Shown: positions 1 to 41,653 of the stretch, one piece after another
How the letters are laid out: each line of letters begins with the position of its first letter
Numbering within the stretch: position 1 is the first letter of the stretch
IMG/VR virus record: IMGVR_UViG_3300044617_001281
Location: 1 to 41,653 of that record
Direction: 5' to 3' (one strand)
Length of the DNA stretch: 41,653 bases
DNA from: a virus
Made by a program: the position numbers and the translations under genes
Notes under the pieces: model-generated
Told to the model about the DNA's origin: nothing
The model's input: only the letters and a program-made list of their open reading frames with translations
The model's database searches: none

Positions 1-126
1 CAGCAGGTTCTTCTGCGGCGGTGTCCTCGCTATCCTCGGGTTCTTCGTCAGGATCGGCTTCAGTCGCCGGCTCCTCCTTGTCTACATCTTCAGCGGAATC
101 TTCAGATTTCTCCTCTGGCTCCTCTG
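1..126. repeat. Direct terminal repeat, left copy
   Basis: Bases 1-126 are identical to 41512-41637. The next 16 bases align with four mismatches (positions 127, 134, 136, 138), after which the right copy ends. The repeat lies inside the putative scaffold reading frame and keeps it open. The simplest reading is an assembly overlap of a circular or circularly permuted genome, with population variants meeting at the join. Confidence 0.9.
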
Positions 127-271
127 CTGTGTCTGCGTTGTCAGAGATCGTCTTTTCAGCGGACTCTTCTTTGGGTTCGTCGGTCGGGCGTTTAACGCCC
201 AACTCGGCTAGTGCCATTGAAACTACATCGTCCGCTCCCGCCGCTGTCGCGGCCACATTGTCTGTCGCCAT
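1..271 (-). CDS. Putative scaffold protein, N-terminal part (gene spans the contig ends)
   Basis: The ATG lies at 271 and 90 codons read off the left edge; the same frame resumes at 41511 because bases 1-126 repeat 41512-41637. Joined length is 349 aa. This part begins MATDNVAATAAGADDVVSMA and becomes very acidic (runs of E and D, about residues 45-90). An acidic N-terminus followed by a coiled coil, encoded directly before the major capsid gene, is typical of head scaffolding proteins, and that is the basis of the call; no family motif was recognised. A purine stretch (AGGGG) lies about 9 bases before the ATG, and the gene is the first behind the promoter at 362-390, so it opens the late operon. 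Confidence 0.6.
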   Translation of the reverse strand, partial: MATDNVAATAAGADDVVSMALAELGVKRPTDEPKEESAEKTISDNADTAEEPEEKSEDSAEDVDKEEPATEADPDEEPEDSEDTAAEEPA

Positions 272-361
272 AGGATAAAACCCCTAAGAGGTGCGCCAAA
301 GACTTGGGGGGAACCGGAGCCTTAGAACCGGAGTGAAGCGCGATACGCCTCTCTATCCTCA

Positions 362-390
362 CACATAGCACACAATGTGTGCGGTGTCAA
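362..390 (-). promoter_or_regulatory. Late-operon promoter (sigma70-like)
   Basis: On the minus strand a perfect TTGACA (390-385) is followed after 17 bases by TATGTG (367-362). It points at the scaffold start at 271, giving a leader of about 85 bases. No other gene lies between. The spacer is filled by a palindrome (368-382), so the promoter is probably repressed by a protein bound between the two hexamers. Confidence 0.6.
368..382. promoter_or_regulatory. Candidate operator in promoter spacer
   Basis: GCACACA-A-TGTGTGC is a perfect 7-base inverted repeat around one central base, lying exactly between the -35 and -10 hexamers of the late promoter. This is the classic position of a repressor site. 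The binding protein is unknown. Confidence 0.5.
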
Positions 391-399
391 TACGGGATT

Positions 400-416
400 G
401 TATCGTTATACGATAC
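400..416. promoter_or_regulatory. Candidate operator upstream of late promoter
   Basis: GTATCGT-TAT-ACGATAC is a 7-base inverted repeat centred about 18 bases upstream of the -35 hexamer. A further dyad, ACTTGT-TC-ACAAGT, lies at 459-472. The arms differ in sequence from the spacer dyad, so a different regulator, perhaps an activator, may bind. Confidence 0.4.
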
Positions 417-608
417 TTCGCTTATGTCTCGGGGCGACACTTGGATAGAATCGCATAGACTTGTTCACAAGTGTTTGCACTTTGTGTCACCTTTTGTGCG
501 GTGTTTTTGATACAAAGCGTATGCACTTGCGCGCGGAGTTATACGGTTTGTAACGGTTTGCCGGTGCGGATGAGCGGCGACATTTTGGAGTGTCGGCGGG
601 CGGCGACT

Positions 609-638
609 TGTAAGAAAAACAGGGCTGTTTTTCTTACA
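609..638. repeat. 13-base perfect inverted repeat
   Basis: TGTAAGAAAAACA and TGTTTTTCTTACA face each other across four bases (GGGC). Outside them TTTGTAACG (547-555) pairs with CGTTACAAA (644-652), giving nested dyads. The stem is AT-rich with runs of A and T on both flanks, which would suit a bidirectional terminator or a protein-binding site. Confidence 0.5.
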
Positions 639-740
639 GATTTCGTTACAAATACAGAGTTGTTTCTATAACGGGGTTCCCGAGCGGGGATAAATGCTGG
701 GAAGCGGCCGGATTATACGCGATTGGGTGTGATCGGGAAT

Positions 741-795
741 AGTGAAAAGCGGACGCTAAATGTCCGCTTCACACTACATTAACGCAGTGTAGTGT
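741..795 (-). terminator. Tandem hairpins, probable terminator of the early operon
   Basis: AAGCGGAC (747-754) pairs with GTCCGCTT (762-769) across 7 bases, and the stem extends imperfectly to 741-775. Next to it ACACTACA (771-778) pairs with TGTAGTGT (788-795). In the minus direction the larger stem is followed by a short T run (GCTTTTC). It lies about 90 bases past the stop of the last left-operon gene at 882. Confidence 0.5.
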
Positions 796-881
796 CGCCG
801 GATGTTTACTTCGGCGGCGGCAAATGGAGTCAGGGTTCATCTGCGGCAACTGTTCGATATTGTCGAATAGTTCAAACGCGC

Positions 882-1172
882 CTACTGGACTTTTGCCGCC
901 TCGGCCCTAGTGGCTTCCAAGTAGTCCCACAATTCCACCAACGCATTGAGCTGGCCGTTGGCGTGGGCGAGGAGGCCGGGGTCTTTGGCGGTGGCCATGT
1001 TGCTGGCGAGGGCGACACCGTCCGCGATGCGATCTTGCAGGGCAACCATGACGGCTCGCCAGCAGGGCGGGGCTTGGTCGCGGGAGAAGGCAAGGGCGCC
1101 TTTGAAGTCGAACTCTTCGTCTTCAGAAACGGGGTAGCGGTCGATGGGGATGGTTTTCGTTTTGGTGAACAT
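882..1172 (-). CDS. Hypothetical protein, 96 aa, last gene of the terminase end
   Basis: Start chosen at the ATG at 1172 (MFTKTKTIPIDRYP), five bases past the stop of the zinc-ribbon gene; the longer in-frame extension overlaps that gene and looks non-coding. Residues 20-96 are probably all helical (DRIADGVALASNMATAKDPG and NALVELWDYLEATRAEAAK). No family recognised. Its place right behind the large terminase leaves open that it is a packaging accessory protein, but nothing in the sequence proves that. Confidence 0.7.
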   Translation of the reverse strand: MFTKTKTIPIDRYPVSEDEEFDFKGALAFSRDQAPPCWRAVMVALQDRIADGVALASNMATAKDPGLLAHANGQLNALVELWDYLEATRAEAAKVQ

Positions 1173-1176
1173 AAAG

Positions 1177-1383
1177 TTAGATCCAGAAAGGATACATGAG
1201 CTTGTTGGCTTCGATGACGTGCGGGCCGCACTCGCGGCAGATGGGGCCGAGTTGTTCGTCCACGCCATGGATGTCTTCGATACGAAGCTGCTTGGAACAC
1301 ACACCGCAGCGCGGCGGCTCCTTGCTGCGGCCTCGCCATGGGCGCACGCGCGGGGGTGGGGGAACTGTGCCGCTGGGAGCCAT
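1177..1383 (-). CDS. Small zinc-ribbon protein (68 aa)
   Basis: Two CxxC pairs, C26-C29 (CGVC) and C49-C52 (CREC), form a four-cysteine zinc ribbon; the N-terminal 25 residues are basic and proline-rich. The start overlaps the terminase stop as TAATG, so translation is coupled to the large terminase. Likely a nucleic-acid-binding or protein-docking module acting with the terminase; the exact role is unknown. Confidence 0.75.
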   Translation of the reverse strand: MAPSGTVPPPPRVRPWRGRSKEPPRCGVCSKQLRIEDIHGVDEQLGPICRECGPHVIEANKLMYPFWI

Positions 1384-3032
1384 TAGTAACTGCCTCCTCC
1401 ACGCGGGCGCAGGATGTCGCCTTCGACATTGTTGCAGCCGGAGAGAACTAAATAACGAACCAGGTCGGGGAAGTCCTTACTACTGCCCTTGGTCCCGTCA
1501 GCCCCTGTCCATTCCTTCATGCACCAGATTAGGTTCTGGCAGTTCTCGCTGATGTAGAGCTTGGGTTGGTTAAGTGCGTTGAGAGGCTTCTGCGTATCGT
1601 AGTGCAGCCAGTCGTTGATGAGGGCGACACCTTCGTCAATCGTGTCTCCCGGCGTGGCGGTGAAGTCCATGCCGAGGTCGCTCATTTCTTCGATCAGCGT
1701 GGTGGGGCGCTCCTTGGCTAACGTCTGCGCATTGCCGTAGCGGCTGTCCATCCATCTCTCAAAGATGCGTTCGCCGTTCTCGACGCTCTTAATCTCTTCG
1801 GCATAGCGCTCTAAACCAAAGCCAAAGTCTTTCTGCGCGGGGCCTTGGCGTCCGTCTGCCTTCTTACCGTCCGGCTCGGCCCACATGCCGGGGTAGCCGA
1901 CGCCCTCGACATACTCGTTCGGGCAGGGCCATTCGCGGTAGATGAAACAACGGTTGGCACTGTCGAATAGCGCCCAAATCATCGCCCAATTCCTGCCGGA
2001 GCACGGATCGACAAAGTGGTAGCGGGTGCCTTCCTTGGGAATCCATTCGTGCTTGATGACGTGGACCTTGTCGCTGAATAGCGGGAAGCGGTTGTTTATC
2101 GAGCGGGTCGGAACGCCATAGGCGCGGCAGAGGATCTTCTCCCGCGTCTCGTTGCGTAGCTCCTGCTGCATGCGGTCCCAGCCGGCCCATGGATTTCCCT
2201 TGGTCTGAAAGTAAATGATCGGCCGGCCCTTGCGTCCGGTCTGGACGATGGGCACCTTCTCGTAGCCGACGATGACCTTCTCGCCTTGCTTGTCCTCAAA
2301 CTTGGGCAGCAGCTCGGCATCGCACTCCTCCACGTTGCGGGCGCCGGTGAGGTAGTCTTTGACCGTTGGCGAGTAGCCTTCGATGGGGGTGAACGTGACG
2401 ATGAGCACGCCGTTGCGGTCGAGCAGACGGAAGCGCAAGGTCTCCAAGAAATCTATGGGCACCAATTCGTCGCACCAGACGACATCGACCTCGCCGCCCT
2501 CAATGGTGGAAATGTCCTGACTGTAATTGCGGAAGATACATTGGGCGCCATTGGGGGCGACGAACTTGTTTTCGGTGAAGCCGCCTTTGACCGAGTAGGT
2601 GATATTCGTGACGGTGCTCTTGCGCGCCTGCCGCCAATCGGCTGGCATATATTTGAAGACGCGGGGCTGTTGCATTTCCACCGAGTTGGGCGCCGTCGTT
2701 TGGAAGCACCACGCAACAGATTGCTTTTTGTGATACAATCTGTGGATCACCTCGCGCGCGGCCCATTCGGTTTTGCCGGAGCGGTTGCCGCCCATGACGA
2801 GCAGTTCGCGGTTGTCTTCCAAGAGTTGGCTGGCCTTGCTCCAGATCGGCGGGCGGTAGCCGTATCTATAAGGATCTACTTTTTCCTTTAAGATTAGTTC
2901 TTCCCGCTTGAGCAACAGATCCCAGCCCTTCTCCGGCCCGATGGCCAAGAGCACGTCCTTGGGCGGCAGCTTCATCACCGGATGCGGTGTCGGCGTGAAG
3001 CGGGAGCGGGGGGTGGATTTCTTTTCGCTCAT
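1383..3032 (-). CDS. terL: Terminase large subunit
   Basis: ATPase-nuclease motor that packages DNA into the prohead and cuts it. The N-terminal ATPase has a Walker A motif GGNRSGKT at residues 81-88 and a Walker B motif VDVVWCDE at 182-189. The C-terminal RNase-H-like nuclease probably begins at YHFVDPCSGRNW, with D342 as a catalytic acid. Length (549 aa) is normal. The start overlaps a 45-codon ORF by ATGA. Unusually, the gene sits at the end of the replication operon rather than beside the portal gene, and no small subunit is recognisable next to it. Confidence 0.95.
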   Translation of the reverse strand: MSEKKSTPRSRFTPTPHPVMKLPPKDVLLAIGPEKGWDLLLKREELILKEKVDPYRYGYRPPIWSKASQLLEDNRELLVMGGNRSGKTEWAAREVIHRLYHKKQSVAWCFQTTAPNSVEMQQPRVFKYMPADWRQARKSTVTNITYSVKGGFTENKFVAPNGAQCIFRNYSQDISTIEGGEVDVVWCDELVPIDFLETLRFRLLDRNGVLIVTFTPIEGYSPTVKDYLTGARNVEECDAELLPKFEDKQGEKVIVGYEKVPIVQTGRKGRPIIYFQTKGNPWAGWDRMQQELRNETREKILCRAYGVPTRSINNRFPLFSDKVHVIKHEWIPKEGTRYHFVDPCSGRNWAMIWALFDSANRCFIYREWPCPNEYVEGVGYPGMWAEPDGKKADGRQGPAQKDFGFGLERYAEEIKSVENGERIFERWMDSRYGNAQTLAKERPTTLIEEMSDLGMDFTATPGDTIDEGVALINDWLHYDTQKPLNALNQPKLYISENCQNLIWCMKEWTGADGTKGSSKDFPDLVRYLVLSGCNNVEGDILRPRGGGSY

Positions 3033-3166
3033 CTAAAAAATGGCGGGGGCGGGCAAAATCCCCAAGATGCCCGCTTCCCGCCGCGCATCGGCAGGCAGCC
3101 GCAAGCAGTCGCACACCCTCTTGTCGTGCTCTTGCTTGCCGCCCGTTGTCCTTTGCGCAAAGTCAT
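3029..3166 (-). CDS. Hypothetical 45-aa protein upstream of terL
   Basis: Too short for usual gene calling. Its ATG (3166) overlaps the stop of the upstream 81-aa gene as ATGA and its TGA overlaps the terL start as ATGA, so it fills the 130-base gap exactly in the style of the whole operon. The product is basic, has four cysteines (positions 18, 22, 24, 38) and ends in a proline-phenylalanine run. No family recognised. A competing frame ending in TAG just before terL has no coupled start. Confidence 0.5.
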   Translation of the reverse strand: MTLRKGQRAASKSTTRGCATACGCLPMRGGKRASWGFCPPPPFFR

Positions 3167-3408
3167 CGTTCGTCGGGCCACTCGCCCTCAATGAGCGTGT
3201 GGTCGAGCTTGAGATCGGCAAGCGACTCGCGCTCGCACGTCTCTTTGACAAAATCCCAAGTGCGCGATTCCGGCCGCACCAAAACAGACCAACCCCTGCT
3301 TGTCTTGCGCGCCTTGCACTCCATCACTGGCCCGAGTTCGGACTTGTGGATGATCCAAAAGGTTCCACCCGCCGTGCCCCTTGGTTTCTTTGCGGGGCGG
3401 GCCTTCAC
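3163..3408 (-). CDS. Hypothetical protein, 81 aa
   Basis: Starts with GTG at 3408, overlapping the stop of the upstream nuclease-like gene by GTGA. Basic N-terminus (MKARPAKKPRG), then a mixed alpha/beta-looking stretch (GTFWIIHKSELGPVMECKAR). No family recognised. Conservation of the coupled overlap supports it being real. Confidence 0.7.
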   Translation of the reverse strand: MKARPAKKPRGTAGGTFWIIHKSELGPVMECKARKTSRGWSVLVRPESRTWDFVKETCERESLADLKLDHTLIEGEWPDER

Positions 3409-3875
3409 GCGAATGCCTCCTGCGGCTCACAGAACCGCACATGCTGCTTGGGCACCGTATAGTTGCGGCAGCGGCGGCCTTGCTTGGGGTCGTAGACTTC
3501 CTCGACCTGCCAGTGCTTGCGGGTCCAGCCATAGACGACGGCGGCCACGGTGCGGGTGGCGTTCTCGATGACGTAGGCTAGGACCGGCGTGTCGGCTTTG
3601 GCGTCTACCTTGTAAGCCTCGTCCACGATGACCGTGGGGTAGGGGTAATCCTCGCGGCTGGTGAAATGCAGGTTGGTGCGGACCTTGTGCTCGACGCGGC
3701 CTTGCACCATCAAGTCGCCGTTGTCGGCGTATTGCTCGCGCACGGTCGCATCGGGGCGGGTGCGCTGCGGCGGCAGCCAGACTTGCATGCCGGTCTGACG
3801 CAGCTTGTCGGCAAAGTCGTTGACCGCCCGCCGGCTGGCGCTCAAGTCGCCGAGAAATTGCTGGTCGGATTTCAT
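3405..3875 (-). CDS. Putative PD-(D/E)XK-type nuclease (156 aa)
   Basis: Start at the ATG at 3875 (MKSDQQFLGDLSASRRAVND); further upstream the frame crosses the methyltransferase gene antisense to nothing and is not credible. Residues 54-64 read D-LMVQGRV-E-H-K, matching the D...ExK active site of PD-(D/E)XK nucleases, followed by a beta-rich domain (YPTVIVDEAYKVD, VLAYVIENATRTVAAVVYGW). The leader is A/C-rich with no Shine-Dalgarno sequence. It may trim or resolve DNA before packaging. The fold assignment rests on a short motif only. Confidence 0.55.
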   Translation of the reverse strand: MKSDQQFLGDLSASRRAVNDFADKLRQTGMQVWLPPQRTRPDATVREQYADNGDLMVQGRVEHKVRTNLHFTSREDYPYPTVIVDEAYKVDAKADTPVLAYVIENATRTVAAVVYGWTRKHWQVEEVYDPKQGRRCRNYTVPKQHVRFCEPQEAFA

Positions 3876-3900
3876 GCGGGTGTGTGCGGTTGTGTGCTGT

Positions 3901-4495
3901 TTAGGCGGCAATAAGATCAGCTTGCGCAGGGGCACCCCACTGCTTGGCCATCGCTTGGGCAACTCCGGGGAATGTTCGGCTTCTCTCGCGTTTGCACTCG
4001 GGCGTGCTCCATCCAAAGCCACACCCCTTATGGACGCGGTTGTCTCGCCCCGGAACAATCTCGGTAGGCTGGAGCGGTGGAAGACCTTTAAGCCAAAGGC
4101 AAGTCGCCTTGGTTTCGCCATGCCCGAACTCCCAAGGCTGAATCGTTTGATCCGGCTTACGCCAAAGCGTGGACATGATGCACACCGGGTTCTCGATGGC
4201 GATGCGCGGGATGTCTGCGTTGGCCAGCCGCATGAAGAACGAGACTGCCGACTGCTGCCGGCCGTCCATGCGTTTGTCGGCAAAGTGTCGCGCGCCGCTG
4301 ACAGACAGGTGCGTGCATGGCGGGTGCGCAATCATCAAGTCCCACGGATAGTCGAGCACATCGCGCACGTCCCCCTGGTAGTGCGGCCCCGGTGTTTCGG
4401 TCGGCAGCAAGTCGCAACTCATGGCGTCATGCCCCCCCCCCGATAAACGCATCGCGGACCACGCCGCTAAATTCACACGCGATCAGAACTTTCAT
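3901..4495 (-). pseudogene. DNA-methyltransferase-like gene broken at a poly-G tract (possible phase variation)
   Basis: The first 18 codons (4495 down, MKVLIACEFSGVVRDAFI) resemble the N-terminus of a phage methyltransferase-like family with a CEFSG cofactor motif. The continuation HDAMSCDLLPTE, WDLMIAHPPCTHLSVSG and AIENPVC lies in another frame down to 3901. The frames meet at a run of ten G on the coding strand (C at 4432-4441). Nine G would read FI-GGG-HDAMSCD without a break, and give the spacing I recall for this family. Either one base was gained by assembly error or slippage, or the tract is a real on/off switch. Motif PPC (in AHPPCTH) is the expected catalytic loop of a C5-type enzyme. 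Confidence 0.7.
4432..4441. repeat. Homopolymer tract C10 (G10 on coding strand)
   Basis: Ten consecutive C on the plus strand inside the methyltransferase-like gene. Homopolymers of this length slip during replication, and the reading frame of the gene depends on it. Confidence 0.95.
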
Positions 4496-4694
4496 CTTCT
4501 TGAATGTCCAAAGTCGGATTCGGCGCACTGACGATCTGGTCGATGCGGACGGTGAGCCATTCGCCGTTGTCTTCGCGGATGACGGTGACGTAATCGTTCT
4601 CACCGCCGCCGTTCTTGCAGTAGATGAGCGTGCGGCAGGGGGCGTCCTTGCCTTTGACGTAGACACGCTCGCGGTCGGGGAAGAAGGCGATCAT
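4473..4694 (-). CDS. Hypothetical protein, 73 aa
   Basis: Start taken at ATG 4694 (MIAFFPDRERVYVKG); an in-frame ATG at 4742 is possible. The product looks like a small beta-rich protein (RTLIYCKNGG, YVTVIREDNGEWLTVRIDQI) with an acidic tail. It overlaps the methyltransferase-like start by 23 bases. No ribosome-binding site is evident at either start and no family is recognised. Confidence 0.65.
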   Translation of the reverse strand: MIAFFPDRERVYVKGKDAPCRTLIYCKNGGGENDYVTVIREDNGEWLTVRIDQIVSAPNPTLDIQEDESSDRV

Positions 4695-4695
4695 A

Positions 4696-5190
4696 TCAAA
4701 AGAGAGACAGGGCCACCGGCATTTCAGTGCCCAGATGCACATTGGAGCCGGTGATGGTTAGCGTTCCCTGTCTGTTGCTTTCGCTGCCGCCGGACCTGTG
4801 CCCCATGGGCACGTCTTGCCAGAATCCGGCGCTTGGATCACGCAACCGTGACGCCTTCCACGGCAACGGGCGTTCGTGATGCCTTACGCTTCTGGGTGCG
4901 CAGCGAAAGATTTGCCGGGAACGGTGCGGCCGCACCTTTTCAGACGCACGGGTGACCATGGTTGCGAGGGTAGTGGGGTGCCGTATTATCTGGGGCCGAC
5001 ACAGGCCGATAAGCCGTATCCCTCTCCCGACCACAGGACCCACCATACGGTGCTCCTCGTTTACTGCGCTGCCCGACAAAGTAATGGGCAGCAGGCTCCG
5101 CTTTTGTTGCGCTTACGAAGCTGGCGGTTATGTGACTAGCGGGGCGAATGCCTCCTGCCGGCGCAATACCTTTGACTGCTGCTTGAAAAT
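4696..5190 (-). other. 500-bp stretch without a convincing gene; break in the coupled-gene chain
   Basis: Every frame is interrupted or looks unnatural. An 84-codon frame (5194-4940) starts with ATGA overlap to the upstream gene but ends in improbable sequence. A 116-codon frame (5046-4696) has a good GAGGAG ribosome site and ends two bases before the next ATG, yet is arginine/proline-rich and unlike a folded protein. A 27-codon frame (4841-4758) also exists. The two longer frames differ by one base, so a single frameshift would join them. Several short hairpins occur, for example CACC-GTAT-GGTG near 5050, CCGTG/CACGG near 4855, and GGTGCGGCCGCACC near 4930. It could be a decayed gene, a structured RNA or an intron-like insertion; I cannot decide. 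Confidence 0.4.
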
Positions 5191-5361
5191 TCATTTGCTC
5201 TTGCGCTTGCTCATCTCCGCGCACAAGGCATCGGCCTTGCGCTTGGCTGCTTTGGCGACCATGCTGGCGCGCAGTGATTTGAGGCGCATGATCTCTTGGT
5301 CTATCGCCTCAATCTCCGGTGTCATAATGCGATACTTTTCCATAATGTCAGGGCTGGCCAT
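5191..5361 (-). CDS. Small helical protein (56 aa)
   Basis: Missed by ordinary ORF length cut-offs. It reads MASPDIMEKYRIMTPEIEAI then a basic, probably coiled-coil helix rich in K, R and A (LKSLRASMVAKAAKRKADAL). The start overlaps the end of the membrane-protein gene by 14 bases and the stop makes an ATGA with the next possible start. Function unknown. Confidence 0.65.
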   Translation of the reverse strand: MASPDIMEKYRIMTPEIEAIDQEIMRLKSLRASMVAKAAKRKADALCAEMSKRKSK

Positions 5362-5503
5362 TTACGGTGATGTAAAGGAAGCCAAAGTTGGCAAACGCAT
5401 AGCCCGCAAAGGCCACGGCGAGACCCGCATTGCCCTCGCGGTAAAAGCCCACTGCGGTGAGCAGGTAGCAGATGGTGGTGATGAGAAGGGGCGTGAAGGT
5501 CAC
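5348..5503 (-). CDS. Two-helix membrane protein, holin-like (51 aa)
   Basis: Starts with GTG at 5503 in a GTGA overlap with the upstream stop, preceded by a strong AAGGGGA ribosome site. Two hydrophobic segments, about residues 3-20 (FTPLLITTICYLLTAVGF) and 27-46 (GLAVAFAGYAFANFGFLYIT), separated by a short charged turn (YREGN). The size and topology fit a class II holin or another small inner-membrane protein. The main lysis block lies elsewhere (32275-33780), so the role here may be different. Confidence 0.7.
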   Translation of the reverse strand: MTFTPLLITTICYLLTAVGFYREGNAGLAVAFAGYAFANFGFLYITVNGQP

Positions 5504-5694
5504 TTGCTGGTCCCCTTCAGCTCAATTTCCCGGCAAATATCTGCATAGGCCCGATCGGCCGCCATTCGCTCTAGGCGCAACTTGTGGCATTGTTCGCGGG
5601 CGCTGCGTAGCCGCCGCTCCAGGTCCTGCGCAAACTCGGTCGGCACGACATGGTTGCCGCGCGCAAGATTGTCGGTTTCCGGCGTATCGCTCAC
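5500..5694 (-). CDS. Small phage protein of the SDTPETD type (64 aa)
   Basis: GTG start at 5694 inside a GTGA overlap with the upstream stop. It opens SDTPETDN, followed by VVPTEFAQDLERRLRSAREQ and a long charged helix to the end. This combination of a TP-TD opening and a following coiled coil is common in phage genomes and has no assigned function as far as I know. Probably dimeric through the coiled coil (residues 21-60). Confidence 0.75.
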   Translation of the reverse strand: MSDTPETDNLARGNHVVPTEFAQDLERRLRSAREQCHKLRLERMAADRAYADICREIELKGTSK

Positions 5695-5825
5695 TTGGCC
5701 TTGAATCCTCCGCGCTTGGCCTTCATCTCGGAGTAGACCTTGGGCGAGACCGTTGACTTGCTCTTGGGCCGGCTGGTGCCAGCGGCCTTGCGGGCGTTGA
5801 TATTTGCGTAGAGTCCCTTTTTCAT
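5691..5825 (-). CDS. Small basic phage protein of the MKKGLYANI type (44 aa)
   Basis: Begins MKKGLYANINARKAAGTSRP and is rich in lysine throughout. Proteins starting this way are widespread in phages of many hosts; no role is known to me. The start overlaps the upstream stop by TAATG and the stop overlaps the next start by GTGA, so it is translated as part of a coupled chain. Confidence 0.75.
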   Translation of the reverse strand: MKKGLYANINARKAAGTSRPKSKSTVSPKVYSEMKAKRGGFKAK

Positions 5826-6082
5826 TAGCAACTCCATGCCTTGCGGCTCCAGTAGTTGGCCGAGAGTTTGTCGCCAGTGCCTTTGATGCCGCCGCTGCGG
5901 GCGCAGTAGCTGGCCTTGCGGGAGGGTTGATCTTTCTTGATCGACATGTTGGGGTCGCCGAAGCGGACCAACTTGGTCTGGTCTCCCGACTTGGCCAGCA
6001 CGGCAAACTTCTTCGGGCCGTCTGGCGTGCGTTTGGGTTTGTTGTAACCGGAGAAGGTTTCTCCTCGGTATTTGATGCTCAT
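5825..6082 (-). CDS. Conserved phage protein with FGDPNMSIKK motif (85 aa)
   Basis: Sequence elements SGYNKPKRTPDGPKKFAVLA, KLVRFGDPNMSIKKDQPSRK and a C-terminal NYWSRKAW match a small conserved phage family that I recognise by pattern (often annotated only as a DUF protein). It is basic and probably binds nucleic acid or acts in virion assembly; no function is established. ATGA overlap with the upstream gene. Confidence 0.75.
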   Translation of the reverse strand: MSIKYRGETFSGYNKPKRTPDGPKKFAVLAKSGDQTKLVRFGDPNMSIKKDQPSRKASYCARSGGIKGTGDKLSANYWSRKAWSC

Positions 6083-6438
6083 ACTTTTTTGTCTAATTTT
6101 GTGCGGGCCTGCTTGTAGAGGTAGGCGATGAGGTAGGCCCCGGTCTCCTCGTCGCTGGATTCGATGTGGCGCAGGAAGTCGCTGACAACGTGATACAGTT
6201 CATGCACCAGGCTGCCGTGGTCTTCGTGATGGTTCTCGATCCAGATGAGCGCCCAGTTGCCGTGACTCATGCACCAAGCGGCGGCTGAGTCGTCGGGGGC
6301 GTTCTCGGGATCGTTGGCGTCCATCTCCATGAGGGCCGCACAACGCTTCAACGCCAACGACTGCGGGGTGCTGACGTAGAACTCTACGCGCAACCCGAAG
6401 GTGTTCTCGTTGACGGTGAAGCGGCGGGGCTTTTTCAT
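6079..6438 (-). CDS. Putative HExxH metal-dependent protein (119 aa)
   Basis: Residues 79-83 read HELYH, a zinc-peptidase-type HExxH motif in a predicted helix (SLVHELYHVVSDFL), and an acidic cluster 14-18 residues later (DEETGAYLIAYL, E97/E98) could give the third ligand. A second histidine cluster HHEDH is at 70-74. The fold resembles small phage proteins with a helix-borne HExxH and peptidase-like architecture. Substrate unknown. Overlaps both neighbours by ATGA. Confidence 0.65.
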   Translation of the reverse strand: MKKPRRFTVNENTFGLRVEFYVSTPQSLALKRCAALMEMDANDPENAPDDSAAAWCMSHGNWALIWIENHHEDHGSLVHELYHVVSDFLRHIESSDEETGAYLIAYLYKQARTKLDKKV

Positions 6439-6617
6439 GCGGACGCCGGCTCCTCATACGAGCAGTAGTGCCCGCTTTCGTTCGTTGTGTGTCTGCGGTC
6501 TTGTTGTTCGTAATTGCAGTATTTGCAAAAGGCAGCATCCCAAGCAAATGAGTGCAAATTGACTTGGCCGCAATTAAAGCAGCACCATGTTTTCAGCTCT
6601 TTATTGCTGATATTCAT
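6435..6617 (-). CDS. Zinc-ribbon protein (60 aa)
   Basis: Start taken at ATG 6617 (MNISNKELKTWCCFNCG), which overlaps the upstream stop as ATGA. Cysteine pairs C13-C16 and C31-C34 make a four-cysteine zinc ribbon; the tail adds two histidines and a cysteine. Probably a small nucleic-acid- or protein-binding adaptor. Function unknown. Confidence 0.7.
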   Translation of the reverse strand: MNISNKELKTWCCFNCGQVNLHSFAWDAAFCKYCNYEQQDRRHTTNESGHYCSYEEPASA

Positions 6618-7075
6618 GCGCCTTGCTCGTTCTCCGCAACCCACGATTCGTAATCTTTCCTTTGTGCGATTTCCTCCGAATCAAGCGGGCCGGGAAGTGC
6701 CGTTCCATTTGCGTTGCCTACCTTATTCGCTAGAGGCATGTCGCCGCGATCCAGTGTTGCTATGGTGTTGCCGTGCAGCGCAAATCGCAGCCATTTGTGG
6801 ATCTTCGATTTTTCGCCCATTGACTCTATCGACGCACAAATGCCGCCGACCTTTTTGAGAAGATCATCCGTCCGCATGACAGCCTTAACCAATGTCCCAT
6901 CTGGCATTTGAACCTTGAATACGCTGGCGCCCAATGGGTGCTGGTTGCTTAACTGAATGTTTCTGATCTGTGCGATCTTGGCGTTATTCCAGTCTTCTGG
7001 CGTAACCGTATAAAACGGATCTCCGTTTTTTGTGCGATCTTCTATGAATGTATTTACAGCGCTGTTCATAATCAT
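6614..7075 (-). CDS. Hypothetical protein, 153 aa
   Basis: Start at ATG 7075 (MIMNSAVNTFIEDR), overlapping the RecB-like gene stop as ATGA. The centre appears as a small beta-domain (PLGASVFKVQMPDGTLVKAV) followed by a helix and a charged tail. No family recognised. Position between the RecB-like nuclease and small zinc proteins suggests a DNA-metabolism accessory. Confidence 0.7.
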   Translation of the reverse strand: MIMNSAVNTFIEDRTKNGDPFYTVTPEDWNNAKIAQIRNIQLSNQHPLGASVFKVQMPDGTLVKAVMRTDDLLKKVGGICASIESMGEKSKIHKWLRFALHGNTIATLDRGDMPLANKVGNANGTALPGPLDSEEIAQRKDYESWVAENEQGA

Positions 7076-7902
7076 GCCGCCTCCCTAAGCGTGCTGAACG
7101 CCGGTTGCCTCGGGTCGTAGCCCTTGACGTGGCGCCACAAGATGCAGGCCGCTTTGAATGCTTCCCAATGCGGCACTAGGCTGTCGTGCTTGTAGGGTTC
7201 GACGCGGCCGACTTCGGTGGTGCTGATGTAGACGTTGTAACCGTGAACGGCGTGCAACTGGTCTTCTCCCCACTTGGCCACGGCATAAGCGGCGAGCTGC
7301 ATGCCTTGGGTGTCGTATGGCCCCACCTTCTGCTTGGGCTTGGTCTTGCGGGTCTTGTAGTCGATGACCATGCGGTTGCCGTCCTTGTCGGTGCCGAGGG
7401 CATCGCAGCGGCCGGCGTAGCCGTATTCGTGGTTGACCAGGACAACTTCGATGTCGCTGTAGGTGATCTTGTTCTTCTGCTTCCAGTCCATCACCGGGGC
7501 GACATAGGCCCACATGTCTTCGGGAACAGCGCTCGGGCCTTCCATGAGCAGCTTTTCCAAGGCGTCATGCACCTTGCTGCCGAGATCGGCGGCGGCTGCC
7601 ACCGGGGCCTTGCTGGCGCCGATGACTCGCTCGCAGAAATACTCGATGGTTTCCTCGGGTTTGGGTGGGGTGTTGAAGGCGGCTATCGCAACTTGCGTGG
7701 CCTTCCAGTTGAGGAGGGCGGGCTTGTCGAGGATGCCGGTGTAGCCGGTGACGGACGGCAGAAGCAGGAGCTTCTTGGCGTCGGCCAAGGTGGTGTCTTT
7801 GAGTCCGCTGCCGTCCTTCTTGGGAAGCTGGTGGCAGGGGGTGCCGTCCGGCTTATACCAGTGGCCGCCGTCTGTGAATTTTGATTCGGTGAGAATTGCC
7901 AT
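7072..7902 (-). CDS. RecB-family PD-(D/E)XK exonuclease (276 aa)
   Basis: Start at ATG 7902 (MAILTESKFTDGGHW). It carries the RecB/Cas4-like motif series: LGSKVHDALE (H112), an acidic strand, GYAGRCDALG (D167), VIDYKTRK (D181, K183) and a final QLAAY (Q202, Y206). These residues form the metal site and the QxxxY motif typical of phage and cellular RecB-like nucleases. In a phage replication operon it most likely processes double-strand ends for recombination, close to the SSB-like and helicase genes. Confidence 0.85.
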   Translation of the reverse strand: MAILTESKFTDGGHWYKPDGTPCHQLPKKDGSGLKDTTLADAKKLLLLPSVTGYTGILDKPALLNWKATQVAIAAFNTPPKPEETIEYFCERVIGASKAPVAAAADLGSKVHDALEKLLMEGPSAVPEDMWAYVAPVMDWKQKNKITYSDIEVVLVNHEYGYAGRCDALGTDKDGNRMVIDYKTRKTKPKQKVGPYDTQGMQLAAYAVAKWGEDQLHAVHGYNVYISTTEVGRVEPYKHDSLVPHWEAFKAACILWRHVKGYDPRQPAFSTLREAA

Positions 7903-7957
7903 AACTTTGGTTGGTGATGCGGGGGCCGGTGTTGCGGCCGACCCCCGCTGTTGCCAC

Positions 7958-8149
7958 CTATGCCGCGTTGCGCTTGCGGCTGCGCTGCCAGATCCACGCG
8001 CCGGACTCGCTGCGGTCCACGCGGGTTTCCTTGTTGGCCTTCGCGGCATCCAAGAGGACGGGAAGGATCATGTGTTCTTCACTGGCCAGATAGGGTCCGG
8101 CGAAGCAGTTAAAGCCTTCGCAGGACAGCTCGGGATTGCGGGCGGCCAT
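7958..8149 (-). CDS. Hypothetical protein, 63 aa
   Basis: ATG at 8149, just after the stop of the SSB-like gene. Reads MAARNPELSCEGFNCFAGPY then a helix (MILPVLLDAAKANKETRV) and a basic end (WIWQRSRKRNAA). No family recognised. Between its stop and the next gene start lie 55 bases without visible structure. Confidence 0.65.
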   Translation of the reverse strand: MAARNPELSCEGFNCFAGPYLASEEHMILPVLLDAAKANKETRVDRSESGAWIWQRSRKRNAA

Positions 8150-8151
8150 AA

Positions 8152-8640
8152 TCAAAACGGAATATCCGCTCCGGTGTTGTCGTTGTCGGCCGAGGCGCCG
8201 AAGTCTTCGACCTTGGGCACTTTGTTCAGCAGTTCCTCCATCACTTCGGTGCATGTGCCGATGTTGATGTAGGTCTTGTCGCCTTTCTGGTCCTCGACGA
8301 GCGTGAGCTGTGCGCCTTTGCCCTTGAGGGATGCCGTGTCGAAGCCCGACTTGGGGGCCTCGCCGAGCCAGCTCACCAGGAACGCGCGGAGGGCGCTGTT
8401 CTCATGGTTGCTGATCTTCATGGCCTTGCTGGGCATCTTGCGCAGCGAGCCATCCTTACATTTCACGCCGAAGACGAACCGGGTGAGGTTGACGATTTCC
8501 GTCTCTTCGCTCTGATACTTCTGGCGTTCGACGTTGTATTGGTCGATCACATCCACGCAGACCGCGAGGTATGTGCCTTTGGGCGGCGGCTCACCGAGGT
8601 TAGCGAGTGCCGATGTTTTGTTTTCTGGTATTTTAGCCAT
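8152..8640 (-). CDS. Single-stranded-DNA-binding-like protein (162 aa)
   Basis: Start at ATG 8640 (MAKIPENKTSALANLGEPPP). The body looks like an OB-fold beta-barrel (GTYLAVCVDVIDQYN ... LTRFVFGVKCKDGSLRK ... GAQLTLVEDQKGDKTYINI). The C-terminus is acidic and ends ADIPF, the hallmark tail by which SSB recruits partner proteins. The leader is almost pure A/C without a Shine-Dalgarno sequence, as seen for two other genes of the operon. It is placed between the RecB-like and resolvase-like nucleases. Confidence 0.7.
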   Translation of the reverse strand: MAKIPENKTSALANLGEPPPKGTYLAVCVDVIDQYNVERQKYQSEETEIVNLTRFVFGVKCKDGSLRKMPSKAMKISNHENSALRAFLVSWLGEAPKSGFDTASLKGKGAQLTLVEDQKGDKTYINIGTCTEVMEELLNKVPKVEDFGASADNDNTGADIPF

Positions 8641-8675
8641 GTTGTTTGTGTGTGTTTGTTTGTTGTTGTGTTTTA

Positions 8676-9005
8676 CTACTCGACGAAATTGGAGTTGCGG
8701 AGGATGACGAGCAATGTCTCGGCCGGCAGGATGGCCAACCACTCGCTGTCGTTGCGGCGGTGCATGACGACAGGCAGCTTCTCGCCGGCATCGCGCTTGG
8801 CCTGGGCGATCCAGTCGTAGGGGTTGCCGCGCTCAGTGCGCTTGACCTCGAAATGCAGTTTGGGCAGGCACTCGCAGAGCACGTCACTGCTGTCGCCCTT
8901 CGTGTCGCCGCAATACTGCTGGCTGCGGCGGGCGGGGAATCCCTCGGCGGTGAGGAACTTGGCGGCTTCCAGTTCCCCGCGTTTTCCTTTTTGGCGGCTA
9001 TTCAT
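8676..9005 (-). CDS. Holliday-junction-resolvase-like PD-(D/E)XK endonuclease (109 aa)
   Basis: Shows the compact archaeal-Hjc-like arrangement: KGKRGELEAAKFL with E11 near the N-terminus, GDSSDVLCE with D41, and FEVKRTE with E53-x-K55. These are the active-site residues of the small PD-(D/E)XK resolvases carried by many phages. Likely to cut branched replication or recombination intermediates before packaging. It overlaps the helicase stop by 8 bases. Confidence 0.8.
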   Translation of the reverse strand: MNSRQKGKRGELEAAKFLTAEGFPARRSQQYCGDTKGDSSDVLCECLPKLHFEVKRTERGNPYDWIAQAKRDAGEKLPVVMHRRNDSEWLAILPAETLLVILRNSNFVE

Positions 9006-10395
9006 TGAGGACGGCGTTAATGGTATGGAGGTCGGGTTGGTTGCCGTAGGGCTGCGGGGCCTCGTCGGTCATGCGGCTGATGTTGGCGTGGTCAAAGCGG
9101 GTGCAGCTCGGCGACCAGACCATGGGGAAGCTGCGGGTCTGGCCCTCGCGGTGCTTGGCCACGATCATCTCGGCGTCTTGGTTGTCCGTGGAGTCGGCCC
9201 CGCTGCCGGCCTCGTAGTAGCCTTCGCGGTGAAGAAGGATGATGATGTCGGCGTCCTGCTCCAAGGAACCGGAGTCTTTCAAGTCGCTCATCTTCGGGCG
9301 GGTATCGCTGCGCTCGTCGGCTTTGCGCCCCACTTGGGCGGCGGCAATAACCGGCACGCCCAACTCCAGCGCCATGGCTTTGAGGCCGCGACTGACGGCG
9401 CTGACCCGCTCGTAGCTGGTATTGTAGCCCTTGGCTTCCAGAAGCTGGGCGTAGTCCACGAAGACGGCTTTGATGCCGTGGCGGCGAAGGTCGCGGCGGG
9501 CACGGCCACGGATGTCCATGATGTTGGCCCCGCGCGCCTCGTCGATGTAGAGCGGTTGGTCGGCCAGCTTGAAGAAGTGGTTGCCCAAGGTCTTGGCCTC
9601 GCTGGCGCTGATCGCCCCCAGGCGGACGCGGGCACTGTTGGCCCTCGCTCTGGCCATGACGATGCGGTTGGCGATGCTCTTGGCTGGCATTTCTAGGGAG
9701 AACAGCAGCACAGGACTTCCAGCGGCGGCCATGCGGTCGCACATGTTGATGAGTAGGGCACTCTTGCCCATGCCGGGGCGGCCACCGACGACGATCAGTT
9801 GGCCCTCGCGCAAGCCGCCGGTCAGCACGTCCAGCTCGCGGTAGCCGGTAGACAGTCCTCGGGGCTGGCCCTTGCTGGCCATGGCTTGCTCGATCTCGGC
9901 AGCAGCATCGCTGACCACGCTGCCGACATGCACGCTGCCTTGGCTGGGGCCGTCGAGGTTGATGGACAGGATGCTCTCACCGGCTTCGGCCACCACTTCG
10001 CTGACGTTCTGCGCGATGTCGCGCCCAGCGGCGGCCATGCGCACACCGGCCTCAACCATGCGGCGGCGGGCGACATGCTCGCGCAGGATGTTGACGTAGT
10101 AGGACAAGTCGCGGGGACCGGCCATGGAATAGATTTCGGCCAAGGCCCCGGCGCCGCCGACATTCTCCAGCTTGCCCTGCGAGGAGAGATGCTGCGTGAC
10201 CGAGATAAGGTCGGGCTGTCCGGCCTCGGCGCGGATGGACTTGATCGTTTCGAGGATCGTGGCGTTGGCGGGCGTGAAGAAATGCTCGCCGGTCAACTCG
10301 TTCCACTCGTCGATCAAGTCGCCGTAGCACATGAGTCCGCCAAGGACGCACTGCTCGGCTTGCGTATCGTGAGGGATGGCTTGGTGCTTTCTCAC
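8998..10395 (-). CDS. dnaB: Replicative DNA helicase, DnaB family (465 aa)
   Basis: Hexameric fork helicase. The N-terminal helical domain begins with DTQAEQCVLGGLM (residues 10-22), and the RecA-like motor has Walker A GRPGMGKS at 205-212 and Walker B VFVDYAQLL at 311-319. Normal length for a bacterial-type DnaB. The start codon is GTG in a GTGA overlap with a membrane micro-peptide gene. With the O-like initiator encoded upstream, it suggests lambda/P22-style initiation in which the phage brings its own helicase. Confidence 0.95.
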   Translation of the reverse strand: MRKHQAIPHDTQAEQCVLGGLMCYGDLIDEWNELTGEHFFTPANATILETIKSIRAEAGQPDLISVTQHLSSQGKLENVGGAGALAEIYSMAGPRDLSYYVNILREHVARRRMVEAGVRMAAAGRDIAQNVSEVVAEAGESILSINLDGPSQGSVHVGSVVSDAAAEIEQAMASKGQPRGLSTGYRELDVLTGGLREGQLIVVGGRPGMGKSALLINMCDRMAAAGSPVLLFSLEMPAKSIANRIVMARARANSARVRLGAISASEAKTLGNHFFKLADQPLYIDEARGANIMDIRGRARRDLRRHGIKAVFVDYAQLLEAKGYNTSYERVSAVSRGLKAMALELGVPVIAAAQVGRKADERSDTRPKMSDLKDSGSLEQDADIIILLHREGYYEAGSGADSTDNQDAEMIVAKHREGQTRSFPMVWSPSCTRFDHANISRMTDEAPQPYGNQPDLHTINAVLNE

Positions 10396-10490
10396 GGGAA
10401 GCGCGGGTCGTTGTCGTCGCTGAGTAAAACGGCGATGGTTCCGAGGATGGCGAAGATTAAAACGAGGGCGCTCATTTCAATGGCGTTCAT
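10392..10490 (-). CDS. Single-pass membrane micro-peptide (32 aa)
   Basis: Encoded between 10490 and 10392, well under usual length limits. It has a short N-terminus, one hydrophobic span (SALVLIFAILGTIAVLL) and an acidic tail (SDDNDPRFP). Its TGA overlaps the helicase GTG start, so helicase translation is coupled to it. Function unknown; a membrane anchor for replication or a host toxin are both possible. Confidence 0.6.
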   Translation of the reverse strand: MNAIEMSALVLIFAILGTIAVLLSDDNDPRFP

Positions 10491-10526
10491 AACTGTGGTG
10501 AGTTGTAGGCGGATGTGTGCGGTGTG

Positions 10527-10760
10527 TCAACAGTCTTTTTTTGGGGAATTTTGGGGGAACAAAAAGTCGTGGTTTTTCCACGCTCCGCGCAGGAGTTTGC
10601 GCTGCGCCAGCCAGCGGTCGCATGCTTGGCCCACGGCCTTCAAGTCGGCTTCCGAGGGCCACTGCGGTTCGGCCGCTTCGATGCGGTAGTGCAGAACCTC
10701 GCGGTTCATGCGTTTGGCCCCCTTGTCGAAGAACTCGCTAAACTGCTCGGGCGAGATCAT
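10527..10760 (-). CDS. Hypothetical protein, 77 aa
   Basis: ATG at 10760 overlaps the upstream stop as ATGA. Reads MISPEQFSEFFDKGAKRM and contains a helix with many charges (PSEADLKAVGQACDRWLAQR). No family recognised. The reading frame upstream of this ATG is a shadow of the zinc-protein gene. Confidence 0.7.
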   Translation of the reverse strand: MISPEQFSEFFDKGAKRMNREVLHYRIEAAEPQWPSEADLKAVGQACDRWLAQRKLLRGAWKNHDFLFPQNSPKKDC

Positions 10761-11011
10761 TTGATGGGCCACTCGCGGAGATGACCAAAGTCGCGGGGTT
10801 CGCTGCATGCGGTCACTTCGCCGCAGATGCCGCAGGTGTCGGTGTGGTAGGTGCTGACGCGGTCTTGGCAGGGGAATCGGCCGTAGGCGAAGCCGCAGGG
10901 GCGGCAGATCCACCAAGGGTAGGGCTTGCCCTTGCTGAAGATCGCATCGTAGTTGGCGCGGTAGGTTTCGCCGTCTACGGGGCGAGGGGCGTCTCCCTTG
11001 CCGGCGCTCAT
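10757..11011 (-). CDS. Zinc-binding phage protein, MSAGKGD type (84 aa)
   Basis: ATG at 11011 overlaps the previous stop as ATGA. The opening MSAGKGDAPRPVDGETYRAN is a pattern common in phage proteins. Cysteines at ICRPCG and DTCGICGEVTAC supply a probable zinc ribbon, with HTD and FGH adding histidines. Role unknown. Confidence 0.75.
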   Translation of the reverse strand: MSAGKGDAPRPVDGETYRANYDAIFSKGKPYPWWICRPCGFAYGRFPCQDRVSTYHTDTCGICGEVTACSEPRDFGHLREWPIK

Positions 11012-11268
11012 GCGTCCTCCGCCTTGGGGTTGTTGCATTCTTCCCAGAACAGCTTCCGGTAGTGCTCCTCCATCTGCTCCATGTGCTCCATGGCCAGCTC
11101 GTCGCCCACAATGCCAGGCAGATCGTAGCTCATCGGGAAGTGCTTCAAGCAGCGGCGGGCCTCTTGGCGCACGGCCGTGGGGATGCGCTTGGTCTTGCGG
11201 CTGCAAATGCCCACAATGAAGTGGCGGGCCACGGCCAGAGCGCGGGCCTGTTCGCTGGGCAGGCTCAT
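11008..11268 (-). CDS. Hypothetical helical protein, 86 aa
   Basis: Starts MSLPSEQARALAVARHFI and is helical throughout, with basic N-terminal and acidic C-terminal halves (AMEHMEQMEEHYRKLFWEE). Coupled by ATGA at both ends. No family recognised. Confidence 0.7.
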   Translation of the reverse strand: MSLPSEQARALAVARHFIVGICSRKTKRIPTAVRQEARRCLKHFPMSYDLPGIVGDELAMEHMEQMEEHYRKLFWEECNNPKAEDA

Positions 11269-11474
11269 CGCAGGGCCATCGCTTCCTCGACGGCGTCATG
11301 CGCCTCGGAGGCGATTTCGTTGTTGGGCTTCACGCATCGCCCGAGGACGCGGATGAGCCGGTTGTTGCTGCGGATCAGCTCGCGGACACGGTCTTCGAGG
11401 GCGATTTCGTTGTAGGCGCCGAAGTTCGTTCCGAAGCCGACGCTTCCTACGGTGTGGGTGGGTTCTGGTTTCAT
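11265..11474 (-). CDS. Hypothetical protein, 69 aa
   Basis: Starts MKPEPTHTVGSVGFGTNF and holds a predicted coiled helix (LEDRVRELIRSNNRLIRVLG). ATGA overlap with both neighbours. No family recognised. Confidence 0.7.
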   Translation of the reverse strand: MKPEPTHTVGSVGFGTNFGAYNEIALEDRVRELIRSNNRLIRVLGRCVKPNNEIASEAHDAVEEAMALR

Positions 11475-11863
11475 GTGGTGACTAGTTCTTCCAAAAGCTG
11501 CCAGTTGCCGGGGGCGCGGTGTTTCTTGGGCGAATAGCTGATCTGGCCGTATTGCCGGATCTCGTCGATGTGCCAGAAGACGAACTCGTTGCGGTCGGGC
11601 AGGTAGGCGGCCAACACGTCAAAGGCCCCGCCGGCGTAGAGGCCGGAACTGCGGCTGCTGGTGTTGACTTGGTAGAAGTCAGGGTTGGACGCGCGGATGC
11701 AGGCGCGCTTGACCTGGACGCCGATGTAGCCGCCATTGGGGCTAGACAGGCATACGTCAACTTTTTGGTCGCCCCCCCACGGGGCGTAGATGCCGTAGCC
11801 CCGAGCGCCGGCCTCGGCGCAGAACAGGAGTTCCGCGTGGTTGCCTTTCTGGGACGAGTTCAT
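11471..11863 (-). CDS. PD-(D/E)XK endonuclease-like protein (130 aa)
   Basis: Begins MNSSQKGNHAELLFCAEAG with E11, then GGDQKVDVCLS (D36) and GVQVKRACI (Q50-x-K52). This is the pattern of small PD-(D/E)XK endonuclease domains in which the second acid is often Q. The C-terminal half (FDVLAAYLPDRNEFVFWHID) completes the beta-sheet. It lies directly after the O-like initiator, so a role in replication or recombination is likely; the substrate is not evident. Confidence 0.75.
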   Translation of the reverse strand: MNSSQKGNHAELLFCAEAGARGYGIYAPWGGDQKVDVCLSSPNGGYIGVQVKRACIRASNPDFYQVNTSSRSSGLYAGGAFDVLAAYLPDRNEFVFWHIDEIRQYGQISYSPKKHRAPGNWQLLEELVTT

Positions 11864-12621
11864 ACCGCCAGCTCCTGCATGAGTTCCGAGAAGTCATCCC
11901 GCACGATCTTCACGATCTTCGGGGCAGGGGGTGCCATGCGTTGCTGCTTGGCATCCTTGTCCAGCCAGACCTTCAGCCGTTGGCGGGTGGGCGTCTCGCC
12001 CTTGTCGGCGCACCACTTGAGCAGGTGGTCGAACTTGGCGCGGACGTTGACTCCCCGGTATTGGGGGAGGGTGGCTAGGTGGTCTAACCAGTCGTCGTCA
12101 GACATGCCCTTTCCGAGAACGCTTTCTCGCGGCGGCACTTTTTCTTTACCGTTAGAAAGAAGGGGTTGGTTAAGGGATTTGTTTGAGAATGGTATTGCAG
12201 TTGTCTTTGTCTTTTCTTCTGTAGTAGTAGAAGAAGGAATAGAATAGTTTACTATAGTTGAGTGTTCTCTCTGAACACATGATGTGTTCTCTCTGAACAC
12301 ATGGCATGTGTTCTCTCTGACCACATGGTCACTGTGAACACATGAAACTTTTGGGAGAACCCAATCACTTGCATGCTTCCTTTCGGCGTGCGTGCCGAAG
12401 TCGCCGGGGGCCAACTGACGGATCTCGCCCAACTCTTCCAGCTCCCTCAACGCCCGCCTCACCGTCGAGACGCTGACCCTCGCCTTGGCGGCCAGCCGGC
12501 GATAAGAGGCGAAACACCTGTCGCCGTCCATCGCCCAATCGGCCATGGCCAGCAGCACGGCAAACGCCGGTCCCTTAGCCTCACTGTGATTCCATGTCCA
12601 ACTAGTGGCTTGTGCGCTCAT
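11860..12621 (-). CDS. Replication initiator, O-like, with winged-helix domain (253 aa)
   Basis: The N-terminal half carries a winged helix-turn-helix (residues about 40-65, YRRLAAKARVSVSTVRRALR). A low-complexity linker (about 115-135) follows, and a C-terminal domain (DDDWLDHLATLPQYRG ... VKIVRDDFSELMQELAV) likely recruits helicase. The linker is encoded by four iteron-like repeats and flanked by an AT-rich stretch, as in lambda O, where the origin lies within the gene. A DnaB gene in the same operon supports this. Start at ATG 12621, overlapping the lipoprotein gene by 20 bases. Confidence 0.75.
   Translation of the reverse strand: MSAQATSWTWNHSEAKGPAFAVLLAMADWAMDGDRCFASYRRLAAKARVSVSTVRRALRELEELGEIRQLAPGDFGTHAERKHASDWVLPKVSCVHSDHVVRENTCHVFRENTSCVQREHSTIVNYSIPSSTTTEEKTKTTAIPFSNKSLNQPLLSNGKEKVPPRESVLGKGMSDDDWLDHLATLPQYRGVNVRAKFDHLLKWCADKGETPTRQRLKVWLDKDAKQQRMAPPAPKIVKIVRDDFSELMQELAV
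12165..12261. other. AT-rich stretch beside the iterons, probable unwinding element
   Basis: In contrast with the GC-rich surroundings, this segment is rich in A and T, with repeated TTTGTCTTTTCTTCTG-like pyrimidine runs and TAGTTTACTATAG. It lies directly beside the iterons inside the initiator gene, as in lambdoid origins. Confidence 0.55.
12262..12344. repeat. Iterons of a lambda-type replication origin
   Basis: TGTTCTCTCTGAACACATG occurs at 12263-12281 and 12285-12303, with a one-base variant at 12309-12327 and a partial copy ending TGAACACATG at 12335-12344. Each full unit is itself an interrupted palindrome (ATGTGTTC / GAACACAT around TCTCT). Periods are 22 and 24 bases, close to two helical turns, so initiators would bind on one DNA face. 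The array lies inside the initiator gene. Confidence 0.8.
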
Positions 12622-12841
12622 AAGATAAATCCTGCTGATAGGTTTGCGTCAGATCGTCCCAGATAAACCCCTTGGGCGCCCCTAGTTGACGGTAGCCGGC
12701 GACCAGCGACTGCCAGCCCTCCATCTTACTGTTAAACTCCCACGCCTCGGGCGAGTTCCAGGGGGCCGTGTGCTGCCAGCTCTTGGTGGTGCAACCAGCG
12801 TAAAGCGCACAGAGGGCAAGACTTGCGGCGAGCTTGGTCAT
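12602..12841 (-). CDS. Small lipoprotein (79 aa)
   Basis: N-terminus MTKLAASLALCALYAGC is a signal peptide with lipobox LYAGC, so cleavage before Cys17 and lipid attachment are predicted. The mature part is short, with many aromatic residues (WQHTAPWNSPEAWEFNSK). Position within an early operon, not the lysis block, argues against an outer-membrane spanin and for an envelope role such as superinfection exclusion. No family recognised. Confidence 0.7.
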   Translation of the reverse strand: MTKLAASLALCALYAGCTTKSWQHTAPWNSPEAWEFNSKMEGWQSLVAGYRQLGAPKGFIWDDLTQTYQQDLSYERTSH

Positions 12842-12844
12842 CGG

Positions 12845-13285
12845 CTACCTCCGCTTGGCGTCTCCCGCCCCGAACTTGTGGCCGAACACCGGCCACGGGC
12901 CGACCATCGTTCCGCTGAAGATTACCGTTAGCCGCTCATGGGGGCGCCACTTGTGGCGGTTGGCCACTTCACAGAGGCAGTCGCCGTCGTAGTCCTCGAC
13001 CTTGACCCACATGCGGTTGGCGTTCTCCTGCTTTCCGCGCCCCGCCTCCTTCACCGACACTGATGCGGCATACTCCTCATACTTCTTAAAGCCAGCCACC
13101 GTGTTGACCTTGGCCACTTCCGGTGCGGTCGTGTGCTCACTGACCACGGACGGCGCCTCTGAGGGGCCTTCCAGCGCAATTACGGGGGCTTCTGGGGGCT
13201 GCTCGTTAGTGGATTCTGATACAGGAGTGGTCGGTTCTAGCTTGCGGCCGATGCGGCGTAGCTTGGCGAGGAGGTCTTGGGGCAT
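12845..13285 (-). CDS. Hypothetical protein, 146 aa
   Basis: Begins MPQDLLAKLRRIGRKLEPTT, followed by a disordered acidic/proline segment (residues 20-60) and a C-terminal beta-rich domain (RMWVKVEDYDGDCLCEVANR ... LTVIFSGTMVGPWPVFG). The ATG has an A/C-rich leader without a Shine-Dalgarno sequence. No family recognised. Confidence 0.65.
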   Translation of the reverse strand: MPQDLLAKLRRIGRKLEPTTPVSESTNEQPPEAPVIALEGPSEAPSVVSEHTTAPEVAKVNTVAGFKKYEEYAASVSVKEAGRGKQENANRMWVKVEDYDGDCLCEVANRHKWRPHERLTVIFSGTMVGPWPVFGHKFGAGDAKRR

Positions 13286-13324
13286 GGGTTTGGGTCTATT
13301 CGGGTGGGTTTATGGGTGTGGGGG

Positions 13325-14089
13325 TTATCTTTTAGTGAAAAATTTTTCGTCATCGGTTGAATCGGGGTATGATGATCTAGAAGAAGGACGAACCCCCGCC
13401 CCCCCTCCATCCGAGGGGGGAGGGGGTGGCAAAAAGCGATCCTCTGCTGGCTCAAAAACTGACACACCGGCAGCATCTACAGAGACAGAACACTCGGAAA
13501 CAAGCGGTTGTTCACCGTCTGCTGCCTCCAGGCGTGGCGGTTGTGTGCGGTTGTGTGCTTTTGGGGCGCGCGTCTGGCCGGTGATACCCATTGCCGGGGA
13601 AGATTCAATGACGACACCATCAACAACGTCCATCCATTCGTCCGCACTAGGCGCGGACACTACTTCGATCCGGCTAGTTGCTCCACCGGCCAGAAGCTCG
13701 CTCTTCTCGGTCGCTATCGCTGCCAAGACCGACAAGGCTTGATCCTTCATTTCCGGCAGCCGGTCAACAAGCTCGGCGGTCCCAAGGGCCGCAAGCGTCT
13801 TCCAGTTCTTCGCGGTAACGTCTCGGGCCGCCTCAAGTAGTTCGGGCCGGTTGCGGACAAGGGCCGTTATCGTGTGATAGCTGACGCCTAGTTCCTTGGC
13901 AATCCGAGTGACCGGCACACCGGCGAGATGCAAGGCGGCGATCTTCTGGGCCGTCTCCTCGGGAATGTTCATGCCGGTAAAGCCTGCATTCGTGCGCACC
14001 GGCTGCCGGTCTTGGGGCGGTTGCTCGATAGCTTGGGGCGCTTGCACCTTGGCAACCTTCCTCGGCCGTCCTGTTGCGGTCTTAGGCAT
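13325..14089 (-). CDS. DNA-binding protein with AT-hook-like tail and HTH (254 aa)
   Basis: Residues 7-11 read GRPRK, an AT-hook-like patch. Residues 61-80 (TRIAKELGVSYHTITALVRN) are a helix-turn-helix. A helical domain follows (to about residue 135), then a long proline- and acid-rich disordered tail. It is the second gene of the early operon, coupled by TAATG to the excisionase-like gene, so it may be a regulator. A terminase-small-subunit-like role is also possible given the HTH. Confidence 0.6.
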   Translation of the reverse strand: MPKTATGRPRKVAKVQAPQAIEQPPQDRQPVRTNAGFTGMNIPEETAQKIAALHLAGVPVTRIAKELGVSYHTITALVRNRPELLEAARDVTAKNWKTLAALGTAELVDRLPEMKDQALSVLAAIATEKSELLAGGATSRIEVVSAPSADEWMDVVDGVVIESSPAMGITGQTRAPKAHNRTQPPRLEAADGEQPLVSECSVSVDAAGVSVFEPAEDRFLPPPPPSDGGGAGVRPSSRSSYPDSTDDEKFFTKR

Positions 14090-14292
14090 TAGGCGGCCGC
14101 ACGATTGTTCGCACCGGGAACCGGCTGCAAGTTGGCATTGTGGAAGCGTGCAAGTTCCGCCGTGCTAACGTAGGTCGTGCGCAGCGTAGGTCGCGAAACG
14201 CGAATCTTCCCCGCTTTGACCCAGCGGACGAACGTGGTTCTCCCGATCCCGAGACGTTCACAGACTTCGCGCGGCCGTAGGTATTCAATCAC
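14089..14292 (-). CDS. Excisionase/MerR-like HTH protein (67 aa)
   Basis: GTG at 14292 gives MIEYLRPREVCERLGIGRTT; a longer frame reaches 14322 but adds only an unlikely cysteine-rich lead. The core LRPREVCERLGIGRTTFVRW with a following wing (GKIRVSRPTLRTTYV) is a winged HTH of the excisionase/MerR type. It opens the early operon next to a divergent control region. It could be a Cro/excisionase regulator acting both at this promoter and at attP. Confidence 0.7.
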   Translation of the reverse strand: MIEYLRPREVCERLGIGRTTFVRWVKAGKIRVSRPTLRTTYVSTAELARFHNANLQPVPGANNRAAA

Positions 14293-14418
14293 GATGCCGC
14301 ACGTTGTAACACAACACGACACGCGGCGTCAAGCGGTCAATTTTGGGCCGTATAGGCACAACACCCACCGCGAAATCATTTGCGCCGGTTGCGGTCGTGT
14401 GGTCATGTTTGCGATGTT
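14293..14418. promoter_or_regulatory. Divergent control region between early operon and accessory operon
   Basis: About 125 bases between the leftward HTH gene and the rightward gene at 14419. It has a small dyad GTTGT-AAC-ACAAC at 14303-14315 and, on the minus strand, TTGACC/TTGACG hexamers near 14330-14345 with no strong -10 at the expected place. It is the natural site for the lysis/lysogeny switch, but the promoters are not clear from sequence. Confidence 0.4.
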
Positions 14419-14745
14419 ATGAAGAAACCACCACCAAGGGTGCGCACCCGTGACGCTTTCGATGTCACGGTGAACACTCGGACCACAAGAGAAATACAAC
14501 GAAAGGCACAAGGGGCCGCGCGCGAGCTGGGGGTCGTCCCTGCCGAGATTTACCGCTGGGCGTTTGCCTGGTGGCTTGAATGCTACGAGGCGGCCGGAGG
14601 GCGCAGGCTTTCTGACCTTGAAGAACGGGCCGCCTTGGAGAGTATCAAAGGCGTATCAACGCGCCTGCACGAAACCGCCGCCGCTCATTACGCGCCACAA
14701 CCACCCGCCGCGAACCCCACCAAACACAACCGGGGCGCGGCGTAA
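14419..14745 (+). CDS. Putative ribbon-helix-helix-like regulator (108 aa)
   Basis: Start at ATG 14419 (MKKPPPRVRTRDAFDVTVNT). After a basic arm, a strand (FDVTVNTRTT) is followed by two helices (REIQRKAQGAARELGV and AEIYRWAFAWWLECYEAAG), an order compatible with a ribbon-helix-helix DNA-binding protein. As first gene of the plus operon facing the HTH genes, it is a candidate repressor. The fold is inferred from pattern only. Confidence 0.55.
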   Translation: MKKPPPRVRTRDAFDVTVNTRTTREIQRKAQGAARELGVVPAEIYRWAFAWWLECYEAAGGRRLSDLEERAALESIKGVSTRLHETAAAHYAPQPPAANPTKHNRGAA

Positions 14746-14789
14746 TGCTGCCGGAATACAGGTCAAACGGGCGTTTTATTTTCGTCAAA

Positions 14790-14835
14790 TTTACAGAGTA
14801 AAACGAAAAAGATTGATCCACGTTGATCTTTTTTC
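14790..14835 (+). terminator. Palindrome plus rho-independent terminator
   Basis: TTTAC-AGA-GTAAA(A) at 14790-14803 is a dyad repeated at 18938-18952. Next, AAAAAGAT (14806-14813) pairs with ATCTTTTT (14826-14833) and runs into T residues, as in an intrinsic terminator behind the first plus gene. A TTGACA hexamer (14837-14842) follows directly, so a new transcript may begin here. Confidence 0.5.
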
Positions 14836-14874
14836 TTTGACAGTAAGCACACAACACGCAACACTTGCCACGTT

Positions 14875-15087
14875 ATGAAACACAAAGCGACCAAAGGGCG
14901 CGGGGATTCCGCCGCGCGTGAAGCATTGCGAGCGCTTGCGCTTGTCTGGAGACAAGATCAGGCCAGCAAAAAAGACATTCCGTGTTTTTGTGGCGCGGCC
15001 GAGTTTGTTTCTTATCGCCCCGAGGCGCACCGGCACACGGCCGAATGCCACCGGGCGGCAACCGTTATTTGTGGGGAGGCGTGGTAA
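14875..15087 (+). CDS. Small putative zinc-finger protein (70 aa)
   Basis: Reads MKHKATKGRGDSAAREALRA, a basic helix (LALVWRQDQASKKD), then CFC ... HRHTAECH, which could bind zinc through cysteines and histidines. Its TAA overlaps the next ATG (TAATG). No family recognised. Confidence 0.65.
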   Translation: MKHKATKGRGDSAAREALRALALVWRQDQASKKDIPCFCGAAEFVSYRPEAHRHTAECHRAATVICGEAW

Positions 15088-15158
15088 TGCAAACCGCCGC
15101 CGAGATCCTCACGGTTCTATTGATTTTTGCCATGGGCGCGTTGCTCTTGGCACTATAA
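15087..15158 (+). CDS. 23-aa membrane micro-peptide
   Basis: ATG at 15087 overlaps the upstream TAA, and GGGGAGG lies nine bases before it, a strong ribosome site. The product, MQTAAEILTVLLIFAMGALL plus three residues, is essentially one transmembrane helix. It resembles the 32-aa peptide at 10392-10490 in kind. Function unknown. Confidence 0.55.
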   Translation: MQTAAEILTVLLIFAMGALLLAL

Positions 15159-15199
15159 GCACACAACACGAAACAACACACACACAAGGAGACACACAC

Positions 15200-15391
15200 A
15201 TGAGCAAGAAACATCTCATCAAACTTGCGGACGCGATCAAAGCGAACCGCGAGCAATTCACCGAGGGCGCAATCATCGCCCTTGCCAACTACTGCCAGAG
15301 CGAGAATCCGCGATTCCTGCGGGGGCGCTGGCTGTCCTACATCGCGGACGAATGCGGGCCTTGCGGGGGCAAGGTGAAGCGCAACGCCTAA
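15200..15391 (+). CDS. Small conserved phage protein (63 aa)
   Basis: ATG at 15200 behind CACACACAAGGAGACACACAC. Reads MSKKHLIKLADAIKANREQF ... IALANYCQSENPRFLRGRWL. I recognise the pattern from many mobile elements (an N-terminal helix, then a YC/NPRF-RWL block), with no known function. Confidence 0.75.
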   Translation: MSKKHLIKLADAIKANREQFTEGAIIALANYCQSENPRFLRGRWLSYIADECGPCGGKVKRNA

Positions 15392-15411
15392 CAATCAACA
15401 CGGAGACACAC

Positions 15412-15927
15412 ATGAGAACCGAGACAATCAACATTTACACATTTGACGAGTTATCCGACAAAGCCAAAGACCGCGCGCGCGACTGGTGGAGGCAAGGCGC
15501 GCTTGATTATGGCTGGTGGGAGTGCATCTACGAGGACGCCGAAAGAATCGGCCTAAAGATTACCGGCTTCGACACCGGCCGAAGCTGTGAGATTGACGGC
15601 GACTTTATCGGCACACCGGAAGAAACGGCGGACAAGATTCTCGCTGAACACGGCGACCGCTGCGGCACATGGGCCGAAGCCAACGCATATAAGAAGACGC
15701 TGGCCGAGTTCATGGCGACCGCCGAGAAAGACGAATACGGCGAACTGGCGACTTATGCGCTAGATGCCGACAAGGAGGACATAGACAAGGAGTTCTTGCG
15801 GGCCTTGCTGGAAGAATACCTCTCAACCCTCCGCAAAGAGGAGGAATACCAGCTATCGGACGAGGTAGCGGACGAAATGATTACGGTGAACGAATACGAG
15901 TTCACCGAGGACGGCGGAATTGCATGA
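15412..15927 (+). CDS. Acidic conserved phage protein, DELSDKAKDRARDWW type (171 aa)
   Basis: Starts MRTETINIYTFDELSDKAKD, then RARDWWRQGALDYGWWECIY, DFIGTPEETADKILAEHGD and a highly acidic C-terminus. This block order is common in phage and plasmid proteins that lack a known function. Strong net acidity would suit a DNA-mimic or antirestriction role, but that is inference only. Leader CGGAGACACAC. Confidence 0.75.
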   Translation: MRTETINIYTFDELSDKAKDRARDWWRQGALDYGWWECIYEDAERIGLKITGFDTGRSCEIDGDFIGTPEETADKILAEHGDRCGTWAEANAYKKTLAEFMATAEKDEYGELATYALDADKEDIDKEFLRALLEEYLSTLRKEEEYQLSDEVADEMITVNEYEFTEDGGIA

Positions 15928-16016
15928 CCCACCGACACCGCTCCCGGTTCGCCGGGTGCGGCACGGTGTGCCAACCGGCCACCAACTAACAACAACAAAA
16001 CCAAAGGAGACACACA

Positions 16017-16370
16017 ATGAAAGAGACACTCAACACAAGCGAAATCGCGGACAGATTGTTGCGCGATGAAAATGCGGCATGGTCTTACGCTGGCGCGCGA
16101 GCGTTGGCGGAGCACCTGCAAGAATGGGAAGACGGGACCGGCGAGGAAATGGAGTTCGACCGCGTAGCGATCCGCTGCGATTTCGCCGAATACGAAGGCT
16201 TGCGCCAATGGGCGGAAGATTATTTTGGATCAATCTCCGCATGGGAGGCTGCGCTTTCCATCGAGGAAGACACCCTGCCGGATGACGTGGACGACAGGAT
16301 CCGCGAATATATCAACGACCGGGGAACCCTCATCGAGTTCGATGGCGGAATCATTGTTTCGTCATTTTAA
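16017..16370 (+). CDS. Acidic conserved phage protein ending GTLIEFDGGIIVSSF (117 aa)
   Basis: Starts MKETLNTSEIADRLLRDENA and continues AWSYAGARALAEHLQEWEDG, RVAIRCDFAEYEGLRQWAED and REYINDRGTLIEFDGGIIVS. I recognise this family pattern from phage and plasmid accessory regions; no function known to me. ATG follows AAAGGAGACACACA. Confidence 0.8.
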   Translation: MKETLNTSEIADRLLRDENAAWSYAGARALAEHLQEWEDGTGEEMEFDRVAIRCDFAEYEGLRQWAEDYFGSISAWEAALSIEEDTLPDDVDDRIREYINDRGTLIEFDGGIIVSSF

Positions 16371-16383
16371 GGAGGCACACACA

Positions 16384-16566
16384 ATGACCGCCGCCGAAAT
16401 CCACGAAACCGCCGCACACTTCAACGAGCGCAGCGACTACGACATCCGGGCCGCCTTGGATCTGTCCGCCGTCCTAATCAGACACGCGCACCTTGTGCAA
16501 ATAGCACGGACGCAAGCGGCAGACCCTCAACTCATGCTGCCAATGGAAGGGGCGCCGCTACCATGA
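16384..16566 (+). CDS. Small helical protein (60 aa)
   Basis: Leader AAGGAGGCACACACA, start MTAAEIHETAAHFNERSDYD. Mostly helical with a hydrophobic end (QLMLPMEGAPLP). Its TGA overlaps the next ATG. No family recognised. Confidence 0.7.
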   Translation: MTAAEIHETAAHFNERSDYDIRAALDLSAVLIRHAHLVQIARTQAADPQLMLPMEGAPLP

Positions 16567-16781
16567 GCGCAACAACCACTGAAACGGCCGCCGCTGTTCC
16601 GGCCACGCTGGAAAAGCTGGACGCGCTACACTCAAAAAACCGCGTCCGGTTTGAGCATGACGGCCTGCACGGATACCGGCAAAACGGATTCGTCGTCTGG
16701 TATAGGCGGGAAGATGCCGGCGGGTGTTATGTCCGGTGCGGATCAACAAATCACCCAAGGGGGCACGCTGTCAAAATATGA
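16563..16781 (+). CDS. Hypothetical protein, 72 aa
   Basis: ATG at 16563 in an ATGA overlap with the upstream stop. Reads MSATTTETAAAVPATLEKLD, then a beta-rich part (RVRFEHDGLHGYRQNGFVVW). No family recognised; the second half resembles a small beta-hairpin domain. Confidence 0.65.
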   Translation: MSATTTETAAAVPATLEKLDALHSKNRVRFEHDGLHGYRQNGFVVWYRREDAGGCYVRCGSTNHPRGHAVKI

Positions 16782-16933
16782 CCACCGCAACGCCCCGAGA
16801 TTACCACGGAGACCGGCCGCAAGTGTGCTGGCCTATCTACTGGCAGATGATGGCCGCCAAACGCACCGAAACCGGCCGCCATTGGTGGGCAGTGATGGCC
16901 GCGAGGATCAGGCAATGGCTAACGCGCGCATGA
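16778..16933 (+). CDS. Hypothetical protein, 51 aa, with repeat-encoded MMAAKRTET
   Basis: ATG at 16778 in an ATGA overlap. Reads MTTATPRDYHGDRPQVCWPI, then QMMAAKRTETGRHWWAVMAA. The last part is encoded by two copies of the TGATGGCCGC repeat (about 16846 and 16892) read in frame. Function unknown; the frame may exist because the repeat was inserted into it. Confidence 0.55.
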   Translation: MTTATPRDYHGDRPQVCWPIYWQMMAAKRTETGRHWWAVMAARIRQWLTRA

Positions 16934-17052
16934 GTTCCGCATCTGGTCCCGCTAACACCGGGGCCAGCACGGAGAGCATAACGCAATCCCGGCCGATGAT
17001 GGCCGCCAAACACACTGAAACACACATAAGGAGACACAATGAACACAGATAA
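16930..17052 (+). CDS. Hypothetical peptide, 40 aa, with repeat-encoded MMAAKHTET
   Basis: ATG at 16930 in an ATGA overlap; ends inside the next gene at 17052. Its second half, PMMAAKHTETHIRRHNEHR, is the translation of the repeat and of the next gene's ribosome-binding leader. This suggests a leader peptide rather than a functional protein. Confidence 0.4.
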   Translation: MSSASGPANTGASTESITQSRPMMAAKHTETHIRRHNEHR

Positions 17053-17284
17053 ACCTATCAGACTCGGCAAGGTCGTTTTTGACCTTGGCTATGTAATAGA
17101 CCTAGACGACGACGCGATGGAACAACACGCCCGCGACTGCATATTGGAAGATATAGAATATGCAGTGAGGCACGGCGAGCTGTCCGACTACATTCGCCTT
17201 ATCAATGGGTATGACTTGGAGTGTCCCGAGAAAGTTAGCGAGTCGGATATTCCAGAGTTCCTAACAAACCCCATGGGCGAGTGA
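17039..17284 (+). CDS. Acidic phage protein, 81 aa
   Basis: Behind ATAAGGAGACACA. Reads MNTDKPIRLGKVVFDLGYVI, DLDDDAMEQHARDCILEDIE and an acidic end. Similar short acidic proteins with a DLGYV(I/V)DL motif occur in phages; function unknown. Its stop is the TGA of a TGATGGCCGCC repeat. Confidence 0.7.
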   Translation: MNTDKPIRLGKVVFDLGYVIDLDDDAMEQHARDCILEDIEYAVRHGELSDYIRLINGYDLECPEKVSESDIPEFLTNPMGE

Positions 17285-17315
17285 TGGCCGCCAAACACAT
17301 ACAAAGGAGACACAC

Positions 17316-17690
17316 ATGAAAACTGAAAAGCTAGACCTTAACAAAGAGGTCATTATTCAAGTCAAATTAACCTACTCATTCGTTCCGGCCGACCACTTGC
17401 CGGACGATTACGACGGAACGCGGGAAGATGTTGTTAGTTATTTCCGCGAAGACATCGCCCAAAACTTTGACCAATGGGTCAGCGCGAACGAGATATACGA
17501 GCACACGCAAGAGGTAAGCGAGGAGCAGGAGCGTCTTGAGAAAGCCGCGCCGGAAATGCTGAAGGCTCTGAACCGATTGGCTGACGGGTTTTGTGAAAAC
17601 GTGGACGGAGAGGAGCTATACGGCGATTGGATAGCCATTGCGGAGGAAGCAATCGCCAAGGCAACCGGCGAGCCAGTGATGGCCGCTTAA
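17316..17690 (+). CDS. Hypothetical protein with C-terminal APEMLKALNRL module (124 aa)
   Basis: Behind CAAAGGAGACACAC. The N-terminal half is beta-rich (NKEVIIQVKLTYSFVPADHL). The C-terminal half, EKAAPEMLKALNRLADGFCE to EEAIAKATGEP, belongs to a very common phage family with an AP-LL-AL helix and an AI-KA end, and is paralogous to the whole of the next gene. The last residues VMAA come from an in-frame TGATGGCCGC repeat. Confidence 0.7.
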   Translation: MKTEKLDLNKEVIIQVKLTYSFVPADHLPDDYDGTREDVVSYFREDIAQNFDQWVSANEIYEHTQEVSEEQERLEKAAPEMLKALNRLADGFCENVDGEELYGDWIAIAEEAIAKATGEPVMAA

Positions 17691-17718
17691 CCAAAACAAA
17701 CAACAGGAGACACACACA

Positions 17719-17880
17719 ATGAACGCAATCGAAACAGACGTATGCGCAGAAGCTTCGCCCCAAATGCTGGCCGCGCTAAAGCGAGTGAAGCAAAGGCTGG
17801 ACGAGCTAGGAGACTGGCCAGACAGCGAGACAGAGGAGATGGTTAACGAGGCTATATCCAAGGCGTGGCCTTGGGATTGA
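17719..17880 (+). CDS. Stand-alone paralogue of the APEMLKAL module (53 aa)
   Basis: Behind ACAGGAGACACACACA. Reads MNAIETDVCAEASPQMLAAL, KRVKQRLDELGDWPDSETEE, and ends EAISKAWPWD. It aligns with the C-terminal half of the preceding gene (APEMLKALNRL against SPQMLAALKRV), so the two arose by duplication or were acquired as related modules. Function unknown. Confidence 0.7.
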   Translation: MNAIETDVCAEASPQMLAALKRVKQRLDELGDWPDSETEEMVNEAISKAWPWD

Positions 17881-17978
17881 CGCCCGACACCGGCCTTTGT
17901 CCAATGGGGGCAGAGGCCGGCACGGACGGCAAACATGCTGACCCGGTGATGGCCGCACCATCGAAACAAAGGAGACAC

Positions 17979-18320
17979 ATGAAAAAGACAGCAAAACCTA
18001 AAGCCAAAACCGTTGAGGTTCCGGTCAAAGTGGCCGAAGCGATCCTCGACGACATCGAAAACATACTCAACCAGCACACCGGCAAGCCTTATGGGGCGCG
18101 CGGGTTCACGTTGGCGAGCATTAGCAAACTGGCCGATTGCTTGGGGTGGGAAACACCATCCCGCGAAATGAACCGGCTCATTGCAAAGGACCGCAAGAAA
18201 ATCCGCGAGGCATACGCCGGGAGCGGAATGACCGACGCCCAAGCTGCCTGTGATATTGTGCAATATCTCTGGCAGGAACAGCAAAAGGGCAAGGGCAAGA
18301 CCAAGAAGGGGGGCAAGTGA
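17979..18320 (+). CDS. Basic hypothetical protein, 113 aa
   Basis: ATG at 17979 behind AACAAAGGAGACAC; an upstream in-frame ATG at 17948 is part of the repeat. Lysine-rich ends (MKKTAKPKAKTVEVPVKVAE and KGKGKTKKGGK) frame a helical core (AILDDIENILNQHTG ... REMNRLIAKDRKKIREAY). Probably binds nucleic acid. No family recognised. The stop TGA is again that of a repeat. Confidence 0.65.
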   Translation: MKKTAKPKAKTVEVPVKVAEAILDDIENILNQHTGKPYGARGFTLASISKLADCLGWETPSREMNRLIAKDRKKIREAYAGSGMTDAQAACDIVQYLWQEQQKGKGKTKKGGK

Positions 18321-18661
18321 TGGCCGCCACGACCATGAAAACGAAGCCAACAAAGAAGCGCGCGACAACGGCGGCCCGCCCTACTCGCGCTGCTTGCGAC
18401 CCCATGGAGACCGGGGAGGTTGAGTTCCTTGTGTATTACCGGCACGACGAAAGCGACCAGTGGGAGTGCGATGACGCATTCCCCACGCTTGAAGCGGCAG
18501 AGGCATACTGCCGAGAGAAGGCAGAAACCTACAGCGATGACGTTCTAAGTGGAGAAGATGCACCGACCCCTTGGTCTTTTTACATCTTTGAGGTTAAGGG
18601 CGTCCGCTCGTTTCGTTATAGCTACAACGTGGAAATAACGGTTAAAGAGGAAATACTGTAA
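18320..18661 (+). CDS. Hypothetical protein, 113 aa, starting in the repeat
   Basis: The ATG of TGATGGCCGCC overlaps the upstream stop and opens MAATTMKTKPTKKRATTAAR. A basic, disordered N-terminus precedes an alpha/beta domain (EVEFLVYYRHDESDQWECDD ... EAYCREKAETYSDDVLS ... SFYIFEVKGVRSFRYSYNVE). An alternative start at ATG 18335 is possible. No family recognised. Confidence 0.65.
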   Translation: MAATTMKTKPTKKRATTAARPTRAACDPMETGEVEFLVYYRHDESDQWECDDAFPTLEAAEAYCREKAETYSDDVLSGEDAPTPWSFYIFEVKGVRSFRYSYNVEITVKEEIL

Positions 18662-18676
18662 GCACACGCCGCTCAC

Positions 18677-18704
18677 AAGGGAGGGGCAAATCGCCCTCTC
18701 CCTT
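18677..18704 (+). terminator. GC-rich hairpin without T-run
   Basis: AAGGGAGGGGC and GCCCTCTCCCTT pair almost perfectly around AAATC, giving a strong stem at 18677-18704. No T-run follows, so it could attenuate or stabilise transcripts instead of ending them. It separates the main accessory genes from two very short ORFs. Confidence 0.5.
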
Positions 18705-18717
18705 CAGCCGGCAAGTG

Positions 18718-18870
18718 ATGGCCGCCGAGACCATGGAAACCAAGCAAGACCTAGTGCGACTGATGGAAGGGGCGATAGCCAAAGCCAAGGGGCGCAAGCT
18801 GAGACGAGCAACGGCACGCCCCGCAACCAAGACGCGGATGAAATGCCGCAACGCCCAAGGCGTCCGGTGA
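18718..18870 (+). CDS. Small basic protein starting in the repeat (50 aa)
   Basis: Opens with the repeat's ATGGCCGCC (MAAETMETKQDLVRLMEGAI), then turns strongly basic (AKAKGRKLRRATARPATKTR). Its own stop TGA is the TGA of the next repeat copy. Unrecognised; coding status rests on the coupled start and a composition suited to nucleic-acid binding. Confidence 0.45.
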   Translation: MAAETMETKQDLVRLMEGAIAKAKGRKLRRATARPATKTRMKCRNAQGVR

Positions 18871-18950
18871 TGGCCGCCATGCCCACCGAAAGCACACACC
18901 TTGACACCATCCGTGTGACAACAGCACACAAGCGCACTTTTACAGAGTAA
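18870..18950 (+). CDS. Very short ORF in the attP region (26 aa)
   Basis: Starts at the ATG of a TGATGGCCGCC copy with overlap to the preceding stop and reads MAAMPTESTHLDTIRVTTAH, ending inside the TTTACAGAGTAAAAC palindrome. It runs over a putative integrase arm site, so it may be incidental. Confidence 0.25.
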   Translation: MAAMPTESTHLDTIRVTTAHKRTFTE

Positions 18951-18953
18951 AAC
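18938..18953. promoter_or_regulatory. Palindrome TTTTAC-AGA-GTAAAA, second copy
   Basis: The 15-mer TTTACAGAGTAAAAC is identical to the one at 14790-14804. The two copies bracket the accessory operon. A regulator binding both ends or a conserved operator is possible. Confidence 0.5.
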
Positions 18954-18957
18954 AAAA

Positions 18958-19018
18958 GGCCCGAACAATCCGTTGAGCGATTATGAGCCGCCTGCTCTGA
19001 CCGTTGAGCTACACCCCC
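18958..19018 (-). tRNA. 5' part of a tRNA-Met (CAT) gene, 3' end missing
   Basis: On the minus strand from 19018: acceptor GGGGGTG, TA, D-arm GCTC-AACGGTCA-GAGC, and an anticodon arm GGCGG-CTCATAA-TCGCT with anticodon CAT (18985-18983). The T-arm is degenerate (GATTGTTCGGGC) and no CACCCCC follows to close the acceptor stem, so it cannot fold into a full tRNA. It is best read as the part of the host gene carried by attP. Confidence 0.65.
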
Positions 19019-19097
19019 GAAGTAACTTGTTCTCTGTAACTTGATCCCCTGCAATCCAGTTTGACCCACTTTCCGCCATGGTGGTGCTAATCACAAG

Positions 19098-19126
19098 TTG
19101 ACACCATTTTGACACCACCCCATATT
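19098..19126 (+). promoter_or_regulatory. Possible integrase promoter overlapping arm sites
   Basis: TTGACA (19098-19103), a 17-base spacer and CATATT (19121-19126). The predicted start (about 19133) is only two bases before the integrase ATG at 19135, so the transcript would be nearly leaderless. The -35 overlaps the tandem arm sites, which would let integrase repress its own gene. Confidence 0.4.
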
Positions 19127-19134
19127 GAGGCGTT

Positions 19135-20286
19135 ATGAATACCGAATCCTTCCGCGTTGAAGTCCCGAAGTTTGGCATGAGAGGCACCTGCTTTTGGCGC
19201 CGAGACCATTGGTGGCTGCGCTTCACGGCAGACAAGAAGATCAAGCGGGTGTCCCTCAAGACGACCGATGCCAAGATTGCCAAAGCTAAAGCCATATCGT
19301 TCCTCACTATTCTCGGGGAGCAGGGCATGGCCAAGCTCAAAGCTACGGCCGCCATGCGCGACACGGCCCCGACCATTGGCCAGATCATCGAGCACTACGA
19401 GAAGGTCACGGACTGCGCGACCCACAAGAAGAACTCCAATGCCCTCCTGCGCGTCATCGCTCGGGCCAAAGGCTGGGTGACGGAGGGCGAGCGCACCATG
19501 TCCGCCGCCGAGAAGGCCAAGGTGATGGCCGTTCGCGCCACCGAACTGACCGCCCAGCTCGCCGTGGACTACCAGCGGGCCGACAAGAACGCCACCTACA
19601 CAAAAGGCACCACCCTGGCCGGGGCCAAAGCCGTCTTCGCCCGCACCAAGGATTGGGTCGGCTTTGCCCTGCCCGACATCTCCGGGTTCCTTAATGCCTC
19701 CAAAGAGGCCAAGCAGAAATACAACCCCAACAGCTTTAAGCACATCCCCAAGGACGCGCTCGCCACCATGGAGAGGGAGAGTCGCGCCGACGATGCCCGC
19801 CGCCGCGCCTTCATCTGCTGCCGCTACCTTGGCATGACGCCGAAGGAAGTCAGCTTCGCCCGCAGGGGTTGGATCGAAGATCGCCCGCAGGGCAAGGCTA
19901 TGTGCGTGCGAGAGCGTCCCGATGAGGGTTTCTCCCTAAAGACCGGCGGGGCGCGGGAGCGTGATATTGTCATCGCACCATGGATGGCCGATGCCCTGCT
20001 CAAAGCCGACGACTACTTGATTCCCTTGCCCACGCCGAACCTCCGCTACCAATACATCCTGCGCGTGTTCAATCTTTGGCTGCGCACCCTGATCCCCGAC
20101 CGCAAGGGGGCGGCCTACGAATTGCGCAAGCAGGCCGGCAGCGATTGGCTGGAGGCCACCGGCCAGATCAGCCAAGTGCAACATCTTCTCGGGCACAGCA
20201 CCCCGACCACAACCGCCCGCTGGTATGCGACATGGCAGAAAGCCGTGGTCATGCCGGCGGCATTCCAAGAGGAGCCGACAATATGA
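19135..20286 (+). CDS. int: Tyrosine recombinase integrase (383 aa)
   Basis: Site-specific integration and excision. The N-terminal half contains an SAM-like core-binding domain; the C-terminal catalytic domain holds YELR (R331), QHLLGH (H350 and H354) and WYATW with the nucleophile Y364. Two positions depart from the usual set: the first box, normally G-L-R-x-x-E, reads GMTPKEV (233-239) with T where Arg is expected, and the box-II His appears as Tyr (AYELR). ATG 19135 has TGAGG just upstream. It lies beside the attP-like region, which supports the assignment. Confidence 0.9.
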   Translation: MNTESFRVEVPKFGMRGTCFWRRDHWWLRFTADKKIKRVSLKTTDAKIAKAKAISFLTILGEQGMAKLKATAAMRDTAPTIGQIIEHYEKVTDCATHKKNSNALLRVIARAKGWVTEGERTMSAAEKAKVMAVRATELTAQLAVDYQRADKNATYTKGTTLAGAKAVFARTKDWVGFALPDISGFLNASKEAKQKYNPNSFKHIPKDALATMERESRADDARRRAFICCRYLGMTPKEVSFARRGWIEDRPQGKAMCVRERPDEGFSLKTGGARERDIVIAPWMADALLKADDYLIPLPTPNLRYQYILRVFNLWLRTLIPDRKGAAYELRKQAGSDWLEATGQISQVQHLLGHSTPTTTARWYATWQKAVVMPAAFQEEPTI

Positions 20287-20645
20287 AAGCAATGATACTA
20301 TCAATCGCCGTGGTGATGGCCGTTACGGGCTGCGAAACGGACAATACTGCCTATGAGACGGTCCGCGCCCGCAACCTTGAGAAATACAAGAAACCATTCA
20401 AGCCAGTGTTTCAACCAGGCACCGACATGATGGGCATTGTTCCATCGACTGTCGTGTTTCAAGACGCGCCGGCACCAGCCCAACAGCAGGCGCCGCAACC
20501 CATCATCGTTGCGGGGCCGGGATCACCGCCAATCACTACGGCCAGCCAAGTCGGGGGAACCACCGTTATTTCAACCATCGGCAGCCGCGCACCGATTGGG
20601 GCGCCTGTTTACAACCGGCCGGCCTACGGCTACTATGGCTACTGA
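20283..20645 (+). CDS. Proline-rich lipoprotein behind integrase (120 aa)
   Basis: N-terminus MKAMILSIAVVMAVTGC has a lipobox VTGC, so it should be an acylated envelope protein. The mature part is proline-, glutamine- and alanine-rich (FQDAPAPAQQQAPQPIIVAG) and ends PAYGYYGY. ATG overlaps the integrase stop by ATGA. A lipoprotein expressed with the integrase in the prophage could serve lysogenic conversion or superinfection exclusion; this is inferred from position, not homology. Confidence 0.7.
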   Translation: MKAMILSIAVVMAVTGCETDNTAYETVRARNLEKYKKPFKPVFQPGTDMMGIVPSTVVFQDAPAPAQQQAPQPIIVAGPGSPPITTASQVGGTTVISTIGSRAPIGAPVYNRPAYGYYGY

Positions 20646-20681
20646 TTTGTCCAAGTGTGTCTCCTAACCACAAGGACGAGT

Positions 20682-20726
20682 CCCGCGTGTGCGGGGCTGG
20701 GTCGCCCTGGGCAACCGGGGCGGCCC
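20682..20726. terminator. Bidirectional terminator between convergent operons
   Basis: Two hairpins: CCCGC-GTGT-GCGGG (20682-20695) and GGGtCGCCC with GGGCGgCCC (20699-20707 / 20718-20726). The second abuts the late-operon stop codon. On the plus side it is followed by TAATTTTG. They separate the integrase/lipoprotein transcript from the oncoming late transcript. Confidence 0.55.
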
Positions 20727-23700
20727 TAATTTTGTGGCTGGGGAACGGGGGCGGGCAGGAACGACCGCGGCTGCATGCCGGTTGGCATCTGCTGGCCGAT
20801 GCCCATGATGAACTGGCCATAAAGCGAGCGCTGTGCGGGCGTGAGATTGCCGACACTGTGGCCAAACAGTCCGGCCTTCACGGCGGCGTTCACGTCCTTC
20901 ACATCTTTGACAAAGAGATCCACCTTCGTTTGGTCGGGAACCGAAGCGTATTGCGGCAGGGCCAGCCTATTGTAATAGATCCCCATGGTCATGTTGCCGA
21001 GGTAGTAGCGGTAGGCCGCCATCTGCTCGTTGGTCAGCTCGATTTGCTGCCCATTGATCGCCACCTTGTTGCTCTTGATCTTGGTCGGCAGCATCTTGGT
21101 CTCGCCGGTGACGGACATGATGCGCTCCAGTTCTTGGAACGCTGGGTCGCCTTTGTATTTCGTGAAGCGGGCGGGGTTGATGAAGACGTTGAAAAAAGAG
21201 TTGCCGCCGTAGCCGTAGCGTTCGACCGCTTGGCCGAGGATGTCGTAGCGCGGCGGGAAGCTGGTTGACACACCGGGGAGCTGTGACCCGATGTTCATAA
21301 ACATGCGCTTCATGTCTGCCGTTAGCGCTGGCCCCGTGGCGTTGCGGTATTCGCGCACGATGTTGTCGCCCTCAAGCAAGCGAATGTCAGTGCCGGGAAT
21401 GCCAACGCCATACTGACTTGCCTGCCGCACAAGCTGCGGGACGAACATCGACGGTATGCCAAGCGCCGTGTCGTAGATGGCAGAGATTGGCTCTCCGCTG
21501 TTAGACCACTCGCGGTTGAAGGATGCGAAGCCCTGCAATAGCGGCTCCTCTTTCAATGACTTGGCCCCAGCCAGCATGCTTAGAGCAAGCCACCCAGCAC
21601 GCTCGCCGGGGCGGTTGCCCTTGGTTGCTTCGCGCTGGGCGGTGTCCTCTTGTTTTCCATACTCAGCACCGGCAGCGAGCACAATGGACATGGGCTGCGC
21701 CCAGTTGTAGTCCATCAATGTGTCGCCATAAATTGCAGGGTAGGGGTTGCTCCAGTCGCCAGTCAGCATCCGCCGGCGAAGCTGCGTCAGGTTGATCTGG
21801 TATGCCCCAAGCCCCGAGGCTTGCCGCATTTGCTCTAGCTTCTCGTCCTCCTCGCGGCTGGCCGTAATCACCCCCATCTTGTAGAGGTAAAGTCCGGTCA
21901 TCCACATGCCCGTGCCCATGGTCGCTTGGGCGAATGCCTTGTTGAAGGCGGCGCGGTCGAACCTTCCAGTCTGCGCCATCCCGTTGGCGTAGAGGATGCC
22001 CTTGGTTCCGCTGTAGATGTTGCGGATAAACCCGAGGGGCGACCAGTCAACGAACCCTTTCTCCACGATGGAGCCGGGGACTTGGGCGAACGGAACAATG
22101 GCCGTGCCAAGACCGAACTCCTTGTTGCGGTTAAGCGTGCGGCGAAGGTCGGCGATGAGCTTGCTGGTGAAGTTCGGGTTTTGATAAATGGAATACATGG
22201 CGTCCGCCTGCGCCGCCTCAACCATTTCGGGCGTGGGCTGGCCGGTCCATTCGCCGTTCTTCTTGGCCGCCGCTTCCATCTGTGAGAGACGTGATCTGTA
22301 TTCCGCCATCCAGAAGGCGCGGTCAGCGGTGCCGAGGGCGACAGACAGCGTGGACTCCAGCATCTGCATGGCACGACCGCTGAACAGTTGCCGGTTCACG
22401 TCCTTCACATCGCCAAACTCCCACTTGTTTTGCGTGGTGAGCTTGGACATGACGCGCAGATGGCTAAGTCCGGCCATAAGTTCGCTTTTGCGTTCGCTTG
22501 GGGTGTTGGATGTGTTCTGCTTGGCCGCCCACTTCCACCCCTTCATAAAGTCTTTGGCCGGCGTGAGCATGGCGGAGATGCGCTTGCCGCCGGATGCGGT
22601 GTAGATCAGTCCCGCACCGGCACCGATAGCCGCGCCGGCCGTGGTGCCAATGATTGGAACGATTGATCCGATGGCTGCACCCGTGGCAGCGCCAGCCGCC
22701 GTGCGACCGGCCGCGCCCATAAGGCCAATGCCAGAAGCGGTGGTTCGCCGTCCACCATCAAACAGTCCGAGCGTTGGGTCGGCGATTGTGTTGATAAACG
22801 CATCGCGGCCAATGTTAGCGACAAATTGAATGACGTTACCGCCGATGTTTCTGATCCACGTCTTGGGAGCGAACAGCATGGAAAGGTAGGCCACGGCGCG
22901 CGTCTGCGCCCAGATGTCCTGCGGCACAATGCTCATGGCCCGCTCATACATCTTGGCGGTGAGCACCGTCTTCACGTCTTCGTCCGTGGTCGCTTGGATC
23001 TGTTCGCGGTAACGGTTCAGTTCTGCCGCCAGCTCTGGCGTCATGGCTGGCACACCAAAGATCGACGCCACCTTCGACATGTATTGCGAGTCGGTCAAGT
23101 TGCCCGCCTTCAAGTCGGCTTGCAGTTGGTTGAATATCTTTAGCGCCTCGCCCGTGGCCGGTTTGCGGGGGGCGATGAGCTGTGCGCGCACTTGGTCGAG
23201 CGCCTTGTAAAATTGGTTAGTCACGGAGGAGGCAATGGATTCCGCCTCGCCCTTGGAAAGTCCGGCGTCTTGCAGGATCTTGGCGATCTGCGGCTTGGCC
23301 GCTTGCTTCACGCTCGGGCCGGTCAGCACTTCGCGGATGGATACCATAACCTGCTCGCCCTGTGCGACGGAACCGGCGCGGCGACTGATGCGCAGACCGA
23401 TGCGCTCGCCGTTGAACTGCCCCTCTTTGAGAACCGAATTGGCAATGTCCGTCTTGGCTTGCGCCACGGTTGCCCCGATTTGATCCACCACAGACTGCGC
23501 CTTGCGCAATGCCTCTTGCCGCTCGGGCGGGAGGGTGCTGATGTAGTCCTCGATCATACGGTTGGCATACATGACGATGCCTTCGGGCGTCATCATGCCG
23601 ATGATCTTGAGGTGGGCGATGGCCGCGCCCATGGTCTGCCCCTTGCGGCTGACCGTCTTTAGCACCGTAGCCTGCCCGTTGTAATCTTGCATGGCCCCGA

Positions 23701-25534
23701 GGCGACCGGCCAGCTCTACAGCGATAGAGATTTCCACCGGCGTCATGGCGCGGCGGTCATCGGTCAAAGCAATTTCCGCCATGAGTTGTCGGGCGGCATC
23801 CAGCCCGTAGTCATTGATCCACGCCTTGGCAGCTTCGATGGAATCCTTGAACCGCTGCACATCATAGACGCTACCAAGAAGGCTTTGCGTCTGCTCGGGG
23901 ACGTTGGGCATCTCGCTCGCCCGCTCCTCAAATTGACGGGGGCGTTGTTCGGGGTTCGTGCTCGCCGGGGCAGGGGATGGCGGTGGAGGGACAGCGCCTT
24001 GCGCGGCTGGCGCTGCGGGGGCGGGCTGCGGCACTGCTGGCGCGGGGGCAACCCCACCGGCAGCGGCATTCGCTGCAATGTTTTGCTGCGTGGCCCGAGC
24101 CATGTTCGGTGCGCGGCCCATCGGTCGGGCAGGAATAGAAATTGTTTGTCCGCCCAGCTCTACATTGACATCGCCGGCCCGAAGCTGCTCTTGGGGTATC
24201 ACAGCGGCATTGCCCAGCGGCAACTCGCGGGCGCGCTCAAGCCTGGCCCCCACAGCAATATCAACGCCGCCCATCACAGAGTCAGCCGCCGTTTCCGCTA
24301 GGATGCTTCGACCGCTGGTGATCTGTCCGTCTTGCGCTATCTGTTTGCTGGCCTCTCCCGCTCCACCCATGAACGACTGAACCGCCGTCTCAATAGCGCC
24401 AGCAGCAAGGCGTCCGGCAATCTTCGTGCCCTGCCGACCAACAAGTTTTCCGGCTATCAATGCGCTGGCCACATCAAAGGTAGCGACAGGCACGGCCCCC
24501 TTCTCGGCAAACTCCCGAGCCAATGCCATGCGCTCTGGGTCTTGTAGTCCTTCGGTCAGCGCCTGCGGGTCAGTGATGTCAATGCCTGCCCGCTGGAATG
24601 AGTCCAAGATGCCGCTGCTCATCTCCATCGAATGGCTGGCCAGTCCCACGGCGTTGGCATATCCGGCCCTTGCCCCGAGCAATGCACCCTTTGACCCTCC
24701 AAGAAACGCCCCGGCGCCCGTCCAGAGAACCATTGGCGCCACACCCTTGTTCGCCATTTGGCGGGCGAAGCCGGCCATGGACTCGCCGATCAGCTCGCCA
24801 AAGACTCCGACCGGATTGCTGCTAAATGCCTGCCAGCTTTCCATTGGTGGGCGGTTGTCGTCCATTGTAACGGAGTAAGCCTGCGATGGTGGCAACTTCT
24901 GGATCTCTTGCTGATAAGCGATGACTGCCTCGGGGTTGGGCTGACCGGCATCCATCTCCACAGCCATGCCGGCGCTGGCCCATCCGCGCTGAAAGGCGTT
25001 CCATGTGCTGGCAATGTTGTTGCCGCGAATGAGATTGAGCGCAGGGATGCCGTCAGGGGACTCGCCTTCGGCGGGAGCGAGAAGGAATGAGTCCGCGCTC
25101 ATCTGTTGCGGAGAAAATGTCGGATCAGCGCCGACAACGCCGCTTCCACCGCCACCGCCAGCACCAAAAGGCGGATCGTAATTCCCCGATAGGAAATCGT
25201 CTGCTGAAGCCGGAGGCTCGTTGCCGGGCAGCGGCTGTTGCGGGGCGTTTAGAAAATCATCGGCCGCCATCGAATCAGTGGCGGCGTCTTGCTCATCGGT
25301 CCATTCCGGTAACTCTTCCGGTGGCGCATTCCCAGCGACCGGGTCGGTGGCCTGCGCGCTGCGAACCGGGGGCAGTGTCTCGCTCTCCGGTCCAATGTCC
25401 AGCCCTTGATCGGGAACGCTATCTTCCCATTGGCTGTTTTGCGACTCCCGAAGAATACGCTGCTGCTCCCGCTCGTAGGCGGCGGCGTCTTGGTCAGATA
25501 AACCAAGAAAACGATCTGCCTCTGAGACAGCCAT
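20726..25534 (-). CDS. Large internal virion (DNA ejection) protein (1602 aa)
   Basis: Starts MAVSEADRFLGLSDQDAAAY. A long disordered N-terminus with many D, E, P and G leads into helical regions. Glycine/alanine-rich hydrophobic stretches (about residues 265-300 and about 930-980, including GSIVPIIGTTAGAAIGAGAG) could insert in a membrane, as expected of internal proteins that form an ejection channel. Size, end-of-operon position behind two smaller internal proteins, and these segments suggest the counterpart of T7 gp16 in short-tailed phages. No catalytic motif was found. Confidence 0.7.
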   Translation of the reverse strand: MAVSEADRFLGLSDQDAAAYEREQQRILRESQNSQWEDSVPDQGLDIGPESETLPPVRSAQATDPVAGNAPPEELPEWTDEQDAATDSMAADDFLNAPQQPLPGNEPPASADDFLSGNYDPPFGAGGGGGSGVVGADPTFSPQQMSADSFLLAPAEGESPDGIPALNLIRGNNIASTWNAFQRGWASAGMAVEMDAGQPNPEAVIAYQQEIQKLPPSQAYSVTMDDNRPPMESWQAFSSNPVGVFGELIGESMAGFARQMANKGVAPMVLWTGAGAFLGGSKGALLGARAGYANAVGLASHSMEMSSGILDSFQRAGIDITDPQALTEGLQDPERMALAREFAEKGAVPVATFDVASALIAGKLVGRQGTKIAGRLAAGAIETAVQSFMGGAGEASKQIAQDGQITSGRSILAETAADSVMGGVDIAVGARLERARELPLGNAAVIPQEQLRAGDVNVELGGQTISIPARPMGRAPNMARATQQNIAANAAAGGVAPAPAVPQPAPAAPAAQGAVPPPPSPAPASTNPEQRPRQFEERASEMPNVPEQTQSLLGSVYDVQRFKDSIEAAKAWINDYGLDAARQLMAEIALTDDRRAMTPVEISIAVELAGRLGAMQDYNGQATVLKTVSRKGQTMGAAIAHLKIIGMMTPEGIVMYANRMIEDYISTLPPERQEALRKAQSVVDQIGATVAQAKTDIANSVLKEGQFNGERIGLRISRRAGSVAQGEQVMVSIREVLTGPSVKQAAKPQIAKILQDAGLSKGEAESIASSVTNQFYKALDQVRAQLIAPRKPATGEALKIFNQLQADLKAGNLTDSQYMSKVASIFGVPAMTPELAAELNRYREQIQATTDEDVKTVLTAKMYERAMSIVPQDIWAQTRAVAYLSMLFAPKTWIRNIGGNVIQFVANIGRDAFINTIADPTLGLFDGGRRTTASGIGLMGAAGRTAAGAATGAAIGSIVPIIGTTAGAAIGAGAGLIYTASGGKRISAMLTPAKDFMKGWKWAAKQNTSNTPSERKSELMAGLSHLRVMSKLTTQNKWEFGDVKDVNRQLFSGRAMQMLESTLSVALGTADRAFWMAEYRSRLSQMEAAAKKNGEWTGQPTPEMVEAAQADAMYSIYQNPNFTSKLIADLRRTLNRNKEFGLGTAIVPFAQVPGSIVEKGFVDWSPLGFIRNIYSGTKGILYANGMAQTGRFDRAAFNKAFAQATMGTGMWMTGLYLYKMGVITASREEDEKLEQMRQASGLGAYQINLTQLRRRMLTGDWSNPYPAIYGDTLMDYNWAQPMSIVLAAGAEYGKQEDTAQREATKGNRPGERAGWLALSMLAGAKSLKEEPLLQGFASFNREWSNSGEPISAIYDTALGIPSMFVPQLVRQASQYGVGIPGTDIRLLEGDNIVREYRNATGPALTADMKRMFMNIGSQLPGVSTSFPPRYDILGQAVERYGYGGNSFFNVFINPARFTKYKGDPAFQELERIMSVTGETKMLPTKIKSNKVAINGQQIELTNEQMAAYRYYLGNMTMGIYYNRLALPQYASVPDQTKVDLFVKDVKDVNAAVKAGLFGHSVGNLTPAQRSLYGQFIMGIGQQMPTGMQPRSFLPAPVPQPQN

Positions 25535-26172
25535 TACTTCATGCCCCAGTGCAGAAGAGCACGTTTGGCTTCGTCTTGATTGATTTGGTTTTTCATAAAC
25601 GCCTCACGCACTTGATACGGGCTGGCAAACGTCATGGCGGCACCGGCGCTATTGGTCATGGAAAGCGGTGGCGGCGCGTCTGGCGCTGCGGCGGGCGCGG
25701 GGGCAACCGCTTGACCCTGCTGTGCTGCTGCGGCGGCGCGGGCGGCATCGTTGTTTGCTCCAACGGTGAGCTGCTGTCCCATGCCCCATCCGCCACCAGA
25801 GGCAACGTAGCCTTTGGGCTGTTGTCCCGTGTCCCTATTTGTTACGGCGCGGGTTGTTCCCGGCCCAACCAGTTCTTCAAACCCTCCAGTCGTTTGAATT
25901 ATTTGAGCTTCGTAGGGCTTGAATGTCCCGTCTGGGTATTCGATGGTCCGCAACACGTCGCTCGTCACTTCGTTGGTGCGCGTCCCAAGTTTTTCGGCGC
26001 CTTCTTTGGGGGCAAACTGGCGCATCATAAGCTCTTTGGTGACGGGCTTGAGGATAGAAACTGCCAGTTCGATCTCCCAGTCTTCGGGCTGATAGCCAAC
26101 CCGCTTGCCTTGGTTGCGGAAATACGAATCAAGATCCGGCAGCGCCGGCCTGTTTGTGTTTGTCTCGGCCAT
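25534..26172 (-). CDS. Virion-associated protein (212 aa), probably internal
   Basis: Reads MAETNTNRPALPDLDSYFRN, a helical region, then a glycine-rich part (YVASGGGWGMGQQLTVGANN) and an alanine/proline-rich linker. TAATG overlap with the 1602-residue gene. Composition and place suggest an ejection or core protein; no family recognised. Confidence 0.55.
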   Translation of the reverse strand: MAETNTNRPALPDLDSYFRNQGKRVGYQPEDWEIELAVSILKPVTKELMMRQFAPKEGAEKLGTRTNEVTSDVLRTIEYPDGTFKPYEAQIIQTTGGFEELVGPGTTRAVTNRDTGQQPKGYVASGGGWGMGQQLTVGANNDAARAAAAAQQGQAVAPAPAAAPDAPPPLSMTNSAGAAMTFASPYQVREAFMKNQINQDEAKRALLHWGMK

Positions 26173-26176
26173 ATTA

Positions 26177-26629
26177 TTAATTCCCTCCGACCGTGTAATT
26201 GTATTTGTTCCGAGGGGCTACGGCCTGCGCCGGCATCGCCATCTGCCAGTTGCCGCCATCATCAAAGAACCCACTGCGGCCAGCCAGCATCGACTTCCTG
26301 CCAAAGTCCAGCTCGGCAAGGTAGGGCGCGATGTAAGCGTTGGCCGAGGCGAAGTCTTTCTTTTGGGCAAAGCCTTGAAGCGTTGCGTCAATCTCTGGCG
26401 AAAGCATGTTCTTGCTGGAAAGAAAATTATACATCCCCTCAAAGTTGCGCTTCTGAGTTTTGTTATCCTTGGAAGACTGTCCGTAGATCCCGCCGATGGC
26501 GGAAAGCGCCCCGCCAATATCTTGGCCAAGCTGGTTATACATCTGGGCCTGCGTGTCAGCGGCGCGCATCTGGCCCGCCCCGAGGATTTCTCCCGAGCGG
26601 TCGGTTACTTGTGGATTGTAAGCAAACAT
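26177..26629 (-). CDS. Small internal virion protein (150 aa)
   Basis: ATG at 26629 behind AAAAGGAGAACAAAACT. Reads MFAYNPQVTDRSGEILGAGQ; a long helix (QAQMYNQLGQDIGGALSAIG) follows, then a Gly/Pro/Asn-rich tail. Typical size and composition of one of three internal proteins in podoviruses. Function inferred. Confidence 0.55.
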   Translation of the reverse strand: MFAYNPQVTDRSGEILGAGQMRAADTQAQMYNQLGQDIGGALSAIGGIYGQSSKDNKTQKRNFEGMYNFLSSKNMLSPEIDATLQGFAQKKDFASANAYIAPYLAELDFGRKSMLAGRSGFFDDGGNWQMAMPAQAVAPRNKYNYTVGGN

Positions 26630-26648
26630 AGTTTTGTTCTCCTTTTTG

Positions 26649-27527
26649 TTAAGCCGCCACGCGGCCGTCTGTGATTCTGGCGATGGGGCGTCCGGCCACA
26701 TCCTCTGACTTGTGCGCGAAGCCCTGCTCGGGAATCGCATGATCTTCGTAGGGCAGGTAGGCCGACACATTGTTGACCTCCGCGTTGACCTTCGGGCACC
26801 ACACCGTAGCGTGGCCGCGCCGGCTCATGCATGCCGTGCAAACGTGCAGGTAGTCGGCGTTGCGGGAGCGGTCGGCCAGATGGTGCCAGCGCCCCATGCT
26901 ATCCTTACCGTAGCGGGTATCGTCATTCGGCACGCCGGCGGCTTCGAGGTAGGACCAGACATCGTTGTCGGTCCAATCGCGCAAGAGGAAAAGCTGGTCC
27001 GGTCCATCCGGTATCCGGCGCACATCCATGGCCAGCGGCACTTGGCCCTTGATCGGGTCCACGTCCGCCGACTTTTGGCCGTGGAAGCAGGCGTCCCACG
27101 GCCAGTCGAAGGTGCCGAGCGGACGCTGCAACGCATCCATCCCGCACCGCCAGGGCTGGCCGAAAACCGGCTCCTGTGTGCCGACCGCCACCATGCACGC
27201 CGTCTGCCGACCCCACTGCATGTATTTGAGAAAGTCAATCTGGTGGGAGCCATCCGGCGCCGTGCCATCGGTCAGCGTCACGCGCCCCGGCGCCCAGTCG
27301 TAGACATCCAAGTCCCACTCGCGGATCAGCCGGTCACTCAACTCATAGCGGTCCCGCATCCACGGCTCCCGCCACTGGACGCAGGGCAGCTTCACGCCGA
27401 CCTCATGCAGCAGCAGGTGCAAGAGCGCCGTTGAGTCCTTGCCGCCCGACCACAGCACCACTGGGTTGCGGTAATGCTGCAACCAGTCTTCGGCCTTGCG
27501 GCAAGTGTCTGTGATGAAGTTCGGCAT
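26649..27527 (-). CDS. cysH: Phosphoadenosine-phosphosulfate-reductase-like enzyme (292 aa)
   Basis: PP-loop ATPase-type motif WSGGKDSTALLHLL (SGGKDS at residues 27-32) with downstream cysteines CTACMSRRGHATVWC, as in the PAPS/APS reductase family. It would act on sulfate activation or in a sulfur- or nucleotide-modifying reaction. It is translated inside the virion-protein operon (shares a stop/start junction at 27527), so it is made late. A host-metabolism gene and a DNA- or RNA-modifying enzyme are both possible; homology alone cannot decide. Confidence 0.8.
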   Translation of the reverse strand: MPNFITDTCRKAEDWLQHYRNPVVLWSGGKDSTALLHLLLHEVGVKLPCVQWREPWMRDRYELSDRLIREWDLDVYDWAPGRVTLTDGTAPDGSHQIDFLKYMQWGRQTACMVAVGTQEPVFGQPWRCGMDALQRPLGTFDWPWDACFHGQKSADVDPIKGQVPLAMDVRRIPDGPDQLFLLRDWTDNDVWSYLEAAGVPNDDTRYGKDSMGRWHHLADRSRNADYLHVCTACMSRRGHATVWCPKVNAEVNNVSAYLPYEDHAIPEQGFAHKSEDVAGRPIARITDGRVAA

Positions 27528-28399
27528 TAGATCGCAAGGCCCGCACCCATGAGGAGGCCGCCGCCGATGCCGCCAGCCATACCCATCATGCCAGACTGCC
27601 CGGAGGCTGAAGCGTTCATGCTCGCCGCATTCATCGCCGCCCAGTTGTTAAGCTGACTATTCGCCCGAGTGTCGAGCATGTTGGCATTGAAGCTGGCCAC
27701 ATTACCGGCCATCTGCTGCGCACCGCCGAAGGTCTGCCCGATGCCGCTCTGCAAGTTGTTGCCAAGGTTGCCGCCGATCTGCGCACTGCCGAGGGCGCGA
27801 CTGTAGGGATCAACCATAAGCTGCCCCTGAGCCGCACTGCCCAGCATCCCGCCAGCCTGCCCAGCGCGGCCAAAGACGTTGCCCGTCACCATCTGGTTGG
27901 TTGCCGAGGCGAAGTTCCGCCGGCTGGCCTCGCGCGCTTGCGCGGCGGCGTCACGGTTGAGGATCTCAGCGGCGCTGCTGCCCATCGAGGTGCCGAGGCC
28001 GCGAGCGGCAAAGGCGGCGCGGGCCGACTGCTGGGCGTCACGGGTCTCTTCGGCGGACAGCGAACGGCCGAGGCCAAGCTCAGTCTCGGCCTGCTGCTGG
28101 AGCATGCGCTCAATGTTTGTCGGCCCCACTTGGTCGGCCAGCATGTTGCCCAGTCCCGAAACACGGTTGATGTCCCCTCGGGCGGCCTGCGTGTATTCGT
28201 TATTGAGGTTGCCAGCGATCTTCTGGATCGTCCCGAGCTGCAATGCCTCAAGCTGCGGATACGCCTCAATCTGCGCCTGCACCTGAGCGCGGGCTGACGC
28301 CGCCGCCTGCTCGTTGGCCGAGCGCATAAGCGCGTTGAAGTCCAGGGGTGCCGCGTGCTGCACCGAGGGTTTCTTAGATTTTTTGCTGCTGCCGCCCAT
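27527..28399 (-). CDS. Glycine/alanine-rich internal virion protein (290 aa)
   Basis: Starts MGGSSKKSKKPSVQHAAPLD. A helical part (NALMRSANEQAAASARAQVQ) is followed by glycine- and methionine-rich repeats to an end (GMAGGIGGGLLMGAGLAI) that could be membrane-active. Similar proteins in podoviruses are ejected with the genome. No enzymatic motif. Confidence 0.6.
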   Translation of the reverse strand: MGGSSKKSKKPSVQHAAPLDFNALMRSANEQAAASARAQVQAQIEAYPQLEALQLGTIQKIAGNLNNEYTQAARGDINRVSGLGNMLADQVGPTNIERMLQQQAETELGLGRSLSAEETRDAQQSARAAFAARGLGTSMGSSAAEILNRDAAAQAREASRRNFASATNQMVTGNVFGRAGQAGGMLGSAAQGQLMVDPYSRALGSAQIGGNLGNNLQSGIGQTFGGAQQMAGNVASFNANMLDTRANSQLNNWAAMNAASMNASASGQSGMMGMAGGIGGGLLMGAGLAI

Positions 28400-28401
28400 A
28401 A

Positions 28402-28755
28402 TTATAGCCTCACTTTCTTACTAAGTTTCGCCCAGTCATGGGCCTTGATTTCAAAACTGTTATGCCGGCACCAAAGCGCGTATTGCTGCGGCCGACTCGC
28501 CACACGCATAAACTCCCGCACCGGATTGCCGTGCCCGGCGCTGGCAGCCAGCTCCACGAACCAAGCATTCGGCTCGCCGTCATCGGTGAAGTCCTCCGCT
28601 TCTGCGTCCCAGCATACCTGACGCGCCAAGAGAAAGACCTCCGGCGTCGAGTAGACCAGCCCGCGCGTGAGATGCCAGCCGAGGGTTTCCTCGAAGGTCT
28701 CGTCCGTGACGTTGGCGTCGTGCCATTGCTTTGCGCGTTGCCATGGGGTCATCAT
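28402..28755 (-). CDS. Hypothetical protein, 117 aa, between fibre and internal proteins
   Basis: Start MMTPWQRAKQWHDANVTDET, coupled to the upstream stop by overlapping ATG/TGA at 28752-28755. Contains helices (YSTPEVFLLARQVCWDAEAE, WFVELAASAGHGNPVREF) and a conserved-looking end. No family recognised; context suggests a virion or assembly protein. Confidence 0.55.
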   Translation of the reverse strand: MMTPWQRAKQWHDANVTDETFEETLGWHLTRGLVYSTPEVFLLARQVCWDAEAEDFTDDGEPNAWFVELAASAGHGNPVREFMRVASRPQQYALWCRHNSFEIKAHDWAKLSKKVRL

Positions 28756-29435
28756 CCCTCATACATAATGTTGACCGATCCGGCGTCGAAGGTGTCAGTG
28801 CCGTTTGCGGTGGTAAGACGAAGACGGTCTAAAACGCCAGCAAGCGTGACCGACCCTCCCGTTGTGTAAATTGACGCAGCCTCGTCGTAAAAAACGCCAG
28901 ACGCCACCCATGCGTTACTCCCAAAGCTGGTAATCACGACATGTCCGTGGAAAGCCGACGCAGCATTCCCCCCCATTAATGTCAGGCCCGATGTCAGAGA
29001 ATTATACGAAACGCCGCCAGCACCAGCATTGAACGCGCCGGCCGAGAGATAGCCGCTTGTTGTAAATGTGCTCGACCCAAGCTGAATAATCGGCTGCGAT
29101 GTTGCGCTTGTGCTTACGCCCTTGAGCATCACCGTAATCCGCTTCACCCAAGACGGAATGCCGGTGAAGTCGATGCTGGTTCCGCTGGTGGTGTTTTGCG
29201 CGGTGGCGAGCGTGAGCGGTTGTGAGAGCTTGGCCGGAGTTACGGCAGCATCAGCAATCCGCGCAATCGGCAGCGTGCCAGTGGTGAGCTTGCTGGCGTC
29301 GATGCCGCTGGCGAGCTTGATGTTGGTAATCTCAGCGTCATCCACCACCACGGTCGGCGCCGCCGCCGAGTTGAGTTTCGCCGGTGTCACGGTCTCGCCG
29401 CTCACCCAGTTGTATCCTGCCGTTACTGTTGCCAT
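28752..29435 (-). CDS. Fibre-like protein B (227 aa)
   Basis: ATG at 29435 behind AACGAAGGAGAACGACT. The N-terminus (ATVTAGYNWVSGETVTPAKL) is a repeat-type region with AKLNSAAAP. The middle (IPSWVKRITVMLKGVSTSAT) and the end (GTDTFDAGSVNIMYEG) are shared with the fibre-like gene at 31468-32268. The DNA stays nearly identical at both conserved ends. Trimeric fibre or receptor-binding protein by composition (Thr, Ser, Gly, Ala); no enzymatic motif. Confidence 0.65.
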   Translation of the reverse strand: MATVTAGYNWVSGETVTPAKLNSAAAPTVVVDDAEITNIKLASGIDASKLTTGTLPIARIADAAVTPAKLSQPLTLATAQNTTSGTSIDFTGIPSWVKRITVMLKGVSTSATSQPIIQLGSSTFTTSGYLSAGAFNAGAGGVSYNSLTSGLTLMGGNAASAFHGHVVITSFGSNAWVASGVFYDEAASIYTTGGSVTLAGVLDRLRLTTANGTDTFDAGSVNIMYEG

Positions 29436-29453
29436 AGTCGTTCTCCTTCGTTG

Positions 29454-31460
29454 TTAAGCTGCATTCCTTGTCTCAGTCGGCGGCCTCGATGGGCCGGCGG
29501 CCTCGATGCTGACGTTGCGGATTTCGGGCCGGTTGGCCGTGGTTTCAAATTGTAGTTCGCAGTAGTGCGCCTTTTGGCGGATCGGCTGCTTGAGCGTGTA
29601 GTCTTCGCTCAGTCCCGAGGTGTTGGTCTGTCCTGGCACCAAGGTGATCTCGCTGTCGGGGTTAACGGTGATCGCTTTGACCGTCACGCTTGCCGTATCC
29701 GGCAGCACCACATCGGCGAGGCTGCGGACGAAGCGCTTGGTGCTCATGCTGCCCAATCCGTAGCGGCGGGTGCGGATCTTGCCGGAGACCGGCGTGATGA
29801 CATTGGCCTGCGCGTCCGGCGATTCGTCTCCTGCTTCGATCTCGTCGAGGAGCATGAGCTTGCCGGCCTTGTTGCTGACGAAGAGGCGGCGCTCGTTGGC
29901 GCGGGTGGCGACGACGAAGTCATCCACGCCGAAAGCGTAGATGTCGCGGGTTTCCCACTGGTCGTTCAGCGCATTGTAAAGGAAGACACCGTTGTTGTTG
30001 TCCGATCCGGCGAGCGGGACGGCGAGGTAGTAGCGGTTGGAATACCACAGACCGACCGCGTTCTTGACCAAGCTGTCGTTGAGTTCAGTGAGTTGGTTGG
30101 CGATTGGGTCGCTGAGAGGTTTTGTGTCTCCGCGAAGTTTAAGGTCGAGGCGGCTGTCGAGGCGGTAGACACCGGCGTCGGACAGGAAATAAACAAACTG
30201 GCCCGCCGTGGCGATGGACCGGCGGGCCGCGCAGCCGACCTCATCGGTGAGGAGCGTGAGCTTACTGAGCGCCGTGTCGATGGCCGTGCTGGCGCCGTCC
30301 ACACTGGCAAACTGGTTGACCTCCGCGAGCCAGATGGACTTGCGGCAGAAGACGAGGAAGCTGTTTTCCACCCACGGATGCACGGCAACGACAAAGTCAT
30401 TGCTACCCGCGCCGGCGCGGAAGGACTGCCAGTAGGGATCGTAGGTGTTGGCGTCCAAGATATCGCTGATGAGCACGTTGTTCTTGCCGTCAGGCAGGAC
30501 GAGGCGGTTGTTGACGTAGGTGCCCCAAGGCGTTGACCTCATGGTCTTGTAGGTCGCTGAGAGTCCGGTCGGCACGCCTGCGGGGCTGCGGACGAAGGCG
30601 GTGGCAACGCCGTCCCAGTAGAGCGGCGCCTTCACGCGGCGGATGGTTCGGCCACTGGTCGTGGCGTCGGTCGCGGTGCCGGACGGCACGGTGATGGTAA
30701 AGCTGTTGGTGGAGGACGTGGCGATGTCGTATTCCACGCCGTCGAAGGCCGCGACATTGCTCCCTTCGATGCGCACGCGGGCGCCGGCGGGGAATCCGTG
30801 GCCGGTTAGGTTGACGGTCGCCGTGGTGGACGCCACCGTGATGCCGCCGGTGGTCACGTTCTTGACCACCCAGCCAGGGCGCGAGGCGTCGGCTTCGCGG
30901 AAGAGGTAGAGGCGGTCGTTGGCCTGCACCATGGAGACGGTGTCGGTCGGCTCGATGACCTCGTCCGGTGATGTCGGGTAGCCCAGCTCCTGCGGGAGCA
31001 CGCTGATGACGATGGTGTCGCCGTTCTCGTCTACGATCTCCTCTCCGGTGTCAGTGACCAGAAAGCCGCCCGCCCAGACACCGGCAAAGGATTGGTTGTC
31101 GTCCAAGAGGATGGTGTAAGCGCGGTCGCCGCCCGCCAGCACTACGATCTCCGCGCTCTGCACCTGATCGGGTGAGCGGTAGACGGAGGCCGCAAAGATG
31201 CCGCCCGCGTAGGTGCTCTGCACGATCGGCGCATTCGGCGCAGGGTTCAGCACAAAGGGCACCGTGAGCGGCGAGCTGGCCACGCTGATGGCGTCCGCCA
31301 TGCGCTTGGCGCCCTTGCGCGTCACGGCCACGCCACGATCAAGCCGCATATTCTCCGAGAGCTGCAGCATGCCAGCAGGCAGCGCAACCGGATTGATCCG
31401 GCTGGCATAACCAGCGAATCCGGCGTCACCGTCGCGGAGGATGGGGCTTTCTAGGGGCAT
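29454..31460 (-). CDS. Tail nozzle / tail tubular protein B-like (668 aa)
   Basis: Beta-rich protein of 668 aa. The N-terminus (MPLESPILRDGDAGFAGYAS, RINPVALPAGMLQLSENMRL) and repeated strands with DRLYLF, NRLVLPDGKN, NSFLVFCRKSIWLAEV and RRYGLGSMSTKRFVRS resemble the nozzle proteins of short-tailed phages that form the tail tip and hold the DNA. It is flanked by the two fibre genes. Family call based on pattern and length. Confidence 0.7.
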   Translation of the reverse strand: MPLESPILRDGDAGFAGYASRINPVALPAGMLQLSENMRLDRGVAVTRKGAKRMADAISVASSPLTVPFVLNPAPNAPIVQSTYAGGIFAASVYRSPDQVQSAEIVVLAGGDRAYTILLDDNQSFAGVWAGGFLVTDTGEEIVDENGDTIVISVLPQELGYPTSPDEVIEPTDTVSMVQANDRLYLFREADASRPGWVVKNVTTGGITVASTTATVNLTGHGFPAGARVRIEGSNVAAFDGVEYDIATSSTNSFTITVPSGTATDATTSGRTIRRVKAPLYWDGVATAFVRSPAGVPTGLSATYKTMRSTPWGTYVNNRLVLPDGKNNVLISDILDANTYDPYWQSFRAGAGSNDFVVAVHPWVENSFLVFCRKSIWLAEVNQFASVDGASTAIDTALSKLTLLTDEVGCAARRSIATAGQFVYFLSDAGVYRLDSRLDLKLRGDTKPLSDPIANQLTELNDSLVKNAVGLWYSNRYYLAVPLAGSDNNNGVFLYNALNDQWETRDIYAFGVDDFVVATRANERRLFVSNKAGKLMLLDEIEAGDESPDAQANVITPVSGKIRTRRYGLGSMSTKRFVRSLADVVLPDTASVTVKAITVNPDSEITLVPGQTNTSGLSEDYTLKQPIRQKAHYCELQFETTANRPEIRNVSIEAAGPSRPPTETRNAA

Positions 31461-31467
31461 TTAGATG

Positions 31468-32268
31468 TTATCCCTCATACATGATGTTGACCGATCCGGC
31501 GTCGAAGGTGTCGGTGCCGTTGACGGTGGTTATGCGGACACGGTCGAGAGTTGCTGAAAGCGTTTTGGTGCCTTGCGTAAGACCAGCGTGGCCCGCGCTT
31601 TCGTTGACAATGCTTCCAATGCCAACCCAAGTATTCCCAACAAGATTAGACAGTATTAACGCGCCGTCTCTTGTATATGCTGCCGAATTGCCGCTAATTA
31701 CAAACCCACCATTGACTACGGCGACACTTACGGCATTAGTGCCCGTAATTGTAGAATTGCCCACAACGTATCCGGTGTTTTCAACCCCTCCAGAGTCTCC
31801 TAATTGGACTTGCACAGGGCTTGCCCCGCTGGTGCTTACACCGCTAAACATCACCGTAATCCGCTTCACCCAAGACGGGATGCTTTCAAAATCCAAAACC
31901 GTATTTGATGAAGACCCGTTCCAGTTGAAGGCTTTTGCGGTTGCCAGCGTGAGCGGCTGAGTCAGCATCGTCGGCGTCACCTTGGCGCTGCCAATCGCCG
32001 TCACACCGGCATTGCTGATCGTCACGTCGCCAGTCACAGCAACCTTGGTCGCCACGTTGCTGCCGTTGCCGACAAGGATGTTGGCGCTGTCCAGTGCGGC
32101 GAGCTTGCTGAAGGCGATGGCCGCCGCCGCATCAATGTCCGAATTGATCAGTCCGCCGCGCACAACGGATGCAGCGACACGCTTGGTCAGTCCGCTCTGC
32201 TCGATGACGAACTCGTCGCCGGGGTCGAGGGTGGTGGCTTGGGTTAGTTGTCCGATTGTTTTGGCCAT
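31468..32268 (-). CDS. Fibre-like protein A (266 aa)
   Basis: Starts MAKTIGQLTQATTLDPGDEF, a common opening in phage tail-fibre proteins (a small beta-domain, then VAASVVRGGL). Repetitive Thr/Ser/Gly/Asn/Ala-rich body. It shares the segment SWVKRITVM and the terminal TFDAGSVNIMYEG with protein B. The conserved ends and divergent centre suggest swapped receptor-binding parts. Confidence 0.65.
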   Translation of the reverse strand: MAKTIGQLTQATTLDPGDEFVIEQSGLTKRVAASVVRGGLINSDIDAAAAIAFSKLAALDSANILVGNGSNVATKVAVTGDVTISNAGVTAIGSAKVTPTMLTQPLTLATAKAFNWNGSSSNTVLDFESIPSWVKRITVMFSGVSTSGASPVQVQLGDSGGVENTGYVVGNSTITGTNAVSVAVVNGGFVISGNSAAYTRDGALILSNLVGNTWVGIGSIVNESAGHAGLTQGTKTLSATLDRVRITTVNGTDTFDAGSVNIMYEG

Positions 32269-32274
32269 AGTGTT

Positions 32275-32832
32275 TTAGGATTTGCTGGTGAGAACGTAAG
32301 AAAGGGTTTTCGCGTTGTTCCGCTTCATCTCCGACTCAACGAGCGTGATGAAGGCCGGCCATTGGGCGGGCGGCAGGACAGAACATCCTTCGCTTCCTGG
32401 ACCTCTGGTGGCAGGTCCGCCGCGATGCACGTTGATCCCATACCATCCGGTCTCTTCCTTGTCGTCGCGGACGACGGTGACCGGAGCTGCTTGGACCAAA
32501 GCGCGGTAAGGGTTGCCGCGCCGAAGGCCATGAAGTCCGAGTTTGTATTTCCAGACTCCGGGCTTGAGGACGGCATAGGGCTTGTTGATCTTGGGATTCT
32601 TTCCGTAGCGGTCGGGATCGACCGAGGCATTGAAAGTGGCATGCACATCGCCGCCGCTGCTGATGAGGATGAGGGCATCGTCGTAGATGCCGCGCGAGTT
32701 GCCGGGCTTCTTGTCGAGCTTGCTGTAGTAGCCACGCACGCCGACCAGCACGACAGGATCGCTGACCTTGTGCTGCTTGAGCAGGGCAGCGGTCGCTTCC
32801 TTCTTTTGCTTGGGACGTGCGTTCGGGATCAC
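32275..32832 (-). CDS. Endolysin candidate with L,D-transpeptidase-like motif (185 aa)
   Basis: GTG start at 32832. Residues 136-153 read HRGGPATRGPGSEGCSVL: the H-x-G...S-x-G-C pattern of YkuD-type L,D-transpeptidase/peptidase folds, with H136, S147 and C150 as candidate catalytic residues. Preceded by beta-strands (VVLVGVRGYYSKL, DALILISSGG). It is the last soluble gene of the lysis block behind two or three membrane proteins. It would cleave or exchange peptidoglycan cross-links. The fold is inferred from the motif. Confidence 0.65.
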   Translation of the reverse strand: MIPNARPKQKKEATAALLKQHKVSDPVVLVGVRGYYSKLDKKPGNSRGIYDDALILISSGGDVHATFNASVDPDRYGKNPKINKPYAVLKPGVWKYKLGLHGLRRGNPYRALVQAAPVTVVRDDKEETGWYGINVHRGGPATRGPGSEGCSVLPPAQWPAFITLVESEMKRNNAKTLSYVLTSKS

Positions 32833-32853
32833 TTGCTTGGGTTATCGACGATG

Positions 32854-33204
32854 CTAATTCCGGCTGGCCAATTCAGCGGCGGCGGCTTCCACGGTCACGG
32901 GGCCGACATAGCCGTCCAACTTGAGGTGTTGGCCACGGCCGTGCGTGTTCAGCAGGGCTTGGATTTGCGTGCCGTAATCTTTGATGACGTTGGCTGGCAG
33001 CTTTGTGACGATAACGTCAAGGATGCCCCAGATGATGCCGGCGAGAATGGCTTCGTTGAGGCCGAGGGCGCGAAGGTCGAGGCCGCTCTTGGTGGCCAGA
33101 TAGGTGAGGGCGGCAGCGGCGGCGGCGGTAACAGCCTTTTGCAGCAGCGGGCCGCCACGGGACAGCAGCAGGCGGACGAGTTGGCGTTCGATAAAGGTCT
33201 TCAT
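32854..33204 (-). CDS. Membrane protein of the lysis block (116 aa)
   Basis: ATG at 33204 overlaps the lipoprotein stop as ATGA. Two hydrophobic segments (AVTAAAAAALTYLAT and AILAGIIWGILDVIVTKL), then a soluble C-terminal part resembling a small binding domain (GYVGPVTVEAAAAELASRN). Holin or an anchored peptidoglycan-binding protein are both possible. Confidence 0.6.
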   Translation of the reverse strand: MKTFIERQLVRLLLSRGGPLLQKAVTAAAAAALTYLATKSGLDLRALGLNEAILAGIIWGILDVIVTKLPANVIKDYGTQIQALLNTHGRGQHLKLDGYVGPVTVEAAAAELASRN

Positions 33205-33398
33205 TCGGGTTTTCTCCATTCTTTGAAATCGCTGATCAGCTCGGCCACGTTCGGGACGTAGGTGATCATCACCTTGATGCTTCCCCAGTCGCCTGCCTGC
33301 GTCTTCTCGCCGTCCACCGGCGGAAGAGGGATGGTCACGCAGCCACCAGCAACGAGTGCGATGGCCAGCATGAAGGCGAACAGAGGGCGGCACCGCAT
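33201..33398 (-). CDS. Lysis-block lipoprotein (65 aa), possible outer-membrane spanin
   Basis: Signal peptide MRCRPLFAFMLAIALVAGGC with lipobox VAGGC and a proline-containing mature part (VTIPLPPVDGEKTQ). Small, lipobox-bearing, lysis-located: consistent with an Rz1-like o-spanin, though no clear i-spanin partner is visible. Confidence 0.6.
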   Translation of the reverse strand: MRCRPLFAFMLAIALVAGGCVTIPLPPVDGEKTQAGDWGSIKVMITYVPNVAELISDFKEWRKPE

Positions 33399-33571
33399 TA
33401 GAGTCGGGCGTTATTGTCTTTCGCGTTGATCAAGCCCCAGCCGGCAAGCACCGAGGCCACGATCAGGCCGAGGTCCGGCAGGCTGTCGGTGGCGAGGTAT
33501 TCCTTCGTGCCGGTGGCCAAGGCGATGAGGATGGTGAGTGCGCCGATTACGTTTGTTTTCCAGTTTCTCAT
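33398..33571 (-). CDS. Holin (57 aa)
   Basis: ATG at 33571 overlaps the upstream stop as ATGA. Reads MRNWKTNVIGALTILIALAT, then GLIVASVLAGWGLINAKDNN: two hydrophobic helices and a charged tail, the class II holin plan. Location in the lysis block and size fit well. Confidence 0.7.
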   Translation of the reverse strand: MRNWKTNVIGALTILIALATGTKEYLATDSLPDLGLIVASVLAGWGLINAKDNNARL

Positions 33572-33780
33572 TTCATTTCCTTCCGTTTCTTTTGGATGTC
33601 GTGGATGACTGAGATGAGTGTCGCCACGCCGACACAAATACCGATGATGAGACCAGCCACACGCAGGGTTGTTTCTAGGTGAGGGAGCATTGAGAAGACC
33701 GATGAGCCGATGCTGGTCGCCGTGCCTATCACGCCCTTTTCGGTGGTCGTGAAGTTGTGATGAAAATACTGCAAGCTCAT
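33568..33780 (-). CDS. Small membrane protein, holin-like (70 aa)
   Basis: Start at ATG 33780 (MSLQYFHHNFTTTEKGVIGT). One clear hydrophobic helix (LRVAGLIIGICVGVATLISV) and possibly a weaker one, followed by a basic tail (IHDIQKKRKEMK). Coupled to the next gene by ATGA. It could be a holin, antiholin or pinholin. Confidence 0.6.
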   Translation of the reverse strand: MSLQYFHHNFTTTEKGVIGTATSIGSSVFSMLPHLETTLRVAGLIIGICVGVATLISVIHDIQKKRKEMK

Positions 33781-33800
33781 CGCGCGACTCCTCAATGTTC

Positions 33801-34055
33801 TTACTTGCGGTAAGCGATGACCGTGCCGCTGTGCAGCTTGATCGCGCTGAAGAAGCCGTCGAGGGTCGTGCCCGCCTTGATGAGCGCGGCGCTGGCCTCG
33901 GTGGCGTTCGCGGCGCCAGTAAGGTTGCCGGTCAGCGTGTGGAACTTGGTGTCGGTCATCACGTCGATGGAGACGATGTCAGCGGTGACGGTGTTGGTGT
34001 CGCCGATGAATTGGCTGCCGGACGTGCGGTTGGTGATGCGGGTATTCGGGTGCAT
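33801..34055 (-). CDS. Small structural protein starting MHPN (84 aa)
   Basis: Reads MHPNTRITNRTSGSQFIGDT, and is beta-rich with many T, N and S. It resembles in opening and composition the 69-aa protein at 36468-36677, so both may be fibre or tail-associated proteins. No family recognised. Confidence 0.6.
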   Translation of the reverse strand: MHPNTRITNRTSGSQFIGDTNTVTADIVSIDVMTDTKFHTLTGNLTGAANATEASAALIKAGTTLDGFFSAIKLHSGTVIAYRK

Positions 34056-34058
34056 AAT

Positions 34059-34676
34059 TTAGTATTGGTTGACGCGGGCGGTCCACATGGAGGGCTGCCC
34101 TTGTTGGAAATAGTATTTGTCCCGCTGCGAGATCAGCTCGGACTCGGCGAGCTGTTCCATGGCGAGTGCTTTGTCTGTCTGTCCGTCCTCTTGGAGCAAA
34201 TCTCCACTCAGCATCAGGCCGGCTGCTTTTGCGATGACGCTGGGCACTGTCGCGGTGAGGTTGCTGGCGCTGTATTCGGTCGGGCGGATGCGGTAGCGGA
34301 CCCACACACTGGTCGGCAAGTCGCTGTCTTCGGGGAATCTGATGTTGTCTCCGAGCAGCGTGTAGCCGATCTCTCTCGGGTAGACGTTAGTTGCCGGATT
34401 GTCCCTCATGACAGAAAAGACCTCGCCCATGGCGGTCTGGCCGCTCTGCTCGTAGGGGATGAAGTAGCCGGTCGTGTCGTTGCCTTCGACGGTGCGGCTT
34501 TCAACGCGCATAAGCTCCGGCCAATCGGCCCACTCCCAGCAGTCGGCGATGCGCTCGTTGGCGGCGGCAACGAGCATGGTGCGGGCGCCGGTGGGCACGT
34601 TGGCGATGTCGCTGGCGTCATTGCCGACACGTTGCCAGGCGCGGAGGAGGATGGACTGAAGAGTTACGGTTCTCAT
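34059..34676 (-). CDS. Tail adaptor / connector protein (205 aa)
   Basis: Starts MRTVTLQSILLRAWQRVGND. The motif series GYFIPYEQSGQTAMGEVFSV, VRYRIRPTEYSASNLTATVP and a C-terminal helix with RDKYYFQQGQ resembles podovirus adaptor proteins (T7 gp11 type) that link the portal to the nozzle. Family call is by pattern and place, between fibre genes and the lysis block. Confidence 0.6.
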   Translation of the reverse strand: MRTVTLQSILLRAWQRVGNDASDIANVPTGARTMLVAAANERIADCWEWADWPELMRVESRTVEGNDTTGYFIPYEQSGQTAMGEVFSVMRDNPATNVYPREIGYTLLGDNIRFPEDSDLPTSVWVRYRIRPTEYSASNLTATVPSVIAKAAGLMLSGDLLQEDGQTDKALAMEQLAESELISQRDKYYFQQGQPSMWTARVNQY

Positions 34677-35101
34677 GGGGCGAGAGAGCTGACGGCTTCG
34701 GCGACGACTTCTTCAAAGGTGTAGCTCGGGGACGGCCAATCGCTGCGCGGCGCCGGATCGGCGGCGAACATGGCGAGGACGGTGTTGAGAAATGCTTCGG
34801 TCGCGTCGAGCTTCGCGCTGACGGCGCCGGCTTGACGCAAGTAGAGCAACGTGGGCTGGCGGTTGCCGCCCAGGCCGACTGCATCGAGGTGTTGTTCTGC
34901 GGTCTGCGTGGGCGGCGGCGTGGGGATGAGCGTGCGGGTGGCGGCGTCCCAGATGAGGGTGCCGTTTTGCAGCCCCTCGCCTTCGGCGTCGGTGAGCGGG
35001 AGCGCGGTGATGCCTTCCGGCAACGGGTCGGCGATGACGGTGCCGATGCTGACGCTTGCGCCTGTCGTGGTGTTATAGAGGAGGTGCCAGTTCATTGTCA
35101 T
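34673..35101 (-). CDS. Tail-associated protein (142 aa)
   Basis: ATG at 35101 overlaps the upstream stop as ATGA. N-terminus MTMNWHLLYNTTTGASVSIG is beta-rich, then an acidic linker and a helical C-terminus (LDATEAFLNTVLAMFAADPA). No family recognised; structural by context. Confidence 0.5.
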   Translation of the reverse strand: MTMNWHLLYNTTTGASVSIGTVIADPLPEGITALPLTDAEGEGLQNGTLIWDAATRTLIPTPPPTQTAEQHLDAVGLGGNRQPTLLYLRQAGAVSAKLDATEAFLNTVLAMFAADPAPRSDWPSPSYTFEEVVAEAVSSLAP

Positions 35102-35940
35102 GGGATGCCGATAAGGCAGAAGCCGTAGCGATCGGGGTTGGCGGCGATGTTGTGTCTCACGGCGAGGCGGGAGCCGCTGGGGATGTTGCGTCCGAAAAGC
35201 GACAGATACGGAGGCGAGGACTGCAAGTTTTCGTTGTTGGAATAAGAGGCAACGGTAAATCCAAACACTTGTTCGCTTCCTGACGCGCCGACGCCAAGCT
35301 CCAGTTGTGGGCCAATGGTTGCGATACTGCTGTTGTGCGTAGACGGCACGATGGCTACGGCACGGTAGGCGCGGGAAGTGGAGGCGATGGCTTGAACCCA
35401 TGTGCCGCTGGAGCCGCTAAAGCTGATGCCTTGGCTGGTGGCGGTGTCTCCGGTGATGACATCAACGCTGGTCGGCGCGGTGGCGTAATCGCCGCCCACA
35501 TCAAAGAGGAAGACTTGTGCGGTTGCCGTTTTGCCGCCCGTGACGACAGACTGAATGCGGGCAGACAGTCGCGTGCCACTGGGGATTTGAAATGGAATAG
35601 GAACGACAACGCCTAACGGGCCGGTGGTGGTCAAAGCGCCGCCCACGGCGAGGTTTGAAATAATAGCCGCCTCAGAACCGCTGGCTCCCGTGGCGACATC
35701 AATGAGTGTGGCCGTGTTGGTGGAGACTGTGGACACATCTTGCACCATTAGCACCAACAGACCCGCATTGGCGGAAGTGGAGGCGATAAGCTCGGAATAC
35801 GAACCCTTGGTGTGCGCGGAAGTGTTGGCGGTGAGCGATACTTCGGCGCTGGAATTGACCGGAGTGTAGGACGCCTCAAACCAATCGACGTTGCGGAAGA
35901 GTGGCGTGGCACCGAGATAGGCTTTTTGCAGGAGGGCCAT
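35098..35940 (-). CDS. Fibre- or baseplate-like protein (280 aa)
   Basis: Starts MALLQKAYLGATPLFRNVDW. Almost entirely Ser/Thr/Gly/Ala/Val-rich beta-structure, as in phage fibre or head-fibre proteins (GASGSEAAIISNLAVGGALT). The N-terminal patch LGATPLFR may bind the virion. Function inferred from composition. Confidence 0.6.
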   Translation of the reverse strand: MALLQKAYLGATPLFRNVDWFEASYTPVNSSAEVSLTANTSAHTKGSYSELIASTSANAGLLVLMVQDVSTVSTNTATLIDVATGASGSEAAIISNLAVGGALTTTGPLGVVVPIPFQIPSGTRLSARIQSVVTGGKTATAQVFLFDVGGDYATAPTSVDVITGDTATSQGISFSGSSGTWVQAIASTSRAYRAVAIVPSTHNSSIATIGPQLELGVGASGSEQVFGFTVASYSNNENLQSSPPYLSLFGRNIPSGSRLAVRHNIAANPDRYGFCLIGIP

Positions 35941-35943
35941 GGC

Positions 35944-36468
35944 TTACGGATCGGTGATGAGGAAGAGCGTGGCCGCGTCAGGACTTCCGATGGCGTTGTA
36001 TTCGGCTTGGGTGAGGCTCACGATGTTGTTGACCACGTCGCTGCCGCTGCCTGCGCCGGTGTCGCTGACCACGTTGACGCCAGAGCGGTCGGCGGCCGTC
36101 AGCGTGCGGGTCTGGCCGGTGGTGATGCCGGAGAGTTGGAAGGCTAAATTTTTGGAGCTGTCGCCGTTGTCGTAGAGGAGGAAGTTGGCGTCGTTGAATA
36201 CATCCGGCAGAATGCCCGCGTAGGTCCAGTCAGTTGCGCGTGTTCCGGTGGTGGCAACGCGAATGTAGATGCCAGCGGGCTTTCGGCTGATGAGCCAAGT
36301 GCCTTCGGCTTCGCGGACAAGGTAGGCGCTGTCTACGGCCGGCGGGTTGGCGGTGGGCAACGCGCTAAAGTTTTGCACCTCGCCGTCGATATAGCTCGCA
36401 CCGCCGCCGCCTCCACCGCTTCCGGTGAAGTCGAAGTTGCCTGTCAGCGGATTGAAGCGAATAGCCAT
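35944..36468 (-). CDS. Fibre-like structural protein (174 aa)
   Basis: Starts MAIRFNPLTGNFDFTGSGGG, a glycine hinge followed by beta-structure, then SGITTGQTRTLTAADRSGV and an end LTQAEYNAIGSPDAATLFLI. This pattern recurs in tail and head-fibre N-terminal domains of many phages. It lies in the operon between portal and tail adaptor. Confidence 0.6.
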   Translation of the reverse strand: MAIRFNPLTGNFDFTGSGGGGGGASYIDGEVQNFSALPTANPPAVDSAYLVREAEGTWLISRKPAGIYIRVATTGTRATDWTYAGILPDVFNDANFLLYDNGDSSKNLAFQLSGITTGQTRTLTAADRSGVNVVSDTGAGSGSDVVNNIVSLTQAEYNAIGSPDAATLFLITDP

Positions 36469-36677
36469 TAGCTGCGGGTCACGGTGGCGATGTTGGCGTC
36501 ATCCGAGGTCGGCGGCCCTCCGACATAGGTGAAGGTCAATGTGGCGACCGTTTGGGCGCCTTCCTTGTAGACAACCGTTGAGAGGTTGTTGGTCGTGGAG
36601 ACGTAGTTTAGCTCGACCTCGGTGTGCTGTGGGATGTTTAGGCCAGCGATGTTGCGGACGTTTATATTGGGATGCAC
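36468..36677 (-). CDS. Small structural protein (69 aa), MHPN type
   Basis: GTG at 36677 gives MHPNINVRNIAGLNIPQHTE. Beta-rich, T/N/V-rich, with the same MHPN opening as the gene at 33801-34055. The 42 bases before the start are A/T-richer than the surroundings but no promoter was clear. Function unknown. Confidence 0.55.
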   Translation of the reverse strand: MHPNINVRNIAGLNIPQHTEVELNYVSTTNNLSTVVYKEGAQTVATLTFTYVGGPPTSDDANIATVTRS

Positions 36678-36719
36678 GGAGTTTAGTCTTTCTTTGTAAA
36701 CTGATTAACTTCGCTATAA

Positions 36720-38828
36720 TCAGGCGGCGGGTGCTGCGGTCATGCCAAGCTGCTGGTCTTGCTGGAGCTTTTGCAGCGCGGGCTGGGCGCCGGTGCGGCC
36801 GATGACGGCGTTTTGTTGCTGCTGGAGCTGGAATTGGAAGGCTTGTGCTCTCGCGTCGATCATGCTGCGGAAGATTTCGTCCTGCTGATACCGCTGCTGG
36901 ACGGCGGGGTTGGACTGGATGATTTGCTGGAGCGTTTGCAGCCTTACCTGCGCGTTTTGTCCGCCCTCCTTGAGCGGCGGTTCGGTGCCTGCGGCGATTT
37001 TGGCGAAGGCTCCTTGCTCGTCCTCTTGCTCGGCGGCGGTGGCTTGGCCGATGTCTTGGACGAGGATTCCGGCGAGGTTGGGATCGACCGCCTGGAACAT
37101 ATATTTTACGAGGCCGGCACGGTCGATGACTCCGAAGCTGTCCAGCGGGACAAGCACTTTGGCGAGGTAGTCGAGCTTTGCGCCGAGGGCTTCGTTGTCG
37201 AGGAGGCGCGCGTCAAACTCAGCGGTAATGTCAAAGCGGCCCCGGATGTCTTGGGGCGATGCGTTGAATGCCAACTGGGCATTGCCGGTAATCCGCGCGA
37301 CCTCCTCGGCAGTCATATACTGTTGCGCCAGCGCCATGGTCTGCGCGATGCAGAGCTTCATGTCGATGAGCCAAGAGTCGATTAGCTCTTGCGTGTGGAG
37401 CATGTAGCGCTGCTGCGGGACGGCATCGCTGATGCGGCCAAAGTAATTGTCCACGTCCGCGCGGGTGGCGGCTTCCACTTCGATGCTGCCCATGTCGGGG
37501 CGAGGGGGATTCATCCACTCGATCTCGCCGGGGCGGCGTTCGGGGATTTGCATGCCGGGGCCGAGGACGAGATCAAACTTGCCACGGTTGGCGGGAACTT
37601 TGACGGGCGGGAGGATGCTGATGCTGGCCCGGTCGGAGCGGAAGTCGCGCTGGATCTTGATTTCCTCCTGCGCGGTCTGCACCAGCTCGGGGATGCCACG
37701 GGCCTCTAGCAGAGGGCGGGTGGCGCGCTCGCGGGGGAGTTCGATGAAGGGGTATTGTCCGTGGGCATAGGGCAGCAGCTCATGCACGCCGACCTTGTCA
37801 GGGACATGGTAGCTGATGACCGAGCGGGTGACGCGGATGGCGTTGGTCTTGGGATCGTTCTCCTTGCGGTAGACGTGCCATATCTCGCACATGTCACGGA
37901 GTTGCTCGTAGAGGAACTGGTCGGTGCGGTGGATGTTGAGCGAGATGCGCTTGAGCTGGCCCTTGTGCTTGGCGGCGTCTTCGATCCATTCCTCATCCCA
38001 GCCCTCAACTGCGCCGCGCTCGCGCAACTCCACCTCAGTGAGCAATTCTCTGCGGGCAACGAACGCGGCGCGTTGAAGGCTGAAGGTCTGAATGGGGAAG
38101 ATGACATCCTCCCACGGCTCAAGCGCGGTCCACACCGGCTTACTCTCAAAAATGTAAGGCTCCTCCCACTCGACGAATCCTTTGTCGCGGAACTGGCGAA
38201 CTTTGACAGTTGATCCCAATTCGGGGACGATCTGCCCCAAGAGTTCGGCGGCGGTCTCCTCTTGCAGCGGGTCCATGACCACTTCCAGAAGGGCGGCGAG
38301 GTTGGGATCTTGCGACTCTTCCAGCATTGCTTGCGCGTCCTCGATGCTGAAGGACTTGATCTCGGTGCGGCTGGTCTGCACCCAGTCAACCGCCATGACG
38401 GCCAAGCCGTAGGTCTCTCTGAATTGGGCGGCGAGTTTTACTTCGCGGCGAAGGTCGTCCAGACAGTGCTGGAACATAAGCCACTTCATCACGGCTTCGG
38501 CGGCGGCGCGTTTGTCCGTATCCATGGACTCCACCGGCTGGACCTGCACGCGGCTTTTGAAGAAGGCGTTGCAAAGGAGAGCCGTGTTGTCCGAAATGAT
38601 ATTGTCGGCCAAACGCACCCTTACGTCCGATGCTCCGCTCCACGGCCACGGCTGCTTGCCTTGGGCGCCAGACCATTTGCGTCCGTCCTCACTTTGCCCC
38701 GGCCAGATGCAGAATCGCGTGTTCCAGTTGCGCAGTTTGCGCTGAACGTATTGGCTGCCATCGGCGTCCGCTTGGTCGATCTCATAGAGCATCGCCGTGA
38801 TGTCCTCGGGCTTGGGTGCTTTAATCAT
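36720..38828 (-). CDS. Portal protein (702 aa)
   Basis: ATG at 38828 overlaps the upstream stop as TAATG; the longer in-frame extension is not needed. Starts MIKAPKPEDITAMLYEIDQA. Long mostly helical protein with RETYGLAVMAVDWVQT, VWTALEPWEDVIFPI, LPYAHGQYPFIELPRERATR and a glutamine-rich coiled-coil C-terminus (QAFQFQLQQQQNAVIGRTGA), as in portals of podoviruses, where the C-terminal barrel enters the head. Dodecameric ring in the capsid vertex. The P22/SU10-type length supports the call. Confidence 0.8.
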   Translation of the reverse strand: MIKAPKPEDITAMLYEIDQADADGSQYVQRKLRNWNTRFCIWPGQSEDGRKWSGAQGKQPWPWSGASDVRVRLADNIISDNTALLCNAFFKSRVQVQPVESMDTDKRAAAEAVMKWLMFQHCLDDLRREVKLAAQFRETYGLAVMAVDWVQTSRTEIKSFSIEDAQAMLEESQDPNLAALLEVVMDPLQEETAAELLGQIVPELGSTVKVRQFRDKGFVEWEEPYIFESKPVWTALEPWEDVIFPIQTFSLQRAAFVARRELLTEVELRERGAVEGWDEEWIEDAAKHKGQLKRISLNIHRTDQFLYEQLRDMCEIWHVYRKENDPKTNAIRVTRSVISYHVPDKVGVHELLPYAHGQYPFIELPRERATRPLLEARGIPELVQTAQEEIKIQRDFRSDRASISILPPVKVPANRGKFDLVLGPGMQIPERRPGEIEWMNPPRPDMGSIEVEAATRADVDNYFGRISDAVPQQRYMLHTQELIDSWLIDMKLCIAQTMALAQQYMTAEEVARITGNAQLAFNASPQDIRGRFDITAEFDARLLDNEALGAKLDYLAKVLVPLDSFGVIDRAGLVKYMFQAVDPNLAGILVQDIGQATAAEQEDEQGAFAKIAAGTEPPLKEGGQNAQVRLQTLQQIIQSNPAVQQRYQQDEIFRSMIDARAQAFQFQLQQQQNAVIGRTGAQPALQKLQQDQQLGMTAAPAA

Positions 38829-39160
38829 TAGATGAGGACAGTGGTTTTGCGGGGGGTATAAGGCACAACAGTCTCGGGGTTCTTTTTCTTGAACCAGTCG
38901 CGGAAGGCTTTGTCCTTCCAACATCCCGGCTCCGCTGCTTCCCAAGACCAATAAGCGTCAGCGTCTATGGACATGTCCTTCTGGCCGATGCCTTCGATGG
39001 CGCATTGCTCTATGCGCGCACTGGCTTCGGCGATCTGGCGTTGGCGAGTGGCGGCAAGAACGGCATCGGCGTTCCAACCGGCAATCAGCTCTTGCTTGAC
39101 CGCGTCGGCCATCTCATCCCCGAGATCGAGGACAAGTTCTGACCATAGATTGTCTGACAT
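38828..39160 (-). CDS. Hypothetical protein, 110 aa, upstream of portal
   Basis: Reads MSDNLWSELVLDLGDEMADA; helical and acidic at first, with a basic tail. No family recognised. Position between the decoration-like protein and the portal suggests a head or assembly protein. Confidence 0.6.
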   Translation of the reverse strand: MSDNLWSELVLDLGDEMADAVKQELIAGWNADAVLAATRQRQIAEASARIEQCAIEGIGQKDMSIDADAYWSWEAAEPGCWKDKAFRDWFKKKNPETVVPYTPRKTTVLI

Positions 39161-39171
39161 CCTAACTGCTA

Positions 39172-39191
39172 CGGCCCCATTGCTGGGGCCG
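39172..39191 (-). terminator. Attenuator hairpin behind decoration-like gene
   Basis: CGGCCCC and GGGGCCG pair around ATTGCT, with no T-run. It lies between the decoration-like gene and the following genes, in the minus direction. It may lower transcription of portal and tail genes relative to the capsid genes. Confidence 0.45.
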
Positions 39192-39207
39192 CAGTGTGTT
39201 AAGACGC

Positions 39208-39669
39208 TTAGAGCGCGTTCACGTCAACGATCTCAAGGAAGACCTCAAGTTCGCCGGTGTTGTGGTCCGCAAGGCTGTCGCCCGAAGTGCAAGCGAAGGC
39301 CGCTTGGATATACTTGGGCGAGGCCACCGTGCCTTCCAAGAAGGCGTGGGGCGTGGTGGACGGGTTGACCTTGTAGAACACTTCGGTGCCGCTCGGGTTC
39401 AGCTCTTGCGAGGTGATGAACGCGTTCGGGTCAGCCGTGGTGTCGTTGTGACCGATCTCCACCGTGGTGGTGATAGTCGCGGCGTCCGAGCTGTCGAACA
39501 CGCTGACGAGGCGGGTGGCGGCGGATTTGACGGCCGTGCCAGCAACCACAGGGATGAGGTTGATGGTCTGAGCGTCATCGGTGTCGGTCAGGTCGTTGTG
39601 GTCGAGGATGACCTTGTGGGTGTAGCCGAAGGCGGCTTTGGTTTCTGCGGGCAGTTCGTAGACTTTCAT
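39208..39669 (-). CDS. Head decoration-like protein (153 aa)
   Basis: Starts MKVYELPAETKAAFGYTHKV behind TTAAGGAATAACAAAACT. Beta-rich with many T/V/A/N; the ends are polar. Directly follows the major capsid gene, as decoration or stabilising proteins often do. No family certain. Confidence 0.55.
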   Translation of the reverse strand: MKVYELPAETKAAFGYTHKVILDHNDLTDTDDAQTINLIPVVAGTAVKSAATRLVSVFDSSDAATITTTVEIGHNDTTADPNAFITSQELNPSGTEVFYKVNPSTTPHAFLEGTVASPKYIQAAFACTSGDSLADHNTGELEVFLEIVDVNAL

Positions 39670-39699
39670 AGTTTTGTTATTCCTTAATTGAGGTTGCTA

Positions 39700-40704
39700 C
39701 TAGGAAGTCGCGGCGAACTCGCCGAGGCCCTTCGGGTTCCAGCACACCAGCGCGGCAATGGCGTCAACCAATCCACGCGGTCCACCACCTTGGTCTTCCA
39801 GCTCTTGGAAGCGGGGGCGACGGCCATACCGGGACTCCAACATGTCCATGTTGAGGAGGTAGCCACGGGCCGACTGAACGGCAGCGGCTGCGTCCTTCGC
39901 ATTGAACAAGGTCGGCACCAAATTAATTGTGCCGAAGTCGCCGATGTAGGTGTCCACCGTGCTGATGACCGTGCGGTCATTGAGCGAAGCGGTGTATTGA
40001 CGGGTGCTCAGAGCGGTGTTGCTGCCGCTGGAGTAGCGGGTAAACTCGCTGAAGCGCTTCTTGAGGTTCGGGCCAGTGACCAGATCCATCGTGTCGATGG
40101 TGCCGGTCTGCTCGTAGACACTCTGAAGAACGGCGGCGACATCGCTCTCGGTGAGAGAGGAGGTAGCAGTCGTGTTGATCGAAGCGGACGGCGTGCGGAA
40201 CGACGCGGGAACAGGCAAGTCGGTCTGAGCCGAGTTGGAGATCCACGAACCGAGGCCGCGAGTTTTATATGGGTTAACGCCGCTCTGCTCTTGCGAATCG
40301 TTGCTGGAGCAGAAGGCGCTTTCCATGTCGCGCTTCAGTTCGATGAGGGCGCGGGAAACGCCGCGAGCCATTTCCTTCTTCTTGCCAACGCCAGCGACGT
40401 TATCGACGTTCTGAGCAAAGTCATCGACTTTGATGGAACGGCGGAACTTCTGGGCGCGGCCGGAAAGGAGGACGCGGTTTTTGGCGGGATCGTCAAACGT
40501 GGTGACATCCGCATTCGTGAGGACACCGTCGAACGACGGGTCGTTATAGCTGTCGGCCTGCCAAGAGAAGACAGAGCCATTGGTGAGATCCGAGCCGGCT
40601 TTGATGCGGGAAGTGACGGGCGTGTTTTTCTGGTCGATGACCGAGATCACGTCAGCCAAGTCTTCGCGCAGTCCGGTGGCCGGATGAACAAGTCCTTGTG
40701 ACAT
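39700..40704 (-). CDS. Major capsid protein, SU10-like (334 aa)
   Basis: Reads MSQGLVHPATGLREDLADVI, then DQKNTPVTSRIKAGSDLTNG. The N-terminal DLADVISVIDQKNTPVTS segment and the overall size are recognisable for the SU10-type HK97-fold capsid family. The body contains RKFRRS-like basic contacts (RAQKFRRSIKVDDFAQN), a P-domain with DTMDLVTGPNLKKRFSEF and a C-terminal GRRPRFQEL. Builds the icosahedral shell from hexamers and pentamers. Strong late gene placed after the scaffold. Confidence 0.85.
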   Translation of the reverse strand: MSQGLVHPATGLREDLADVISVIDQKNTPVTSRIKAGSDLTNGSVFSWQADSYNDPSFDGVLTNADVTTFDDPAKNRVLLSGRAQKFRRSIKVDDFAQNVDNVAGVGKKKEMARGVSRALIELKRDMESAFCSSNDSQEQSGVNPYKTRGLGSWISNSAQTDLPVPASFRTPSASINTTATSSLTESDVAAVLQSVYEQTGTIDTMDLVTGPNLKKRFSEFTRYSSGSNTALSTRQYTASLNDRTVISTVDTYIGDFGTINLVPTLFNAKDAAAAVQSARGYLLNMDMLESRYGRRPRFQELEDQGGGPRGLVDAIAALVCWNPKGLGEFAATS

Positions 40705-40732
40705 ATTGTGTGAGTTTTCTAATTGATTGGGT

Positions 40733-41653
40733 TTATCCGATCAGTTCCCCCACCAAGTCCTCGATGTCCGACATGGACCCGCTTGATTTGAAGAACCGAT
40801 TTTTCGCAGCCGTAGAGCTGCCTTTTGTGGCAGAGCGGGGCGCGCTAACGGGCTGGACGGGTGTGACGGTTTTCTCCTTTTTCGCGGACACAGTTTTCTT
40901 GGCCTTGTCTTTGGCAGCTTCGGTCTGCTGCTTGGCCATGAGGGCTTGCTCGCCGTAGAGCGCGAGGCCGATCCAGTATTCGTGCTGGGGGATCTTGAGG
41001 AGATCGGGGGCCGATTTGATCGTGGCCTTGTAAGCCTGGTTGAGCTGGCTGCCCTCCTTGAATAGATCGGGGAACACGCTCTTGGCGGCTTGCACCGCCG
41101 GCTCACGCTGGGCCAGCCACTCTTTCCTCGCCGGAACGTGGATGGTCAGGATGTCGTCGGCCTTGACCAAGTAGTCCTTTACTTCGGCTGGCTCGATATA
41201 CTTCTCCGAGCCGTCTGGCTGCTTGATCGTGGCGCCGTCCGTATTCTGAAGCGCCCATCGGCGAACCGCTTGGGCATTCTGGATGCGCTGCTGAAGGGCC
41301 TCGTCACTGTCCACATCGGCCAACGGGTTGTCGGCCGTGGGGGAGAGAACGGGGCGGGAGGTCTGGTTGAGCTGGGCTTCTAGGTCCGCTTTGGCGGTGC
41401 GTAGTTGCTCTAGCTCACTAGTGGCGGCCTGGGCCTTTTCTTCGGCCTCCCGTTGTTTTGCAACGAGTTTATCAATCCTGCGCTGAACCTTGTCCTTCGT
41501 AACCTCCTCGCCAGCAGGTTCTTCTGCGGCGGTGTCCTCGCTATCCTCGGGTTCTTCGTCAGGATCGGCTTCAGTCGCCGGCTCCTCCTTGTCTACATCT
41601 TCAGCGGAATCTTCAGATTTCTCCTCTGGCTCCTCTGTTGTGTCAGTGGTGTC
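40733..41653 (-). CDS. Putative scaffold protein, C-terminal part (continues over contig end)
   Basis: In the frame GEEVTKDKVQRRIDKLVAKQ, REAEEKAQAATSELEQLRTA a coiled coil (about residues 95-135 of the joined protein) follows the acidic segment. Later come QNAQAVRRWALQNTDGATIK, TIHVPARKEWLAQREPAV and a basic C-terminus (KAKKTVSAKKEKTVTPVQPV). This acidic, coiled-coil, basic-tail order is that of a head scaffolding protein; no protease motif is seen. The internal TTG at 41323 is not the start. The next gene downstream is the major capsid protein. Confidence 0.6.
   Translation of the reverse strand, partial: DTTDTTEEPEEKSEDSAEDVDKEEPATEADPDEEPEDSEDTAAEEPAGEEVTKDKVQRRIDKLVAKQREAEEKAQAATSELEQLRTAKADLEAQLNQTSRPVLSPTADNPLADVDSDEALQQRIQNAQAVRRWALQNTDGATIKQPDGSEKYIEPAEVKDYLVKADDILTIHVPARKEWLAQREPAVQAAKSVFPDLFKEGSQLNQAYKATIKSAPDLLKIPQHEYWIGLALYGEQALMAKQQTEAAKDKAKKTVSAKKEKTVTPVQPVSAPRSATKGSSTAAKNRFFKSSGSMSDIEDLVGELIG
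41512..41637. repeat. Direct terminal repeat, right copy
   Basis: Identical to bases 1-126. The following 16 bases of the right end (to 41653) differ from 127-142 at four positions, changing the encoded residues from DNADTA to DTTDTT in the acidic tract. Indicates the genome ends overlap, with two population variants. Confidence 0.9.

Follow-up and report, generated by a model that had tools for sequence, protein, structure and literature searches.

A repeated element at small-gene joints beside attP, and its association with cassette exchange in a phage lineage

The window analysed here is the entire IMG/VR record IMGVR_UViG_3300044617_001281, 41,653 bases in length. Its minus strand carries terminase, DnaB-like helicase and O-like replication genes. 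On the plus strand, an operon of small genes has attP at its end, with a tyrosine-recombinase integrase gene and a lipoprotein-like gene, and it is in this operon that a short motif is repeated. The features of the array are listed below, in window coordinates.

16847..16858, plus strand: motif copy 1 (ATGATGGCCGCC), in frame within the small ORF 16778-16933
16892..16902, plus strand: motif copy 2 (GTGATGGCCGC), in frame within the same small ORF 16778-16933
16932..16994, plus strand: hairpin element of type A, ending 2 nt before motif copy 3
16996..17007, plus strand: motif copy 3 (ATGATGGCCGCC)
17028..17041, plus strand: AAGGAGACACA leader and ATG of gene 17039-17284
17039..17284, plus strand: cassette gene, 81 aa, no family; its stop is the TGA of motif copy 4
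17281..17292, plus strand: motif copy 4 (GTGATGGCCGCC), then AAACACATACAAAGGAGACACACATG
17316..17690, plus strand: cassette gene, 124 aa, PHROG 1273 (unknown function), running through motif copy 5 as VMAA-stop
17676..17686, plus strand: motif copy 5 (GTGATGGCCGC, then T)
17719..17880, plus strand: cassette gene, 53 aa, no Pfam family; its TGA opens the type B hairpin
17879..17945, plus strand: hairpin element of type B, without U run
17946..17956, plus strand: motif copy 6 (GTGATGGCCGC, then A)
17979..18320, plus strand: cassette gene with SD-ATG start; its stop is the TGA of motif copy 7
18317..18328, plus strand: motif copy 7 (GTGATGGCCGCC), with TGA/ATG overlap
18320..18661, plus strand: cassette gene of family F10 (MAATTMKT..), starting at the motif ATG
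18667..18714, plus strand: hairpin element of type C, without U run (shuffle z -5.6)
18715..18726, plus strand: motif copy 8 (GTGATGGCCGCC)
18718..18870, plus strand: cassette gene of family F11 (MAAETMET..), starting at the motif ATG; its stop is the TGA of copy 9
18867..18878, plus strand: motif copy 9 (GTGATGGCCGCC), the final copy before attP, here and in related phages
18895..19122, plus strand: attP region, as judged from relatives: a tRNA fragment surrounded by TTGACACC sites, which are putative arm sites for Int
19135..20286, plus strand: tyrosine-recombinase integrase
7072..7923, minus strand: PD-(D/E)XK exonuclease, a candidate for a recombination function

The attP region, made of repeated TTGACACC sites and the tRNA fragment, is situated past the last motif copy and before the integrase, which belongs to PHROG 1 (phage integrase). 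The tRNA fragment (window 18967-19030) is variable: an anticodon CAT region is found in the group of the window, and tRNA-Arg(TCT) at attP in other relatives (attP regions compared: L025, L026, L127 and L131). This difference suggests that, in close relatives, a change of integration site accompanied a change of integrase type. In one relative, the provirus IMGVR_UViG_2737471655_000001 (24000-33786), a host flank is present beside the integrase, with tRNA-Arg(TCT); antiporter-like and MFS-like genes were read in this flank by eye, and provide a lead to the host. An imperfect palindrome, TTTACAGAGTAAAAC, is found at either end of the accessory region (window 14790-14808 and 18939-18957) and recurs near attP in most relatives; it may be an operator or a recombinase site. 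Finally, among the structural genes, ORF 26649-27527 on the minus strand gave by eye a PAPS-reductase-type reading (..LWSGGKDSTALLHLL..).

Six exact copies of TGATGGCCGCC were found in the window, all on the plus strand (16848, 16997, 17282, 18318, 18716 and 18868), for an expected number of 0.09 and a maximum of 2 in dinucleotide shuffles. When the 11th base was left free (TGATGGCCGC), nine plus-strand copies were counted between 16848 and 18878, the three additional ones being 16893 (..GCG), 17677 (..GCT) and 17947 (..GCA). GTGATGGCCGC, present 7 times, is the commonest 11-mer of the plus strand of the window. The original prediction had announced nine copies of TGATGGCCGCC in fixed orientation and far beyond chance: the number nine holds for TGATGGCCGC, but the full 11-mer occurs only six times, and both the orientation and the excess were confirmed. 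A scan of the whole window detected zero copies of the full motif outside the array, which on the window side speaks against a common codon string. The array is therefore real, and far beyond what chance produces. The AAACACA stretch and AAGGAGACACA leader said to follow some copies are clear at 17282, but only partial at 16997 and 17947. Shorter variants had also been reported in the integrase and lipoprotein genes. Both exist (19523 and 20314, respectively), as the codon string GTG ATG GCC GTT within coding sequence, but the one in the integrase corresponds to a KVMAV protein segment, invariant in 12 integrases, and is not a joint. The lipoprotein variant lies inside the signal peptide. This part of the lipoprotein-like gene (window 20283-20645, after the integrase) is kept and reads GTGATGGCCGC in most relatives, and the region past the lipobox Cys is strongly divergent between phages.

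Contigs of this lineage of uncultured, temperate phages were gathered through integrase relatives (60-93% identity) and through motif searches. In 17 related IMG/VR contigs, 3 to 9 copies of the element were found, upstream of the integrase and all on the same strand, these counts being obtained with a pattern that tolerates one variant base, and a few arrays being cut by contig ends. All TGATGGCCGC copies lie on a single strand and are clustered in each relative and, where the integrase is present, a motif copy is the last such feature before attP. Sister phages, with a portal 75-78% and an integrase about 40% identical, contain neither the motif nor a comparable joint repeat, and those 11-mers that occur at least 4 times in them are of low complexity or scattered. 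When 2.9 million viral contigs were scanned twice with degenerate patterns based on the motif and downstream positions, matches were obtained in this lineage only. Because of these two results, we consider the element a lineage-specific trait. A search of 50,697 phage records returned neither similar DNA nor an integrase relative, and portal relatives among them were only about 22-26% identical. No host genome was found through the integrase or the portal among 84,980 species genomes.

The layout of the joint is as follows: a hairpin in some cases, then GTGATGGCCGC, a weakly conserved stretch of about 13 nt, often AAGGAGACACA, and an ATG. Positional conservation was computed over flanks unrelated to one another (34 on the left, 48 on the right), in which the 11-mer itself is fixed by the search. 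Weaker conservation past the motif extended to +24; at non-selected positions, an A was present at +18 (92%), AA at +22/+23 (96 and 98%), and CC at +16/+17 (69 and 67%). The AAGGAGACACA-ATG gene start, often present, is placed some 33-44 nt 3′ of the motif.

Three types of hairpins (A, B and C) precede some of the motif copies. In type A, the stem sequence varies between phages and pairing is kept, all 98 cells being paired and three pairs being changed on both sides, in a compensatory manner. The covariation score was reached by 0 of 500 shuffles, and slid controls scored far lower. Seven distinct, related sequences entered this analysis, and the structure was derived from one of them, so that the covariation would be support for a conserved pairing rather than its proof. 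Compared to shuffles, folding gave z -4.4 for type B, z -5.6 for type C and only -1.7 for type A taken alone. At the three hairpins, no plus-strand site resembling an intrinsic terminator (GC-rich stem and U run) was detected; the joints showed no sigma-70-like promoter, and no Rfam family reached a meaningful score in the array region.

We then compared gene content between copies. The 18 arrays, once cut at the motif, yielded segments that fell into 27 shared families and many singletons, in varied orders and neighbourhoods. Family F4, for instance, was found in five phages next to five different left neighbours, and was followed by F10, F7 or unique cassettes, and F7 was preceded by four different neighbours. 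As a pattern, the cassette-joint homology originally proposed for the shuffling of small genes is thus borne out: arrays of 3-9 copies differ in gene content exactly at the copies, and a gene order maintained in the absence of the motif was not what related phages showed.

Homology breaks, anticipated at the copies, were indeed located there. Unique 3′ homology ends fell at +10 to +60 of the motif start in 78% of cases, compared to 20% (maximum 34% of 1000) under a circular-shift null, this shifted-motif null testing position only. Homology started on the 5′ side at -85..-50, which corresponds to the hairpin, in 59% of cases (null 14%), and at the motif in 23% (null 8%). Break mapping was filtered for real loss of homology. 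In an unfiltered test on HSP ends, with windows of 10-30 nt, enrichment was weak except for 3′ ends in the widest window, because many ends are indels within homologous sequence. Ungapped-block ends were set aside as a measure of breaks for this same reason.

Pairs of copies with a homologous left flank lost homology on the right within 80 nt in 83% of cases, against 10% for anchors placed inside genes (the phages being related, these counts are not independent). SD-ATG joints without the motif lost homology too, in 63% of cases on the right, to be compared with the above 83% at motif joints, and in 50% on the left. Moreover, an F4-type cassette gene was found behind an SD-only joint in L125. 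Since joints devoid of the motif also exchange, the motif is not required, and at most adds to exchange. The core was intact (0-1 mismatch) in 95% of left-anchored pairs with an unrelated right flank; core conservation in right-anchored pairs was unusable as a measure, due to indels. For replacements with flanks at least 95% identical, 15 of 17 left breaks lay at +11..+48 of the motif in both genomes, several pairs possibly sharing one event. Judging from this comparison of related phages, cassettes have evidently been exchanged at the joints.

A natural experiment was provided by two contigs from different metagenomes, L017 (IMGVR_UViG_3300002835_000561) and L027 (IMGVR_UViG_3300044729_002263). 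On the left side, all 6,850 compared bases are identical, through GTGATGGCCGC, after which unrelated cassettes are found, of 787 nt in L017 and 149 nt in L027. Homology resumes within the hairpin of type C, some 76 nt ahead of the motif copy that follows, with one mismatch from the hairpin to the integrase and none in the next 6.2 kb. More than 13 kb are therefore near-identical, apart from the cassette swap. All contigs are metagenome assemblies, in which hairpin repeats could cause chimeras: a misassembly due to the 11 bp repeat is unlikely on the left side, and on the right side the hairpin repeat of some 40-50 bp could be the source of one.

We favour, with moderate confidence, the explanation that the repeats are a conserved gene-joint element beside attP, which would offer short shared homology for cassette exchange together with expression signals. 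Joints between small genes that are unrelated to one another share this element, which is found at nearly every joint of the operon. By supplying short homology, it would allow cassettes to be gained, lost and replaced through recombination of a general homologous or annealing type, of either phage or host origin. A cassette that both ends and starts in the element would remain expressible thanks to the stop, start and/or ribosome-binding signals present there. We infer from genome comparisons that the motif drives cassette exchange, and that exchange proceeds through joint homology. Selection against in-gene breaks contributes under any model, and alone would also place breaks at joints. Concerning the recombination functions, the phage encodes the PD-(D/E)XK exonuclease listed above; the proteins scanned yielded only this exonuclease, and none that could be recognised as an annealing protein. 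For the 161-aa neighbour of the exonuclease, the NCBIfam match is not an annealing protein but a replication-initiation family, with a score slightly under the curated cut-off; its predicted structure has a pLDDT of 42. A broader proposal, which we put forward tentatively, is that a standardised cassette joint may have evolved, making small accessory genes interchangeable parts beside attP, with an integron-like function obtained without an integron recombinase.

Alternatively, the element could serve above all as an expression signal (by termination-reinitiation coupling, as RBS context, or through hairpin-protected or processed mRNA joints) selected for each gene, mosaicism at the joints being then the usual outcome of illegitimate recombination and selection, with the motif carried along. 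This deserves serious consideration, although we find it rather unlikely given the coding contexts of the motif. These were counted from mechanical ORF calls, and the numbers are approximate. For the 34 distinct left contexts, a gene ended at the motif TGA in 15, as had been predicted from the TGA stop overlapping an ATG (in the window, the motif TGA closes genes 17039-17284, 17979-18320 and 18718-18870). In 5, the motif was read through as VMAA with a stop directly after, like in the gene upstream of the copy at 17677, which ends ..EPVMAA-stop; in 7 it lay in frame inside an ORF, and in the last 7 no clear upstream gene was present. On the right side (48 distinct contexts), 20 led to an SD-ATG gene and 13 to a gene whose start is the ATG of the motif (without upstream SD in 9 cases), and neither configuration was found in 15. 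The motif has no single coding role: depending on the joint, it serves as stop or as start, is read in frame as VMAA, or does none of these. It is therefore the nucleic acid that is conserved, and not a peptide, which argues against a codon string as well as against translational coupling as the whole explanation.

The TGATG overlap at these 15 gene ends, the 9 starts lacking an SD, the exchange observed at SD-only joints and the compensatory changes in the type A hairpin are all in keeping with an expression signal. It accounts poorly, however, for the copies without possible coupling role (the 7 in-ORF copies, the 5 VMAA-stop copies and the 15 of 48 lacking a gene start), to which the last copy before attP is to be added. 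Moreover, what coupling requires is TGATG and not GGCCGC, and the core persists while right flanks change. The translational coupling suggested in the original prediction fits part of the copies (15/34 left, 13/48 right) but not the rest, and therefore cannot explain why the latter are conserved. Some of the copies probably do have a role in expression, which is compatible with the homology role that we favour.

The motif could also be a DNA or RNA binding site for a phage or host factor, such as an antitermination, nucleoid or RNA-binding protein. Such a site would agree with the orientation fixed along the transcript, with the constant core and with the structured hairpins before some copies; but no candidate factor emerged, Rfam returned no meaningful match for the array region, and binding alone predicts no homology breaks at the copies, which makes this interpretation improbable.

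Integron gene cassettes are small genes arranged head to tail, with hairpin joints, beside a tyrosine recombinase. The present array, in one orientation with hairpins at its joints and a tyrosine recombinase nearby, is similar to them, but in layout only. Site-specific cassette recombination of this kind, by the adjacent tyrosine recombinase or by another one, appears highly improbable here: attC-type R boxes (GTTRRRY) were not seen by eye at the joints, and breaks were spread over +11..+48 and hairpins instead of falling at one point. Unlike the integron IntI, the recombinase matches PHROG 1 phage integrases and comes with an attP of its own in a tRNA, and it scored far below the cut-off of the NCBIfam archaeal XerA/integron model. 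As for chance or a favoured codon string (MAA/VMAA), which does describe the integrase and lipoprotein variants, its probability is negligible, and it is refuted as an account of the array by the copy number (6 against 0.09 expected), by the single strand and clustering in each relative, by the use of several frames and by the absence of such a repeat from sister phages.

Returning to the conserved gene-joint element used as homology for exchange, similar arrangements have been described in phages. The mobile regulatory cassettes of T4-type phages are reportedly repeated regulatory elements linked to modular shuffling; at the present joints, no sigma-70-like promoter was detected. A long-standing question is by which means phage genes are exchanged with such precision at gene borders: through homology there, or through blind recombination followed by selection. 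Boundary sequences, short conserved sequences at the borders of phage modules, were proposed as sites of homologous recombination (cited in PMC3029335), but could not be found at most mosaic borders, according to that article. Like them, the sequence reported here is short and common to the borders of exchanged modules; unlike the mosaic borders described in PMC3029335, one element is found at nearly all joints of an operon. It fits the idea of boundary sequences in an unusually complete form. With one element at nearly every joint, breaks on it, and an L017/L027 swap that has one border in an 11-bp identity, the question of homology versus selection can be put to the test through changes of 6-11 bp. 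By means of the element, the variable accessory genes next to attP can moreover be catalogued in this lineage.

The nearest described system is that of the SAS/ESAS (Start-Associated Sequences) of Cluster K mycobacteriophages, in which a 13 bp repeat, GGGATAGGAGCCC, coincides with the RBS and precedes the start codon by 3-7 bp (PMC3203893). About half of these repeats are preceded by an inverted repeat, and the stop codon of the upstream gene may lie within; a role as recombination target was raised as a possibility, the function being unknown there (PMC3203893). The element analysed here resembles them in place and pattern, but is not a member of the family. Both are short and lineage-specific, and occur in one orientation at joints of non-structural genes of different families, with an inverted repeat upstream of a subset, which here corresponds to hairpin types A-C, of other sequence and size (PMC3203893). 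The repeat itself differs (GTGATGGCCGC instead of GGGATAGGAGCCC), as does its distance to the start codon, located 33-44 nt downstream or supplied by the motif ATG itself, instead of 3-7 bp away. A last difference with SAS/ESAS is that, for the present element, homology breaks at the copies have been measured.
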